Source: Chrysophaeum taylorii (lineage: Eukaryota; Sar; Pelagophyceae; Pelagomonadales; Pelagomonadaceae). Taken from it: DNA of 51,124 nt. Position 1 is the first letter of the stretch; the number at the start of each line of letters is the position of its first letter. Below the pieces are notes generated by a model. That model was not told the DNA's origin and made no database searches. It saw nothing but the letters and a program-made list of their open reading frames with translations. A program made the position numbers and the translations under genes. This document shows positions 1-51,124 of this stretch, piece after piece. The DNA is taken from contig JAQMWT010000545.1 of the NCBI GenBank assembly GCA_029834535.1, forward strand, positions 1 to 51,124. Reading direction: 5' to 3'.

Positions 1-1455
1 ACTTCGTTCAGTTACGATTGCTTGGCTTTGATCGGAGGCCATAGCTCGAACTCCCCGCCCTCGCGGCGGTTTATTCGATTTCGGATTAGGTGGGCCTTGG
101 TCCTTCTCCTCCTCCATCAACTTTCGTAAGTCGTTCTCGAGCCGCGTAATAAGCGCTACCATCGACTTAAAAGTCACATAACTATCAGGATGTCCGCTCC
201 TCATAGTCCGCACACGGGTCCTCAACTCCTTGGACGTCAATCCACTGATAAGCTGGTCGAGGATATCGACATCATCCATCGCGCGGCTGGACACGGAACA
301 AAACTCTAGGCTTCAGATTGGAATTTGGTACAATACGTTTCGACGTGCCGCTCCCCAGACTCCTTCGAAACTGAAGCCTGGGTGACCTTACGCAGCTTGT
401 CAAGCAGCTCCTGCTGCGTGCGCGGAGGTCGGCAAGTCGATCTAAAATAATCAAAATATTGTCGCAATACGTCTTGTTAAGACGACGGATACGACGAACC
501 GAGACTCCATGCTCTTCATCGTCAGTATCTAATTTCAAGTAAAACGACGGACCGTGTGGTAGCTCATCGCAGAGCTCTCGTATTTCTGCAAGTGTTCCTC
601 AAAAATTGGTGCAACGGTGTCCCGTAGATGCACAGGTAGTGAGTAACGTAATTTCTCGACCGAGTGGTCATCTGCTAAAGTATGCATCATCGCCGCCGAA
701 TCCAAATTAAATTGCCGTTGGTCTCGGCCGTCGATGACGAGTTTGAAGTTATCAGGCTTCAAACTGGAAGTGGGTCGATGGGATCGGCTCAAGTTGCCCT
801 TTTCGAAGGCGTTGGCAGCCGTCTGCGATATTCCCGCGATAATTCCCGTAAAATTTTCGTACTTTCATTCTCAATGTCCGCCCTACCCTCATTCTCCGTA
901 TCGACTCGGGGCGGAGGTTCATTCCCCGTTTCAGTGTTCCTTTCCGGTTCAGGCGGCCTCACGGGCGTTTCCGGTTCGGGTCGACTCACGGGTCGTTCGC
1001 GGCTACTCTCCCGACGCGTACGTTCGGCTAACAATTCATCTCGTTCACGACGAAATCGTTCAACCTCTTCGCGTAGGGTCTTCGAGGTCTCAATCTCTTG
1101 TTGTAATGCATCATTGAGCATATCAACTTCTCGTCGAGCCGCTTCCTCTTTCGCTTCAGCCCTTTCACGAGCAAAAGCTCAGCTAATCGTTCATTTTCGC
1201 GACGTCTCCGCTCGAGGTCTTCACGAAGTCGACTTCGGGCTGCAGATCCGCGCTCAATAGTAACACGCTCGCCACGATCCGGAGTCGTTGGACTCAACGG
1301 CGAAAAATGGCAGTATCCGGAGGCACATCAGGGGGCACGTCAGCAACGTCGACTGCCTCGGCCTCTCTTAATTCACCTTCCTCGCGGCCTATCTCAGGGG
1401 CGGCGGGAAGAACTGGAGGAGATTCTTCCTCACGCACGTCTGCGTTTATCTCCAT
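1..1455 (-). pseudogene. Gag-like polyprotein of a gypsy-type element, decayed and cut by the window edge
   Basis: Read on the minus strand, coding pieces in changing frames follow one another: an acidic N-terminus from an ATG at 1455, a charged coiled-coil segment (1297-1028 and 1121-789), a conserved block (792-535) with DGRDQRQFNLDSAA, a block near 538-400 with LNKTYCDNILIILDRLADL followed by PPRTQQELLDKLRK, and a last piece open from an ATG at 279 to base 1. That last piece contains ILDQLISGLTSKELRTRVR, the usual look of a retrotransposon Gag C-terminal helix region (family knowledge). The same blocks recur in the second Gag copy at 3.96-5.6 kb, which supports the reading order. Several frameshifts and at least one stop make this copy non-functional. 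The rest of Gag and all of Pol would lie left of the window. Confidence 0.65.
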
Positions 1456-1984
1456 ACTGTATCAAATTTCGATCAAGAATCTCGAAACACGTCCGGATCC
1501 GATCACTCGAAGTAATTCACGTTGATTCCAACAACGCTATCTGTCGCTGTAAAAACAGCACTCGCGGAATTCCAATCCGCTGGCAATTCAAAAATGCCCG
1601 TGGGTAGCGATCCCACTCGCTAAACAGCTTCCACCGTTCAGCTATACCAAAATCAATTCCCGGGAGAATGCGCTGCGATTTCCAACTCGCACGCGTGTTC
1701 GTCGTCACTCGGATCGTACGAACACAAACAACGTTCGCGTATATTCTCAACGCAAACCGGTCCAATGGAACTCCGTGTGCTTGATCAGGGCGCACGTGCA
1801 AATCCGGACCTCGCAATACATCACGTACGGCAGCACTCGCTCGTCGGCGACCGATGTAGTCGCACGATCTCGTGTACTCCACCACGTATGGCGGCACAGA
1901 AAAAACCTTCCCGACCTCCGGGTGACAAAGGGGGTACTCACCGACTCGTCCTAGACCTCACTGAACGAGGAAAACACGGACGCG

Positions 1985-2210
1985 GGGTCGGATAGGCTCG
2001 CCACACACCTTTCTCACGCTCACCAAGCCTCTCAACAAGATGGAGAGATGGTATATGATAGCAAGGGAAAAAACAAGAATACAGCAAGAATGCTTCTCAC
2101 AAAAGAGAGGTATGATGTCACTAAAAAGATCGGGAAAGGTGTCCCGTTGAACGGGTATCAAGCCTCGAGAGAGGGGGGGTAAGCCTTAGCGGTCAGGAGT
2201 TGCCGCCACA
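1985..2210 (-). repeat. 5' LTR (outer end) of the gypsy-type element at the left edge
   Basis: The minus strand from 2210 begins TGTGGCGGCAACTCC and continues CTAAGGCTTACCCC after a short divergent stretch. The same blocks occur on the plus strand at 29934, directly after the pol end of the methyltransferase-bearing gypsy element, so both are read as LTR starts of one family. Similarity stops at TGTGG in both copies, as expected for an LTR edge. Further in, GTGTGTGGCGAG and a CCTCGTYCAGTGA block are also shared with about 30.15 kb. The inner boundary and primer site are not resolved; 1985 is approximate. Confidence 0.55.
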
Positions 2211-2654
2211 CTGGGGTTGAGTCCATGCGCGAAACTGGCGTGGGAGAAGAGTTGCAGCGTGGTGGCGAGACTGATCAGGATCTTGGCGCCGAGCTACGAC
2301 GATGTTCAGCCGGGCTGCACGCGCCCGAGCGTCTAGACGTTGGGTGCGTGCAGCGCGGGCGACCGCTGGCAAGGTGGGATTTGTGCGGGCTCGGGCACGA
2401 CCGGTAGGCAAGGCGTGAAGTGGCGGTAGGGGGGCGTGCGCCGAGCCAGGAGCCTCGACAGATGGCGAAGGCGTTGACGTAGGTGCGGGAGATGGCGGAG
2501 AGATGTCAGGGGCAGCGGTGTGCGTGGGAACGGGGGGTGATGCATGGTCGACCTCAAGGTCCATATCCGTGTCGGGGGGAAGAGGGTGTGTGCCAGACGA
2601 GGGGAGGTTATCGGCGGCAACGTGGGTGGAGATGAAGGACGGTTCGAGATCCAT
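2193..2654 (-). CDS. Proline-rich hypothetical ORF cut by an LTR
   Basis: A 153-codon minus-strand frame, rich in Pro, Ala and Ser, with an Arg/Ala-rich second half. Its last seven codons and stop lie inside the LTR that starts at 2210, so the original C-terminus was probably lost when that element inserted. No domain is recognised and composition is low in complexity; it may be a broken gene or a chance frame. Confidence 0.25.
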   Translation of the reverse strand: MDLEPSFISTHVAADNLPSSGTHPLPPDTDMDLEVDHASPPVPTHTAAPDISPPSPAPTSTPSPSVEAPGSAHAPLPPLHALPTGRARARTNPTLPAVARAARTQRLDARARAARLNIVVARRQDPDQSRHHAATLLPRQFRAWTQPQCGGNS

Positions 2655-2913
2655 AGGCGCAGGCTCGAGTGGTGTGGGGCCTTGACCTGTCGCTGGACCT
2701 CGCAGGCGCGTGCGCGCACACTCTTTGGATGTGGTGCGGAGCTTGACAGTATAAATATCTGTTGTTCGGTGAGAGACAGAAAATGCACGCGATCACGCGT
2801 ATGCGCCGCGCCTCAAGACGTCTTGTCGATGGAGCACTCGGAGTACTCCTGCAGGGCTGCGTCGGGCGCACGCTCACCGACGTCCCCGATCGGTGGACGT
2901 AGCCTGCGGCGCC

Positions 2914-3409
2914 CGATGAAACTTGGTTCAAAGTCAGCAAGCACTACAACGTCCGTTCAATGCGCCTCGAGTGGCCCGACCGCGGGGATTTCGTCGTGAT
3001 CCGGCGCACGGACGAGAACGCCGTCAACCTCTGCCTTTCTTACCTCATGCTGCGCCCGCACGAGGACTCTCTAGTGACCATCAACGACGAGAGTGTCGAT
3101 GACGTCGAAGTCCACGACAACACGTCGACGGTTTTCTTCGGTGGCGACGACCATTACATCGCCCACCACAGCTTCGACGAACAGACTACTGCGGACCATA
3201 TCGACACCTGGTTGGATACCTGGTTGGATAACCAGTATTCAGTACAGTACCCTGTGAGCTACGATGACTTTTCCTCCAACATACGAGCATCTCCGACACC
3301 CGCATACGGGCCATCAAGTCTGGCGCGCCTGCCTCCTGCGGCCCTTCGCCGAGCGCCCACAGGGGGCATCGCGACGTCCATTTCCCACTGTGTCGCGGAT
3401 TGTGGTTGA
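2914..3409 (+). pseudogene. Unrecognised gene fragment
   Basis: A plus-strand frame begins after a TAG near 2900 and reads PDETWFKVSKHYNVRSMR, then an acidic, His- and Asp-rich segment, with balanced amino-acid use through about 3270. After that it becomes Ala/Arg/Pro-rich and probably non-coding. The same frame is also open upstream of the TAG (about 2810-2898), so this looks like the middle of an older gene with a nonsense mutation. I recognise no family. A two-unit repeat (DTWL DTWL) is present near 3205-3230. Confidence 0.3.
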
Positions 3410-3578
3410 AGCCTTTCCATCATTATTGGAGCCGCATTGACATTTCCAATCCAACCGTCCCGACTTGTCTCCACGTGCTTCGCCCCTTCTTTTCCCCGTT
3501 CGCACCGCAGCCCCAACAAAAAGCAGGCGCACTTAGTTAAGACGCGACGGTGGTGATGAAGGTTGGACGAGAGCCAAG

Positions 3579-3935
3579 CTAGGGCTGGGCAAAGAATCTG
3601 GCGAGGCGGAGGGCCTCGCCGCCGCGTGCTCTGGGGTGCCTGCCAGCGCGGCGGGAACGGATCACCTGGGTCTGCATCGGGCCCGGGATTTTGATTTTCT
3701 GGAGGTGGATGGCGAGGCCCAGGGCGTGCTTGCACTTGAACACATGCCAGAAGTGAGGGTAGCTGCACGTGAAGATAATCGGGGGCTTGGCCAGATCGAC
3801 GTAATTGAGCTTGCGCAAGTGGTAGCCCACTCCGACGATGGCGAGGGCGTCGTCGAGGTTTTTGCCCTGCAGCGGGGTGGCGCTGGCGCCGTGTGGGGTG
3901 ACGCTGGCGACTGCAACTGGATCGGTTCCAACCAA
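3579..3935 (-). pseudogene. SWIM-type zinc-finger fragment, possibly from a MULE-like transposase
   Basis: The minus-strand frame contains YHLRKLNYVDLAKPPIIF followed by TCSYPHFWHVFKCKHALGLA. The C-x(n)-C-K-H spacing with aromatic residues between, preceded by a hydrophobic strand, is the pattern of a SWIM zinc finger (family knowledge: CxCx(n)CxH). The first pair here is C-S-Y rather than C-x-C, so one ligand may be lost. SWIM domains are common at the C-terminus of MULE transposases and also occur in other nuclear proteins. No catalytic transposase domain is visible. The fragment directly abuts the second Gag remnant with a change of frame near 3960, so it is probably a chance junction. The ORF start is not an ATG. 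Confidence 0.45.
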
Positions 3936-3959
3936 TCGTCGTCTTCGTCGACCTCGTCC

Positions 3960-5790
3960 ATACTACCGGAGTTCTTCGGCTGGGCGCAGTCCGCCGCTCC
4001 TCTTTGTCGTAGTTGTCCTCAACACCGTTCGCGACCAAGTGCAGCCTGCGGCGAGCAGCGTCGGCGAGGGCGCGCACGTCTTCATCGGCGTCATCGTTAT
4101 CGCCGCGTCGCCGACGGGCGGGACGCTCATTCGGCGTCGTCTTTAGAGCCGGCTCCTCGCGCTCCCTGCGCAACGGCTTGCTCTCCGCCTCGTAGATGTC
4201 GAGTCCGAGCTCGTCCGCAAGCGCCTGCGCAATGCCGGTGAATTTACCGTTTTTCATCATTCCTTCGTAGTTCCACCCCATGAGCGCGCACGCCTCGCGC
4301 GCCATTTTCTGCACAGACCCAGAGACCTCTTTTTCCCTCATCGCTTGGAGAGCCGCGCGGAAACACTCCGGCAAGGGTCGCAGCTTGCGTTCCATGCTCG
4401 CCCCAGTCCCAGCTCTCGCAAACAAACGTCCACCAGCGCTAAGCAACGTACCGTTGAAGCAACGGATAAGGCAACGGTGACAGGAACGGAACTGTTGGGA
4501 AACGTTCTGGAATGCCACGTAATACGACTGCACGTGGCGCTGACCGTTCTTCTTAGGGATCGTCTCTTGCGCGATACCTCGGAGCTTACGAAGCATCTCT
4601 TCCTGTGTACGCGGCGGGCGGCAGGCAGAGCGAAAGTACTCCAGGAACTTCTTCACGTACTTGTAGTTCAATTCACGAAAATCACGAACGACTCTTCTAT
4701 ACTCGGCATCCTTCTCGTCCAACCGCAAATAATACTGAGGCGGCTGCGGTAAACCGTCGCAGAGCTCGTCGTATTCTCGAAGATGCTGCTGGAAAAGTGG
4801 CGCCGCAATAGCTCTCACCTGCTGGATATTATCATGCGAAATTGAAATTTCTCGAGGTTGTAGTTGTCGTCCACGAACGAATGCAGTACGGCGGCAACGT
4901 CGAGATCGAACTGATTTTGGTCTCGATCCTCGACTTTCAAGCGAAAGAGCTCGGTCTTGATACCACTATTTGATCGCTGAGTCGACTTGGCGGCCTTGGT
5001 CATGGCGGTTGGTTAGGGCCTCTGACAAGGCTCGCAGGGACTTCTTTTCATCGTCCTCGTCATCGTTGCGCTTGGCATTTTCCTCGTCTGCAACGTCGGC
5101 TTCGTAGCCTCCGGCATAACGCTCTTCAGAAGCTCGCTGCTTCGGTCGTCCGCTTCTCGGCTCCTCGGCGCTTCTGCTCGCGGAACGACGTTCAGCCACT
5201 CGACACAGTCGATTGAATTCTTCTCGAGACTTGCGAAGCTCTTGTTGCATTCGTCGCAGCTCGTCCTTTACCTCTTCCTTCTCACCTTGACGCCACAGTT
5301 CGGCCTCTTCCTCGCGCCGCTGTCGGATATCTTCTTGAATGGCGCGCATCTCCGAGGCTGCCCGATTAAGCTCGGCTCGAATAGCAACTGCTTCATCGTC
5401 CTCTTCTTCGTCGACACCTCTCGTCCTAGGTCGCACCGGAGCTGGTTCTCGGCGCGACGCGGTCGGCTGTCGGCGGCTCGGTTCGTCACCGCCACCGTCA
5501 TCATCATCATCATCATCATCATCACCATCACCATCACCACCACCATACTTCGGGCGGGACTTTCTTATTATCACCATCATCATTCACGTCTTCCATAAGA
5601 CGAAACGTAGGTTCGGGCACATGCTCCAGCTCGTCAGCTGACTCTTCTGCCGCCATCTCAGCTCGCTCGAGACGCCCTCTCTCAGGGAGGCTCCACACAG
5701 TGGTTGACGATGATTTCCACTTGCGGCGTGCACTTGGGCTAAACGATATGCCCACGACACGATTCGACAATCGAAATCGGTCGTCCAACG
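3960..5790 (-). pseudogene. Second Gag-like polyprotein remnant
   Basis: Three overlapping minus-strand frames make one protein in order: an N-terminal acidic and charged coiled-coil part (5788-4966, with a poly-Asp/Gly run from a GAT/GGT microsatellite), a middle part (5003-4815) with RLKVEDRDQNQFDLDVAAVL, and a long part from 4818 with YRRVVRDFRELNYKYVKKFL and PPRTQEEMLRKLRG. These blocks align in the same order with the Gag pieces at 1-1.46 kb, so the two are paralogues from related elements. A Cys cluster (CHRCLIRC) follows, but it is not a CCHC knuckle. Later residues (ARRRRGDNDDADED and on) are basic and disordered. The frame becomes nonsense after about 3960. Frameshifts at about 4815 and 4985 indicate a dead copy. 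Confidence 0.6.
5498..5551. repeat. CAT/CAC trinucleotide microsatellite
   Basis: Repeated ATC/ACC triplets on the plus strand. Read on the minus strand they give the poly-Asp and Gly/Asp run of the second Gag remnant. Confidence 0.85.
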
Positions 5791-6111
5791 TTAATCACGT
5801 CGCTCCAAAGACGTGCGAGGACTTCCTCGATACCGGCAACGGATGCCTGTGGTTCATGACACCCCCTTCGCTGGACTCGCAGCGGGAATAAAGAATGTAT
5901 ACGTGTGGCTGAGGGGTTTAGCGGATTTAATAGGCACTTGAAGTTTTGAGTTAGCGCGGCAGTCATGGCGGGCTAGGCTGGGCGCATCTTCTGGCGCTTG
6001 AGCGGCGCCAAAACCCGACTTTGGAGCCGAGTTACGAGCTCGAGACGGTCGCGCCATCGTTTTGAGTGGAATTGAAAAAAGCTATCACCCCCCGATCCCC
6101 GACGCGCTTTT

Positions 6112-6937
6112 ATGGGGGATTTTAACCGGGGTGTCGAGAGTGGAGATGGCGGCTCAGAGGAGTTTGCGGCTGGCTCCAGCGATGTTGAGCGGCTAAGCGA
6201 ACGTCCTTTCTCCTGCGTGCCGCATCCCTTCATCCGGATCCTGGTGCAGTTCGCGGATAACTGCACCGGCACGAACAAATCTCAATATTGCTTCGGCGGT
6301 TTGGCCCTGGAGCTGCTGACCCAGAGAGTTGCAGATGCACACTTCATCCATTTCATGACACCAAGTTCGAGTGCGACGTCACTGCCCAAAAGACGGCCGG
6401 GGCCTTCAACCGCCAGGGCGTCTTCAATCACGGGGATGTTGAACGAGGCGTTCTCTCCGTACGTGACAGCTCGCGCCTATGACGCTCCAGAATTACAACT
6501 CGATAAGGGAGCCTCGGGCAAGCTCTTCGAGCCCGTGGGCGACATCACCAAGTTTCGCACCTTCATCTTCCTTGCCGACGACGGCCAGGTGTCGGATGAC
6601 CTAGAGTTTGTCGCCGACCCGCCGGTGGATTGGCCGACGACCGAACGCGGACCGTACTTCACATCGGCCTCTGTCAGGAAAGCGGCGAACAATCTCGCGC
6701 ATCGGTCTCGAAAGAAGGTCATGCGCCGTGCCCTGTTGCGGCGGGGCTATCGCGGCATCGGCGACGGGACCTGCCTCTACGGCCCCGCCGGCACCGAGCC
6801 CACTTCCCGCGGCTGCTGGGTCCCCGCCTCTTCGAGCTTCCCAAGGAGGACAGCGCCGTCTGCGTCGAGCAGGAAACTACCACAAGCTGGAAGCTCGCTC
6901 CCCGGAGAAGACTGATGCGGCCATCGGCATGATCAAG
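6112..6937 (+). pseudogene. 5' part of a gene with a DNCxGxNK motif, split by an LTR element
   Basis: The frame from 6112 contains LVQFADNCTGTNKSQYCFGG, and an overlapping frame (6288-6482) contains FHDTKFECDVTAQKTAGAFN. Together these resemble a transposase-like, RNase H-fold protein family that I know from oomycete and algal genomes, with DNCGGQNKN followed by an HTKFECD stretch (family assignment from memory, moderate certainty). A frameshift near 6360 separates the two motifs. A third frame carries the last codons before 6937 (EKTDAAIGMIK). At 6937 the gene stops at the inserted family R element, and the frame continues exactly at 13339 once one copy of the TCAAG duplication is counted. 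Upstream sequence at 5.9-6.1 kb shows no convincing N-terminus. Confidence 0.5.
6933..6937 (+). other. Target-site duplication TCAAG, left
   Basis: TCAAG lies directly left of the outer LTR end of family R copy C. The identical 5 bp lie directly right of the other LTR at 13334-13338. Five base pairs is a usual duplication length for LTR retrotransposons. Confidence 0.85.
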
Positions 6938-7127
6938 TAGAGACAGGAAAAAAATCACTGTGCTCCTGGTAGAGAATGATGACAGTGGTAGTGCCACCCT
7001 ATTTGCCCTGTCTCTAACGACACAAAGAGCGGCACGGTGTTCGACACAGTGATTTTATTGGTGTTTGGGTGTGAGTGTGAGTGTGAGGGGGGGGGGTACT
7101 AACCCTAAATCAAATTTTCTATCTCTA
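6938..7127 (-). repeat. 3' LTR of family R copy C
   Basis: A 190-bp sequence, nearly identical to 13145-13333 in the same orientation. Read on the minus strand it starts TAGAGATAGAAAATTTG, then TTTAGGGTTAGTAC and a C homopolymer, and ends CCCTGTCTCTA. It is preceded on the minus strand by GCGAGGGCG (7128-7136), the likely polypurine primer tract. Confidence 0.85.
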
Positions 7128-10100
7128 CGCCCTCGCAGATTGAACTCGGTGATGAGCGAAAATCTGGAACAAACAAAACAAATGTCTGGCCAAAGACAAA
7201 TAGACGTTGAGTTGTGAGGAGGCGTGGAATGAGAAGTGTGCGAAGTGCACGAGAGAGATAGAGTAGAGCGGAGTAGCAGGGGAGTGTGAGTGAGAAAGGA
7301 GAAAGAGCGCAAAGTAGAACGTGGAATAGGTTGAAAGGGGAAACAAAATGAAAAGGATAATGCAAGAGGAGGCGAATAATCGAAAAGGGAAAAAGCATCG
7401 ATCGTAAAGAAGAGGAAACGTGGAAGAAGATGCTAGGTGGGCTAATGGTGAAATATGGCGAATTCAGTACTAGAGATCAGATCATCATCTTGTTCAGTGA
7501 CTGATGAAAGAAGGATGTAATGACAACATCGTGAAGAATAAGCGAGTGTACTAGTGTCATCGTTGAATACGAGAGTCGCATGCATTAAGTCGTGGGTGTT
7601 CCGTGACATAGGACGACGGTGCGTGCGGGTGGATAAATCCTAAGTGGCTGAGGGATCCTCGTAGTAGAACGGGTGGTCTAACTGATAACAATAGTAGGGA
7701 TCATGGGTCAGGCAGTCGTGAAGTGTACAGCAGACCAATGATTGATCGAAAGGCGAATAGTGAGAGTGGCCATAGGAATGAGATTCTATTGTGACTAAAG
7801 TTGGGCTAGTAAGGGTGCGACGATGTGACTGAGCGGCAGCGTTATCCCATGAAGAGATATGACCATTTAACCAAATCGGTTTCGACATGGTAAGGTAATC
7901 GTCGTAGCGATAGCGAGTAAGGCGGAGCTGTTCCTGGAAGATGAGAGAACCAGAATTGCCTGTCACATACGTGTCGAAGCTGTCGTCCTGAGTGTAGCGT
8001 GGGACAGCTGAAGCTAAACTATGAGCGTCTAAAATAACATGCGGATAATCATCGTGTGATGTTGATATCGGGATAAAGTCGTCTGGGGGTGGCCATAAAT
8101 ATGAAAACTCTAAATTGGCTGTAGACCTGGAGTTGTGGTCTGGTGGAGGTTGCCATTTGCTATCATCAAAAGATGATTGGACTGAGACTGAGGTTTGCGA
8201 GTGTGTCGCGTGTTTGAGTGGATGCAGACGTGTGTCCTGTGCAGAAGAGTCGGTGCCCTGTGCAGAAGAGTCGGGCAACAGGAGTAAATGCCTGAAGGCG
8301 ATGGACTGTTCGAAGATATTGTCCTTGCCTGGGGGAGAGCTGACTTCGAAGGTATGGTCGGAGTCGCATCTTTCGTGTTCTATTCGGCAAAGTAATCCTG
8401 AGTCGTGACAATCGACTGATCCAGTATTCATTTCATGTCCGGAGTCGTTTTCACCAGAATCAAACTTCCCTTGATGTACAAGCGCGAGGGAGCGTGGTGC
8501 ATCCCTGGTGAATCGTGCAGTGACTGAAAGGTGAGACATTCGACAGAAGGGTGTTGTCGATATGCGAGAGCTGTACAGTATACAACGTGTAGGGAGCGTA
8601 CGTTTCAAGAGAGGATTAATCTGTGGACGGGAGATGTCCGAAGAGTGAACATGATGTGAGGCAATGGCCATAATGCGAGGACTGTCCGATAAGGAGTCAT
8701 GCGAGACTGTGGCTGGCAGCGAGTGTGCGGGAATGAAGGAAGAGATAGGCATGGCAATTGACTTCCCTTGATTCGTAACACAACTGGGTGGGGCTAGCGG
8801 TGTGCGGCAGTGACATTCGGTAGAATGCTGAGAGCAGAGCGCGTGTCCAACCTGTGGAGATTGGGGTTATCCTCGCGGGTGCTACGGAAAATGTCGACTG
8901 GGTGCGAATCGCAATGGCGGCTGTTGGGCTCAGAGTTCTGCAAGATGGAACCTGCAGTGTGAACGGAGAGGAGCGAACCGGGTGCGTCATAAGAGCGTAA
9001 TATGCGAGTGCAGTCTGAGCTGTGTCCGAAGCAGAATTCTGACAGTAATGTCGACAGATGCGAAACGTGAACAGAACTGGGCGAGGATGTCGCGTGAAGT
9101 CGTGTTGTAACCGAACCATAGAGGTGCAGAGCTTCAACGTCAAGCATAGTGCTGGGAGGGACGTTAAAAGAGGCGAGCAAAGGACTCTGCGTGCGGCTAT
9201 CATTTAGTGGCGGGCATTTGTTGCGCGAGACTGGCGATAACTGCGACATGTTGCGTTGGCACGATAGAACTTCCTTTGCATATGGCAGCATGCAGATTGA
9301 AATAGAGCGAGCTGGAACTTGAGAGGTGTGACCTGCAAGAGACTGACGGAAGAGCGTGGGAGGCTCGGAATTGCATTGATGACGGAACTTAGTGGCATCA
9401 CAAATCGTCGGGAATTGGATCGTCGGGAGTCGCGTCGAAGCGGGGAGGAACGACGAGTGCTCATCAGGTCTTGGCGTGTGACAGAGGTCCTTAGGAAGAG
9501 GGACTTCGGTACGCGCCTTGAAGTGAGTTCCGATGTAGCCAGAGTACCCATAGGAGACGTGACTGATACGAATGTCGAAACAGATCTTTTCGGCGTTGGA
9601 AAACGAATGCGCCCTCGTAATTTGAGCTGGGTGAAATCTTCGAATTGCCAGTGAGGCGGAGAGACCGTGGTTGCGGAATGAGCGCAAGCCTGGTGGCGGT
9701 CGGAGGGGGCGCGTAAGCGGTGACTGAGACGACAGTGTTGTGCTTATCCTGAACCAAAAGGTGTTCGGACATCGTACTGTGCAACAAGCGAGCGTGCATC
9801 TCAGTTGACTGTGGGTGTACCATGAGGATGGCGCAATGTTGGTAGTCTAAACCGAGAGGGGCGGTGAGCGTGCCGTCGCGAGTGCGACGGAGCCTGTGCG
9901 GTGTCTTGGGCTGTAATCGGAGTATGACGTATGACGTCATACAAGGCGATGGGAGCGGAATCAGACGTGATGGGACTGGCGAACAGTGCCGGGAGCAGCA
10001 TGTCGGGGGTAACGCTCAGAGATGAGGGTGGAACGCAATCCACGCCTATCTTGGTTGCCGTATGTGGCGGTACTATGAGCGTAAACATCTGACATGAAGG

Positions 10101-13100
10101 AAATGCTTGTGCCCCAAAAGATAATGCGGGAAAAGTCGCATGGGATGGTTGCATCTTGTCTCTGCTGCAGTCAAAAGCTATGGAGGAAACCAATGGAGAA
10201 ACCATGAGCACATAGGTGGCGTCTGGTGGCCAAAGTTCGTGTGGGCTTGGCTGAGGTGGCTCCAAAGTAGGATTCCTTCTTGGGTATGACTCAGGCGTTG
10301 CGATGAGTTCGTGCTCGAGATCATAGTCGTCCAATAGATGACATGAGGTGGTCGCGAATGAGCGATGCGTCGACCTGGTGTCAGGGGAGACCGAGGTGGT
10401 GCAGTGACCTGTCTGGCGGAGGTAGGCTTGCTGGCAAGATCCCAGCGGGTGCGCATAACTCTGGCGAGTGCTGACATTGTCTTGAGCCTGATCTGTCGTC
10501 GTGCAGGGAGGCGAGGTCGTCTGTGCTGATGCGGATTGCAGCGACAGGGGCGGGTCAGGTGCCTGGGAGGCTGGAAGGCGGCCTTTGTCTTCCAGAGGCG
10601 AAGGGAGCAAGCTAAGCTGTAGCTTCATCTCATCGTGATCAGATAGGCGCAATAAGCTAGTACGCGTAATCGTGGTGCGCTTGCCTGTATCTTCACGATG
10701 GACCTGTGCGTCCTGCGGTGGTGCTTCTGCGAGCGGGACATAGCTGAAGGACTGATCCATCGGACGGGGTGCATCAGCTATGAATGAGACAGGAGCCAGT
10801 AGCAGTGCAAGGTCGGGTGACAGAACGTGTGCGTGGTCGAGCGACTGAGCGTTGGACCTGGGCATTGTCGGCATAGTCTGGAACCGTGCTGTGCAGTTGG
10901 CTTGCATTGTCTCGTCTGCTACATCAATGGGCTGACTGGTGTAGCTAGCCGTTGTGGTCTTATCTTTCGTCTTGTCGTCCAAGAGAGACTGCGAGATAGT
11001 AGTCGTTGCTATGTGCGAGATTAGAAGTAGCTGTTGAGCAGCTGTGGGGAGCTTTCTTGTCTGGCAGTTTCTGTGGCTGTGGAGTTCCAGAGACATGGTT
11101 GCGCAGCGTCAGACGTCTTGGCATTGGGGATTGCCATAAAGTGACTCGTAAGTTCAAAGTCGGACGTCGGAGAATGCATCGAAAGACCTGTGAGATCACC
11201 AATTGAAATACGCCCTCGTAAGGCGTGCGCGACTTGGTGCGGGCGCGAGCGACTTATGTTGGTGATCGGAAGGTCGTGAGACACGTGGCGGCGCGGAGCG
11301 TCGGTGGAAATGACGAGTGTCTTGGTGTTAAAGGCGGTGACGCGGAGAGCATCGAGAAGCGTGTCATGCTCCAAGAGCAAAATCGCGTGATGCGAGTGGT
11401 CCGAAGTCAGTGCCAAAAGGGGTGTTGTGCGCGGCTGACCTGTCTGCGAGGTAGTGCAGATGGGTGCGTGAGCTGAGATCCCGTGGTGGAGAGTATCCGG
11501 CCTGGAATGCGTGGGGTCCAGTGCGGGAAATCGAAAAGGGGGATCGCCGAAGGAGAGTGCAAGTTCGCTGGGGTCATAGTACGTGAGTGCAGTAGAACCA
11601 AGGGCGATGGAAGGGTCAGTCTTGCAGGGTGCATCCTCAATGGCGGTGATGCGGGGACCAGAGCAGTGAGTGCCGTAGTGACCAGGGTTGCCCATAGGCG
11701 TGGAGTACATGCGAAGGTGCGGGCATGTAACATGCGTCCTCGAATGAGGAGTGACATGCCGAGCGATAAGACGCTTTTGAGGGAGGCATCGTGCGTGACT
11801 AGGGTGCATGTTTGCGGTGGAGCCGGCAGCTGGCATGGAACATTCGTCGTACATTCCTGTTATGCGAAAATGCTGACAGAAGCGGCTCAGGTGGAGCGAG
11901 TCTGTGCAGTGCGCTCGGATAATGTCCCCTGAGAGCGCAACATCGATTTTCCGGTGGCAGCGCAAGCGTGTGGCGTCCAGAAGAGAGCTATTAGCGGACA
12001 TAAAGGGCCGATGTGGTCGCAATAGAAGCGTGCATAGTTTGCGGCTGATCAGGGCGTTCAGGACTCTCGAAGTCTATGTCTGTTACTGCGGCCATGGGGA
12101 AGGCTTGCCAGAAGCTTGGTCGCGGTGAGACATAAGGGTCGTCTTCCGAAAGGAGTGCGTCCTCTGACTGCGAGTTGAAGAGCGGGTGGTGACGTGCTGC
12201 GACTGATGCTCGTGCGATGACATCCAGCGAATCGTGACATGGTGATCGCAGATGGGTCCGTGCAACCAGCTGAGCAGTGTCATCCAGTGCATCCGGCCGA
12301 GAAGGTGGATGGTGGGTGCAGCAGCGAGCGCCGGTGAGCGGCAGTGCGCGCCTGTCTTCGGGGAGAGAAGGCAGCGAGGTGGAACCAGCTTCGAAGTGAT
12401 CGGGAGCGGCTGATCGAGAGATATCGAATAAGGCGGGAGTGCCTGGCGAATCTGAGCTGATACCTGCAGGTGCGGTGAGTTCCTGCGAGTATGGTGACCG
12501 TGGGACCGTTGACAGCGTGTCTTGTCCTTGTGGATACGGCATTGCGGGGGCATTGGTGATGGCGCTTGGATCAGGCGGCTGATCTGGAATGGTCGGGGAG
12601 ACCATCTTCGAGGCTAGTGAAGTTGGTCTTGCTTCTTCACTGTATGCGCCAGACCGGGGGGCTGAATCCGAGAGGATGTTGTCAGTAGCCTGCGGCTCTG
12701 GTGCCTGGGGCATTGAATACGGTGGGGCCATGGATCCTTGAGTGTGGTTGCCATAGTCGATGTAGGCGTAATACTCGGGAACATCTCGAGGTGTCTTGTT
12801 CTTTGACTTGTCGAACGTGGGAACGAGGTGGCTTGGCGTTCCGTCGGCAAGGCTGCTTCCTGGGCCGTAGTGCCCGAAGAGAGAAGAAGCCCCTGTGCAT
12901 GTCCTGGCAGCATGATGGTGAGCATGACCATCAGGGAGAGAGCTGTCTGTTGATAATTCGGGAATTTGTCGACTCTTGATCTACGTTGTTGTGCTTCTTG
13001 GTTTCGCTTTGCACGTCGGCAGGGCTGCTGTCTGGACCGTTGTGCCCAAAGAGAGAGGAAGCCTTTATGCATGCCGCGGCAGCTTGATGGTGTTCGTTAC

Positions 13101-13132
13101 CATCGTAGATAGAGCTGTCTGTTGCTGATTAT

Positions 13133-13144
13133 GGGCCCATAACC
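13133..13144 (-). other. Primer-binding site of family R, half-tRNA(iMet) type
   Basis: The minus strand reads GGTTATGGGCCC immediately after the 5' LTR. This is complementary to the anticodon-arm sequence GGGCCCAUAACC of initiator tRNA(Met). Priming by an internal half of tRNA(iMet) is known for Drosophila copia. Copies B (31713 on) and A (45102 on) keep GGGCCCA or GGACCCA at the same place but are more diverged. Confidence 0.7.
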
Positions 13145-13333
13145 TAGAGACAGGGAAAAAATCACTGTCCTCCTGGTAGAGAATGATGGCAGTGGTAGTG
13201 CCACCCTGTTTGCCCTGTCTCTAACGACACAAAGAGCGGCACGGTGTTCGACACAGTGATTTTATTGGTGTTTGGGTGTGAGTGTGAGTGGGGGGGGGGG
13301 TGTACTAACCCTAAATCAAATTTTCTATCTCTA
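13145..13333 (-). repeat. 5' LTR of family R copy C
   Basis: A 189-bp direct repeat of 6938-7127 with a few substitutions and a different G-run length. Its outer edge abuts the right TCAAG duplication, and its inner edge abuts the primer-binding site. Confidence 0.85.
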
Positions 13334-13490
13334 TCAAGACTCGCGAAGAAACCCCCACCGCCATCTGCCACCACATGCCTTACTACGGCAATAAGCTCAA
13401 GCAGATCATTGACTCGTACTACTACTTTACTCCGGTTGAGGGTATCCCCCCTGGCATCGCAGTTCGTGGACGATGTTGTGGTGGGTTATT
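13334..13490 (+). pseudogene. 3' continuation of the split DNCxGxNK gene
   Basis: After the right TCAAG duplication, the plus-strand frame that ended at 6937 resumes without shift: T-R-E-E-T-P-T-A-I-C-H-H, then MPYYGNKLKQIIDSYYYFTP. The composition and the smooth frame through the insertion site show that both halves were one coding sequence before family R copy C inserted. The frame runs on to a TGA near 13490, though similarity to coding sequence after about 13450 is doubtful because an oppositely oriented gene fragment overlaps here. Confidence 0.55.
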
Positions 13491-13910
13491 GTGAGAAAGT
13501 CCGGCGAGACGCCGAAGGTAGCGAAGAGGCAGGACCTGTGGACCAGGTAGTTGCCGAGGGTGTCGTAGGCGGAGCTGTAAGACAAGCACGCTCGAAGCCG
13601 CGCGTAGTTGTAGCGACTAGGCCGCTTGCGCCGTGCTTTCTCCCTGACCGACCGCAAAGCCCGCGCGCACTGCTCGGTGATGGGCTGAAGGCAGGGCTCA
13701 CACAGGGCGCACGCGGTCACCTCGAGTGCGGCGGGCGGCAGCCCGAGCGTGGCGGACGACGCAGACGATCCGCTCGTCGGAGATGGAAGAGAAGATGTCG
13801 AGCTCAGGCTCCGCATCCTGCCCTTGGAGGTTCCAGTCGAGCGAGCATCTACGCTGCCCCATGTCCGATGTGGCAGTAACGCCCATTCCCTCCACTTGCT
13901 TGTCTGCCAC
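13427..13910 (-). pseudogene. Unrecognised Cys-containing gene fragment
   Basis: Two minus-strand frames appear to join: 13910-13698 with NLQGQDAEPELDIFSSISDE and 13816-13427 with CALCEPCLQPITEQCARALR and NYARLRACLSYSSAYDTLGN. The C-x2-C-x2-C spacing and balanced composition suggest real coding sequence broken by a frameshift near 13750. The CEPC block also resembles the fragment at 14.9 kb on the plus strand. No family is recognised. It ends beside the tail of the split gene at 13334-13490 in convergent orientation. Confidence 0.35.
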
Positions 13911-14895
13911 CTGACTTACCCTGATTGTTGCCCTGGTACTGACCTTGCAATTATGGGGGGGGGGGTCACCTTGACACCCTCACCTGCGCTTCCACTGATA
14001 GGGTCGGATAAGAAAACGAGACTAGCCCGCGCCGCAACGACGGGTCCTACAACGCGTGGGCTTTTCCCTTTTTTTGCGTGAGGGGACGAAAGGATGCCGA
14101 CTTCACTATGGGGACTAGTTCCATCGCGACGATCTCGCGGCGTGGCGGCACATACTGCTTGAGTACAAATGAACATAGCTCAGCGATCCGTTGAGTATGT
14201 CTTAGTACAAACTGAAACATAGTTAACGGCTCGTACGAACTTTCTTATCCGACCCTACCACCGAACCCAATGCACCAGACATTTCTATTGCCTTCTTGCT
14301 GTCTTCTTGCTATTACCCTCTTTTGATTGTCCGATTTTCGTGATGGCGTGAGTGTTTACGCTGGGATCGGGCGTGTGGTGGTTGCACCCACGGTTCGGGT
14401 TGGGAGAAAGGGTTGTTGAGGCCTCTGGCCTGGCCACAATAATTAATTGGGAAACGTGTGTCAGTCCGTGACAGCACATTAACGGACCTATACTTTCTGT
14501 TCATATCCCTATGTATGCTCGAAACGGGCCGACAAAATCTGCGTTTTGTAAAGCCGATTCATTTCAAAACGCTTCACCCGCGGCCTACTTTCTGTTCTTT
14601 GCTAAATGTATGCGCCAAAAGCGTTGCTGTTTATAAAATGTTTTCTTCTTGCCATCTGCGGAGAGCCTTGTAGTATCGGAGAGACCGACGAAGTTTGAGC
14701 GAGAATCTGGGGTGGGTGCTGTACGTACGTCTCGAGTTCGGATCCTCTTCGATTTTATTTTGCCTTTTTTTGGTTGCCCTCCCCTCGACCCAAACACTGC
14801 CCTAGAAGATATAACGATCCTAGAACATAAAACGATCAGAATCCTGGCGTCACAGCGAACGTTACAGCGAACGTCCGAACCGAGCACTGTGGATT
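13911..14895. other. Stretch without a supported gene
   Basis: Contains a G run near 13956-13965 and two related segments with CATAGYTMAS and TAGTACAAACTGAA-like sequence (about 14160-14225). I see no coding frame, RNA gene or mobile-element end that I can support. Confidence 0.4.
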
Positions 14896-15067
14896 ATGCG
14901 CCACGCCCTCCTCCTCATTATCATGGCAACGACCGACGCGCCGTCCTCCTCCGCCACCGCCGCATACAGAGACCTCGCCGACGACGAAATTCTCGCGCTC
15001 TGGCGCGATCGCAACGAACGATGCGAACCCTGTTCGGCCGAGGGATGCGACGCCTGCTGCCGGACCG
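14896..15067 (+). pseudogene. Short Cys-rich coding fragment truncated by a copia 3' end
   Basis: From an ATG at 14896 (a second ATG at 14923) the frame reads YRDLADDEILALWRDRNERC followed by EPC, GCDACC and GREV. It resembles the CEPC block at 13.4-13.9 kb on the other strand, so both may come from one gene family. At about 15068 it runs into copia 3'-end sequence and the remaining codons are fortuitous. Confidence 0.35.
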
Positions 15068-15505
15068 GCCGTGAGGTATCTCAGAAACCACTACATCACA
15101 AGATTAAATACGCCTATGGTCTTCATTCCACCTTTTCTTCACCTCCATCTCACCAAGCCAGTCTTTCAATTTCTCTTCCACCGTACAATTCCGTCCAGAA
15201 CACTCTCCACATATTTGTCGATGGGAAATCTCATCCTGTTTAGTTTGATCAAGATTTCGCTCGATCCCGAGTTCAATCTGTAAGGGCGTAAAGATAGAAA
15301 ATTCCATTTAGGGTTAGTACCCCCCTATCCTAGGTTTTAGGAGTAAACTATCCTAGGGTTAGCACCTTCTTATCTCACACGAAAACAAAAGAAATCGTTG
15401 TGTTATCAACACCGTGCTGTCCTCCGTTGTTAGGAACAGGACAAGGGCAGCCTACCACTGCCAAACTCTACCGAAGGGTAGCGCAGTAGAAATTACTCTT
15501 CTCTA
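15068..15505 (+). mobile_element. Copia-type 3' end with LTR, 5'-truncated
   Basis: Positions 15068-15240 match the end of the copia pol remnant at 44.1-43.95 kb (minus): both read K(Y/N)AYG(L/V)HST, then a Ser/Pro-rich tail with NSVQNTL or DSVQNTL, and stop. The LTR follows at 15289-15505. It begins TAAAGATAGAAAATTCC after TAAGGGCG and has TTTAGGGTTAGTACCCCCC near its start. The LTR ends CTCTTCTCTA. The upstream pol is missing, so this is a truncated copy fused to the 14.9-kb fragment. Confidence 0.6.
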
Positions 15506-15827
15506 CCCAGTCTATCCAAGATTCCCATCGCCAGGGGAAGTGGGACCGGCGGTCCGTCTGGCAAGCAACCCAGCCTACCCAGTCCATCTAGGGCATCCAG
15601 GGTGGCCAGGGGGGGGCGGGGGTGGAGCGACGGCCGGGTGTCCAGGATGTCCGGGTAGTCCAGAGTGTACGGCGCAGATGGGCCGCCTTCCTCACTTCCT
15701 CGGCAACCCTGGACACACGCTGGAAAGACTGGATAGTTCTAATGGGCGAGCGTGGCCAGGGTGTCGACGTGGGACCCGGGCTATCCAGGGTTGGCGTCCT
15801 GTCCAGGGCAAGGGTCGTACGGCGCCT
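15506..15827. other. Imperfect CCAGG/CTACCC-rich low-complexity DNA
   Basis: Variants of CTACCCAGTCYATC, CATCCAGGGTGGCC and GTCCAGG recur. One plus frame looks loosely collagen-like (PGCPGSP), but it continues from the LTR without a start and is not supported as a gene. Confidence 0.4.
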
Positions 15828-15950
15828 CTCGTGGATTGCCCCACTACTCAAGGCTCCGCTCGAAAAGACGCTCGTGGATTGCCCCTCTACTCAAGGCTCC
15901 GCTCAAAAAAAAAATTGCCCCTCTACTCAAGGCTCCGCTCAAAAAGACGT
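15828..15950 (+). repeat. Three tandem units of about 40 bp
   Basis: The core ATTGCCCCTCTACTCAAGG followed by CTCCGCTCAAAAAGACG is repeated three times, the middle unit ending in a longer A run. Confidence 0.85.
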
Positions 15951-15960
15951 TCGTTGCGAG

Positions 15961-16485
15961 CTGCGACCTACCTTGGCAGGCATTCGCCGTGTACAAGACC
16001 CTCCAGCGTCGATTTGCGAAGGCGTAGAGATTTTCTTCTCCGCCACACCTGTTGCATCATCCGAGCCCACCTAGCCCACATATCTTTTCAGCCCTGTGTA
16101 GTCACCTTCCTCGAAACTGAGATCGCGAAGCACCATGCTGCTGGCGAAGCGCCACGCTGCGCCGCTTTAATCTGGATCGGTAAACGGCGAGGAGACACGG
16201 GACGCGCAGATTCTGCCCCGACGTCACTGGGCTTCTCGAAATGCGTGCTACCTCGGCAGGCATTTGCCGTGAACAAGATCTCCCAGTGCCGATCTGCGAG
16301 GGCGAAGAGATTTTTTCTCATTCTCACCTGCTACACTATCCTAGCCCCACATTTCTTTTTATCCCGGTATGCTCGAGTTCCTGGAACCAGAGATCGCGGC
16401 GCACCATTGCTGCGCCGCTTAAATCTGGACTGGAGAGCGGTGATTTGAGGCGGGTGACGCAGATTCTGCCTCGACATTACCTTCT
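15961..16485 (+). repeat. Tandem duplication with a 280-bp period, LTR-like core
   Basis: Unit one starts near 15961 and unit two near 16241; GGCAGGCATTYGCCGTG recurs exactly 280 bp apart. Each unit holds GATYTGCGARGGCGWAGAGATT, resembling the GCGAGGGCG/TAGAGAT polypurine-LTR junction of family R and copia. The units may therefore be old LTR-junction relics of a related family that were duplicated. Confidence 0.6.
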
Positions 16486-17039
16486 ATGCAGCCCACCGTG
16501 TGTCCCACTTGTTGAAGGCGCAGTTCTGCTGGTGAGCGGCCGTGAGGGTTCTATTTCCACATTAGCAAAATATGAATCTCATCAGAAAGATGAACTTTAT
16601 TATACTTGTATTCACAGATGATTATGTCCGTACACTGTTATTTATCGGCAATGGCCGTACGGTTGTATAACGCGGCACTTCAGAAACGTGCGAAGCTGAA
16701 GTGCTGCGTATCCTGGCGCCCAAGCACGGAACAAGCACCGACTGCGGAGGGCAACAAAGCAATCATTATGTCTTGAGATGCGACACGCGCAATTGTATAT
16801 TGAGTCCAATCTCAAAACGGAGACGATACCAGCCCACGGGAGCATATGTTCGCTTCTCACACCACAATCAAATACAGCCACAACATTGTCACGTCAAAAT
16901 CAAACAAGGCCACAACACAAGCACATGCGGTGATATCCAGTGCCACGCTTATCTGATCAGATCACGATTCGAAATGGACACACGAACTGGTTTACATGGT
17001 TTGACATGCATGATTCCCACTGACAGAATAAAGCAGCCA
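16486..17039. other. 3' flank of the TBL1-type gene
   Basis: No coding frame is supported. On the minus strand an AATAAA at 16601-16596 could serve as a poly(A) signal for the TBL1-type gene 440 bp downstream of its stop, though this is a weak assignment. Confidence 0.3.
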
Positions 17040-19403
17040 TCATCTCGTAAACTGCGCCATCTTGTGAATATCAATAATGGTAACAGCATTCGTTGATGTC
17101 GCTGCAAGTCGTGTACCAGCGGCATTCCAAGCGACCTCAAATATATCTGAGCTGGAGGTGGGAACAGAGACTGATGCAACAGTGTTGGTGTCACCAGCAG
17201 ATTGTATTCCAGAGTATGCAGCGTGCGAGGCATTTGAGGCACTGAAATCGCTTGCTGCCAGGAATGTCTTAAGAAGAACACCAGATCTCACCGACCAAAT
17301 ATTCACCTGTCCACCTAATGAGCCAGATGCGAGGAGTTCGCCGCAAGGCGAAAAAGCAATGGTGTACACTTTTTTGTCATGCTTTTTTAGCGTATGCGCA
17401 CACACGCCTGCTTCTGCATCCCACAGTTTCACAGTTGCATCAAAAGAAGCAGATGCTAACCGAAGAGGAGCGGACGGGTTCCGGGTACCAGGACCCGTCG
17501 GTGACCAGCGAATAGTGTATATCTCTTCTGAGTGCTCACGGAACCGCCGAATCGGCGTTGCGAGGCCCAAGCGCCAGAGCATCACAGATCTATCATCTGA
17601 ACATGAAGCAAGCAAACTCCCTGAGGGGTCCCAGCGAATGGCATTCACTTCATCAACATGTCCACTCAAAATTTGGATTGGTTTGGTTCCTTTGAGAGAC
17701 ACCACACTTTCGTCGCTCTCACCTGTCAGCCTCGGGTTACTGTGCTCAAGTCTGCGCGACAACTGAGATTGTGTTCGAACGTTGGTGCTCATCGTCGCAG
17801 GAGAGTCGTCGTGAGGAGCAGCATCCTTGCTCTTGTCAAGTTCCTTTTGCAAGCATGAACTATCCTCATTCGATGCCCCAAACGCACTATCATCTGAAGG
17901 AATTGCACAGACAGCAATGGTTCGGTCAGTGGAACACGACGCAAAAACATCGAGGCCTCTGCCTTCATCATCACCGTTCAACACAAAACTGGACGGATCA
18001 TCTACAACGGCAGGGCCATGCTTCCAATCGACATCAAGAACCTGCGCTGAATGAGCTTCAAATTTGGTTTCCAAGCGCCCCGTTGCTACATCCCACACAG
18101 AAATACACTTGTCATATGAACCGGTCAAGAGCCGTCGACCGCAATCATTGAAGCGCAGCGAGAAGATTGACTCTGAGTGGGCAGAAAGAAAGTGTTTCAA
18201 CTCACCCTCGCGCGTCCAGACACGTGTCACTCCGTCCATACAGCCTGTCGCCAAGAACAGTCCGTTGGCTGACCATTCGAGCGTTGTCACATCGCGATCC
18301 TCACCTGCTACGGTTAACTCAGACATGTTGAATTGCGGGCATTCAAGCACTTTGCAATTGGTAGGTTCGGTGGATTGCGACAGTCTCAGGTCCCAAAGCC
18401 TCACGGTCGAGTCACCAGAACCCGACGCCAGTATGTCATCACTTGGATGCCAGGCACAGCAAAAGACTTCAGCTGAATGCCCAGATAAAACTGCTACATC
18501 CTCTGATAAAACGTTCGATTCGCTTCCAAAGCGGTGTGCAGTGCATTGACTCTGCTCGATAAGGCTCATGTGTGTGTTTTGGTTCTGATGAAAAGGTGCT
18601 GATAGGTGTTTCGGTTGCGGTGTAAACTTTGGTGCGGAATTGCCGCGAGGTAATTCTTGTTTACCCTCCTGCTGTGTTGACACTGAGTTGACCACTGAAC
18701 ACTTTGATGGAATTGTACCCGGAGTCGATACAGTCATATGCTCACGGAGAGGCAAGTAGAAACCTTTTGCCGGTGATTCGACATCGCTGTGCTGCAGATC
18801 ATGTGAAGAGGTGCTTGCAGATCTTAAGGATGAAGCCTGCGGCTTTTCAACTGCTTTCTGGTTCACATGGTGACTTGATCTATCCGTTGATGACGACGTT
18901 TGATGACCTGTGCTTGTTACAGGCGTAACAGCGAGACTACGGCGCTTTCGTTTCGCATCTGGCTCATCAGTTGGTAAGGGATCATCATCCTCATCTTCAT
19001 CTCGATTTTTATCGAACTTCACACTCCACCCGGCATAACGCACTGCTTGAGTCTTCAACATGGTTTCCCATAGGGGGGGTGTGAGTAATGACGTGCTTGC
19101 CACGGCAACATCTCTAACTTCTTCAGCACTCTCACAATTCACCCCATGCCTATCACTCGCAGTCCGGAGCTCTTCTCCTGAATGTGACTCGGTAGAAAGC
19201 TGTTGCTCAACTTGAAGATACAGTAGGCCTTTCTGAACAAACGAGATCAGCGCCCCAGGCGGAACTTGGCTGGCCTGGGTCGCTGCTATTGACGATTTCA
19301 AAATTAGCGACTCGTAACTAAATGTGAACGAGGAGTGCACAAATCCCGACTCCTGCAAGTATCGATACACCAGATAATTCACCTCTTCAGCCGAAATCGC
19401 CAT
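17040..19403 (-). CDS. TBL1: TBL1/HOS15/Sif2-type LisH and WD40 co-repressor subunit
   Basis: A single uninterrupted frame of 787 codons from an ATG. Residues 4-36 form a LisH motif (EEVNYLVYRYLQESGFVHS), and 47-66 match the helix that follows it in TBL1 (PPGALISFVQKGLLYLQVEQ). A basic run DAKRKRR at 149-155 is a likely nuclear signal. Residues about 303-787 form the WD40 propeller, with blades ending in VRLWD, TRVWT, ISVWD, VMLWR, VKLWD and VNIWS, and the hallmark IRWSPTGPGTRNP (632-644). In other eukaryotes such proteins tetramerise through LisH and link histone deacetylases to chromatin (SMRT/NCoR in animals, Set3 complex in yeast). Unusual are an acidic, Ser-rich linker (about 160-300) and insertions in the propeller at about 505-575 and 713-750. 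It is the only intact gene here, and transposon debris flanks it on both sides. Confidence 0.95.
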   Translation of the reverse strand: MAISAEEVNYLVYRYLQESGFVHSSFTFSYESLILKSSIAATQASQVPPGALISFVQKGLLYLQVEQQLSTESHSGEELRTASDRHGVNCESAEEVRDVAVASTSLLTPPLWETMLKTQAVRYAGWSVKFDKNRDEDEDDDPLPTDEPDAKRKRRSLAVTPVTSTGHQTSSSTDRSSHHVNQKAVEKPQASSLRSASTSSHDLQHSDVESPAKGFYLPLREHMTVSTPGTIPSKCSVVNSVSTQQEGKQELPRGNSAPKFTPQPKHLSAPFHQNQNTHMSLIEQSQCTAHRFGSESNVLSEDVAVLSGHSAEVFCCAWHPSDDILASGSGDSTVRLWDLRLSQSTEPTNCKVLECPQFNMSELTVAGEDRDVTTLEWSANGLFLATGCMDGVTRVWTREGELKHFLSAHSESIFSLRFNDCGRRLLTGSYDKCISVWDVATGRLETKFEAHSAQVLDVDWKHGPAVVDDPSSFVLNGDDEGRGLDVFASCSTDRTIAVCAIPSDDSAFGASNEDSSCLQKELDKSKDAAPHDDSPATMSTNVRTQSQLSRRLEHSNPRLTGESDESVVSLKGTKPIQILSGHVDEVNAIRWDPSGSLLASCSDDRSVMLWRLGLATPIRRFREHSEEIYTIRWSPTGPGTRNPSAPLRLASASFDATVKLWDAEAGVCAHTLKKHDKKVYTIAFSPCGELLASGSLGGQVNIWSVRSGVLLKTFLAASDFSASNASHAAYSGIQSAGDTNTVASVSVPTSSSDIFEVAWNAAGTRLAATSTNAVTIIDIHKMAQFTR

Positions 19404-19503
19404 TCAGTAATCAGGGAATCGGGAATGTCTGAGGTGGCGCCCTGTTCGCTCAAGCAACAGATGTCTGCCTACACCACAGCATTTCATCGAGTTTCGACTT
19501 GTA

Positions 19504-19539
19504 AAATCCTTTGGTTGAAAAACTAGCCCTCTCGAAGAG
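19504..19539 (-). repeat. 36-bp repeat with hairpin, inverted relative to 21703-21738
   Basis: On the minus strand it reads CTCTTCGAGAGGGCTAG followed by TTTTTCAACCAAAGGATTT, identical over 36 bp to plus-strand 21703-21738. The hairpin (CTCTTCGAGAG) directly followed by CTAG and T resembles a Helitron 3' terminus (hairpin, CTRR, insertion before T), and the helicase remnant at 20.5-19.9 kb points the same way. It lies only about 100 bp from the TBL1-type start codon. Confidence 0.55.
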
Positions 19540-19582
19540 ATGCTGTTTTTCCTCTAGCTTTGTAGAAAACAAGTGCAGGCCA

Positions 19583-19918
19583 GTAAGTTCGCCAGTAAGT
19601 TCACCTGGTCCCAATCTCTAACCCCAATAAGTTCACCTGGTCCCAGTAAGTTCACCTAGTCCCAATCTCTAACCCCAGTAAGTTCGGCGTAAGCCCACTC
19701 GTGCTCACATCCACTCACCCCACTCTCCTTCGAGCTCGTCGCTCTCACCTCCGCCAATCTAAGCTGCTTTGATCCGTACACGCCGCTAGCCTTTGCGTTC
19801 ACTCTAAAAACCCCAGTAAGTTCACTTGGTCCCAGTTAGTTCACCTGGTCACTAAGTTCACCTAGTTCCAATCTCAAACCCCAGTAAGTTCACCTGGTCC
19901 CAGTAAGTTCACCTACAG
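19583..19918 (+). repeat. Tandem array of AGTAAGTTCACCTGGTCCCA units
   Basis: About ten variants of CCAGTAAGTTCACCTGGTC, several with the suffix CCAATCTCTAACCCC, are interrupted at 19690-19800 by unrelated sequence. There is no coding content. The unit resembles a splice-donor consensus (GTAAGT), which may be coincidental. Confidence 0.8.
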
Positions 19919-19919
19919 T

Positions 19920-20505
19920 GCGCGTGTAGACGCCGGGAGGGGGCTTATCGGTATTGCGCAGCACGTGTGGGGTAGGGTGGAGTCGTCGACTCAGAAGAGG
20001 ATATTCTCGGGGTTGCCGATCGACAGAGAGCCACGTAGAGCTGGACGTGGCAGAAGACGGGCTTCGCCAAGAGGACGCCGACCTCGCGGGGCGTCTGGCC
20101 CTGGCTCTTGGTGATCGTTTGGCGTCGGCGGGCCTTACGGGATACAGGTTGGAGGAGCCTCGGTGACAACGACACGATCGATCATGTATCTGGTACCGTT
20201 GCAGTGGCCGTGCGACGGGTCGAGGTTGCGAAGACTTTAAGCTCGCGATCAAAGTCAGCATGCCGTTGGTTGTCAGGGAGTTCAAAACTCGACTCTTGAG
20301 AGCGAGGCGTCGTCTTCCGACCCAGCCTAGTCAGCCGAAAAGAACTCCGACGCCTCGTCTCCGGGAAAAAAAAGGCCGCGGTCATGCGCGCGTTGTCAGC
20401 ATCGACAACATCGTTTCGACGGGGCGTGAGAATGGCGCGCTGAAAGAGCCGCCGCGGGTCGTGGAAATAGTCTGCGAGGTCGCCGTAGACGGCTTGGAGG
20501 ATCAC
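19920..20505 (-). pseudogene. Helitron/PIF1-family helicase C-terminal remnant
   Basis: Two minus-strand frames. The first (20505-20182) has GDLADYFHDPRRLFQRAILT then PRRNDVVDADNARM, matching the Helitron helicase stretch usually written RAILxPxNxDVxxIN. The second (20175-19945) has TITKSQGQTPREVGVLLAKP then VFCHVQLYVALCR, matching the conserved helicase motif with KSQGQT, PVFSHGQLYVALSR (family knowledge). A frameshift near 20200 separates them and the Walker motifs are absent, so this is the dead C-terminal part of a PIF1-like enzyme of a Helitron. A cellular PIF1 fragment is less likely because of the VFxHxQLYVALxR form and the repeats around it. Confidence 0.75.
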
Positions 20506-20519
20506 TGTCTGGCTCTCGC

Positions 20520-20794
20520 GCCTACCTGATCCTTACTCTCGCGCCTACCTGATCCTTACCCTAAATCGAGGGACAGACAGACAGACAAACAAACAAACAA
20601 ACAAACAAACAAACATCTGTCGATTAGTAGCTAAGATCTAAGTCAGCTTGACGTCATAACTTGTCATAAGGCTTGGAGAGAGAGTGATTCTGACGTTGGG
20701 CAGAGCATATTAGGCCCAGCGCGGCAGGGCTTTGGTTGGGGGTTAGAAAGGGGGGGGGGGGGAGGGAGCGCTGCTGGTGACTACGACGAGCTCG
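20520..20794. other. Gap with a GACA/AAAC microsatellite and G run
   Basis: GACAGACAGACAGACAAACAAAC-type repeats occupy about 20570-20615, and a G run lies near 20749-20762. No gene is seen. Confidence 0.7.
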
Positions 20795-21475
20795 TTAAGC
20801 TTCCCTGCGACTCACGCGGCATACGGCGTGGCGCATACGATCACTCTCGCGTTCGTCCTCGAGCGCGCGCATCGCGTCCTCGTCGCCGGCGTGCGCTTCT
20901 TCTAAACGTTTGTCGCGCCTTGCGACGTGGCGCAGACGATCAGCCTCGCGTTCGTCCTCGAGCGCGCGCATCGCGTCCTCGTCGCCGGCGTGCGCTTCTT
21001 CTAGACGATCATCACGCCGCTCTGCAATTGCAATACGCTTGGCCTCGCGTTGACGCTCAACCAGCATCGCCGCATCCTCGTCGCCGGCGGCAAGAGCTTC
21101 ACGACGAGCGGCCCGCAATCGCCCCATCTTTTCGCGACGGACCGCACGTTCGCTCTCGAGAAAGCGATCGTCTCGAACACGCCACAGGCGCTTCATCGCA
21201 TCAACCGCGCGCTTGTACACTTTCTCTTCGGCATTCCGCTCAAGGGCGAGGACACTTGAGTACCAGTTCCTTTTCGAAGGAACTTGCGCCTCTTTCGTTT
21301 CCCGCACGATCTCCCGCCTCGCCGAGCGCCGGACGGTTTCTCTCGTCATCCCGGGCCGCGCGGCGGTCCGCCGTCGCTCTCCACGAAGGGGCGAGCCACG
21401 ACGCGGTTTACCGCGAGAGACCGGAAGACGTCCTAAGCAGTCTTGCGTCCTATAGGTAATTTCTCTTTCTAGCAA
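20795..21475 (-). CDS. Charged coiled-coil protein with tandem 32-residue repeat, probably Helitron-derived
   Basis: A 226-codon minus frame very rich in Arg, Glu, Asp and Ala. Near the C-terminus a unit of about 32 residues is tandemly duplicated (RLEEAHAGDEDAMRALEDER, then E-A/S-D-R-L/M-R-H), and a looser third unit precedes it (REALAAGDEDAAMLVERQRE). At DNA level the duplicated unit is nearly identical, so the duplication is recent. It lies on the same strand and just upstream of the helicase remnant. Charged Arg/Glu repeat regions often sit N-terminal in Helitron helicase proteins, so this may be the other end of the same broken gene (inference). Confidence 0.4.
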   Translation of the reverse strand: MLEREITYRTQDCLGRLPVSRGKPRRGSPLRGERRRTAARPGMTRETVRRSARREIVRETKEAQVPSKRNWYSSVLALERNAEEKVYKRAVDAMKRLWRVRDDRFLESERAVRREKMGRLRAARREALAAGDEDAAMLVERQREAKRIAIAERRDDRLEEAHAGDEDAMRALEDEREADRLRHVARRDKRLEEAHAGDEDAMRALEDERESDRMRHAVCRVSRREA

Positions 21476-21565
21476 GTTACTTGCGGCTTATCTTTTTTCT
21501 TTATCTTCTTTCTTTCCTGGTTTGGAAGCAGTCTTGCGTCCTATAGGTAATTTCTCTTTCTAGCA
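21435..21565 (+). repeat. Direct repeat of 40 bp, 91-bp period
   Basis: AAGCAGTCTTGCGTCCTATA followed by GGTAATTTCTCTTTCTAGCA occurs at 21435-21474 and again at 21526-21565. The spacer is pyrimidine-rich. The first copy covers the 5' end of the charged-repeat ORF. Confidence 0.9.
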
Positions 21566-21611
21566 CGTAAAAAGAAAATACGGGAGACTGACAGGACGGA
21601 CACACGCACAG

Positions 21612-21763
21612 ACAGACGGACACCCTCTCTTCGAGAGGGCTAGTTTTTCAACCAAAAGATTTCAAAATCAGGATCAGCACCCTCTGGACAGACGGACACC
21701 CTCTCTTCGAGAGGGCTAGTTTTTCAACCAAAGGATTTCAAAATCAGGATCAGCACCCTCTGG
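21612..21763 (+). repeat. Tandem 76-bp repeat with Helitron-like hairpin and CTAG
   Basis: Two units, each with the hairpin CCCTCTCTTCGAGAGGG (21623-21639 and 21699-21715) directly followed by CTAG and TTTTTCAACC. The second unit shares 36 bp with 19504-19539 in inverted orientation. Confidence 0.85.
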
Positions 21764-21963
21764 TCCTATTCCCTGCTTCTCCGGAGGACTGCTGCGCCGA
21801 GCGCGGTCGTGCGAGGTGGGAACACGTCGCCGACCCTCTCGCCTTGGGCTACGACGCGCGCCGGGGCACATCGAGACCAGCGGCACTCGTTTAAAAGCCG
21901 TCGCGAAAATCCGTTCAAACCCTAGGTCGGCACGTTTGAGGCCGCCCTGCCCGAACGCCGAGG

Positions 21964-22038
21964 GCCTTTAGTTACTCCGCTGAGCCACGCCGTCAGGACC
22001 TTGTTCCGGACCTGGTGCCAGCTTGGGTAACTAAAGGC
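21964..22038. repeat. Inverted repeat, 12-bp perfect arms
   Basis: GCCTTTAGTTAC at 21964-21975 and GTAACTAAAGGC at 22027-22038 enclose 51 nt, just upstream of the first ATG of the gypsy-region ORFs. It could fold as a stem in a leader RNA; it is not a tRNA by shape. Confidence 0.6.
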
Positions 22039-22081
22039 TATCCATCGCGACCCGATACACTCGGTCGAACACGCGAGACAC

Positions 22082-22762
22082 ATGCCGCGAACGTTCGAGC
22101 TCGACGTCGACGCGCCACTTGTCAAGGCTGTCCTGGCCACCGGCACCTGCCGACAGGTCTGGTCCGACTGGCAACTACTGAACGCTGTCGTTGCGCGCGA
22201 CCGGTCGAAGAATCTCCGAGGCGTGGCCCTCGACTCGCTGAATTTTGCGCTCGGGCCACGACATGCATCAGGCGAGTATTCCGACAGTGCGAATGGGATT
22301 TACCGGCGCAACTATAAAAAGACGGTGTCTGGGCTGTGCCTACGTCGTCTTGCAGCCGCACGAGAGCTTACCGGGGCGACCGGCCGAATTCCGTTTCCGG
22401 AGGCTACGAATAATACGTTCTGGACCACCGTCGGGCGAAAACAAGCTTGCAGCCTTTCGCGTGAGCCAGCGCTTGCGATTCTGCCGGCTCCGGCGCCCGC
22501 CCCGGCAGCCCCGGTCGTGCAGGGCACCGACACCGGCCGAGTTCGAAGCCCGTCGCCGACGCCGTCGTCTGGGAGCAAGCGACGCGTCCAACACGGCCGA
22601 AGCTACGCGACGCCGCCTCGCCAGAAGAGTCGAATGAGTGGTCAGGAAGATGACGGCGAATACCGCGACAGCGACGAGATGGACGCGGGGTTGAGTTTGG
22701 AGGAGCTACAAAGGCGACTCCGTGATTATAAAGCTCTGGTGAAGTCGCTACGCACCTTGTGA
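22082..22762 (+). CDS. First ORF of the gypsy region, possible Gag part
   Basis: 226 codons from an ATG. The first 120 residues are well ordered (VKAVLATGTCRQVWSDWQLL and NGIYRRNYKKTVSGLCLRRL), followed by an Ala/Pro-rich linker, a basic stretch (SGSKRRVQHGRS) and a C-terminal heptad segment (LSLEELQRRLRDYKALVKSL). There is no zinc knuckle, and no similarity by eye to the two Gag remnants at 1-5.6 kb. Position directly before the protease suggests Gag or a Gag-like product. It could instead be an unrelated gene. Confidence 0.4.
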   Translation: MPRTFELDVDAPLVKAVLATGTCRQVWSDWQLLNAVVARDRSKNLRGVALDSLNFALGPRHASGEYSDSANGIYRRNYKKTVSGLCLRRLAAARELTGATGRIPFPEATNNTFWTTVGRKQACSLSREPALAILPAPAPAPAAPVVQGTDTGRVRSPSPTPSSGSKRRVQHGRSYATPPRQKSRMSGQEDDGEYRDSDEMDAGLSLEELQRRLRDYKALVKSLRTL

Positions 22763-23546
22763 ACCAGTGTCCGCGATTACATTACTTGGCGAGTCGTCCA
22801 CGGACGACCCACCGTTTGTTTTTGACGAGGAAGCCCTCGACGCTATCGGCTTATCTTTGGACCCTCCAGAGACGACCTTTAGCGACCGAACTGGCTGTGA
22901 GCCAGACATGGATTTCTGCAGCGATTGCACGGATGATCATTCGACGGACGAGACGATGACCATCGCGAGTGATGCAGACGACGATCTTACGATAGAGTTG
23001 ACGTCGGGGACGACGCCATCTTTCCCTGCGGACCCCCCCGAAGCGGTTTCGGTTACGACGGATCGAGCCACGGATACGCCACCGGAAGAAAAGGATGTTA
23101 AATCGCATAGTGCGTCGGACGAGAAGCTACGTGTACGGTCCGAAGACGAAAGGGTCCCTTCTCCGATTGAGCAATGCCCGAATGTGTCACCGCCAGAAGA
23201 AGAGAGCAGTGACGGTGTTGCCGGAGTCGAGCCGAACCCGACCAAAGATGACGGATTTAAGAAGAAGATTATCAGCGTCCTCGATTGGGACGAAGACGAG
23301 CCGACATGGAACCTGCAGGATTGGTGGACGAGAACTCGGAACTTCTTGCTAAAGAAGCCACCAGAACAGCCGCTCAGCTACGGACTCGAAGCCGCAGCCG
23401 ACACGGTAACGATCACCGACGGCGGTGATGATCAACCGATGACTAATGAATCTACGGATGCATTCTGGAACGACGAAATGAGTGAGTTATGGGAGAGGTC
23501 TCTTGCTTCGAGAACAACGAAGATCAGGATCCCCTACCAACACTGA
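22743..23546 (+). CDS. Acidic disordered ORF of the gypsy region
   Basis: Open from 22743 with no ATG until late; the first candidate start at 22767 is GTG, so it was probably joined to the preceding ORF by a frameshift. The chain is acidic and rich in Asp, Thr and Pro, with a short aromatic block (DWDEDEPTWNLQDWWTRTRN). It overlaps the next frame by about 58 nt. Likely the spacer between Gag and protease; no domain is recognised. Confidence 0.4.
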   Translation, partial: SRYAPCEPVSAITLLGESSTDDPPFVFDEEALDAIGLSLDPPETTFSDRTGCEPDMDFCSDCTDDHSTDETMTIASDADDDLTIELTSGTTPSFPADPPEAVSVTTDRATDTPPEEKDVKSHSASDEKLRVRSEDERVPSPIEQCPNVSPPEEESSDGVAGVEPNPTKDDGFKKKIISVLDWDEDEPTWNLQDWWTRTRNFLLKKPPEQPLSYGLEAAADTVTITDGGDDQPMTNESTDAFWNDEMSELWERSLASRTTKIRIPYQH

Positions 23547-24200
23547 CTCCCTCCGAGACTGTTATGGGGGAAGAGCGGAAGCCACCGGATAAAGAGGCTG
23601 CCGCGAGCGCTGCGTCAATGACGCCGACAATAGATGACACGAGAGCTCAGGCCGCGGTGTCGATGCCCAACCCCGGCGACGAGCGAGTCAGAGCCCAATG
23701 TTCTCGCACGTCGTTGACGCCGCGAGATGGCAAGACGATCCAAGATGATTTGGTTACCCTCAGTTGTTTGGATACGGGGACTCTTATGTTTATGGCCTGT
23801 CACATCTACAGGAATCGTGACGGACCGAAATTCTCGACGACCATCGGTGTTGATGGAATGGCAGACGTTTCCTATATTTGCCGCGAAATGGTCAGAAAGT
23901 TGGCCAAATGGTCAGAAAGTTGGCCAAAGATAAGTTGATTTTCGATGTTTTCGATGAAGGCGAGCTTCCGATTAAGCGCAAGCTGTACGGATCGGGGTTG
24001 AATACGACGACGATTTATCGTTGGATCGCGATCCGGGTCGCTCTCGCCGACGACATCGCCGCCCCCATTGTCGCTATTGTGGCCGACACCAACTATCTGT
24101 TCCTGTTGGGAGGGCGCGATATCCGAGTTTTAGGAGCCGTCGTGGACTACCCCCACGATCGGATCTGTTTTTATCGAACCCAAGTCGTCTACGGGCGCAA
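23489..24200 (+). pseudogene. Retropepsin-like aspartic protease domain of gypsy Pol
   Basis: The first frame (to 23938) reads TTIGVDGMADVSYICREMVR. The second (from 23908) carries the rest, ending in NYLFLLGGRDIRVLGAVVDY and PHDRICF. This is the retropepsin plan: catalytic D followed by ADVSYI, a flap region, then LLGxDxLxxxxAVxDY. The usual DSG or DTG is DGM here (Asp codon 23852-23854), which may be a variant active site or a mutation. A 20-bp tandem duplication (23888-23907, 23908-23927) shifts the frame inside the domain, so this copy cannot make the protease. Confidence 0.75.
23888..23927 (+). repeat. 20-bp tandem duplication causing a frameshift in the protease
   Basis: ATGGTCAGAAAGTTGGCCAA occurs twice in immediate succession. 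Removing one unit joins frame 2 (23888) to frame 1 (23908) at the same codons M-V-R-K-L-A-K, so the duplication is the lesion. Confidence 0.9.
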
Positions 24201-25635
24201 GAAGATTAAAGTCAAGGGTGAACGAGTCGATGCACCCATTGCGACCTTTCGATCTGTTTACGTTCGAGACCCGCTAACCGTGCCGATTTACAATCATCAG
24301 CACGACGCCTTTCGGCAGAGTCTCGACCTGGTCAAGACTCGAGTTTACGCTCGTTTGAGCACGACTAAAGATCTCCGCAGCCCGCCGCCGGAACGAGCGG
24401 TAGCCCTGGCGACGCGGGGACATTCTACGACCAAATTCTCCTCAGCTCCGGGAGAAGCCGCGCGGGAAGTAGTTGCTTACGCTGCGCGCACGCTTCAAAT
24501 CGAGCCCGGTCGAACTTACAATCGACCGGTTATTTTGTCGAAGCCTATGGAAAAAGGACGGGTTTTCGTCGCTACGTTGGATGAAAACGAGCAGTTGGGA
24601 GTTGTCAACGGGATGTGTTCTCCTTACGAAGAGCACGACCGGTCAGCTGCTCGTGCGGCGGTTACTTCCGCGGAAGAAGTGCCGACGGTCGTCACTCAAG
24701 GCGGGGTTCTCGCGATTGGCGACATCGTTCGGTACGAAGATGAGCTGAACGTTTCTACGATCAACGAGCTCACGAAAGAATGTGAAGACGGATACGACAA
24801 GGGGATCCTTTCTTTCGCCGTTTCCGTCGCTAGTCACTTGACGCGCTGCGACGAATCTCCCCCGCCAATGTTGCTGAGCATGGCGCAGAAGGACGCTACA
24901 GCCACTGCTGTGGACGAGTCCTCCCTCGAACGACCCAAAAGAGACGACGATTTCGCTCGACGGTCGGAAGAAGATGAAAAGAAGCGCCGCGAGATCACCG
25001 AAACAGAGATCCGCCGCCGATACGAAAAGGTTCAATGGCTTCCAATCACATATCGCAAGGTGGTGATGCTGTTCAGTGGAGCCGGAGGCAGCACTTTGGG
25101 TCTCCAACGAGCCAACGAAATGTGTGGGACGTCGTTTCGAGTCGTGCTAGCGCTCGATGCGTCGGACACCGCCAACAAGATCCACCACATGAATTTTCCG
25201 GACATTCCTGTGGTGCAGCGCACGCTTTGTGGTCGATATGTTACAACCTTACGGTTGATCGAATCTTATTTACCTTACGCGGAATGGTCGTCGTCGATGT
25301 GTGTCGCGTCGCCACCCTGCGTACACTCCGCTCTGTGCAACTTGACTTCCAGAGATGTTGGGAAGGGAGTCACCGCCACCCACTGGACGATGAAATTATG
25401 CAAGATGGCTGGTTTCTTCATGTGGTTGATAAGAGCAGGAGGCCTCGATTATTTCTTACGTTGCACGTTTGCACCCTTACGTGTACGTCGTCAGTTTTTA
25501 CGACATAACGCCCAGTTTGAGGAGCTGTCGCGTGCGGTTGTTGGTTTCCAGCCATCCGCTCCATTTGCAAGAATATGCAACAAGAGTTCGCCGCTGCGCT
25601 TGGCTACGCCGACGAACGACATTTACATCAGATGA
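24200..25635 (+). CDS. C5-cytosine DNA methyltransferase domain within gypsy Pol, N-terminal half and preceding linker
   Basis: The frame is open from 23878 to 25635. After a linker rich in charged residues it reads KVVMLFSGAGGSTLGLQRAN (motif I, FSGAGG at 25072-25089; SAM binding), then VVLALDASDTANKIHHMNFP (motif II, acidic residue binding the ribose) and CVASPPCVHSALCN (motif IV; catalytic Cys codon 25318-25320). These are the defining motifs of C5-cytosine methyltransferases (family knowledge). After about 25350 this frame loses sense. A neighbouring frame continues with HPLDDEIMQDGWFLHVVDKS (motif V region), and the frame from 25575 has a motif VIII-like NNIGSSRAATDAAYTV. Motif VI (ENV) is not clear. 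The domain lies between protease and reverse transcriptase. Confidence 0.8.
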
Positions 25636-26180
25636 ACAATATAGGATCGTCACGAGCCGCGACAGACGCAGCTTATACCGTTACGCGTGTCCCGCTTCGC
25701 GTAGGACCGCACCGTTCCGATTGCAGATCTCTGAATCTGAAAATGACTTCGGAGTTGCTGACAATGCCCCTTGATTTTGACTGGGCCGGCTTCTCCAGGA
25801 CGACCTCGTTGAAACACTTGGCGTCCGTCGTGCCACCAGACACGATGGCCTTATTAGTTCTCGATATGCACAACTCTGTGACCAAGGATTTTCACCTGAG
25901 CGGCGAGACCTTGCCGTCCGCGTTGAGTCCTGCAGACCGACCGTTTGATTATTATTTGCGAATTGATGAAACCACCCTTCGTCACGTACAAGTTCCGCTG
26001 TTGAACACGCGCACACGTGTCGTAAGATGGGTGTCGACTGATGATCTCCAAGATCGCACCAAATGGAAACCTCCAGAGGTGCCGTTGATTCCGCCTGCAA
26101 CAGATGAGCCGGGGACGTCTCATGCTTCTTCTGCTGCCCCCCCCCCGACAACCAAATTTGGACGTTCCGCCAGATCCTGA
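25575..26180 (+). pseudogene. Methyltransferase C-terminal part and linker to reverse transcriptase
   Basis: This frame begins AALGYADERHLHQMNNIGSS and RAATDAAYTVTRVPLR, plausibly motif VIII of the methyltransferase, which normally reads NAxxFGxPQxRxRxF. It continues with ordered sequence (MPLDFDWAGFSRTTSLKHLA, PDTMALLVLDMH) that could be the target-recognition or a retroelement-specific region, then a Pro-rich linker. It overlaps the preceding frame by 60 nt and is followed by a further frame change near 26160. Confidence 0.5.
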
Positions 26181-27839
26181 GCGAGATCGGGAACCGAAGA
26201 TTAAGAGCGAGCCGAGTGTTCGTGTCAAAGGCGAGAGGATCAACAAAAGACATCCGGAATTGAGACTAAAATATGAGAAGAAGTTCGATGTGTCATGGAA
26301 AGATGCGCCGCGCGATGCTGAGGGTGCACCGCTGCCGCAAACTCCCGAGCATGTCAAGGATAACGAAGTGATGAAAGTGAAAATTCCTACGAAGGAAGAA
26401 GCTGACAAGGTTGTTCAGGAGCTTGGAATTCCTGACAATCCGCACTTAGATGACGATGCGAAACTGATGCTCCGTCACTGTGTGCAATACTCTTGGGACC
26501 CGACTATGAGACCTGTGGACTCGCCTCCTGTGTCTCTACGATTCCAAGACGCGAATCCGCGACCGATTAAGATGACGCCCTACCGACTGACGCCTGCGAA
26601 GCTCGATTGTCTCCGCGAGCAGATCAGCGAGTGGTGCCGGGATGGAGTCATTCGTCCGGCCAACTCACCTTGGGCCTTTCCTGTATTGATGCTTCCCAAG
26701 AAAGGTGCTGAGATTGGAACGTCAAACGCGTTCCGTGCCGCAGTTGACTTACGTCAGCTCGACGACCAATTGGGCAATGGCAGTTGGCCGAACATTCGAC
26801 AAGACGATGCTTTAGATTTCCTCTCGCCATGCGACGTTGGCGGACATGCATTGATATTAGATGGGGATACCACAACTTCCGTCTGGATCCGGCAGCGCAA
26901 GACGCTGTCACGATGGTTAGCCCACTTGGCGCTCATAGTTTCTTGCGATTACCTCTAGGTGTGAAGACGGCCGGAGCTCTTTTCTGCAAGCAAATGGCGA
27001 GCGACCTTTCGAAATGGATGTATCGAGACTTGGTTGCATCTGTTGACGATATTATGATGGGATCTGACGATCTTCATCGACATTTACAAGTTTTGATCGA
27101 AGTTATGTGTCATTTGGCACAGGGAGGGTACAGCCGTCGAACCGCGAAGTTCCACCTTCTCAAGGATGATATAAAATTTCTGGGACACATTTCGACCCCA
27201 GAAGGCTTGAAGCCGAATCCGAAGACGATGGAACCACTCCAGAAGATGCCGATTCCAGGTACTTTGCCGAATACTTCTCCGAAGACCCAGATACGCTCTT
27301 TAATCGGCATGAGTAATTACTGCCGGCGATATGTGAAGAGCTACTCGAAGATCGTGGGACCGCTGAGGCGATTATGCCTCGAAGGCGCAAAGTTCGAGTG
27401 GGCGCCCGAGTGTCAAAAAGCTTGGGATACGATTATTGACGCTTTGGTTGATTCCAGAGGAGTCTACCACCCCGATTGCGATCTGCCCTTTCAGATCCGA
27501 TCCGACGCTTCCAAGGATGGACTTGGAGCATATCTCTTCCCGATTGTCGAAGTTAAGGACGATGCCGGAAGAGTGACTCGAGAAGAACGAGTGGTTGAAT
27601 ACCGGAGCCGAGCCGTGCCGAAGGAGATGCGCAATTATGAGCCCCGTCGGCTGGAGCTGCTGGCAGTTATCCTTTCTCTAGAGCACTTTCGAGCCTACAT
27701 CGAAGGGCACCGGACTGTTTTGGAGACCGATCACCGAAACTTGGCGTTTTTACGTAAGGCGACGCACTCGTCTGGGCGATGCACCTCGCCAATTTTGACC
27801 CTGAACTTGGTTTTAAGCCGGGAAAGTCACCGGGAATGA
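26104..27839 (+). pseudogene. Reverse transcriptase and RNase H of gypsy Pol
   Basis: The first frame (to about 26855) has the approach RPIKMTPYRLTPAKLDCLRE and VIRPANSPWAFPVLMLPKKG. The second frame continues CIDIRWGYHNFRLDPAAQDA (palm motif A), RLPLGVKTAGALFCKQM and VASVDDIMMGS (catalytic VDD near 27040-27060, with SVDD in place of YVDD), then FLGHISTPEGLKPNPK. RNase H follows with IRSDASKDGLGAYL, RRLELLAV and LETDHRNLAFL, which carry the acidic catalytic residues. A one-base shift lies near 26855 and a second near 27780, where the frame passes into the integrase part. Confidence 0.9.
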
Positions 27840-29883
27840 GTATCCCTGACTGTCTCTCCCGCAATCCAATAGGTCATGTCATCGAGACCGACGAGTTTGG
27901 AGAACCTTTGAACCACGCTTATTTGGTGTTCCAAGAGCTTCCCCGACCGGTTGATGACCAAGGAATTCCCGCCTCCGGCTGCCACTTCATACTGTCGTTT
28001 GTTACGACCGAACTGCCGGAAGACGAGGAAGAAGATCCTGAAAAGGATCCGATGAGATTGGCTACGTCTCACGCTACGAGACAACGTCGGAAGAACCGCG
28101 TGCGAGATGAGCCGCAGGTCTTCAAGGACGCAGCCGCTTACAAGGATTATATCGATAAAATTCCCGATAATATGACGCTCGCCGAGATCGCACGTGAGCA
28201 AGAATCTGATGCTACTTGCGAGGATATTCGCTACCGAATGGCCCAAGGTCAGACGCCGCGACGTTCCCGAGCGAACGAACGATACGAAGTTGTGAAAGAC
28301 ATTCTTTACCGCATTTCTGCTGATTTGCACCCGATGATTGTGGCCCCTGCTACGTTGCGCAAGCGCATTATTCGACTCTACCATGACACTCCGGTTAATG
28401 GTGGTCATATGGGACGTCACAGTACTGTCCAGGCTATCCAAGAACGATTTTGGTGGCCCCGCATGTCGAACGAAGTCGGTGTCTTCATTGCTGAGTGTTT
28501 AGTTGGCCAGAAAGCTCGTACACCTGAGCCGAAACGAGCTGGACTCTTGCAACAGCCTGTCTACGATGGTGATGGCGCTGTTCTATGCATGGATTTATTT
28601 GGGCCCTTGTCCAGCGCTGGTCCCGAGACGTATCTTCTAGTATTTTTTGATCCGTTCTCGCACTTCTTGATTTTGGATGTTTTGAACGACAAGACTGCTG
28701 AATCCATTCTTGAGTCATTTGTCACTAACATCCTCCTCAAGGGCTACTTGCCCCAGATGATTCGTACCGACAACGGTAAAGAGTTCGTGAACAAGTTGAT
28801 GCGCGGGTTTTGCCATCTCTTCGACACACGACACCAAACTACGATTCCCCATCATGCCCAGTCGAACCCGGCTGAGCGTGTAAACCGATTTATCAAGGCC
28901 TTCCTCCGTGCTTGCCTTCAGGGCCGGAACATCACGGATTGGCCCGACTTTGCCCATTATATTGCGCTTTGCTACAACCGCAAGTTTATTCCAGCCACGC
29001 AGATTTCTCCCTTTATGCTGCGCCTGAACCGTCAGCCGATGCTGCCGACTGACTACACGCTTATGGACTTTGATTCGCGATTGTTGCCGAAGACTCGATC
29101 TGATGCAGTCGCCGAAACTCGTGAACGATTGAAGTATTATACGAAGATCGTCCGCGAGGCTCGTGATAAAGCTTCGAAGAAACAACGATTGGCCTACAAC
29201 GCCGATCATGTCGATGTTGAATACAAGGGAGGATCGCATGTTTTGCTCTACATTCCTCTCCTTCAGAACAAGCTTCGACCGGAATGGTGAGGACCGTTTA
29301 TTATCAAGGAACGCCTTTCCCCGGTCACCTATAGGATTGAGTCTCTCGACTCTCCGCCCGAAGAACGACGTGTTCATGCTAGTCAGATCACGCCTGTGAT
29401 GGTACCTCCGATCATTGATCAAGCCATCCGCAAACCCGAAGAAACCTTCCGTGATGATTATCAGCACGGTAAGTTAGTTGTTTTCCGGATTCCTGACCGG
29501 AAGCGCTCTGATTGGCGCAAGAAGATTTATGTTGCCGAAGTTTACGAGCCTTACGATTACCAGAATGATCGTGTTGCTCTACATTTCTATTCCGATTTGG
29601 GTCCGAACGATGATGTCGCTTATTTCAAGCCGACCTCTCACCTTTCGCACCGCAAACTCAAGCCCGAGTTCACGGACGTTGACGGTCGCAGTTTACCGAC
29701 AAGTCCAAGATCTCATCCAGCACAACTCCTTGTGTCACGGATTTCGCTCCGCACGAGATTGATGTGTTGGTCCCCAAGTTTACTTTACGCAGTGGTCGAG
29801 TTCCCGAACCGATCATCACCCGCGTTTACAAGAAGATTCGTTCACGAGATGCTCGTAAGGCGAAGCAGCGCTCCTCGCGCTAG
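27779..29883 (+). pseudogene. Integrase of gypsy Pol
   Basis: Starts with the RNase H to integrase linker (FKPGKSPGMSIPDCLSRNP). A His/Cys zinc domain follows: H-D-T-P-V-N-G-G-H, FWWPRMS and CLVGQK, where the second Cys is Gly (codon 28505-28507). The DDE core is complete: VLCMDLFGPL, MIRTDNGKEFVN and NPAERVNRFIKAF. The C-terminal GPF-like module is split by a TGA at 29288-29290 (REW-stop-GPFIIKER); the frame then continues open. A further shift near 29690 leads to TLRSGRVPEPIITRVYKKIR and a TAG at 29881. No chromodomain is obvious. Confidence 0.9.
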
Positions 29884-29933
29884 CCGCTCGCTGGGGCAGC
29901 TCGAATTCTTACCAGGGGTGTCCTGTGGCGGCA

Positions 29934-30260
29934 ACTCCCGCCTCCTAAGGCTTACCCCTCCTGTACGGCCCCCCTTATCAGGGGCACCCTACTCCGCTGT
30001 GATGATGTTAGTTTTCTTTATGACATCAACTCTCTTTTCTCGTGACATGCGTCACCCTGATTTCTGTGTTTCGATAATATCTTAATCATAAAGCAACAGC
30101 CGATCCTCCAGTTGTGAGGACCAGGCACGGAAGTTGTTTGTGGTTGTGTGGCGAGAGAACGGCCTTCCTCGTCCAGTGACTCCATCAAGGGCACGGACGC
30201 GAGCGGCGAGCTTAGATTCCAAGGCGCGCCAGGTAGGCAAAATTTCTCCTAACGCCACAG
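29934..30260 (+). repeat. 3' LTR of the methyltransferase-bearing gypsy element
   Basis: Starts TGTGGCGGCAACTCC 50 bp after the pol stop, preceded by ACCAGGGGTGTCC. It matches the minus-strand LTR at 2210. The right end is uncertain because family R copy D begins near 30266. Confidence 0.6.
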
Positions 30261-30265
30261 GAGCC

Positions 30266-31445
30266 CCGTCATCTTTCGATGATAGCCACTGGCGACATCC
30301 ACTGGATCACAACTCCAAGTATACCGCAAATTTAGAGTTTTCATATTTATGGCCACCCCCAGACACCTTTATCCCAAAATCCTCATCGCGCTACGATTAT
30401 CCGCATATTATCTTAGATGCTCATAGTTTAGCTTCAGCTGTCCCATCCTACGCTCAGGACGACAGCTTCGACACGTATGTGGCAGGCAATTCTGGTTCTC
30501 TCATCCTCCAGGAACAGCTCCGCCTTGCTCGCTATCATTACGACGATTACCTTGCCATGTCGAAACCGAGTTGGTTAAATGGTCATATTTATTCATGGGA
30601 TAACGCTGTCGCTCAGTCACATCGTCACACCGTTACTAGCCCAACTTTAATCACAATAGAATCTCATTTCTACGGCCACTCTCACTATTCGCCTTTCGAT
30701 CAATCATTGGTCTGCTGCACAAATCCCAACTGCCTGACCCATGATCCCTACTGTTGTTATCAGTTAGATCACCCGTTCTACTACGAGGATCACCCAGCCA
30801 CTTAGGATTTATCCACCGGCACGCACCGTCCCCTATCTCATCATTCGCTGAACAACATGATGATCTGATCTCTCGTACAGAATTCGCCATACTTCGCCAT
30901 TAGCCTACCTAGCATTTTCCTCCACGTATCCTCTTAGCATCTTCCTCCAGCTTTCTTCTTCCTTACGATCGATGCTTTTTCTTTTCCTTGATCATTCACC
31001 TCTTCTTGCAATATCATTTTCATTCTGCTTCCCCTCTCAACCTATCCCACATTCAACTTCGCGCTCTTTCTCCTTTCCCACTCGCACTCACCTGCGATTC
31101 CGCTCTACTCTATCTCTCTCATGCACTTCGCACACTTCTCCATTCACGCCTCCTCACAACCCAACGTCTATTTGTCTCTGGCCAGACATTTGTTTTGTTT
31201 GTTCCAGATTTCGCTCATCACCGAGTTCAATCTGCGAGGGCGTAGAGATAGAAAATTCCATTTAGGGATAAAAAATTCCATATAGGGTTGGGACCCCCCG
31301 TTAGTCGCACACTCACACCTAAACACCCAAAATCGCTGTGTCGAACACCGTGCCGCTCTTTGTGTCGTAAGAGGACAGGACGAGAAGAGTGGCCTACCCT
31401 GCCACCATTCTCTACCAGAGGCACAGTGATTTTTGCTGTTCTCTA
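30266..31445 (+). mobile_element. Family R copy D, 5'-truncated, with 3' LTR
   Basis: Starts with TCATCTTTCGATGATAGC, matching the interior of copies B (41150) and C (8165, minus). It runs colinear with copy C to the subterminal region (GTTTGTTCCAGATTTCGCTCA, GTTCAATCTGCGAGGGCG) and a 203-bp LTR at 31243-31445. The LTR carries a small internal duplication of TAGAGATAGAAAATTCCATT. The apparent 223-codon frame from 30134 to 30805 is a family R open frame, not a separate gene. Confidence 0.8.
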
Positions 31446-31524
31446 CACGATATTGAGCGAGGGAGTGCCACGACTTCGTTGGTATGTGGAATGCGCGAAA
31501 TATCTTTCGAGACATAAAATTTCT
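31446..31524. other. Unique spacer between two family R LTRs
   Basis: A 79-bp spacer with no match to the elements. It is probably the old flank of copy D into which copy B inserted nearby. Confidence 0.4.
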
Positions 31525-31712
31525 TAGAGATAGAAAATTGGATTTAGGGTTAGTACTCCCCCCCCCCTCACACACACTCACACGCAATAACCAATAAAAC
31601 CACTGTGTCGAACACCGTGCCGCTCTTTGTGTCGTTAGAGACAGGGCGTTAAAGACGGCACTACCACTGCCATCATTCTCTACCAGGGGCACAGTGAATT
31701 TCCCTGTCTCTA
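31525..31712 (+). repeat. 5' LTR of family R copy B
   Basis: 188 bp from TAGAGATAGAAAATTGG to CCTGTCTCTA, homologous to the copy C LTRs, with the same TTTAGGGTTAGTAC plus C-run block. Confidence 0.85.
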
Positions 31713-31898
31713 CGTTGCGGGCCCATTCGGGTGCTGGTAGAGAAACGTCCCTCCGAAAGACATCGATATCGATCGACGTCTCGGACAAAGACCCAGGATT
31801 TCCAGGTAAGAGCAATCTCCTGAAGTTCCTGTACTTTCTAAGACCGTAGTCAAGTCTCATCGCCTGCTACTTGTGAAAAAGTGCAAAAAAAGTGTGAA

Positions 31899-32156
31899 AC
31901 TAACTAACTAACTTCAGACCTCTCCCGAGCATGGGAGCCAGGCCGGACCGACAGGAGCCAGTCCGGAATCACGGGCCTGTAGACGAGGAGCGCCGAAAGG
32001 TCGGTCGGCGGAGAGTGACCATCAAGCTTGTCGCCATGCGACGAGGAGACCGCGATGTGACTGACAACTAGCTCGTCGATAACCTTCCGTCTTCGCCCCC
32101 CGGCCATACCCCGTCCCACTGCGAACGTTCCGGCTGCCAACCGGCCCGCCCGGCAA
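31899..32156 (-). mobile_element. SINE-like element S1
   Basis: Inserted in the leader of family R copy B; copy A has uninterrupted leader at the same place. On the minus strand it ends with the hairpin CTCCCATGCTCGGGAG, AGGTCTGAAG and (TTAG)n. Its body differs from S2-S4 but shares this 3' end, and it resembles 37.15-37.35 kb. Confidence 0.6.
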
Positions 32157-32183
32157 CAACGCGCAAAAAGCAACCCCAAAACG

Positions 32184-32825
32184 ATGGCGACTTACGACCC
32201 ACAAGCCCCGAGTCTGGAATTAGCGACGCAATTCGCTACACCACAAGAACACGCTCTTTGGTACTGGCAACAGCTCCAAGCTGATTGGCAACAGCTCAAA
32301 GCTCATTTCGCTAATCTCAGAGCCAAACACGCTGCCGAAAATGCTGCGCTCGCCGCAAAAATCGCTGCCGCCGCAAGAATCGAAGCTCAAGACGAGCAGC
32401 TCGATCAAGACGAGGAACTCGACCAGGACGAGCAACTCGAGCAGGCTTTCCCACCAGTTGTTCATACGGAAACCCCCCTCAAGCAAACTTCTCTCGAAGT
32501 CGCGACCCAAGACCCGATCATCTCGATGGTCACCCCCCCTCCTGCTGTTCAACACGTTCTCGAACACGGACAAAACCCACCTCCTGCCGTCCACCCCGCC
32601 GGATGTCAAACACCCCACGGCAAAGTCTCAGACCCCACTGCCTTCCCTCCGGACCTAGGCATAACCAAGGTTACTCCACAACCTGGCGCACCCCACATTC
32701 ACGAGGACACTCCACCTTGTTCGAATATCGCACCAGCGATGTTGAACACTCCACCACCACCACCACTCTACATTACTCCCTCCACTCCACCAACTCCACC
32801 GGAGCCTCGACCTCCTTCTAACTAA
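32184..32825 (+). CDS. Family R ORF1 N-terminal part (copy B), coiled-coil, Gag-like candidate
   Basis: From an ATG the frame has a helical, Ala/Gln/Lys-rich segment (LQADWQQLKAHFANLRAKHA), then repeats of LDQDEQ, then a Pro/Thr-rich tail. Copy A encodes the same start (MATYDPQ or MATHDPQ) and repeats at 45323, with in-frame indels, which favours real coding at one time. S2 interrupts the frame at 32819. The downstream part continues at 33217-34293, where another helical block (LKDTQLKALETAHADIRNSH) appears. A coiled-coil Gag substitute is the likeliest role (inference). Confidence 0.45.
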   Translation: MATYDPQAPSLELATQFATPQEHALWYWQQLQADWQQLKAHFANLRAKHAAENAALAAKIAAAARIEAQDEQLDQDEELDQDEQLEQAFPPVVHTETPLKQTSLEVATQDPIISMVTPPPAVQHVLEHGQNPPPAVHPAGCQTPHGKVSDPTAFPPDLGITKVTPQPGAPHIHEDTPPCSNIAPAMLNTPPPPPLYITPSTPPTPPEPRPPSN

Positions 32826-33216
32826 CTAACTAACTTCAGACCTCTCCCGAGCATGGGAGCCAGGCCGGACCGGCAGGAGCCGGTGCGGAATCACAGAGGA
32901 AAATCACGCAGTTGGGGCAGAGGCGAGGGACGGGCTTGTTGATGGTGGACCGCCACTGCGCGCGGTCTTGTGCGAGGTCGTGCAAAAGCGTTGCAGGCCG
33001 CGGACGTGTTGGTCCACGAACAATCGACCTGTCCGTCGCGTTCTGCCCAACCGAGCGAACCCCATCCCAGCGCGGACTTTCCGGGTGCTAACCGGCCAGC
33101 CCGGGAGGCGAGCAGGCACCGTCTCACTCCGGGACGGCCGGGGCCGCCGCAAAGAGCAAGCGTGTTAGGCGCCGTCCTCCATCGCAACCAACGGTTAGCG
33201 ATCGCAGGGTTAGGGT
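32819..33216 (-). mobile_element. SINE-like element S2
   Basis: About 400 bp, nearly identical to S3 and S4. On the minus strand it starts ACCCTAACCCTGCGATCGC and ends with a CTCCCATGCTCGGGAG hairpin, AGGTCTGAAG and (TTAG)n. Possible target duplication ACCTCCT at 32810 and 33217. Copy A has the continuous empty site (CTCCACCTTCTTCACTGGAG). Confidence 0.7.
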
Positions 33217-34293
33217 ACCTCCTCCTTCACTGGAGACTAACTCCCCACGTCGGACCCTCCTGTCCGATATCCACCATCTTCCGCGAATCAATCTCCTCGA
33301 GACTTTCACCTCCACCCACAAGACCATGCCACCTACGGCCATGACGGCCCCGGCACTTCCATTCCTACCCAAGCTCCTTCCGCGGCTCAAGCTACTGCCG
33401 CCACAACATCGGACCCTCCTGCCCGATCTTCATCACCTTTCGAAAGTCGCTGTCCCCTCGATTTTCACCTCCACCCGCGTGATTGCGCACTCCACGGCTA
33501 CGACCCTTCTCCCGTCTCCACCCAAGCATCACTCCACATCCTTTCTCCAAGTTCCAATGCACCTCCGTCTGCGCTCCAACGCGAGTTGGCTGCACTCCAC
33601 TCCCAAACCGCCTAACTGGCCGCAACCAAGGCCACGTTCACTCTCAAGGACGACGCTTTGTCATCCACAGCTGCCAAACTCACCATAACCGACGCTGTCG
33701 TTGCCTTCGCCACCGCCAAGCTCGCCACCCAAGCCGACGAACTGGTCTCCACCCACGCGGAACTTCATCTCAAGGACACCCAGCTCAAGGCACTCGAAAC
33801 TGCCCACGCTGACATCCGCAACTCCCACTCCGAAACCAACGCCGTCCTCCACACCATTCTTGCCTCCTTGGATGCCACCCACCCCACCCAAGATGCTGCA
33901 TCGCATCTTTCACCTCCTTTCCCCATTCATCACCTACCTTCATCCCCTTCCGAACAAACCTCCGATGCCTCTCTCCTGATTCTACCCGAGTACCATCACC
34001 TCCACGGATGCCCCGGACCCGGTTCTCCTGGTTCACCGCCCGCCCCGCCTATCTGTTCTCAACCCCCCGCCATCTCTGAACCCTCCTCCTCTGCCAAATC
34101 ACTCTTCGCCTCTCTTGCACCCCCTGAACCCCTTTGCACCCGCTCGCCTTCACAGCCACCTGGTTCATACCAACTCGGCCACATCCCCGCGTTCGAGTTG
34201 CGAGGGCGTACATCCAACACCGGCGACCACACAACGGTCCAGACAGCAGCCCTGCCGACGAGCAAAGCGAAACCAAGAAGCACAACAACGTAG
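33217..34293 (+). pseudogene. Family R ORF1 C-terminal part (copy B)
   Basis: Colinear with 45950-47110 of copy A. The best stretch (33640-33890) reads AAKLTITDAVVAFATAKLAT, then QADELVSTHAELHLKDTQLK and ALETAHADIRNSHSETNAVL, a long heptad-like helix, followed by a Pro/Ser-rich tail. Frameshifts separate it from the N-terminal part. It ends near the GCGAGGGCGT motif at 34200. Confidence 0.4.
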
Positions 34294-36439
34294 ATCAAGA
34301 GTCGACAAATTCCGAGTTATCAACAGACAGCTCTCTCCCTGACGGTCATGGTCACCATCATGCTGCCAAGACATGCACAAGGGCTTCTTCTCTCTTCGGG
34401 CACAACGTCCCAGGAAGCAGCCTTGCCGACGGAACGCCAAGTCACCTCGTTCCCGCGTTCGACAAGTCAAAGAACAAGACACTTCGAGATGTTCCCGAGT
34501 ATTACGCCCACATCGACTATGGCAACCACACTCAAGGACCCATGGGCCCACCGTATTCAATGCCCCAGGCACCAGAGCCGCAGGCTACTGACAACACCTC
34601 GGATTCACCCCCCCGGTCTGGCGCATACAGTGAAGAAGCAAGGCCAACTTCACAGTGAAGAAGCAAGGCCAACTTCACTAGCCTCGAAGATGGTCTCCCC
34701 GACCATTCCATATCTGCCGCCTGATCCAAGCACCATCACCAATGCCCCCGCAGTGCCGTATCCACAAGGACAAGACACGCTGTCAACGGTCCCACGGTCA
34801 CCATACTCGCAGGAACTCACCGTACCTGCAGGTGTCAGCTCAGATTCGCCAGGCACTCCCGCCTTGATCGATGTCTCTGGATCAGCCGCTCCCGATCACT
34901 TCGAAGCTGGTTCCACCTCGCTGCCTTCTCTCCCCGAAGACAGGCGCGCACTGCCGCTCACCGGCGCTCGCTGCTGCACCCACCATCCACCTTCTCGGCC
35001 GGATGCACGGGCTGACACTGCTCAGCAGGTTGCATGGACCCATCTGCGATCACCATGTCACGATTCGATGGATGTCATCGCACGAGCATCAGTCGCAGCA
35101 CATGATCACCCGCTCTTTAACTCTCAGTCAGAGGACGCACTCCTTTCGGATGCCGACCCTTATGTCTCACCGCGACCAAGCTTCTGGCAAGCCTTCCCCA
35201 TGGCCGCAGTAACAGACATATATTTCGAGAGTTATGCACGCCCCGATCAGCCGCAAACTGTGCACGCTTCTATTGCGATCACTCCGGTCCTTTACGTCCT
35301 CTTGCATAGCTCTCTTCTGGACGCCACACGCTTGCGCTGTCTCCGGAAAATCGATGTTGCGCTCTCAGGAGACTTTCTCCGCGCGCACTGCACAGACTCG
35401 CTCCACCTGAACCGCTTCTGTCAGCATTTTCGCATAACAGGAATGTACGACAAATGTTCCAGGCCAGCTGCCGGCTCCACCGCAAACATGCACCCTAGTC
35501 GCGCACCATGCCTCCCTCAAAAGCGTATTATCCCTCGGTACGTCACTCCTCATTCGAGGAAGCATGTCACATGCTCGCACCTTCGCATGCACTACACGTA
35601 TATGGGCAACCCTGGTCACTACGGCACTCGCTGCTCTGGTCCCCGCATCTCCGCCATTGAGGATGCACCCAGCATGACTGACCCTTCCATCGCCCTTGGT
35701 TCTACTGCACTCATGTACTATGACCCCAGCGAACTTGCACTCTCCTTCGGCGATCCCCTTTTTCGATTTCCCGCACTGGACCCCACGCATACCAGGCCGG
35801 ATATTCACCACCGCGGGATCTCAGCTCACGCGCCCATCCGCACTACCTTGCAGACAGGTCAGCCGCGCGCCACACCCATTTTGGCACTGATTTCGGAACA
35901 CTCGCATCACGCGATTTTGCTCTTGGAGCATGACACGCTTCTCGATGCTCTCCGCGTCACCGCCTTTAACACCAAGACACTCGTCATTTCCACCGACGCT
36001 CCGCGCCGCCACGTGTCTCACGACCTTCCGATCACCAACATAAGTCGCTCGCGCCAGCACCAAGTCGCGCACGCCTTACGAGGGCGTATTTCAATTGGTG
36101 ATCTCACAGGTCTTTCGATGCATTCTCCGACGTCCAACTTTGAACTTAAGTGTCACTTTATGGCTATCCCCAATGCCAAGACGTCGGACGCTGCGCAACC
36201 ATGTCTGGAACTCCACAGCCACAGAAACTGCCTGACAAGAAAGCACTCAGCTCTCCACAGCTGCTCAACAGCTACTTATAGTCTCGCACATAGCAACGAG
36301 TACTATCTCGCAGTCTCTCTTGGTTCTTCTTACAATGTAGATAATCTCTCTCTCCCCCTTCCCAACAACGGAACGAACACAACCTGATTTGCCTACATAC
36401 TACACTTGTACAAATGACGTACATCTAGACGAACTAATG

Positions 36440-36984
36440 CTATGCGCTCTGGCTTGACGGGTTCATCCGCTTGGCGCCCTCGGGCAGTAAAGCGCCCGCA
36501 AAGGTGTTGCGTTTAAGACGCGGACATATCGACGTCGGAAGCGGTTGAAGGTGAGGTGGGCGGGAACGGTGCGGCGGGCGCGCGGGAGCGAACGGAGCGG
36601 GCGCCGCGGCTTTGGCCGAGGGGCGGAGTGCTCCGAGGAAAGCCTTGCGGAGCTCGGCGACTTTCATCTGGCGCGTGCCGGGCTTGCCGTCGGTCCTAGG
36701 GACTTGGAGCTTGAGGCCCATCAGCTTGGCCCTTCGCACGAGGTCCATCCTTTTTGCCGTCTCGATCGATGTTGGCGGCAGCTCCTCGCACAGGGCCGCG
36801 AGGGCATCACGTTGGGCATCTCGGGTGGCCTCCTGAGCAGCAAGCCGTTCGCCCGTCGAAGGCTGCGGCGCCGAGGGCTTGAACCACTTGGCCCTGGCAT
36901 ACTTGTGTTCGAACTGGTCGAGGAAGGCGTCGAGCTTCTTCCAGCCGATCTCGACGTAGTTGACCGGCCGCTACAGCTGCTCAC
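36440..36984 (-). pseudogene. Unrecognised gene fragment inside the TIR element
   Basis: The minus frame is open from about 36972 without ATG: VNYVEIGWKKLDAFLDQFEH, KYARAKWFKPSA, ERLAAQEATRDAQRDALAAL, then RMDLVRRAKLMGLKLQVPRT and MKVAELRKAFLGAL. Codon and residue use look like true coding, with a basic helical C-terminus (an HeH/SAP-like look, tentative). It may be a captured gene piece or the C-terminal tail of a transposase. Confidence 0.4.
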
Positions 36985-37109
36985 TGCCGTTCAGCTGATT
37001 CTTGAACTTCATGACAAGCCGATTCTGTACCATATTTCACACATATCTTCGTGCTTATGTGAAATATTCGGAGTGCCTTGATGAGACACGGCCGCACGTG
37101 AACTATCTT

Positions 37110-37370
37110 CGCCTCGTTTTTGAGACCGCGGACATTCTGACTCACTGTCAACTTCGTCGTCAACTTCCTTCCTCGCCCCCCGGCCATACCTCGTCCCGCT
37201 GCGAACGTTCCGGAAGCCAACCGGCCCATTCGGGAGGCGAACAGGTGCCAACCTACGCCGGGAGGACCGGTGCCCTCGCAAGGGAGGCGAACAGGTGCCA
37301 ACCTACGCCGGGAGGACCGATTCCTTCACAGGGAGCGGTTTCAGAAGGCACCGTCCTCCATCGCGAAAAG
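37110..37370 (-). repeat. Diverged S-like fragment with internal tandem duplication
   Basis: Shares CGCCCCCCGGCCATACC and GCGAACGTTCCGG blocks with S1 and CCGTCCTCCATCGC with S2. A segment GGGAGGCGAACAGGTGCC followed by AACCTACGCCGGGAGGACCG is present twice in tandem. Confidence 0.55.
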
Positions 37371-37430
37371 TATGGCGCTATGAGAGACTTGAAGCAAGGG
37401 CTTATTGATAGCCCCTTGCTTGGCGCATCA

Positions 37431-37459
37431 ATAACCCCTTGCTTGAAGCAAGGGGTTAT
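37431..37459. repeat. 29-bp palindrome
   Basis: ATAACCCCTTGCTT, G, AAGCAAGGGGTTAT: 14-bp perfect arms around one base. Additional partial copies of CCCCTTGCTTG in both orientations flank it (37390-37480). Confidence 0.9.
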
Positions 37460-37720
37460 CAATTACCCCTTGCTTGAAGGTTGAGAGTAGAATCAGGGTA
37501 AGGGTCAGGGGCGCGCCATTTATCATCTTTTTTGCCATCGCGGCGGCGAGTCGCGAACGACAAGGTCCCCACAACCGAAGTCTCTAGACGAAAGGGCCCG
37601 CAGGTAGCCCGTAAGGAAAGGGGCAAATGAATCCAATCTTCTAGAAACTCCGTGCCGCGCTTCGTGCCCCTTGGCGGCGCCGAGTCCGTGTTCTGTTTCG
37701 GAACGTGCTGACTCAGCAAC

Positions 37721-38130
37721 TAACTAACTAACTAACTAACTAACTTCAGACCTCTCCCGAGCATGGGAGCCAGGCCGGACCGGCAGGAGCCGGTACGGAA
37801 TCACAGAGGAAAATCACACAGTTGGGGCAGAGGCGAGGGACGAGGACGGACTCGTTGATGGTGTACCGACACTGCGCGCGGTCTTATGCGAGGTCGTGCA
37901 AAAGCGTCGCAGGCCGCGGACGTGTTGGTCCACGAACAATCGACCTGTCCGTCGCGTTCTGCCCAACCGAGCGAACCCCATCCCAGCGCGGACTTTCCGG
38001 GTGCTAACCGGCCACCCCGGGAGGCGAGCAGGCACCGTCTCACTCCGGGACGGCCGGGGCCGCCGCAGGGAGCAAGCGTGTTAGGCGCCGTCCTCCATCG
38101 CAACCAACGGTTAGCGATCGCAGGGGTTAG
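37721..38130 (-). mobile_element. SINE-like element S3
   Basis: Near-identical to S2, with a longer (TTAG)n tail. AGCAAC precedes the tail (37715-37720) and recurs at 38138-38143, a possible target duplication. It lies within the 2031-bp TIR element. Confidence 0.7.
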
Positions 38131-38156
38131 GAGACTTAGCAACAAAATCCTTCTTT

Positions 38157-38330
38157 AAACTTCTCAAAACTTCTCAAAACTTCTCAATACTTCTCGAAAT
38201 TTCTCAAAACTTCTCAAAACTTCTCAAAACTTCTCATAACTTCTCAAAACTTATCAGAGCTTCTCAGAGCTTCTCAGAACTTCTCAAAGCTTCTCAAAAC
38301 TTCTCAATACTTCTCATATTTTCAACGGTC
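38157..38330 (+). repeat. Decamer tandem array ACTTCTCAAA
   Basis: About 17 units of ACTTCTCAAA with variants (GCTTCTCAGA, ACTTCTCATA) close to the right end of the TIR element. Confidence 0.9.
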
Positions 38331-41286
38331 AAAATGTCTACCTAGTAAGTAGAACTTGGATGACGAGACGAAAAATAAGACCACAACGGCTAGTTACACC
38401 AGTCAGCCCATTAATGTAGCAGACGAGACAATGCAAACCAACTGCACAGCACGGTTCCGGACTATGCAGACAATGCCCAGGTCCAACGCTCAGTTGCTCG
38501 ACCACGCACACGTTTTGTCACCCGACCTTGCCCTGCTACTGCCCCCTGTCTCATTCATAGCTGATGCACCCCGTCCGATGGATCAGTCCTTCAGCTATGT
38601 CCCGCTCGCAGAAGCACCACTGCAGGACGCACAGGTACATCATGAAGATACAGGTAAGTGCACCACGATTGCGCGCACTAGCTCATTGCGCCTATCTGAT
38701 CACGATGAGATGAAGCTACAGCTTTGCTTGCTCCCGTCGCCTCTGGAAGACAAATGCCGCCTTCCAGATTCCCAGGCACCTGACCCGCCCCTGTCGCTGC
38801 AATCCGCACCAGCACCGACGATCTCACCTCCCTGCACGACTGCAGATCAGGCACTAGCCAATGTCAGCACTCGCCAGAGTTAGACCAGCTGGGATCTTAC
38901 CAGCACGGCTACCTCAGCCAGGCAGGTCACTGCACCACCTCGGTCTCCCTTGACACCCGGTCGACGCATCGCTCATTCGCGACCACCTCCAGTCATCTAT
39001 TGGACGACTATGATCTCGAGCACGAACTCACCGCAATGCTTGAGTCATACCCAAGAAGGAATTCTACTTTGGAGCCACCTCCGCCAATCCCATGTACTTT
39101 GGCCACCAGACGCCACCCATGCGCTCATGGTTTCTCCATCTGTTTCCTCCATAGCTTTTGACTGCAGCAGAAACAAGATGCTATCATCCCATGCGACTTT
39201 TCCCTTTTGGGACACAAGCATTTCCTTCATGTCAGATGTTTACGCTCATAGTACCGCCACACACGGCAACCAAGATAGACGTGGACTGCGTTCCACCCTC
39301 ATCTCTGAGCGTTACCTCCGACATGCTGCTCCCGGCACTACTAGCCAGTCCCATCACGTCTGATTCAGCTCCCATCGCCATGTGTAACGTCATACGTCAT
39401 ATTCCGATTACAGCCCAGACACCGCACAGGCTCCTATGCACTCGCGACGGCACGTTCTCCGCCCCTCTCGGTTTAGACTACCAACATTGCGCCATCCTCA
39501 TGGTGCACTCACAGTCAACTGAGATGCACGCTCGGTTGTTGCACAGTACGATGCCCGAACACCTATTTGTTCATGATAAGCACAACACTGTGGTCTCAGT
39601 CACGGCTTACGCGCCCCCTCCGACCGCCGCCCGGCTCTGCGCTCGTTCCGCAACCACGGTCTCTCCGCCTCACCGGCAATTCGAAGATTTCACCCAGTTC
39701 AAATTACGAGGGCGCGTTCGAGGGCGCGTTCGATTTCCACCGCCGACAAGATCTGCTTCGATTCGTATCAGTCACGTCTCCTATGGCTACTCTGGCTACA
39801 TCGGAACTCACTTCAAGGCACGTACCGAAGTCCCTCTTCCTAAGGACCTCTGTCACACGACAAGACCTGATGAGCACTCGTCGTTCCTCCCCGCTTCGAC
39901 GCGACTCCCGACGATCCAACTCTCGACGATTTGCGATGACACTAAGTTCCGTCATCAATGCAATTCCGAGCATCCCACGCTCTTCCGTCAGTCTCTTGCA
40001 CGTCACACCTCTCAAGTTTCAGCTCGCTCGATTCCATCCTGCATGCTGCCATATGCAAATGAAGTTTCTGTCACGCCAACGCTACATGTCGCAGTTATCG
40101 CCAGTTTCGCGCAACAAATGCCCGCCACTAAATGATAGCCGCACGCAGAGTCCTTTGCTCGCCTCTTTTAACGTCCCTCCCAGCACTATGCTTGACGCTG
40201 AAGCTCCACACCTCTATGGTTCGGTTACAACACGACTACACGCGACATCCTCGCCCAGTTGTGTTCACGTTTCGCATCTGTCGACATTACCGTCCGAATT
40301 CTGCTTCGGACACAGCTCAGACTACACTCGCATATTATGCTGTTATGACGCACCCGGTTCGCTCCTCTCCGTTCACACTGCAGGTTCCATCTTGCAGAAC
40401 TCTGAGCTCAACAGCCGCCATTGCGATTCGCACCCAGTCGACATTTTCCGTAGCACCCGCGAGGATAACCCCCAATCTCCACAGGTTGGACACGCGCTCT
40501 GCTCTCATCATTCTAGCGAATGTCACTGCCGCACACCGCTAGCCCCACCCAGTTGTGTTACGAATCAAGGGAAGTCCATTGCCATGCCAATCTCTTCTTT
40601 CGTCCCCGCACACTCGCTGCCAGCCACAGTCTCGCGTGACTCCTATCGGACGTCCTCGCATTATGGCATTGCTTCATCAAATTCATTCTGGGACATCTCC
40701 GTCCACGCAATCTTGAACTTCGTGCTCCTACACGTTGTATACTGTACAGCTCTCGCATATCGACAACACCCTTCTGTCGAATGACTCACCTTTCAGTCAC
40801 TGCACGATTCACCAGGGATGCACCACGCTCCCTCGCGCTTGTACATCAAGGGAAGTTTGATTCTAGTGAAAACGACATCGGGCACGAAATGAATACTGGA
40901 TCAGTCGATTGTCACGACTCAGGATTAATTTGCCGAATAGAACACGGAAGATGCGACTCCGACCATACCTTCGAAGTCAGCTCTCCCCCAGGCAAGGGCA
41001 ATATCTTCGAACAGTCCATCGCCCTCAGGCATTTACTCCTGTTGCCCGACTTTTCTGCACAGGCACCGACTCTTCTGCACAGGACACACGTCTGCATCCA
41101 CTCAAACACGCGACATACTCGGAAACCTCGGTCTCAGTCCGATCATCTTTCGATGATAGCAAATGGCAACCTCCACCACACCACAACTCCAGGTCTACAG
41201 CAAATTTAGAGTTATCATGTTTATGGCCACCCCCAGACGACTTTATCCCGATATCAACATCACACCATGATTATCCGCATATTACT

Positions 41287-43305
41287 TTAGACGCTGTGGC
41301 AGTACGGCGTTGTATTTAGCTTGCAGCATGTGGTGGGGAGCCGCGTTGGCGAGAGCCCTGAATGCAAAGAGGGGGGGGGGTGTTGCTGGAACAGCCCGAG
41401 GAGGTCTGGGTCCGCGTGGTGGCCAAAGCGTGCGATTTCGGTGAAAGTGTATCGTGTGCGATCGGGGAAGATCAAAAAAAGTGCATTTGAATAGCTAGTG
41501 TTCGTGGGATACGAGCCGGTGACAGAATAGCACATGGTGCTCTTCTGGAGCTTGTCACCAATGTGGCCAACATAGTCTGCGTAGGTCGGGCGCGCCTCGG
41601 ACATGATCAGTCCAGTGGGGTCTTCGAGAATAATGCATCCCTGTGAGTCGAGCGCGGCAAATCCCGGGCGGGCGAGATTCATATAATGAACCCACGTTGA
41701 GGGGCGCGTGTATCAATGTGCGGCCGGGAAAGAGGTGGTGAAGGCCACGATGAGAAAGGCGGTGCCGTCGGGTGCGGTGAGCGAAAACGCGTTCGTCGGC
41801 GGGAAGGTGGCAGCCTGGTGGGAGCAATCCAAGATCGGAGGGGCTCTTGAGTGGATAATCACGGTGGCGCGCGTGAAGTAGCCGCATGCAAGGATGGTAG
41901 CAGCGGTCCCGGCAATGAATTTGTCAAGCTGATATCTGTGCGCAGACTCCGATGGATGAAAGCAGCGGAGGGTGTTCCAAGTGGCGAGCGTAGGAAATGA
42001 AGCCAGATGGTTGTGAAGAACCGAAAGGATGATATGGTTTGGGATGGAATCCATGGAGGCGAGGGGGCTGACGGTGGTGTCCAGTCCAAGGTCCGAGAAG
42101 GGAGTCGTCGGACTTGAAAGCATTTGGCAGAGTCGGGCATTGTCAGAAATCGAAAGCTGCGCGGCTGACGAAGGTTCGTATGGGTGTTGTGCCTTGTGGC
42201 CGTAGAACTCCAGAGTGGAAGAAGCGACGGTGCCACGTAGAGCGGGGGCATTGACCCATAGGTCTCTTGGGGTGGCGCTGTCAGGCTCCAAGAAAGGGAT
42301 CATGCTCGGGGGCGACTTGAGCCATGGGGCGGCGGTTCCTTCGCGATTGTAGTCGCGTAACGGACGCCGAGCGAAGACTGCAAGATAGCGGTGCTTGCTA
42401 ATGGCGTCGCCGAAGGCAGGGGCATTATAGACGCCGGAGTGGCGAAAGTAGCCGAGACTTTGATAGCGTTTTGAGAGTTTATCATATTCATGGTGAGTTC
42501 TCGGGTTCGCAGGGACGTTCTCGACTATACAATAGGTCGGGAGCGTGCAGCGAACGAAGCGCGTCTGCTCTTGCCCAAAGAGATCAGCAGTGACTGGAGT
42601 GGAATAGCCATCATAGGCCATCATGACACTGAGATGTTGGCAGGGCAAGGTGAAGACAGCTGCATCAAACTTGGGTCGTCGTACAGATCCTAGTCGGAGG
42701 GCTGCATTCAGTTTCCGAAGGTCGCTGAAGTGCAGTGCGTCTGGAAAGAGGCGCTGTGCTCGAGCACGAAGAATAGGATTGATCTCACAAGTGGCAGCGA
42801 CCTTGATGTGGTCTGAGAACCGTTTGTGGAAATAGTCGAATCCTTCTTGGTGTAGACCACCAGCGATAATGACCACGTGCAGCGGGGGCGGCTGAGTGGA
42901 GATACTGAGATCCGTGTTGCCCGTTAAGGTGTATTCACAGTAAGGACGAGGCAGGCGATAAGTTTCTGTTAAGACAACAGAGTTGGTTTGCAATTAAGTG
43001 AAGTCCAAAGAGGTGTTTTTGGATCTCGCTTGTGCAGTCTTTGAAATAATATGATTGATTTCATCCTTCAGGGGTGTGTCTGGTTTAGTGTGGAAGCTGA
43101 CAACACGATCAAAGGCAGTCTTTGGATGAGATGGTAACGACAGTAATCCATTTGATTGTCGATTTGCGATGACTACCGTGGTGGTTCCCAAGAGAGATTT
43201 GTAGTCGTGGGGTTCTGCTGTTGAGTGATCCATAAGTTCATAAATGTATGGAACGTGAGGCAGCGGTGGATCAGTGGTTTGGACGTTTGCATCTTGTTTT
43301 GGTTC
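41287..43305 (-). pseudogene. Second C5-cytosine DNA methyltransferase, fragment with two in-frame stops
   Basis: One minus-strand frame runs from 43305 to 41287, broken only by TAA at 42996-42994 and TGA at 41715-41713. The central 426 codons hold: VVIIAGGLHQEGFDYF (degenerate motif I), VAATCEINPILRARAQRLFP (motif II), AVFTLPCQHLSVMM (motif IV; Cys codon 42642-42640), CIVENVPAN (motif VI) and YNAPAFGDAISKHRYLAVFA (motif VIII). Order and spacing are typical of C5-cytosine methyltransferases. No ATG precedes the catalytic motif after the TAA, so the upstream part (MDHSTAEPHDYKSLLG and on) belonged to the same protein. Both ends are cut: S4 and a copia LTR on one side, family R copy B on the other. 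The type of carrier element is not visible. Confidence 0.8.
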
Positions 43306-43705
43306 ACCCTAACCCTGCGATCGCTAACCGTTGGTTGCGATGGAGGACGGCGCCTAACACGCTTGCTCCCTGCGGCGGCCCCGGCCGTCCCGGAGTGAGA
43401 CGGTGCCTGCTCGCCTCCCGGGCTGGCCGGTTAGCACCCGGAAAGTCCGCGCTGGGATGGGGTTCGCTCGGTTGGGCAGAACGCGACGGACAGGTCGATT
43501 CTTCGTGGACCAACGCGTCCGCGGCCTGCGACGCTTTTGCACGACCTCGCACAAGACCGCGCGCAGTGGCGGTCCACCATCAACAAGTCCGTCCTTGTCC
43601 GTGGCCCTGCCCCAACTGCGTGATTTTCCTCCTCTGTGATTCCGTACCGGCTCCTGCCGGTCCGGCCTGGCTCCCATGCTTGGGAGAGGTCTGAAGTTAG
43701 TTAGT
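43306..43705 (+). mobile_element. SINE-like element S4
   Basis: Plus-strand copy of the S2/S3 type: ACCCTAACCCTGCGATCGC at the 5' end; CCGGCTCCTGCCGG and CTCCCATGCTTGGGAG hairpins, AGGTCTGAAG and TTAGTTAG at the 3' end. Its tail merges with the end of a copia LTR. A weak RNA polymerase III-like pair (TTAGCACCCGG near 43431 and GGGTTCGCTCGG near 43461) is present, but not convincing. Confidence 0.7.
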
Positions 43706-43901
43706 TAGAGAACAGTAATCACAACTGTGTTACCCTTCAGCAGAGCGTGAGAACAGTGGTAGTCTGTCCTCGAATCTGTCTCCTAATCGAGGACAGACGG
43801 TGTGCATAACACAGCGTTTTCTTAAATCAAAAGGTGGCAAAGTTAAGGGAACTAACCCTATAATAGGGGGTACTAACCCTAATTCAGATTTTATATCTCT
43901 A
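43706..43901 (-). repeat. 3' LTR of the copia remnant
   Basis: Minus strand starts TAGAGATATAAAATCTGAAT after GTTCAATCTGTGAGGGCG and ends CTGTTCTCTA; about 196 bp. It is homologous to family R LTRs, including the subterminal GATTTCGCTCA and GTTCAATCTG blocks before the LTR, which links family R to copia. Confidence 0.7.
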
Positions 43902-43939
43902 CGCCCTCACAGATTGAACGCGGTGAGCGAAATCAGGAC

Positions 43940-44910
43940 CAAACTAAGCAGGACGCGTCTTACCATCGACAAGAATGCAGAGAGTGTTCTGGACAGAGTC
44001 GTACGGTGGAAGAGTAGCCGAAAAAGCAACTTGGTGTGATGGTGGTGAGGGTGAAGTGGAGTGAACGCCGTAGGCGTTTTTGAACTTGTGAAACAAGTTG
44101 CGTGGAAAGAGCTTCGAAAAATGATCAGCGACCTGGTAGAGAGTAGGACACCAGCGAGGTCTAATGATCGAATTAGCTTGGTAGTCACGAATGCGAAATT
44201 CTCGTAAATTGATGTGACGATAAGGAGCACTGACTTTAGGATGATTAGCGACATGTAGTGCGCTAGCGTTGTCAATAAGCGGTGGAATAGCGTGAGCTTG
44301 ATCACACGAAAACAGAAAGGGTGAGAGGAGAAAAGCTTGTAAAACCAATGACATTCATCGGCGGCTGCGCTGGCGGCGATGAGTTCAGCTTCCATGGTGC
44401 TTTCGGCAGTAAGAGTTTGTCGTTTGCTAGACCAAAATACGAGATTGTCAAAGACGAGGATACATGCACCGGAATTGGATCGCAAGCGAGGGTCAGAACG
44501 ACCAGCAAAACTTGCATCCGTAAAACAAATTACATGTGAAGGTGATGCAGTTCAGGATAGCGGGTGATCAGATGCTGAATGAAGGGGGTAATAGAGGGGC
44601 TGTCGGATGAATAGTCGAGTGAATCATTCGGAGTGCCCTTTAAGTAGCGAAGTAAAACACATAAGTGCAAAAGGTGGTTCTGGTCGGGGTTGTGCATCCC
44701 CTTGCAGCATTTGTTGCACAAGGTGGTGATGTCAGGCCGACATGTGACAGACAAGTAAATGCTGGTGCCACAGTAGAAGGGGGAGTTTTGGCGTAATACA
44801 TCTAAGGTAGTAGCCAAGTCCGAGAGAAGCTTAGTAGAAGGTTTTTGGGTGAGGATGTCCGAACAGGGGGCGTCTAGACTATGTAGGTTGAGTTTATGCT
44901 CAGCACGCAT
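43940..44910 (-). pseudogene. Copia Pol C-terminus (RNase H) remnant
   Basis: Three successive minus frames. The first (44910-44530) has YLSVTCRPDITTLCNKCCKG and LRYLKGTPNDSLDYS, the copia RT-RNase H junction. The second has TDASFAGRSDPR, then ILVFDNLVFWSSKRQTLTAE and STMEAELIAAS (catalytic D and E). The third (44354-43944) has DNASALHVANHPKVSAPYRH and LYQVADHFSKLFPRNLF, the copia tail. Three frames mean two frameshifts. The upstream pol was lost where family R copy A begins at 44914. Confidence 0.85.
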
Positions 44911-44913
44911 CTT

Positions 44914-45101
44914 TAGAGATAGAAAATTCCATTAGGGTTAGGACCCCCCCCCCCCGCAACCTCACACTTACACTAAACAACCCCAAAATCGCTGTGTCGA
45001 ACACCGTGCTGCTCTTTGTGACGTTAGTGGACAGGACGAAAGAAAGCATTACCACTGCCACCATTCTCTACCAGAGGCACAGTGATTTTTACTGTTCTCT
45101 A
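44914..45101 (+). repeat. 5' LTR of family R copy A
   Basis: 188 bp from TAGAGATAGAAAATTCC to CTGTTCTCTA, with a C run after TTAGGGTTAGGA. It abuts the truncated copia RNase H remnant, so copy A inserted into or next to that element. Confidence 0.8.
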
Positions 45102-45322
45102 TGTTTGGACCCAGTCCGGTACTGGTAGAGAAACGTCCTCCGAAAGACATCGATCTCGATCGACGTCTCGGACAAAGACTCAGGATTTCCAGGTAAGAGC
45201 AATCCCCTGAAGTTCCTGAAAGTTTTAAGACCGTAGTCAAGTCTCATCACTTGCTACTGGTGAACAAGTGTGAAAAGTGTGAAAGCAACCAACACAAGCG
45301 CGCAAAACGCAACCCGAAAACG

Positions 45323-46651
45323 ATGGCGACTCACGACCCACAAGTCCCGAGTCTGGAAGTAGCGACGCAATTCGCTACACAACAAGCTCTCATGCAACAG
45401 TTCAAAGCCGATTTCTTTGATCAGTTCGTCGCTGATTGCCAACGGCGCAAAGCTAATTTCTTTGATCAACTCGCCGCTGATCACGCTGCCTTACAAGCCA
45501 AAATCGCCGCTGAGTACGCTGTTCTAAGAGCCAAAATCACTGCCGCAATCGAAGCTCGAGACGAGCAACTTGATCAAGACGTGCAACTCGATCAAGACGA
45601 GCAACTTGAACAAGCTCCCCAACCAGCTGTTCATACGGCAACTCCCCTCAAGCAAAAGCAAACTTCTCACGAAGTCGCGACCCAAGACCCGATCATCTCG
45701 ATGGTCACACCCCCTCCTGCCGACAACCCCACCGGATGTCAAACACCCGACGGCAAAGTCACAGACCCCACTGCCTTCCCTCCGGACCCAGGCATAGCCA
45801 AGGTTACTCCACAACCTGGCACACCCCACATTCACGAGGACACTCCACCTTGTTGGAATATCGCACCAGCAATGTTGAACACTCCACCACCACCACCACT
45901 AAACATGACTCCCTTCACTCCACCAACCCCCCCGGAGCCTCCACCTTCTTCACTGGAGCCTAGCTCCCCACTATCGGCGACTCCCGCTACACCATCTACT
46001 AAAGTTCCCCAACATCCTCGTCAACCCCCTCGCCGCACCACTCATCTCCTTGATGATCATGCCACCTACGGCCATGACGGGCCCGGCACCGTCATCCCTG
46101 ACCAAGCCCCACCGCGGCTCAGGCTCCTGCCGCCCCACTGTCGGATTCCCTTGTCCGATATCCATCATCTTCCGCAAGTCGCTCTCCTCCGGACTTTCCT
46201 CTCCATCCACAAGACCATGCCACCTACGGCGGCCCCGGCACTTCCATTCCTACCCCAGCTCCTTCCGCGGCTCAAGCTGCTGCCGCCCAACCATCGGACC
46301 ATCCTGACAGACCTTCATCACCTCTCGAAAGTCGCTGTTCCCCCGATTTGCACCTCCACCCGCGTAATTACGCATTCCACGACTACGACCATTCCTCCGT
46401 CTCCACCCAAGCAAAAACCCGCCTCCTTTCTCAAAGTTCCAATGCACCTCCGTCTGCGCTCCAACGCGAGTTGGCCACCACTAAGGCTGCATTCCGCTCC
46501 CAAACCGCTGTATTGGCCGCAACCAAGGCTCATTCGCAAGGACGACGCTTTGTCCTCCACAGCCGCCAAACTCACCATCACCGACGCCGCCCTGGCTTTC
46601 GCCACTGCCAGCTCGCCATCCAAGCCGACGATTGGTCTACACCCGTGCTGA
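45323..46651 (+). CDS. Family R ORF1 (copy A), coiled-coil Gag-like candidate
   Basis: 442 codons from the ATG at 45323 (the frame is open further upstream without ATG). It has N-terminal helical repeats (FFDQLAADHAALQAKIAAEY), LDQDVQ/LDQDEQ repeats, a Pro/Thr-rich middle, and the start of a second helical region (AAKLTITDAALAFATA) that is lost by a frameshift near 46610; the next frame resumes HTQSKALETAHADIRNS. There is no Cys-His knuckle. A structural, Gag-like role is inferred only from position and coiled-coil character. Confidence 0.45.
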   Translation: MATHDPQVPSLEVATQFATQQALMQQFKADFFDQFVADCQRRKANFFDQLAADHAALQAKIAAEYAVLRAKITAAIEARDEQLDQDVQLDQDEQLEQAPQPAVHTATPLKQKQTSHEVATQDPIISMVTPPPADNPTGCQTPDGKVTDPTAFPPDPGIAKVTPQPGTPHIHEDTPPCWNIAPAMLNTPPPPPLNMTPFTPPTPPEPPPSSLEPSSPLSATPATPSTKVPQHPRQPPRRTTHLLDDHATYGHDGPGTVIPDQAPPRLRLLPPHCRIPLSDIHHLPQVALLRTFLSIHKTMPPTAAPALPFLPQLLPRLKLLPPNHRTILTDLHHLSKVAVPPICTSTRVITHSTTTTIPPSPPKQKPASFLKVPMHLRLRSNASWPPLRLHSAPKPLYWPQPRLIRKDDALSSTAAKLTITDAALAFATASSPSKPTIGLHPC

Positions 46652-49600
46652 ACTCCATCTCACCCACACCCAGTCCAAGGCACTCGAAACTGCCCACGCT
46701 GACATCCGCAACTCCACTTTGAAACCAACGCCGTCCTCACATTCTCACCTCATTAGATGCCACCACCCCACCAAGATGCTGCATCGCATCTTTCACCTCC
46801 TTTCCCCATCCACAACCAACCTTCATCCCCTTCCGACCAACCTCCAATGCCTCTCCCCGACTCTCCCGAGTATCATCACCACCTCCACGGATGCCCCGGA
46901 CCTGGTTCTCCTGGTTCACCACCCACTCCGTCTCTCTGTTCTCAACCCCCGCCATCTCTGGCCCCTCCTCCTCTGCCAAATCACTCTTCGCCTCTCTGGC
47001 ACCCCTGAACCTTGCACCGCTCGCCTTCTCAGCCACCTGGTTCATCAACTCGACCACATCCCCGCGTCCGAGTTGCGAGGGCGTACATCCAACACCGGCG
47101 ACCGTACCCTACCACCAGCGACGATCACCACGTGCAAAGTCCCACCAAAAACAAGACCACCAGCATCAAGAGTCGACAGTTCCGAATTATCAAAAGACAG
47201 CTCTTTGCCTGATGGTCATGCTCACCATCATGCTGCCAAGACATGCACAAGGGCTTCTTCTCTCTTCGGGCACAACGGCCCAGGAAGCAGTCTTGTCGAA
47301 GGAACACCAAGCCACCTCGATCCCACTTTCGACAAGTCAAAGAACAAGACACGTCGAGATGCTCCCGAGTATTATGCCGACTATGGCAACCACACTCAAG
47401 GACCCAAGGCTCCGCCGTATTCTATGCCCCAGGCACAAGAGCCGCAGGCCACTGACAACATCCCCTCGGATTCAGCCCCCTGGTATGATGCATACAGCGA
47501 AGAAGCAAGACCCACTTCACTAGCCTCGAAGATGGTCTCCTCGACCATTTCAGATCAGCCACCTGATCCAAGCACCATCACCAATGCCCCAGCAATGCCG
47601 TATCCACAAGGACAAGACACGCTGTCAACGGTCCCACGGTCAACATACTCGCAGGCACTCACCGCACCTGCAGGTATCAGCTCAGATTCACCAGGCACTC
47701 CCGCCTTGTTCGATATCTCTCGATCAGCAGCTCCCGATCACTTCGAAGCTGGTTCCGCCTCGCCGCCTCCTCTCCCCGAAGACAGGCGCGCACTGCCGCT
47801 CACCGGCGCTCGCTGCTGCACCCACCATCCACCTTCTCGGCCGGATGCACTGGATGACACTGCTCAGCAGGTTGCATGGACCCATCTGCGACCACCATGT
47901 CACGATTCGATGGATGTCTTCGCACGAGCACCAGTCGCAGCACATGATCACCCGCTCCACAACTTTCAGTCAGAGGACGCAATCCTTTCGGCTGCCGATC
48001 CTTATGTCTCACCGCAACCAAGAGTCTGGAAAGCTTTCCCAATGGCTGCAGTAACAGACACAGATTTTGAGAGTTCTGAACGACCCGATCAGCCGCAAAC
48101 TATGCACGATTCCATTGCGACCACTTCGGTCCTTTATGTCCCCTTGCATAGCTCTTCTGGACGCCACACGCTTGCGCTGCCTCCGGAAAATCGACGTTGC
48201 GCTCTCAGGAAACATTCTCCGCGCACTATGCACAGACTCGCTCCACCTGAACCGCTTCTGTCAGCATTTTCGCATCACTGGAATGTACGACAAACGTTCC
48301 ACGCCAGCTGCCGGCTCCACCACAAACATGCACCCAAGTCACGTACGTTGCCTCCCTCAAAAGCGCCTTATCGCTCAGCACGTCACTCCTCATTTGAGGA
48401 CGCATGTCACATGCCCGCACCTTCGAATGCTCTACACGCCTAAGGGCAACCCTAGTCACTACGGCACTCACTGCTCTGGTCCCAGCATCTCCGCTATTGA
48501 GGATGCACCCAGCAGGACTGACCCTCACATCGCTCTTGGTTCTACTGCACTCTCCTTCGGCGATCTCTCTTTTCAATTTCCGCACTGGACCCCAAGCATT
48601 CCAGGCCGGATACTCTCCACCACGGGATCTCAGCTCACGCGCCGATCTGCCCTACCTTGCAGACAGGTCAGCCGCGATCCACACCCCTCTTTGCACTGAC
48701 TTCGGACCACCCGCATCACGCGCTTTTGCTCTTGGAGCATGACACTTTCGATGCTGCTCCCGCGACTCTATCCACGACACTCGTCATTTCCACCGACGCT
48801 CCGCGCCGCAACGTATCTCACGACCTTCATATCACCAACATAAGTCGCTCGCGCCAGCACCACGTCGCGCACGCCTTACGAGGGCGTATTTCAATTGGTG
48901 ACCTCACAGGTCTATCGATGCATTTTCCGACGTCCTACTTTGAACTTGCGAGTCACTTTAAGGCAATCCCCAATGCCAAGACGTCTGAAGCTGCGCAATC
49001 ATGTCGCTGGAACTCCAAAGCCACAGAAACTGCCAGACAAGAGAGCACTCAGCTCTCAACAGCTGCTCAACAGCTACTTATAGTCTCGCGTAGCAACGAG
49101 TACTATCTCGCAGTCTCTATTGGACGACAAGACGAAAGATAAGACCACAACGGCCAGCTACACCAGCCAGCTCATTGATGTAGCAGACGAGACAACGCAA
49201 ACCAACTGCACAGCACGGTTCCAGACTATGCAGACGATGCTCAGGTCCAACGCTCAATTGCTCGACCACGCACGTGTTCTGTCACCTGACCTTGCACTGC
49301 TACTGCTCCTGTCTCATTCATAGCTGATGCACCATCCGATGGACCAATCCTTAGATATGTCCGCTCGCAGAAGCACAACCACAGGACACAAAGGTACATC
49401 ATGAAGACACAGGTAAGCACACCACGATCACGCGCACAAGCTCATTGCGCCTATCCGATCACGACGAGACGAAGCTACAGCTTTGCTTGTTCCCTTCGCC
49501 TCTGGAAGACAAGGGCCGCCTTTCAGCCTCCCAGGCACCTGACCTTCCCTGTCGCTGCAATCCATTAGCACAGACGGCTCGCCTCCTGCACGACTGCAGA

Positions 49601-51124
49601 TCAGGCACAAGCCAATGTCAGCACTCTGCAGAGTTATGCGCACTGCTGAATCTTACAGCACGTTACGCCCAGTCAGGTCACTGCACCACATCGGTCTCCC
49701 CTGACACCAGGTCGACGTATCGCTCATTCGCGACCACCTCAAGTCATCTAATGGACGACTATGATCTCGAGCATGAACTCATTGCAACGCTTGAGTCATA
49801 CCCAAGAAGGAATCCTACATTGGAGTCACCTCAAGCACTCCCACAGGAACTTTGGCCACAAGACGCCACCCATGTGCTCGTGGTTTCTCCATTGGTTTCC
49901 TCCAAAGCTTTTGACTGCAGCAGAGACAAAATGCAACCTTCCCATGCGACTATAACCGCATTCTCGTTTGGGACACAAGCATTTACTTCATGTCATTTGT
50001 TTACGCCCATAATACCGCGACACACGGCAACCAAGATAGAAGTGGACTGCGTTCCACCCTCATCTCTGAGCACTACCCCCGACATGCTGCTCCCGGCACT
50101 ACTAGCCAGTCCCATCACGTCGGATTCAGCTCCCATCGCTTTGTATGACGTCATATGTCATATTCCGATTAAAGCCCAGACACCGCACAGGCTACTATGC
50201 ACTCGCGACGGCACGCTCACCGCCCCTCTCGGTTTAGACTACGAACATTGAGCCATACCCATGGTACACTCACAGTCAACTGAGACGCACGCTCGCTTGT
50301 CGCACAGTACGATGCCCGAACATCTTTTGATTCATGATACGCAGAACACTGTCGTCTCAGCCACCGCTGAAGCGCCTCCTCCGACCGCCGCCCGGCTCTG
50401 CGCTCGTTTCGCAATCATGGTCTCTCCGTCTCACCGGCAATTCGAAGATTTCACCCAGTTCGAATTACGAGGGCGCATTAGTTTTCCACCGACGGCAAGA
50501 TTCGTTTCGATTCGTATCAGTCATGCCTCCTATGGATACTCTGGCTACATCGGAACTCAATTCAAGGCACGTACCGAAGTCCCTCTTTCTAAGGACCTCT
50601 GTCACACGCCAAGATCCGACGAGCACTCGTCGTTCCTCCCCGCTTCGATGCGACTCCCGACGACCCAATCCCCGACGATTTGTGATGACACCAAGCTCCG
50701 TCATCAATGCAATTCAGAGCCTCCCACCCTCTTCCGTCAGTCTCTTGCAGGTCACTCCTCTCAAGTTTCAGCATTCCACCCTCGCTCGATTTTATCCTGC
50801 ATGATGCCATTTCCAAACGAAGTTCTGTCACGCCAAAGCCACACGCTGCAGTTATCGCTAGTCTCGCGCAATAAATGGCCGCCACCATATGATAGCCGCA
50901 CGCAGAGTCCTTTGCTCACCTCTTTTCACGTCCCTCCCAGCACCATGCTTGACGTTGGAGCTGTGCACCACATGGTTCGGTTACAACACAACTTCACGCG
51001 AAATCCTCGTCCAGTTCTGATCATATCTCGCATCTGTCGACATTGCTATCAGAATCATGTTTCGGACACAGCTCAGACAGCACTCGCTATTACATGTGCG
51101 GGCAGCGGTTCGCTCCTCTCCGTT

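Follow-up and report, generated by a model that had tools for sequence, protein, structure and literature searches.

Several retrotransposons that encode cytosine methyltransferases have been described. The available text of de Mendoza et al. 2018 (PMC5890265) reports DNA methyltransferase (DNMT) domains under purifying selection in Symbiodinium LINE and DIRS elements and in one Klebsormidium gypsy family. The DIRS-borne enzymes have de novo CG activity in yeast, and methylation of the element cDNA was proposed; the gypsy enzyme of Klebsormidium showed no activity in yeast, a result called inconclusive there (PMC5890265). The same text places the LTR case in Gypsy and gives Symbiodinium copia elements as lacking a DNMT, and the available part of a later paper names LTR Copia and DIRS elements as carriers of DNMT3, citing the 2018 work (PMC12344493). 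Other papers, in the parts available, speculate on antiviral roles (PMC6338049), report DNMT5 in haptophytes, pelagophytes and diatoms with a role in keeping up methylation (PMC9998398), describe an N4/N6 methyltransferase in an Ectocarpus DNA transposon (PMC12477816), and deal with plant DRM2 (PMC7385966, PMC9033089). DNA methyltransferases encoded by mobile elements run counter to the view of methylation as a host defence.

The stretch of DNA analysed here (the window; 51,124 bp, contig C545) was compared with the host genome of 70,800,356 bp in 697 contigs. It holds one copy of a Ty3/gypsy family (family A) and parts of a Ty1/copia family (family B), each with a domain resembling C5-cytosine methyltransferases (MTases). 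The closest described element is KnitGypsy-Dnmt3 of Klebsormidium nitens, which, on the available text of PMC5890265, shares an MTase in the Ty3/gypsy Pol frame, many intronless copies and purifying selection (its Ka/Ks is below 0.2). It differs in its DIRS-like repeats, whereas the one family A copy checked has an ordinary LTR pair, and in its DNMT3-related enzyme, whereas, among references that hold no DNMT3, the family A domain comes closer to prokaryotic C5-MTases; it is also a gypsy case, whereas here a copia family carries an MTase as well. SymbioDIRS-Dnmt3 and SymbioLINE-Dnmt of Symbiodinium share hundreds of MTase-bearing copies and a host with DNMT5, but they are DIRS elements with a tyrosine recombinase or LINEs, whereas A and B are LTR elements with integrase; SymbioLINE-Dnmt is in addition CpG-depleted, unlike A and B (PMC5890265, available text). 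The copia element mentioned in PMC12344493 would have a C5-MTase like that of B, and the available text describes no element for comparison. Prokaryotic and phage C5-MTases of the Dcm type have the same motif order and catalytic residues as A and B and 24-40% identity to them over parts of the domain, but are stand-alone enzymes.

The original prediction for this locus appealed to the capture of cytosine MTases by retrotransposons of algae and dinoflagellates. That precedent is real and includes one gypsy family (KnitGypsy-Dnmt3, PMC5890265, available text); what is new is another host and the presence of two LTR superfamilies in one genome. A literature search by title and abstract opening, covering mostly papers outside subscription journals, found no description of either family among the top entries listed.

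Results

The original prediction placed a C5-MTase inside a gypsy Pol, between protease and reverse transcriptase (RT), and the domain order supports this (Table 1). FSGAGG and SPPC share an open frame (23854-25635) with the end of a protease-like region, and gypsy RT, RNase H and integrase are found downstream (PF00078, PF17917, PF17921 and PF00665 matches). The domain is present where predicted, at 25060-25700, but this span misses its far end, as alignment to intact copies shows. The window copy of family A is dead. It is truncated at its 5' end at ~22740, as judged by blastn against other copies, and tblastn with the L029 frame as query recovers it in nine pieces with changing frames (22758-29862). 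One shift near 25431 lies inside the MTase and breaks it at catalytic motif VI, and relative to the intact copies the second half of the domain is read in other frames.

The region upstream of the MTase had been taken for the end of a retropepsin. The active site of retropepsins is D-S/T-G. In family A this sequence is absent and is replaced by DGM, once DGL, in all 7 copies examined (L029 and six others), and no Pfam protease match was found in the window frames. The label is therefore one of position and resemblance only.

Within 23254-27207, the window copy was compared with three other copies at the sites on which these agree. It is biased toward G+C, with A-to-G changes at 29/614 sites and T-to-C at 24/606, and with C-to-T at just 11/600 and G-to-A at 11/706.

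Table 1. Coordinates of features in the window (nucleotides) and in the family A copy L029 (amino acids)
Feature	Position	Strand	Evidence or remark
Third repeat family, with long open frames	7160-12966	-	
WD40-repeat protein gene	17040-19403	-	
Ty3/gypsy element, family A	22740-30259	+	5'-truncated, without 5' LTR; blastn to L029-L032; tblastn with L029 frame
Protease-like region, VDGMAD	23513-24270	+	alignment, without Pfam match; non-canonical active-site triad; end approximate, by eye
C5-cytosine MTase domain, family A	25006-25883	+	alignment to intact copies
MTase A motif I, FSGAGG	25072-25089	+	
MTase A motif IV, SPPC	25309-25320	+	
Open frame with RT and RNase H	26748-27839	+	PF00078 1.9e-9; PF17917 5e-20; PF17919
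Open frame with integrase zinc-binding and core domains	27758-29290	+	PF17921 4.1e-16; PF00665 6.1e-12
Integrase C-terminal part	29291-29862	+	PF22938 27.2 bits (cut-off 27); tblastn
3' LTR, family A, TGTGGCG...CGCCACA	29924-30259	+	matches 5' and 3' LTR of another copy
Third repeat family, with long open frames	~34300-41295	+	
Open frame with second C5-MTase, family B	41713-42993	-	PF00145 31.4 bits; domain 41941-42873, in copia pol fragment 41300-43287
Candidate LTR, family B	43706-43901	-	blastn 89-93% to the stretch that precedes the gag-like frame of L034, L036 and L038
Pol end of another family B copia copy	44388-44913	-	blastn 90% to L034; tblastn 44833-44913; RNase H-like by eye
Third repeat family, with long open frames	45197-51124	+	
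L029 MTase	aa ~1426-1725		
L029 RT	aa 1997-2161		
L029 RNase H	aa 2256-2368		
L029 H2C2	aa 2552-2610		
L029 integrase core	aa 2628-2721		
L029 p58-type C-terminus	aa 2867-2897		26.8 bits, just below cut-off 27

The domain recurs at a fixed place across the genome. A search of the host genome with the piece 25003-25635 gave matches for all 150 candidates scored, the window itself included; because 1181 candidates came up in the first look, this is a lower bound. A degenerate DNA pattern for ASPPCVHSA was found at exactly 300 genome sites (138 + 162) and its reversed form at none, so that SPPCVH in place of PPCQ, singled out as unusual in the prediction, is present but not special to the window copy. 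An RT active-site pattern was found at 172 sites. At 43 of the 57 sites on contigs covered by both pattern listings, motif IV lies 1.57-1.85 kb upstream on the same strand; the MTase is thus not peculiar to one copy. Frame-free DNA patterns applied to 23 distinct copies with a nearly complete domain (24 rows, two of them the window) detected motif I in 22, motif IV in 22, motif VI in 19, and motifs VIII and X in 23 each, the motif VIII pattern being short enough to match by chance.

The longest frame among the intact copies, that of L029, is a single one of 3057 aa, in which a gag-like variable part is followed by the protease-like region and the domains of Table 1. RT, RNase H, and integrase with H2C2 and rve domains occur in the Ty3/gypsy order. 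In the one copy checked (L029/L059), the LTRs form a TG...CA pair that differs by 4 substitutions and one gap over ~336 bases, and this copy shows no clear target-site duplication. The presence of LTRs implies that cDNA of family A would be synthesized before integration. In L029 the sequence TGGTGGAGGAATACGAGATTCGA, separated from the end of the 5' LTR by two bases, resembles a primer-binding site that would pair with a tRNA 3' end and is a candidate for that role.

Ten intact MTase A sequences were aligned; L010, open but frame-shifted inside, was left out. All ten match PF00145 (best E 1.3e-6; L029 25.9 bits, above the cut-off), and the match spans motifs I-II only. By itself the window frame reaches E 0.003 and 17.5 bits, under the Pfam cut-off of 22, so the family assignment made in the prediction is borne out by the intact copies and not by that frame. 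Motif I is FSGAGG (FSGVGG in one copy), and SPPC (IV), LIEQE (VI) and S-x-RVR (VIII) are present in all ten; motif IX reads MT-ELLTMP (ELRTMP in one copy) and motif X LASVVPP. The motif-IV Cys, the motif-VI Glu and the R-x-R are invariant. Family A departs from the consensus in having EQ for the usual EN in motif VI and no Gln in motif VIII. The Cys-to-Glu spacing is 38 residues, as it also is in M.HhaI.

Comparison of the alignment with a profile of 13 C5-MTases using hhalign gave a local score of 91.2 (E 1.1e-12), and the maximum among 100 column-shuffled controls, run against all 13 references, was 23.9. A had itself been the query that yielded eight of the 13 references; against the other five the score was 42.2 (E 2.7e-5). 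In a global alignment (probability 98.8%), motifs I, IV, VI, VIII, IX and X of A fall opposite those of C5-MTases, and IEQE and ENV are matched through their Glu residues. A reading of A without motifs VI and VIII, with VVNF taken as ENV, was dropped because both the residue spacing and the global alignment assign the Glu to IEQE and the arginines to SCRVR. Of 20 plasmid records, 15 matches were listed, with E between 0.01 and 6; 12 of these bear a cytosine methyltransferase annotation, two have no feature at the site and one record carries no annotation. In ncbifam and phrogs both A and B match dcm and DNA methyltransferase families, below the dcm cut-off. The best solved-structure matches of A are DNMT2 chains and are not significant (E 0.03-0.1). 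AlphaFold2 models were of unusable quality (mean pLDDT 34.9 for domain A and 30.7 for B), and a Foldseek search with this poor model of B had no match below E 0.001. Judged by motifs and profiles, the family A domain is a C5-MTase homologue and a regular part of the gypsy Pol.

A second MTase, missing from the original prediction, lies in the copia pol of family B. In L034, a copy of this family, an open frame of 1952 aa contains the MTase at ~310-620, a weak integrase core at 1016-1110 (E 0.006, below the cut-off) and RVT_2 at 1686-1933 (1.6e-38), giving the copia order of integrase before copia-type RT; the frame upstream is gag-like by position only. The MTase sits between a protease-like region, which reads DGG in 7 of 8 copies searched (L034 and six others), and the integrase. 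In the window, 43907-44548 has no Pfam match. The motif-IV DNA pattern of B was found at 98 exact genome sites and its reversed form at none. In 15 sequences, chosen for alignment by their ends, PF00145 is matched throughout (best 2.4e-10), and PCQHLS, VENV and K-x-R (for R-x-R) are kept in all; L055, a copy outside the alignment, reads ACQ at motif IV. Against the C5-MTase profile the alignment scored 88.5 (E 4e-12; shuffled maximum 24.5), and 64.1 (E 2.3e-8) once the two references found with B were removed.

The ratio of nonsynonymous to synonymous change was low in both domains. All family A values come from a single copy pair, L029 and L031, which represent two subfamilies 82% identical here: dN/dS was lowest in RT (0.020), followed by the MTase (0.071, at a dS of 1.67 that is close to saturation), the linker that precedes the MTase (0.19) and the gag part, which aligns poorly (0.44); dS was saturated in the protease-like part. 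In family B the MTase gave 0.097-0.236 over 14 pairs and 0.119-0.184 in the three pairs with the window copy. By these ratios, the MTase domains of A and B are under purifying selection.

A third repeat family with long open frames occupies three places in the window (Table 1). It shows faint collinearity with the copia pol of family B (20-37% identity, best E 1e-6), and its MTase motifs are gone, PCQHLS having become FCQHFRI. No purifying selection was seen in its longest frames, with open-frame dN/dS values of 1.42 and 0.71. The family looks like a decayed, non-autonomous relative of B that still multiplied. Because this family has lost the motifs and shows no purifying selection, the A and B domains are not open by drift alone.

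The two domains appear nearer to prokaryotic C5-MTases than to the host enzymes in a limited comparison, with a reference set that was partly chosen with A and B queries and holds no DNMT3. For A, hhalign scored DNMT5 at 16.6, host DNMT2 at 30.1 and the others at up to 61.1; for B, the values were 15.6, 18.2 and 75.4, and B against host DNMT2 alone gave nothing useful. Within this set neither host DNMT5 nor host DNMT2 showed the closer similarity expected of a source of the domains. The best single references were plasmid enzymes of Rubrobacter and Sphingomonas for A and the archaeal virus vir335 for B. No relation between A and B was found with hhalign (E 0.056); a 21-row tree sets them apart, but one clade was not rejected (p-AU 0.31) and branches of ~3 changes per site leave the tree uninformative. 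Protein database searches with the A region, the B region and the B alignment, together with scans of viral contigs, returned no relative; length limits and word matching weaken this result, and the host's own copies were likewise unmatched, so that the host itself is apparently missing from the database and relatives may exist elsewhere.

In the host genome PF00145 has at least 57 matches (123 of 474 candidates scored). One is a DNMT2 (3.9e-39 to a DNMT2 chain) and one a DNMT5 with SNF2 (2.3e-251 to a chain of 7r76, deposited as Rad8, which we take to be the Cryptococcus DNMT5 structure); among the other 55, all 31 examined belong to family B. One SRA domain was found. Host DNMT1, 3, 4 and 6 are possible, because genes with introns match exon by exon and 123 of the 474 candidates were scored.

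CpG observed/expected was 1.28 for the window A element, 1.35 for L029, 1.04 for L034 and 1.06 for the whole window. In the window A copy (23254-27207; sites where three other copies agree) transitions at CpG numbered 8/422 and other C/G transitions 14/884. Since CpG is undepleted and CpG transitions are not commoner, there is no sign of lasting CG methylation with deamination, and the possibility raised in the prediction, that the element uses methylation to hide from host silencing or exploit it, gains no support from CpG content. The data are compatible with methylation in other contexts, transient methylation or good repair.

Discussion

We propose that a captured C5-MTase has become a regular Gag-Pol part of gypsy family A, with another in copia family B, and methylates the element cDNA before integration; we put the probability of this reading at about 0.5. 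The MTase would be made as part of Pol, would stay with RT and integrase in the particle and would methylate double-stranded cDNA de novo, before or at integration. New copies would thereby arrive already methylated, and host DNMT5 could maintain marks placed at CG. The element might gain by passing as self DNA, by protecting its cDNA or by damping its own expression. By analogy, A and B most likely work like the published retrotransposon DNMTs, methylating element cDNA: for the DIRS-borne enzymes, which show de novo CG methylation in yeast, the same model was proposed, which supports our reading, whereas the inactivity of the published gypsy DNMT in yeast, called inconclusive there, weakens it (PMC5890265, available text). 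It is weakened too by the missing CpG footprint, by EQ for EN, by a motif VIII without Gln and by DNMT2 as the nearest, though not significant, solved structure.

DNMT2 is a tRNA enzyme, and the retrotransposon domains could likewise act on RNA, for example on primer tRNA or on element genomic RNA in the particle. We regard this as doubtful, if worth serious attention. The nearest solved structures of A are DNMT2 chains (E 0.03 and 0.1, not significant) and no CpG footprint is seen, and an RNA substrate was considered for LINE-borne DNMTs in the available text of PMC5890265, but A scores 61.1 with prokaryotic DNA C5-MTases against 30.1 with host DNMT2 (references partly chosen with A), and B has the PCQ and ENV of DNA enzymes. 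That the MTase targets the host genome instead, marking the insertion site or nearby chromatin or supplying the host with de novo methylation, seems unlikely: the two PF00145 matches recognised outside the elements are DNMT2 and DNMT5, and the single SRA domain is also in keeping with such a role, yet whole-window CpG observed/expected is 1.06 and DNMT1, 3, 4 and 6 may exist in the host.

Invariant catalytic residues make it less probable again that the domain is catalytically dead and serves nucleic acid binding or Pol folding. Motifs VI and VIII of A are off consensus, as such a domain might be, but Cys, Glu and R-x-R are kept in 10 of 10 intact A copies, and PCQ and ENV in 15 of 15 aligned B copies (the unaligned L055 reads ACQ). 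Chance resemblance, or a one-off insertion of a gene into the window copy, would suit a window frame that is broken and by itself below the Pfam cut-off, but is hardly credible, being contradicted by the matches of 150 out of 150 scored candidates, the 300 exact motif-IV sites, the fixed RT spacing at 43 of 57 sites and the purifying selection.

Under the cDNA reading, genetic parasites may themselves write chemical marks on DNA, since both domains appear to have been kept by selection in many copies. A further host, gypsy and copia together, hundreds of copies and strong selection raise the likelihood that LTR retrotransposition itself benefits from the domain. A bolder scheme, improbable as a whole, is that two unrelated LTR superfamilies each took up a prokaryote-like C5-MTase and jointly supply the de novo methylation of the genome, the marks being set on their own cDNA and copied by the maintenance-type host DNMT5. 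If DNMT5 is the only other DNA methyltransferase of the host, one methylome could show whether mobile elements provide the de novo step.

Other Features of the Genome and Window

Searches of the host genome for a phycobilisome linker and a silicon transporter gave 0 matches each. Genes for light-harvesting proteins gave 84 host matches in all; on contigs C88, C539, C390 and others they form tight arrays with equal scores. The host is a photosynthetic eukaryote; the missing linker argues against a red alga and the size of the genome against a dinoflagellate, and a stramenopile or haptophyte would be a mere guess. Between the repeats, the window contains an ordinary host gene, a single exon encoding a WD40-repeat protein of 787 aa.
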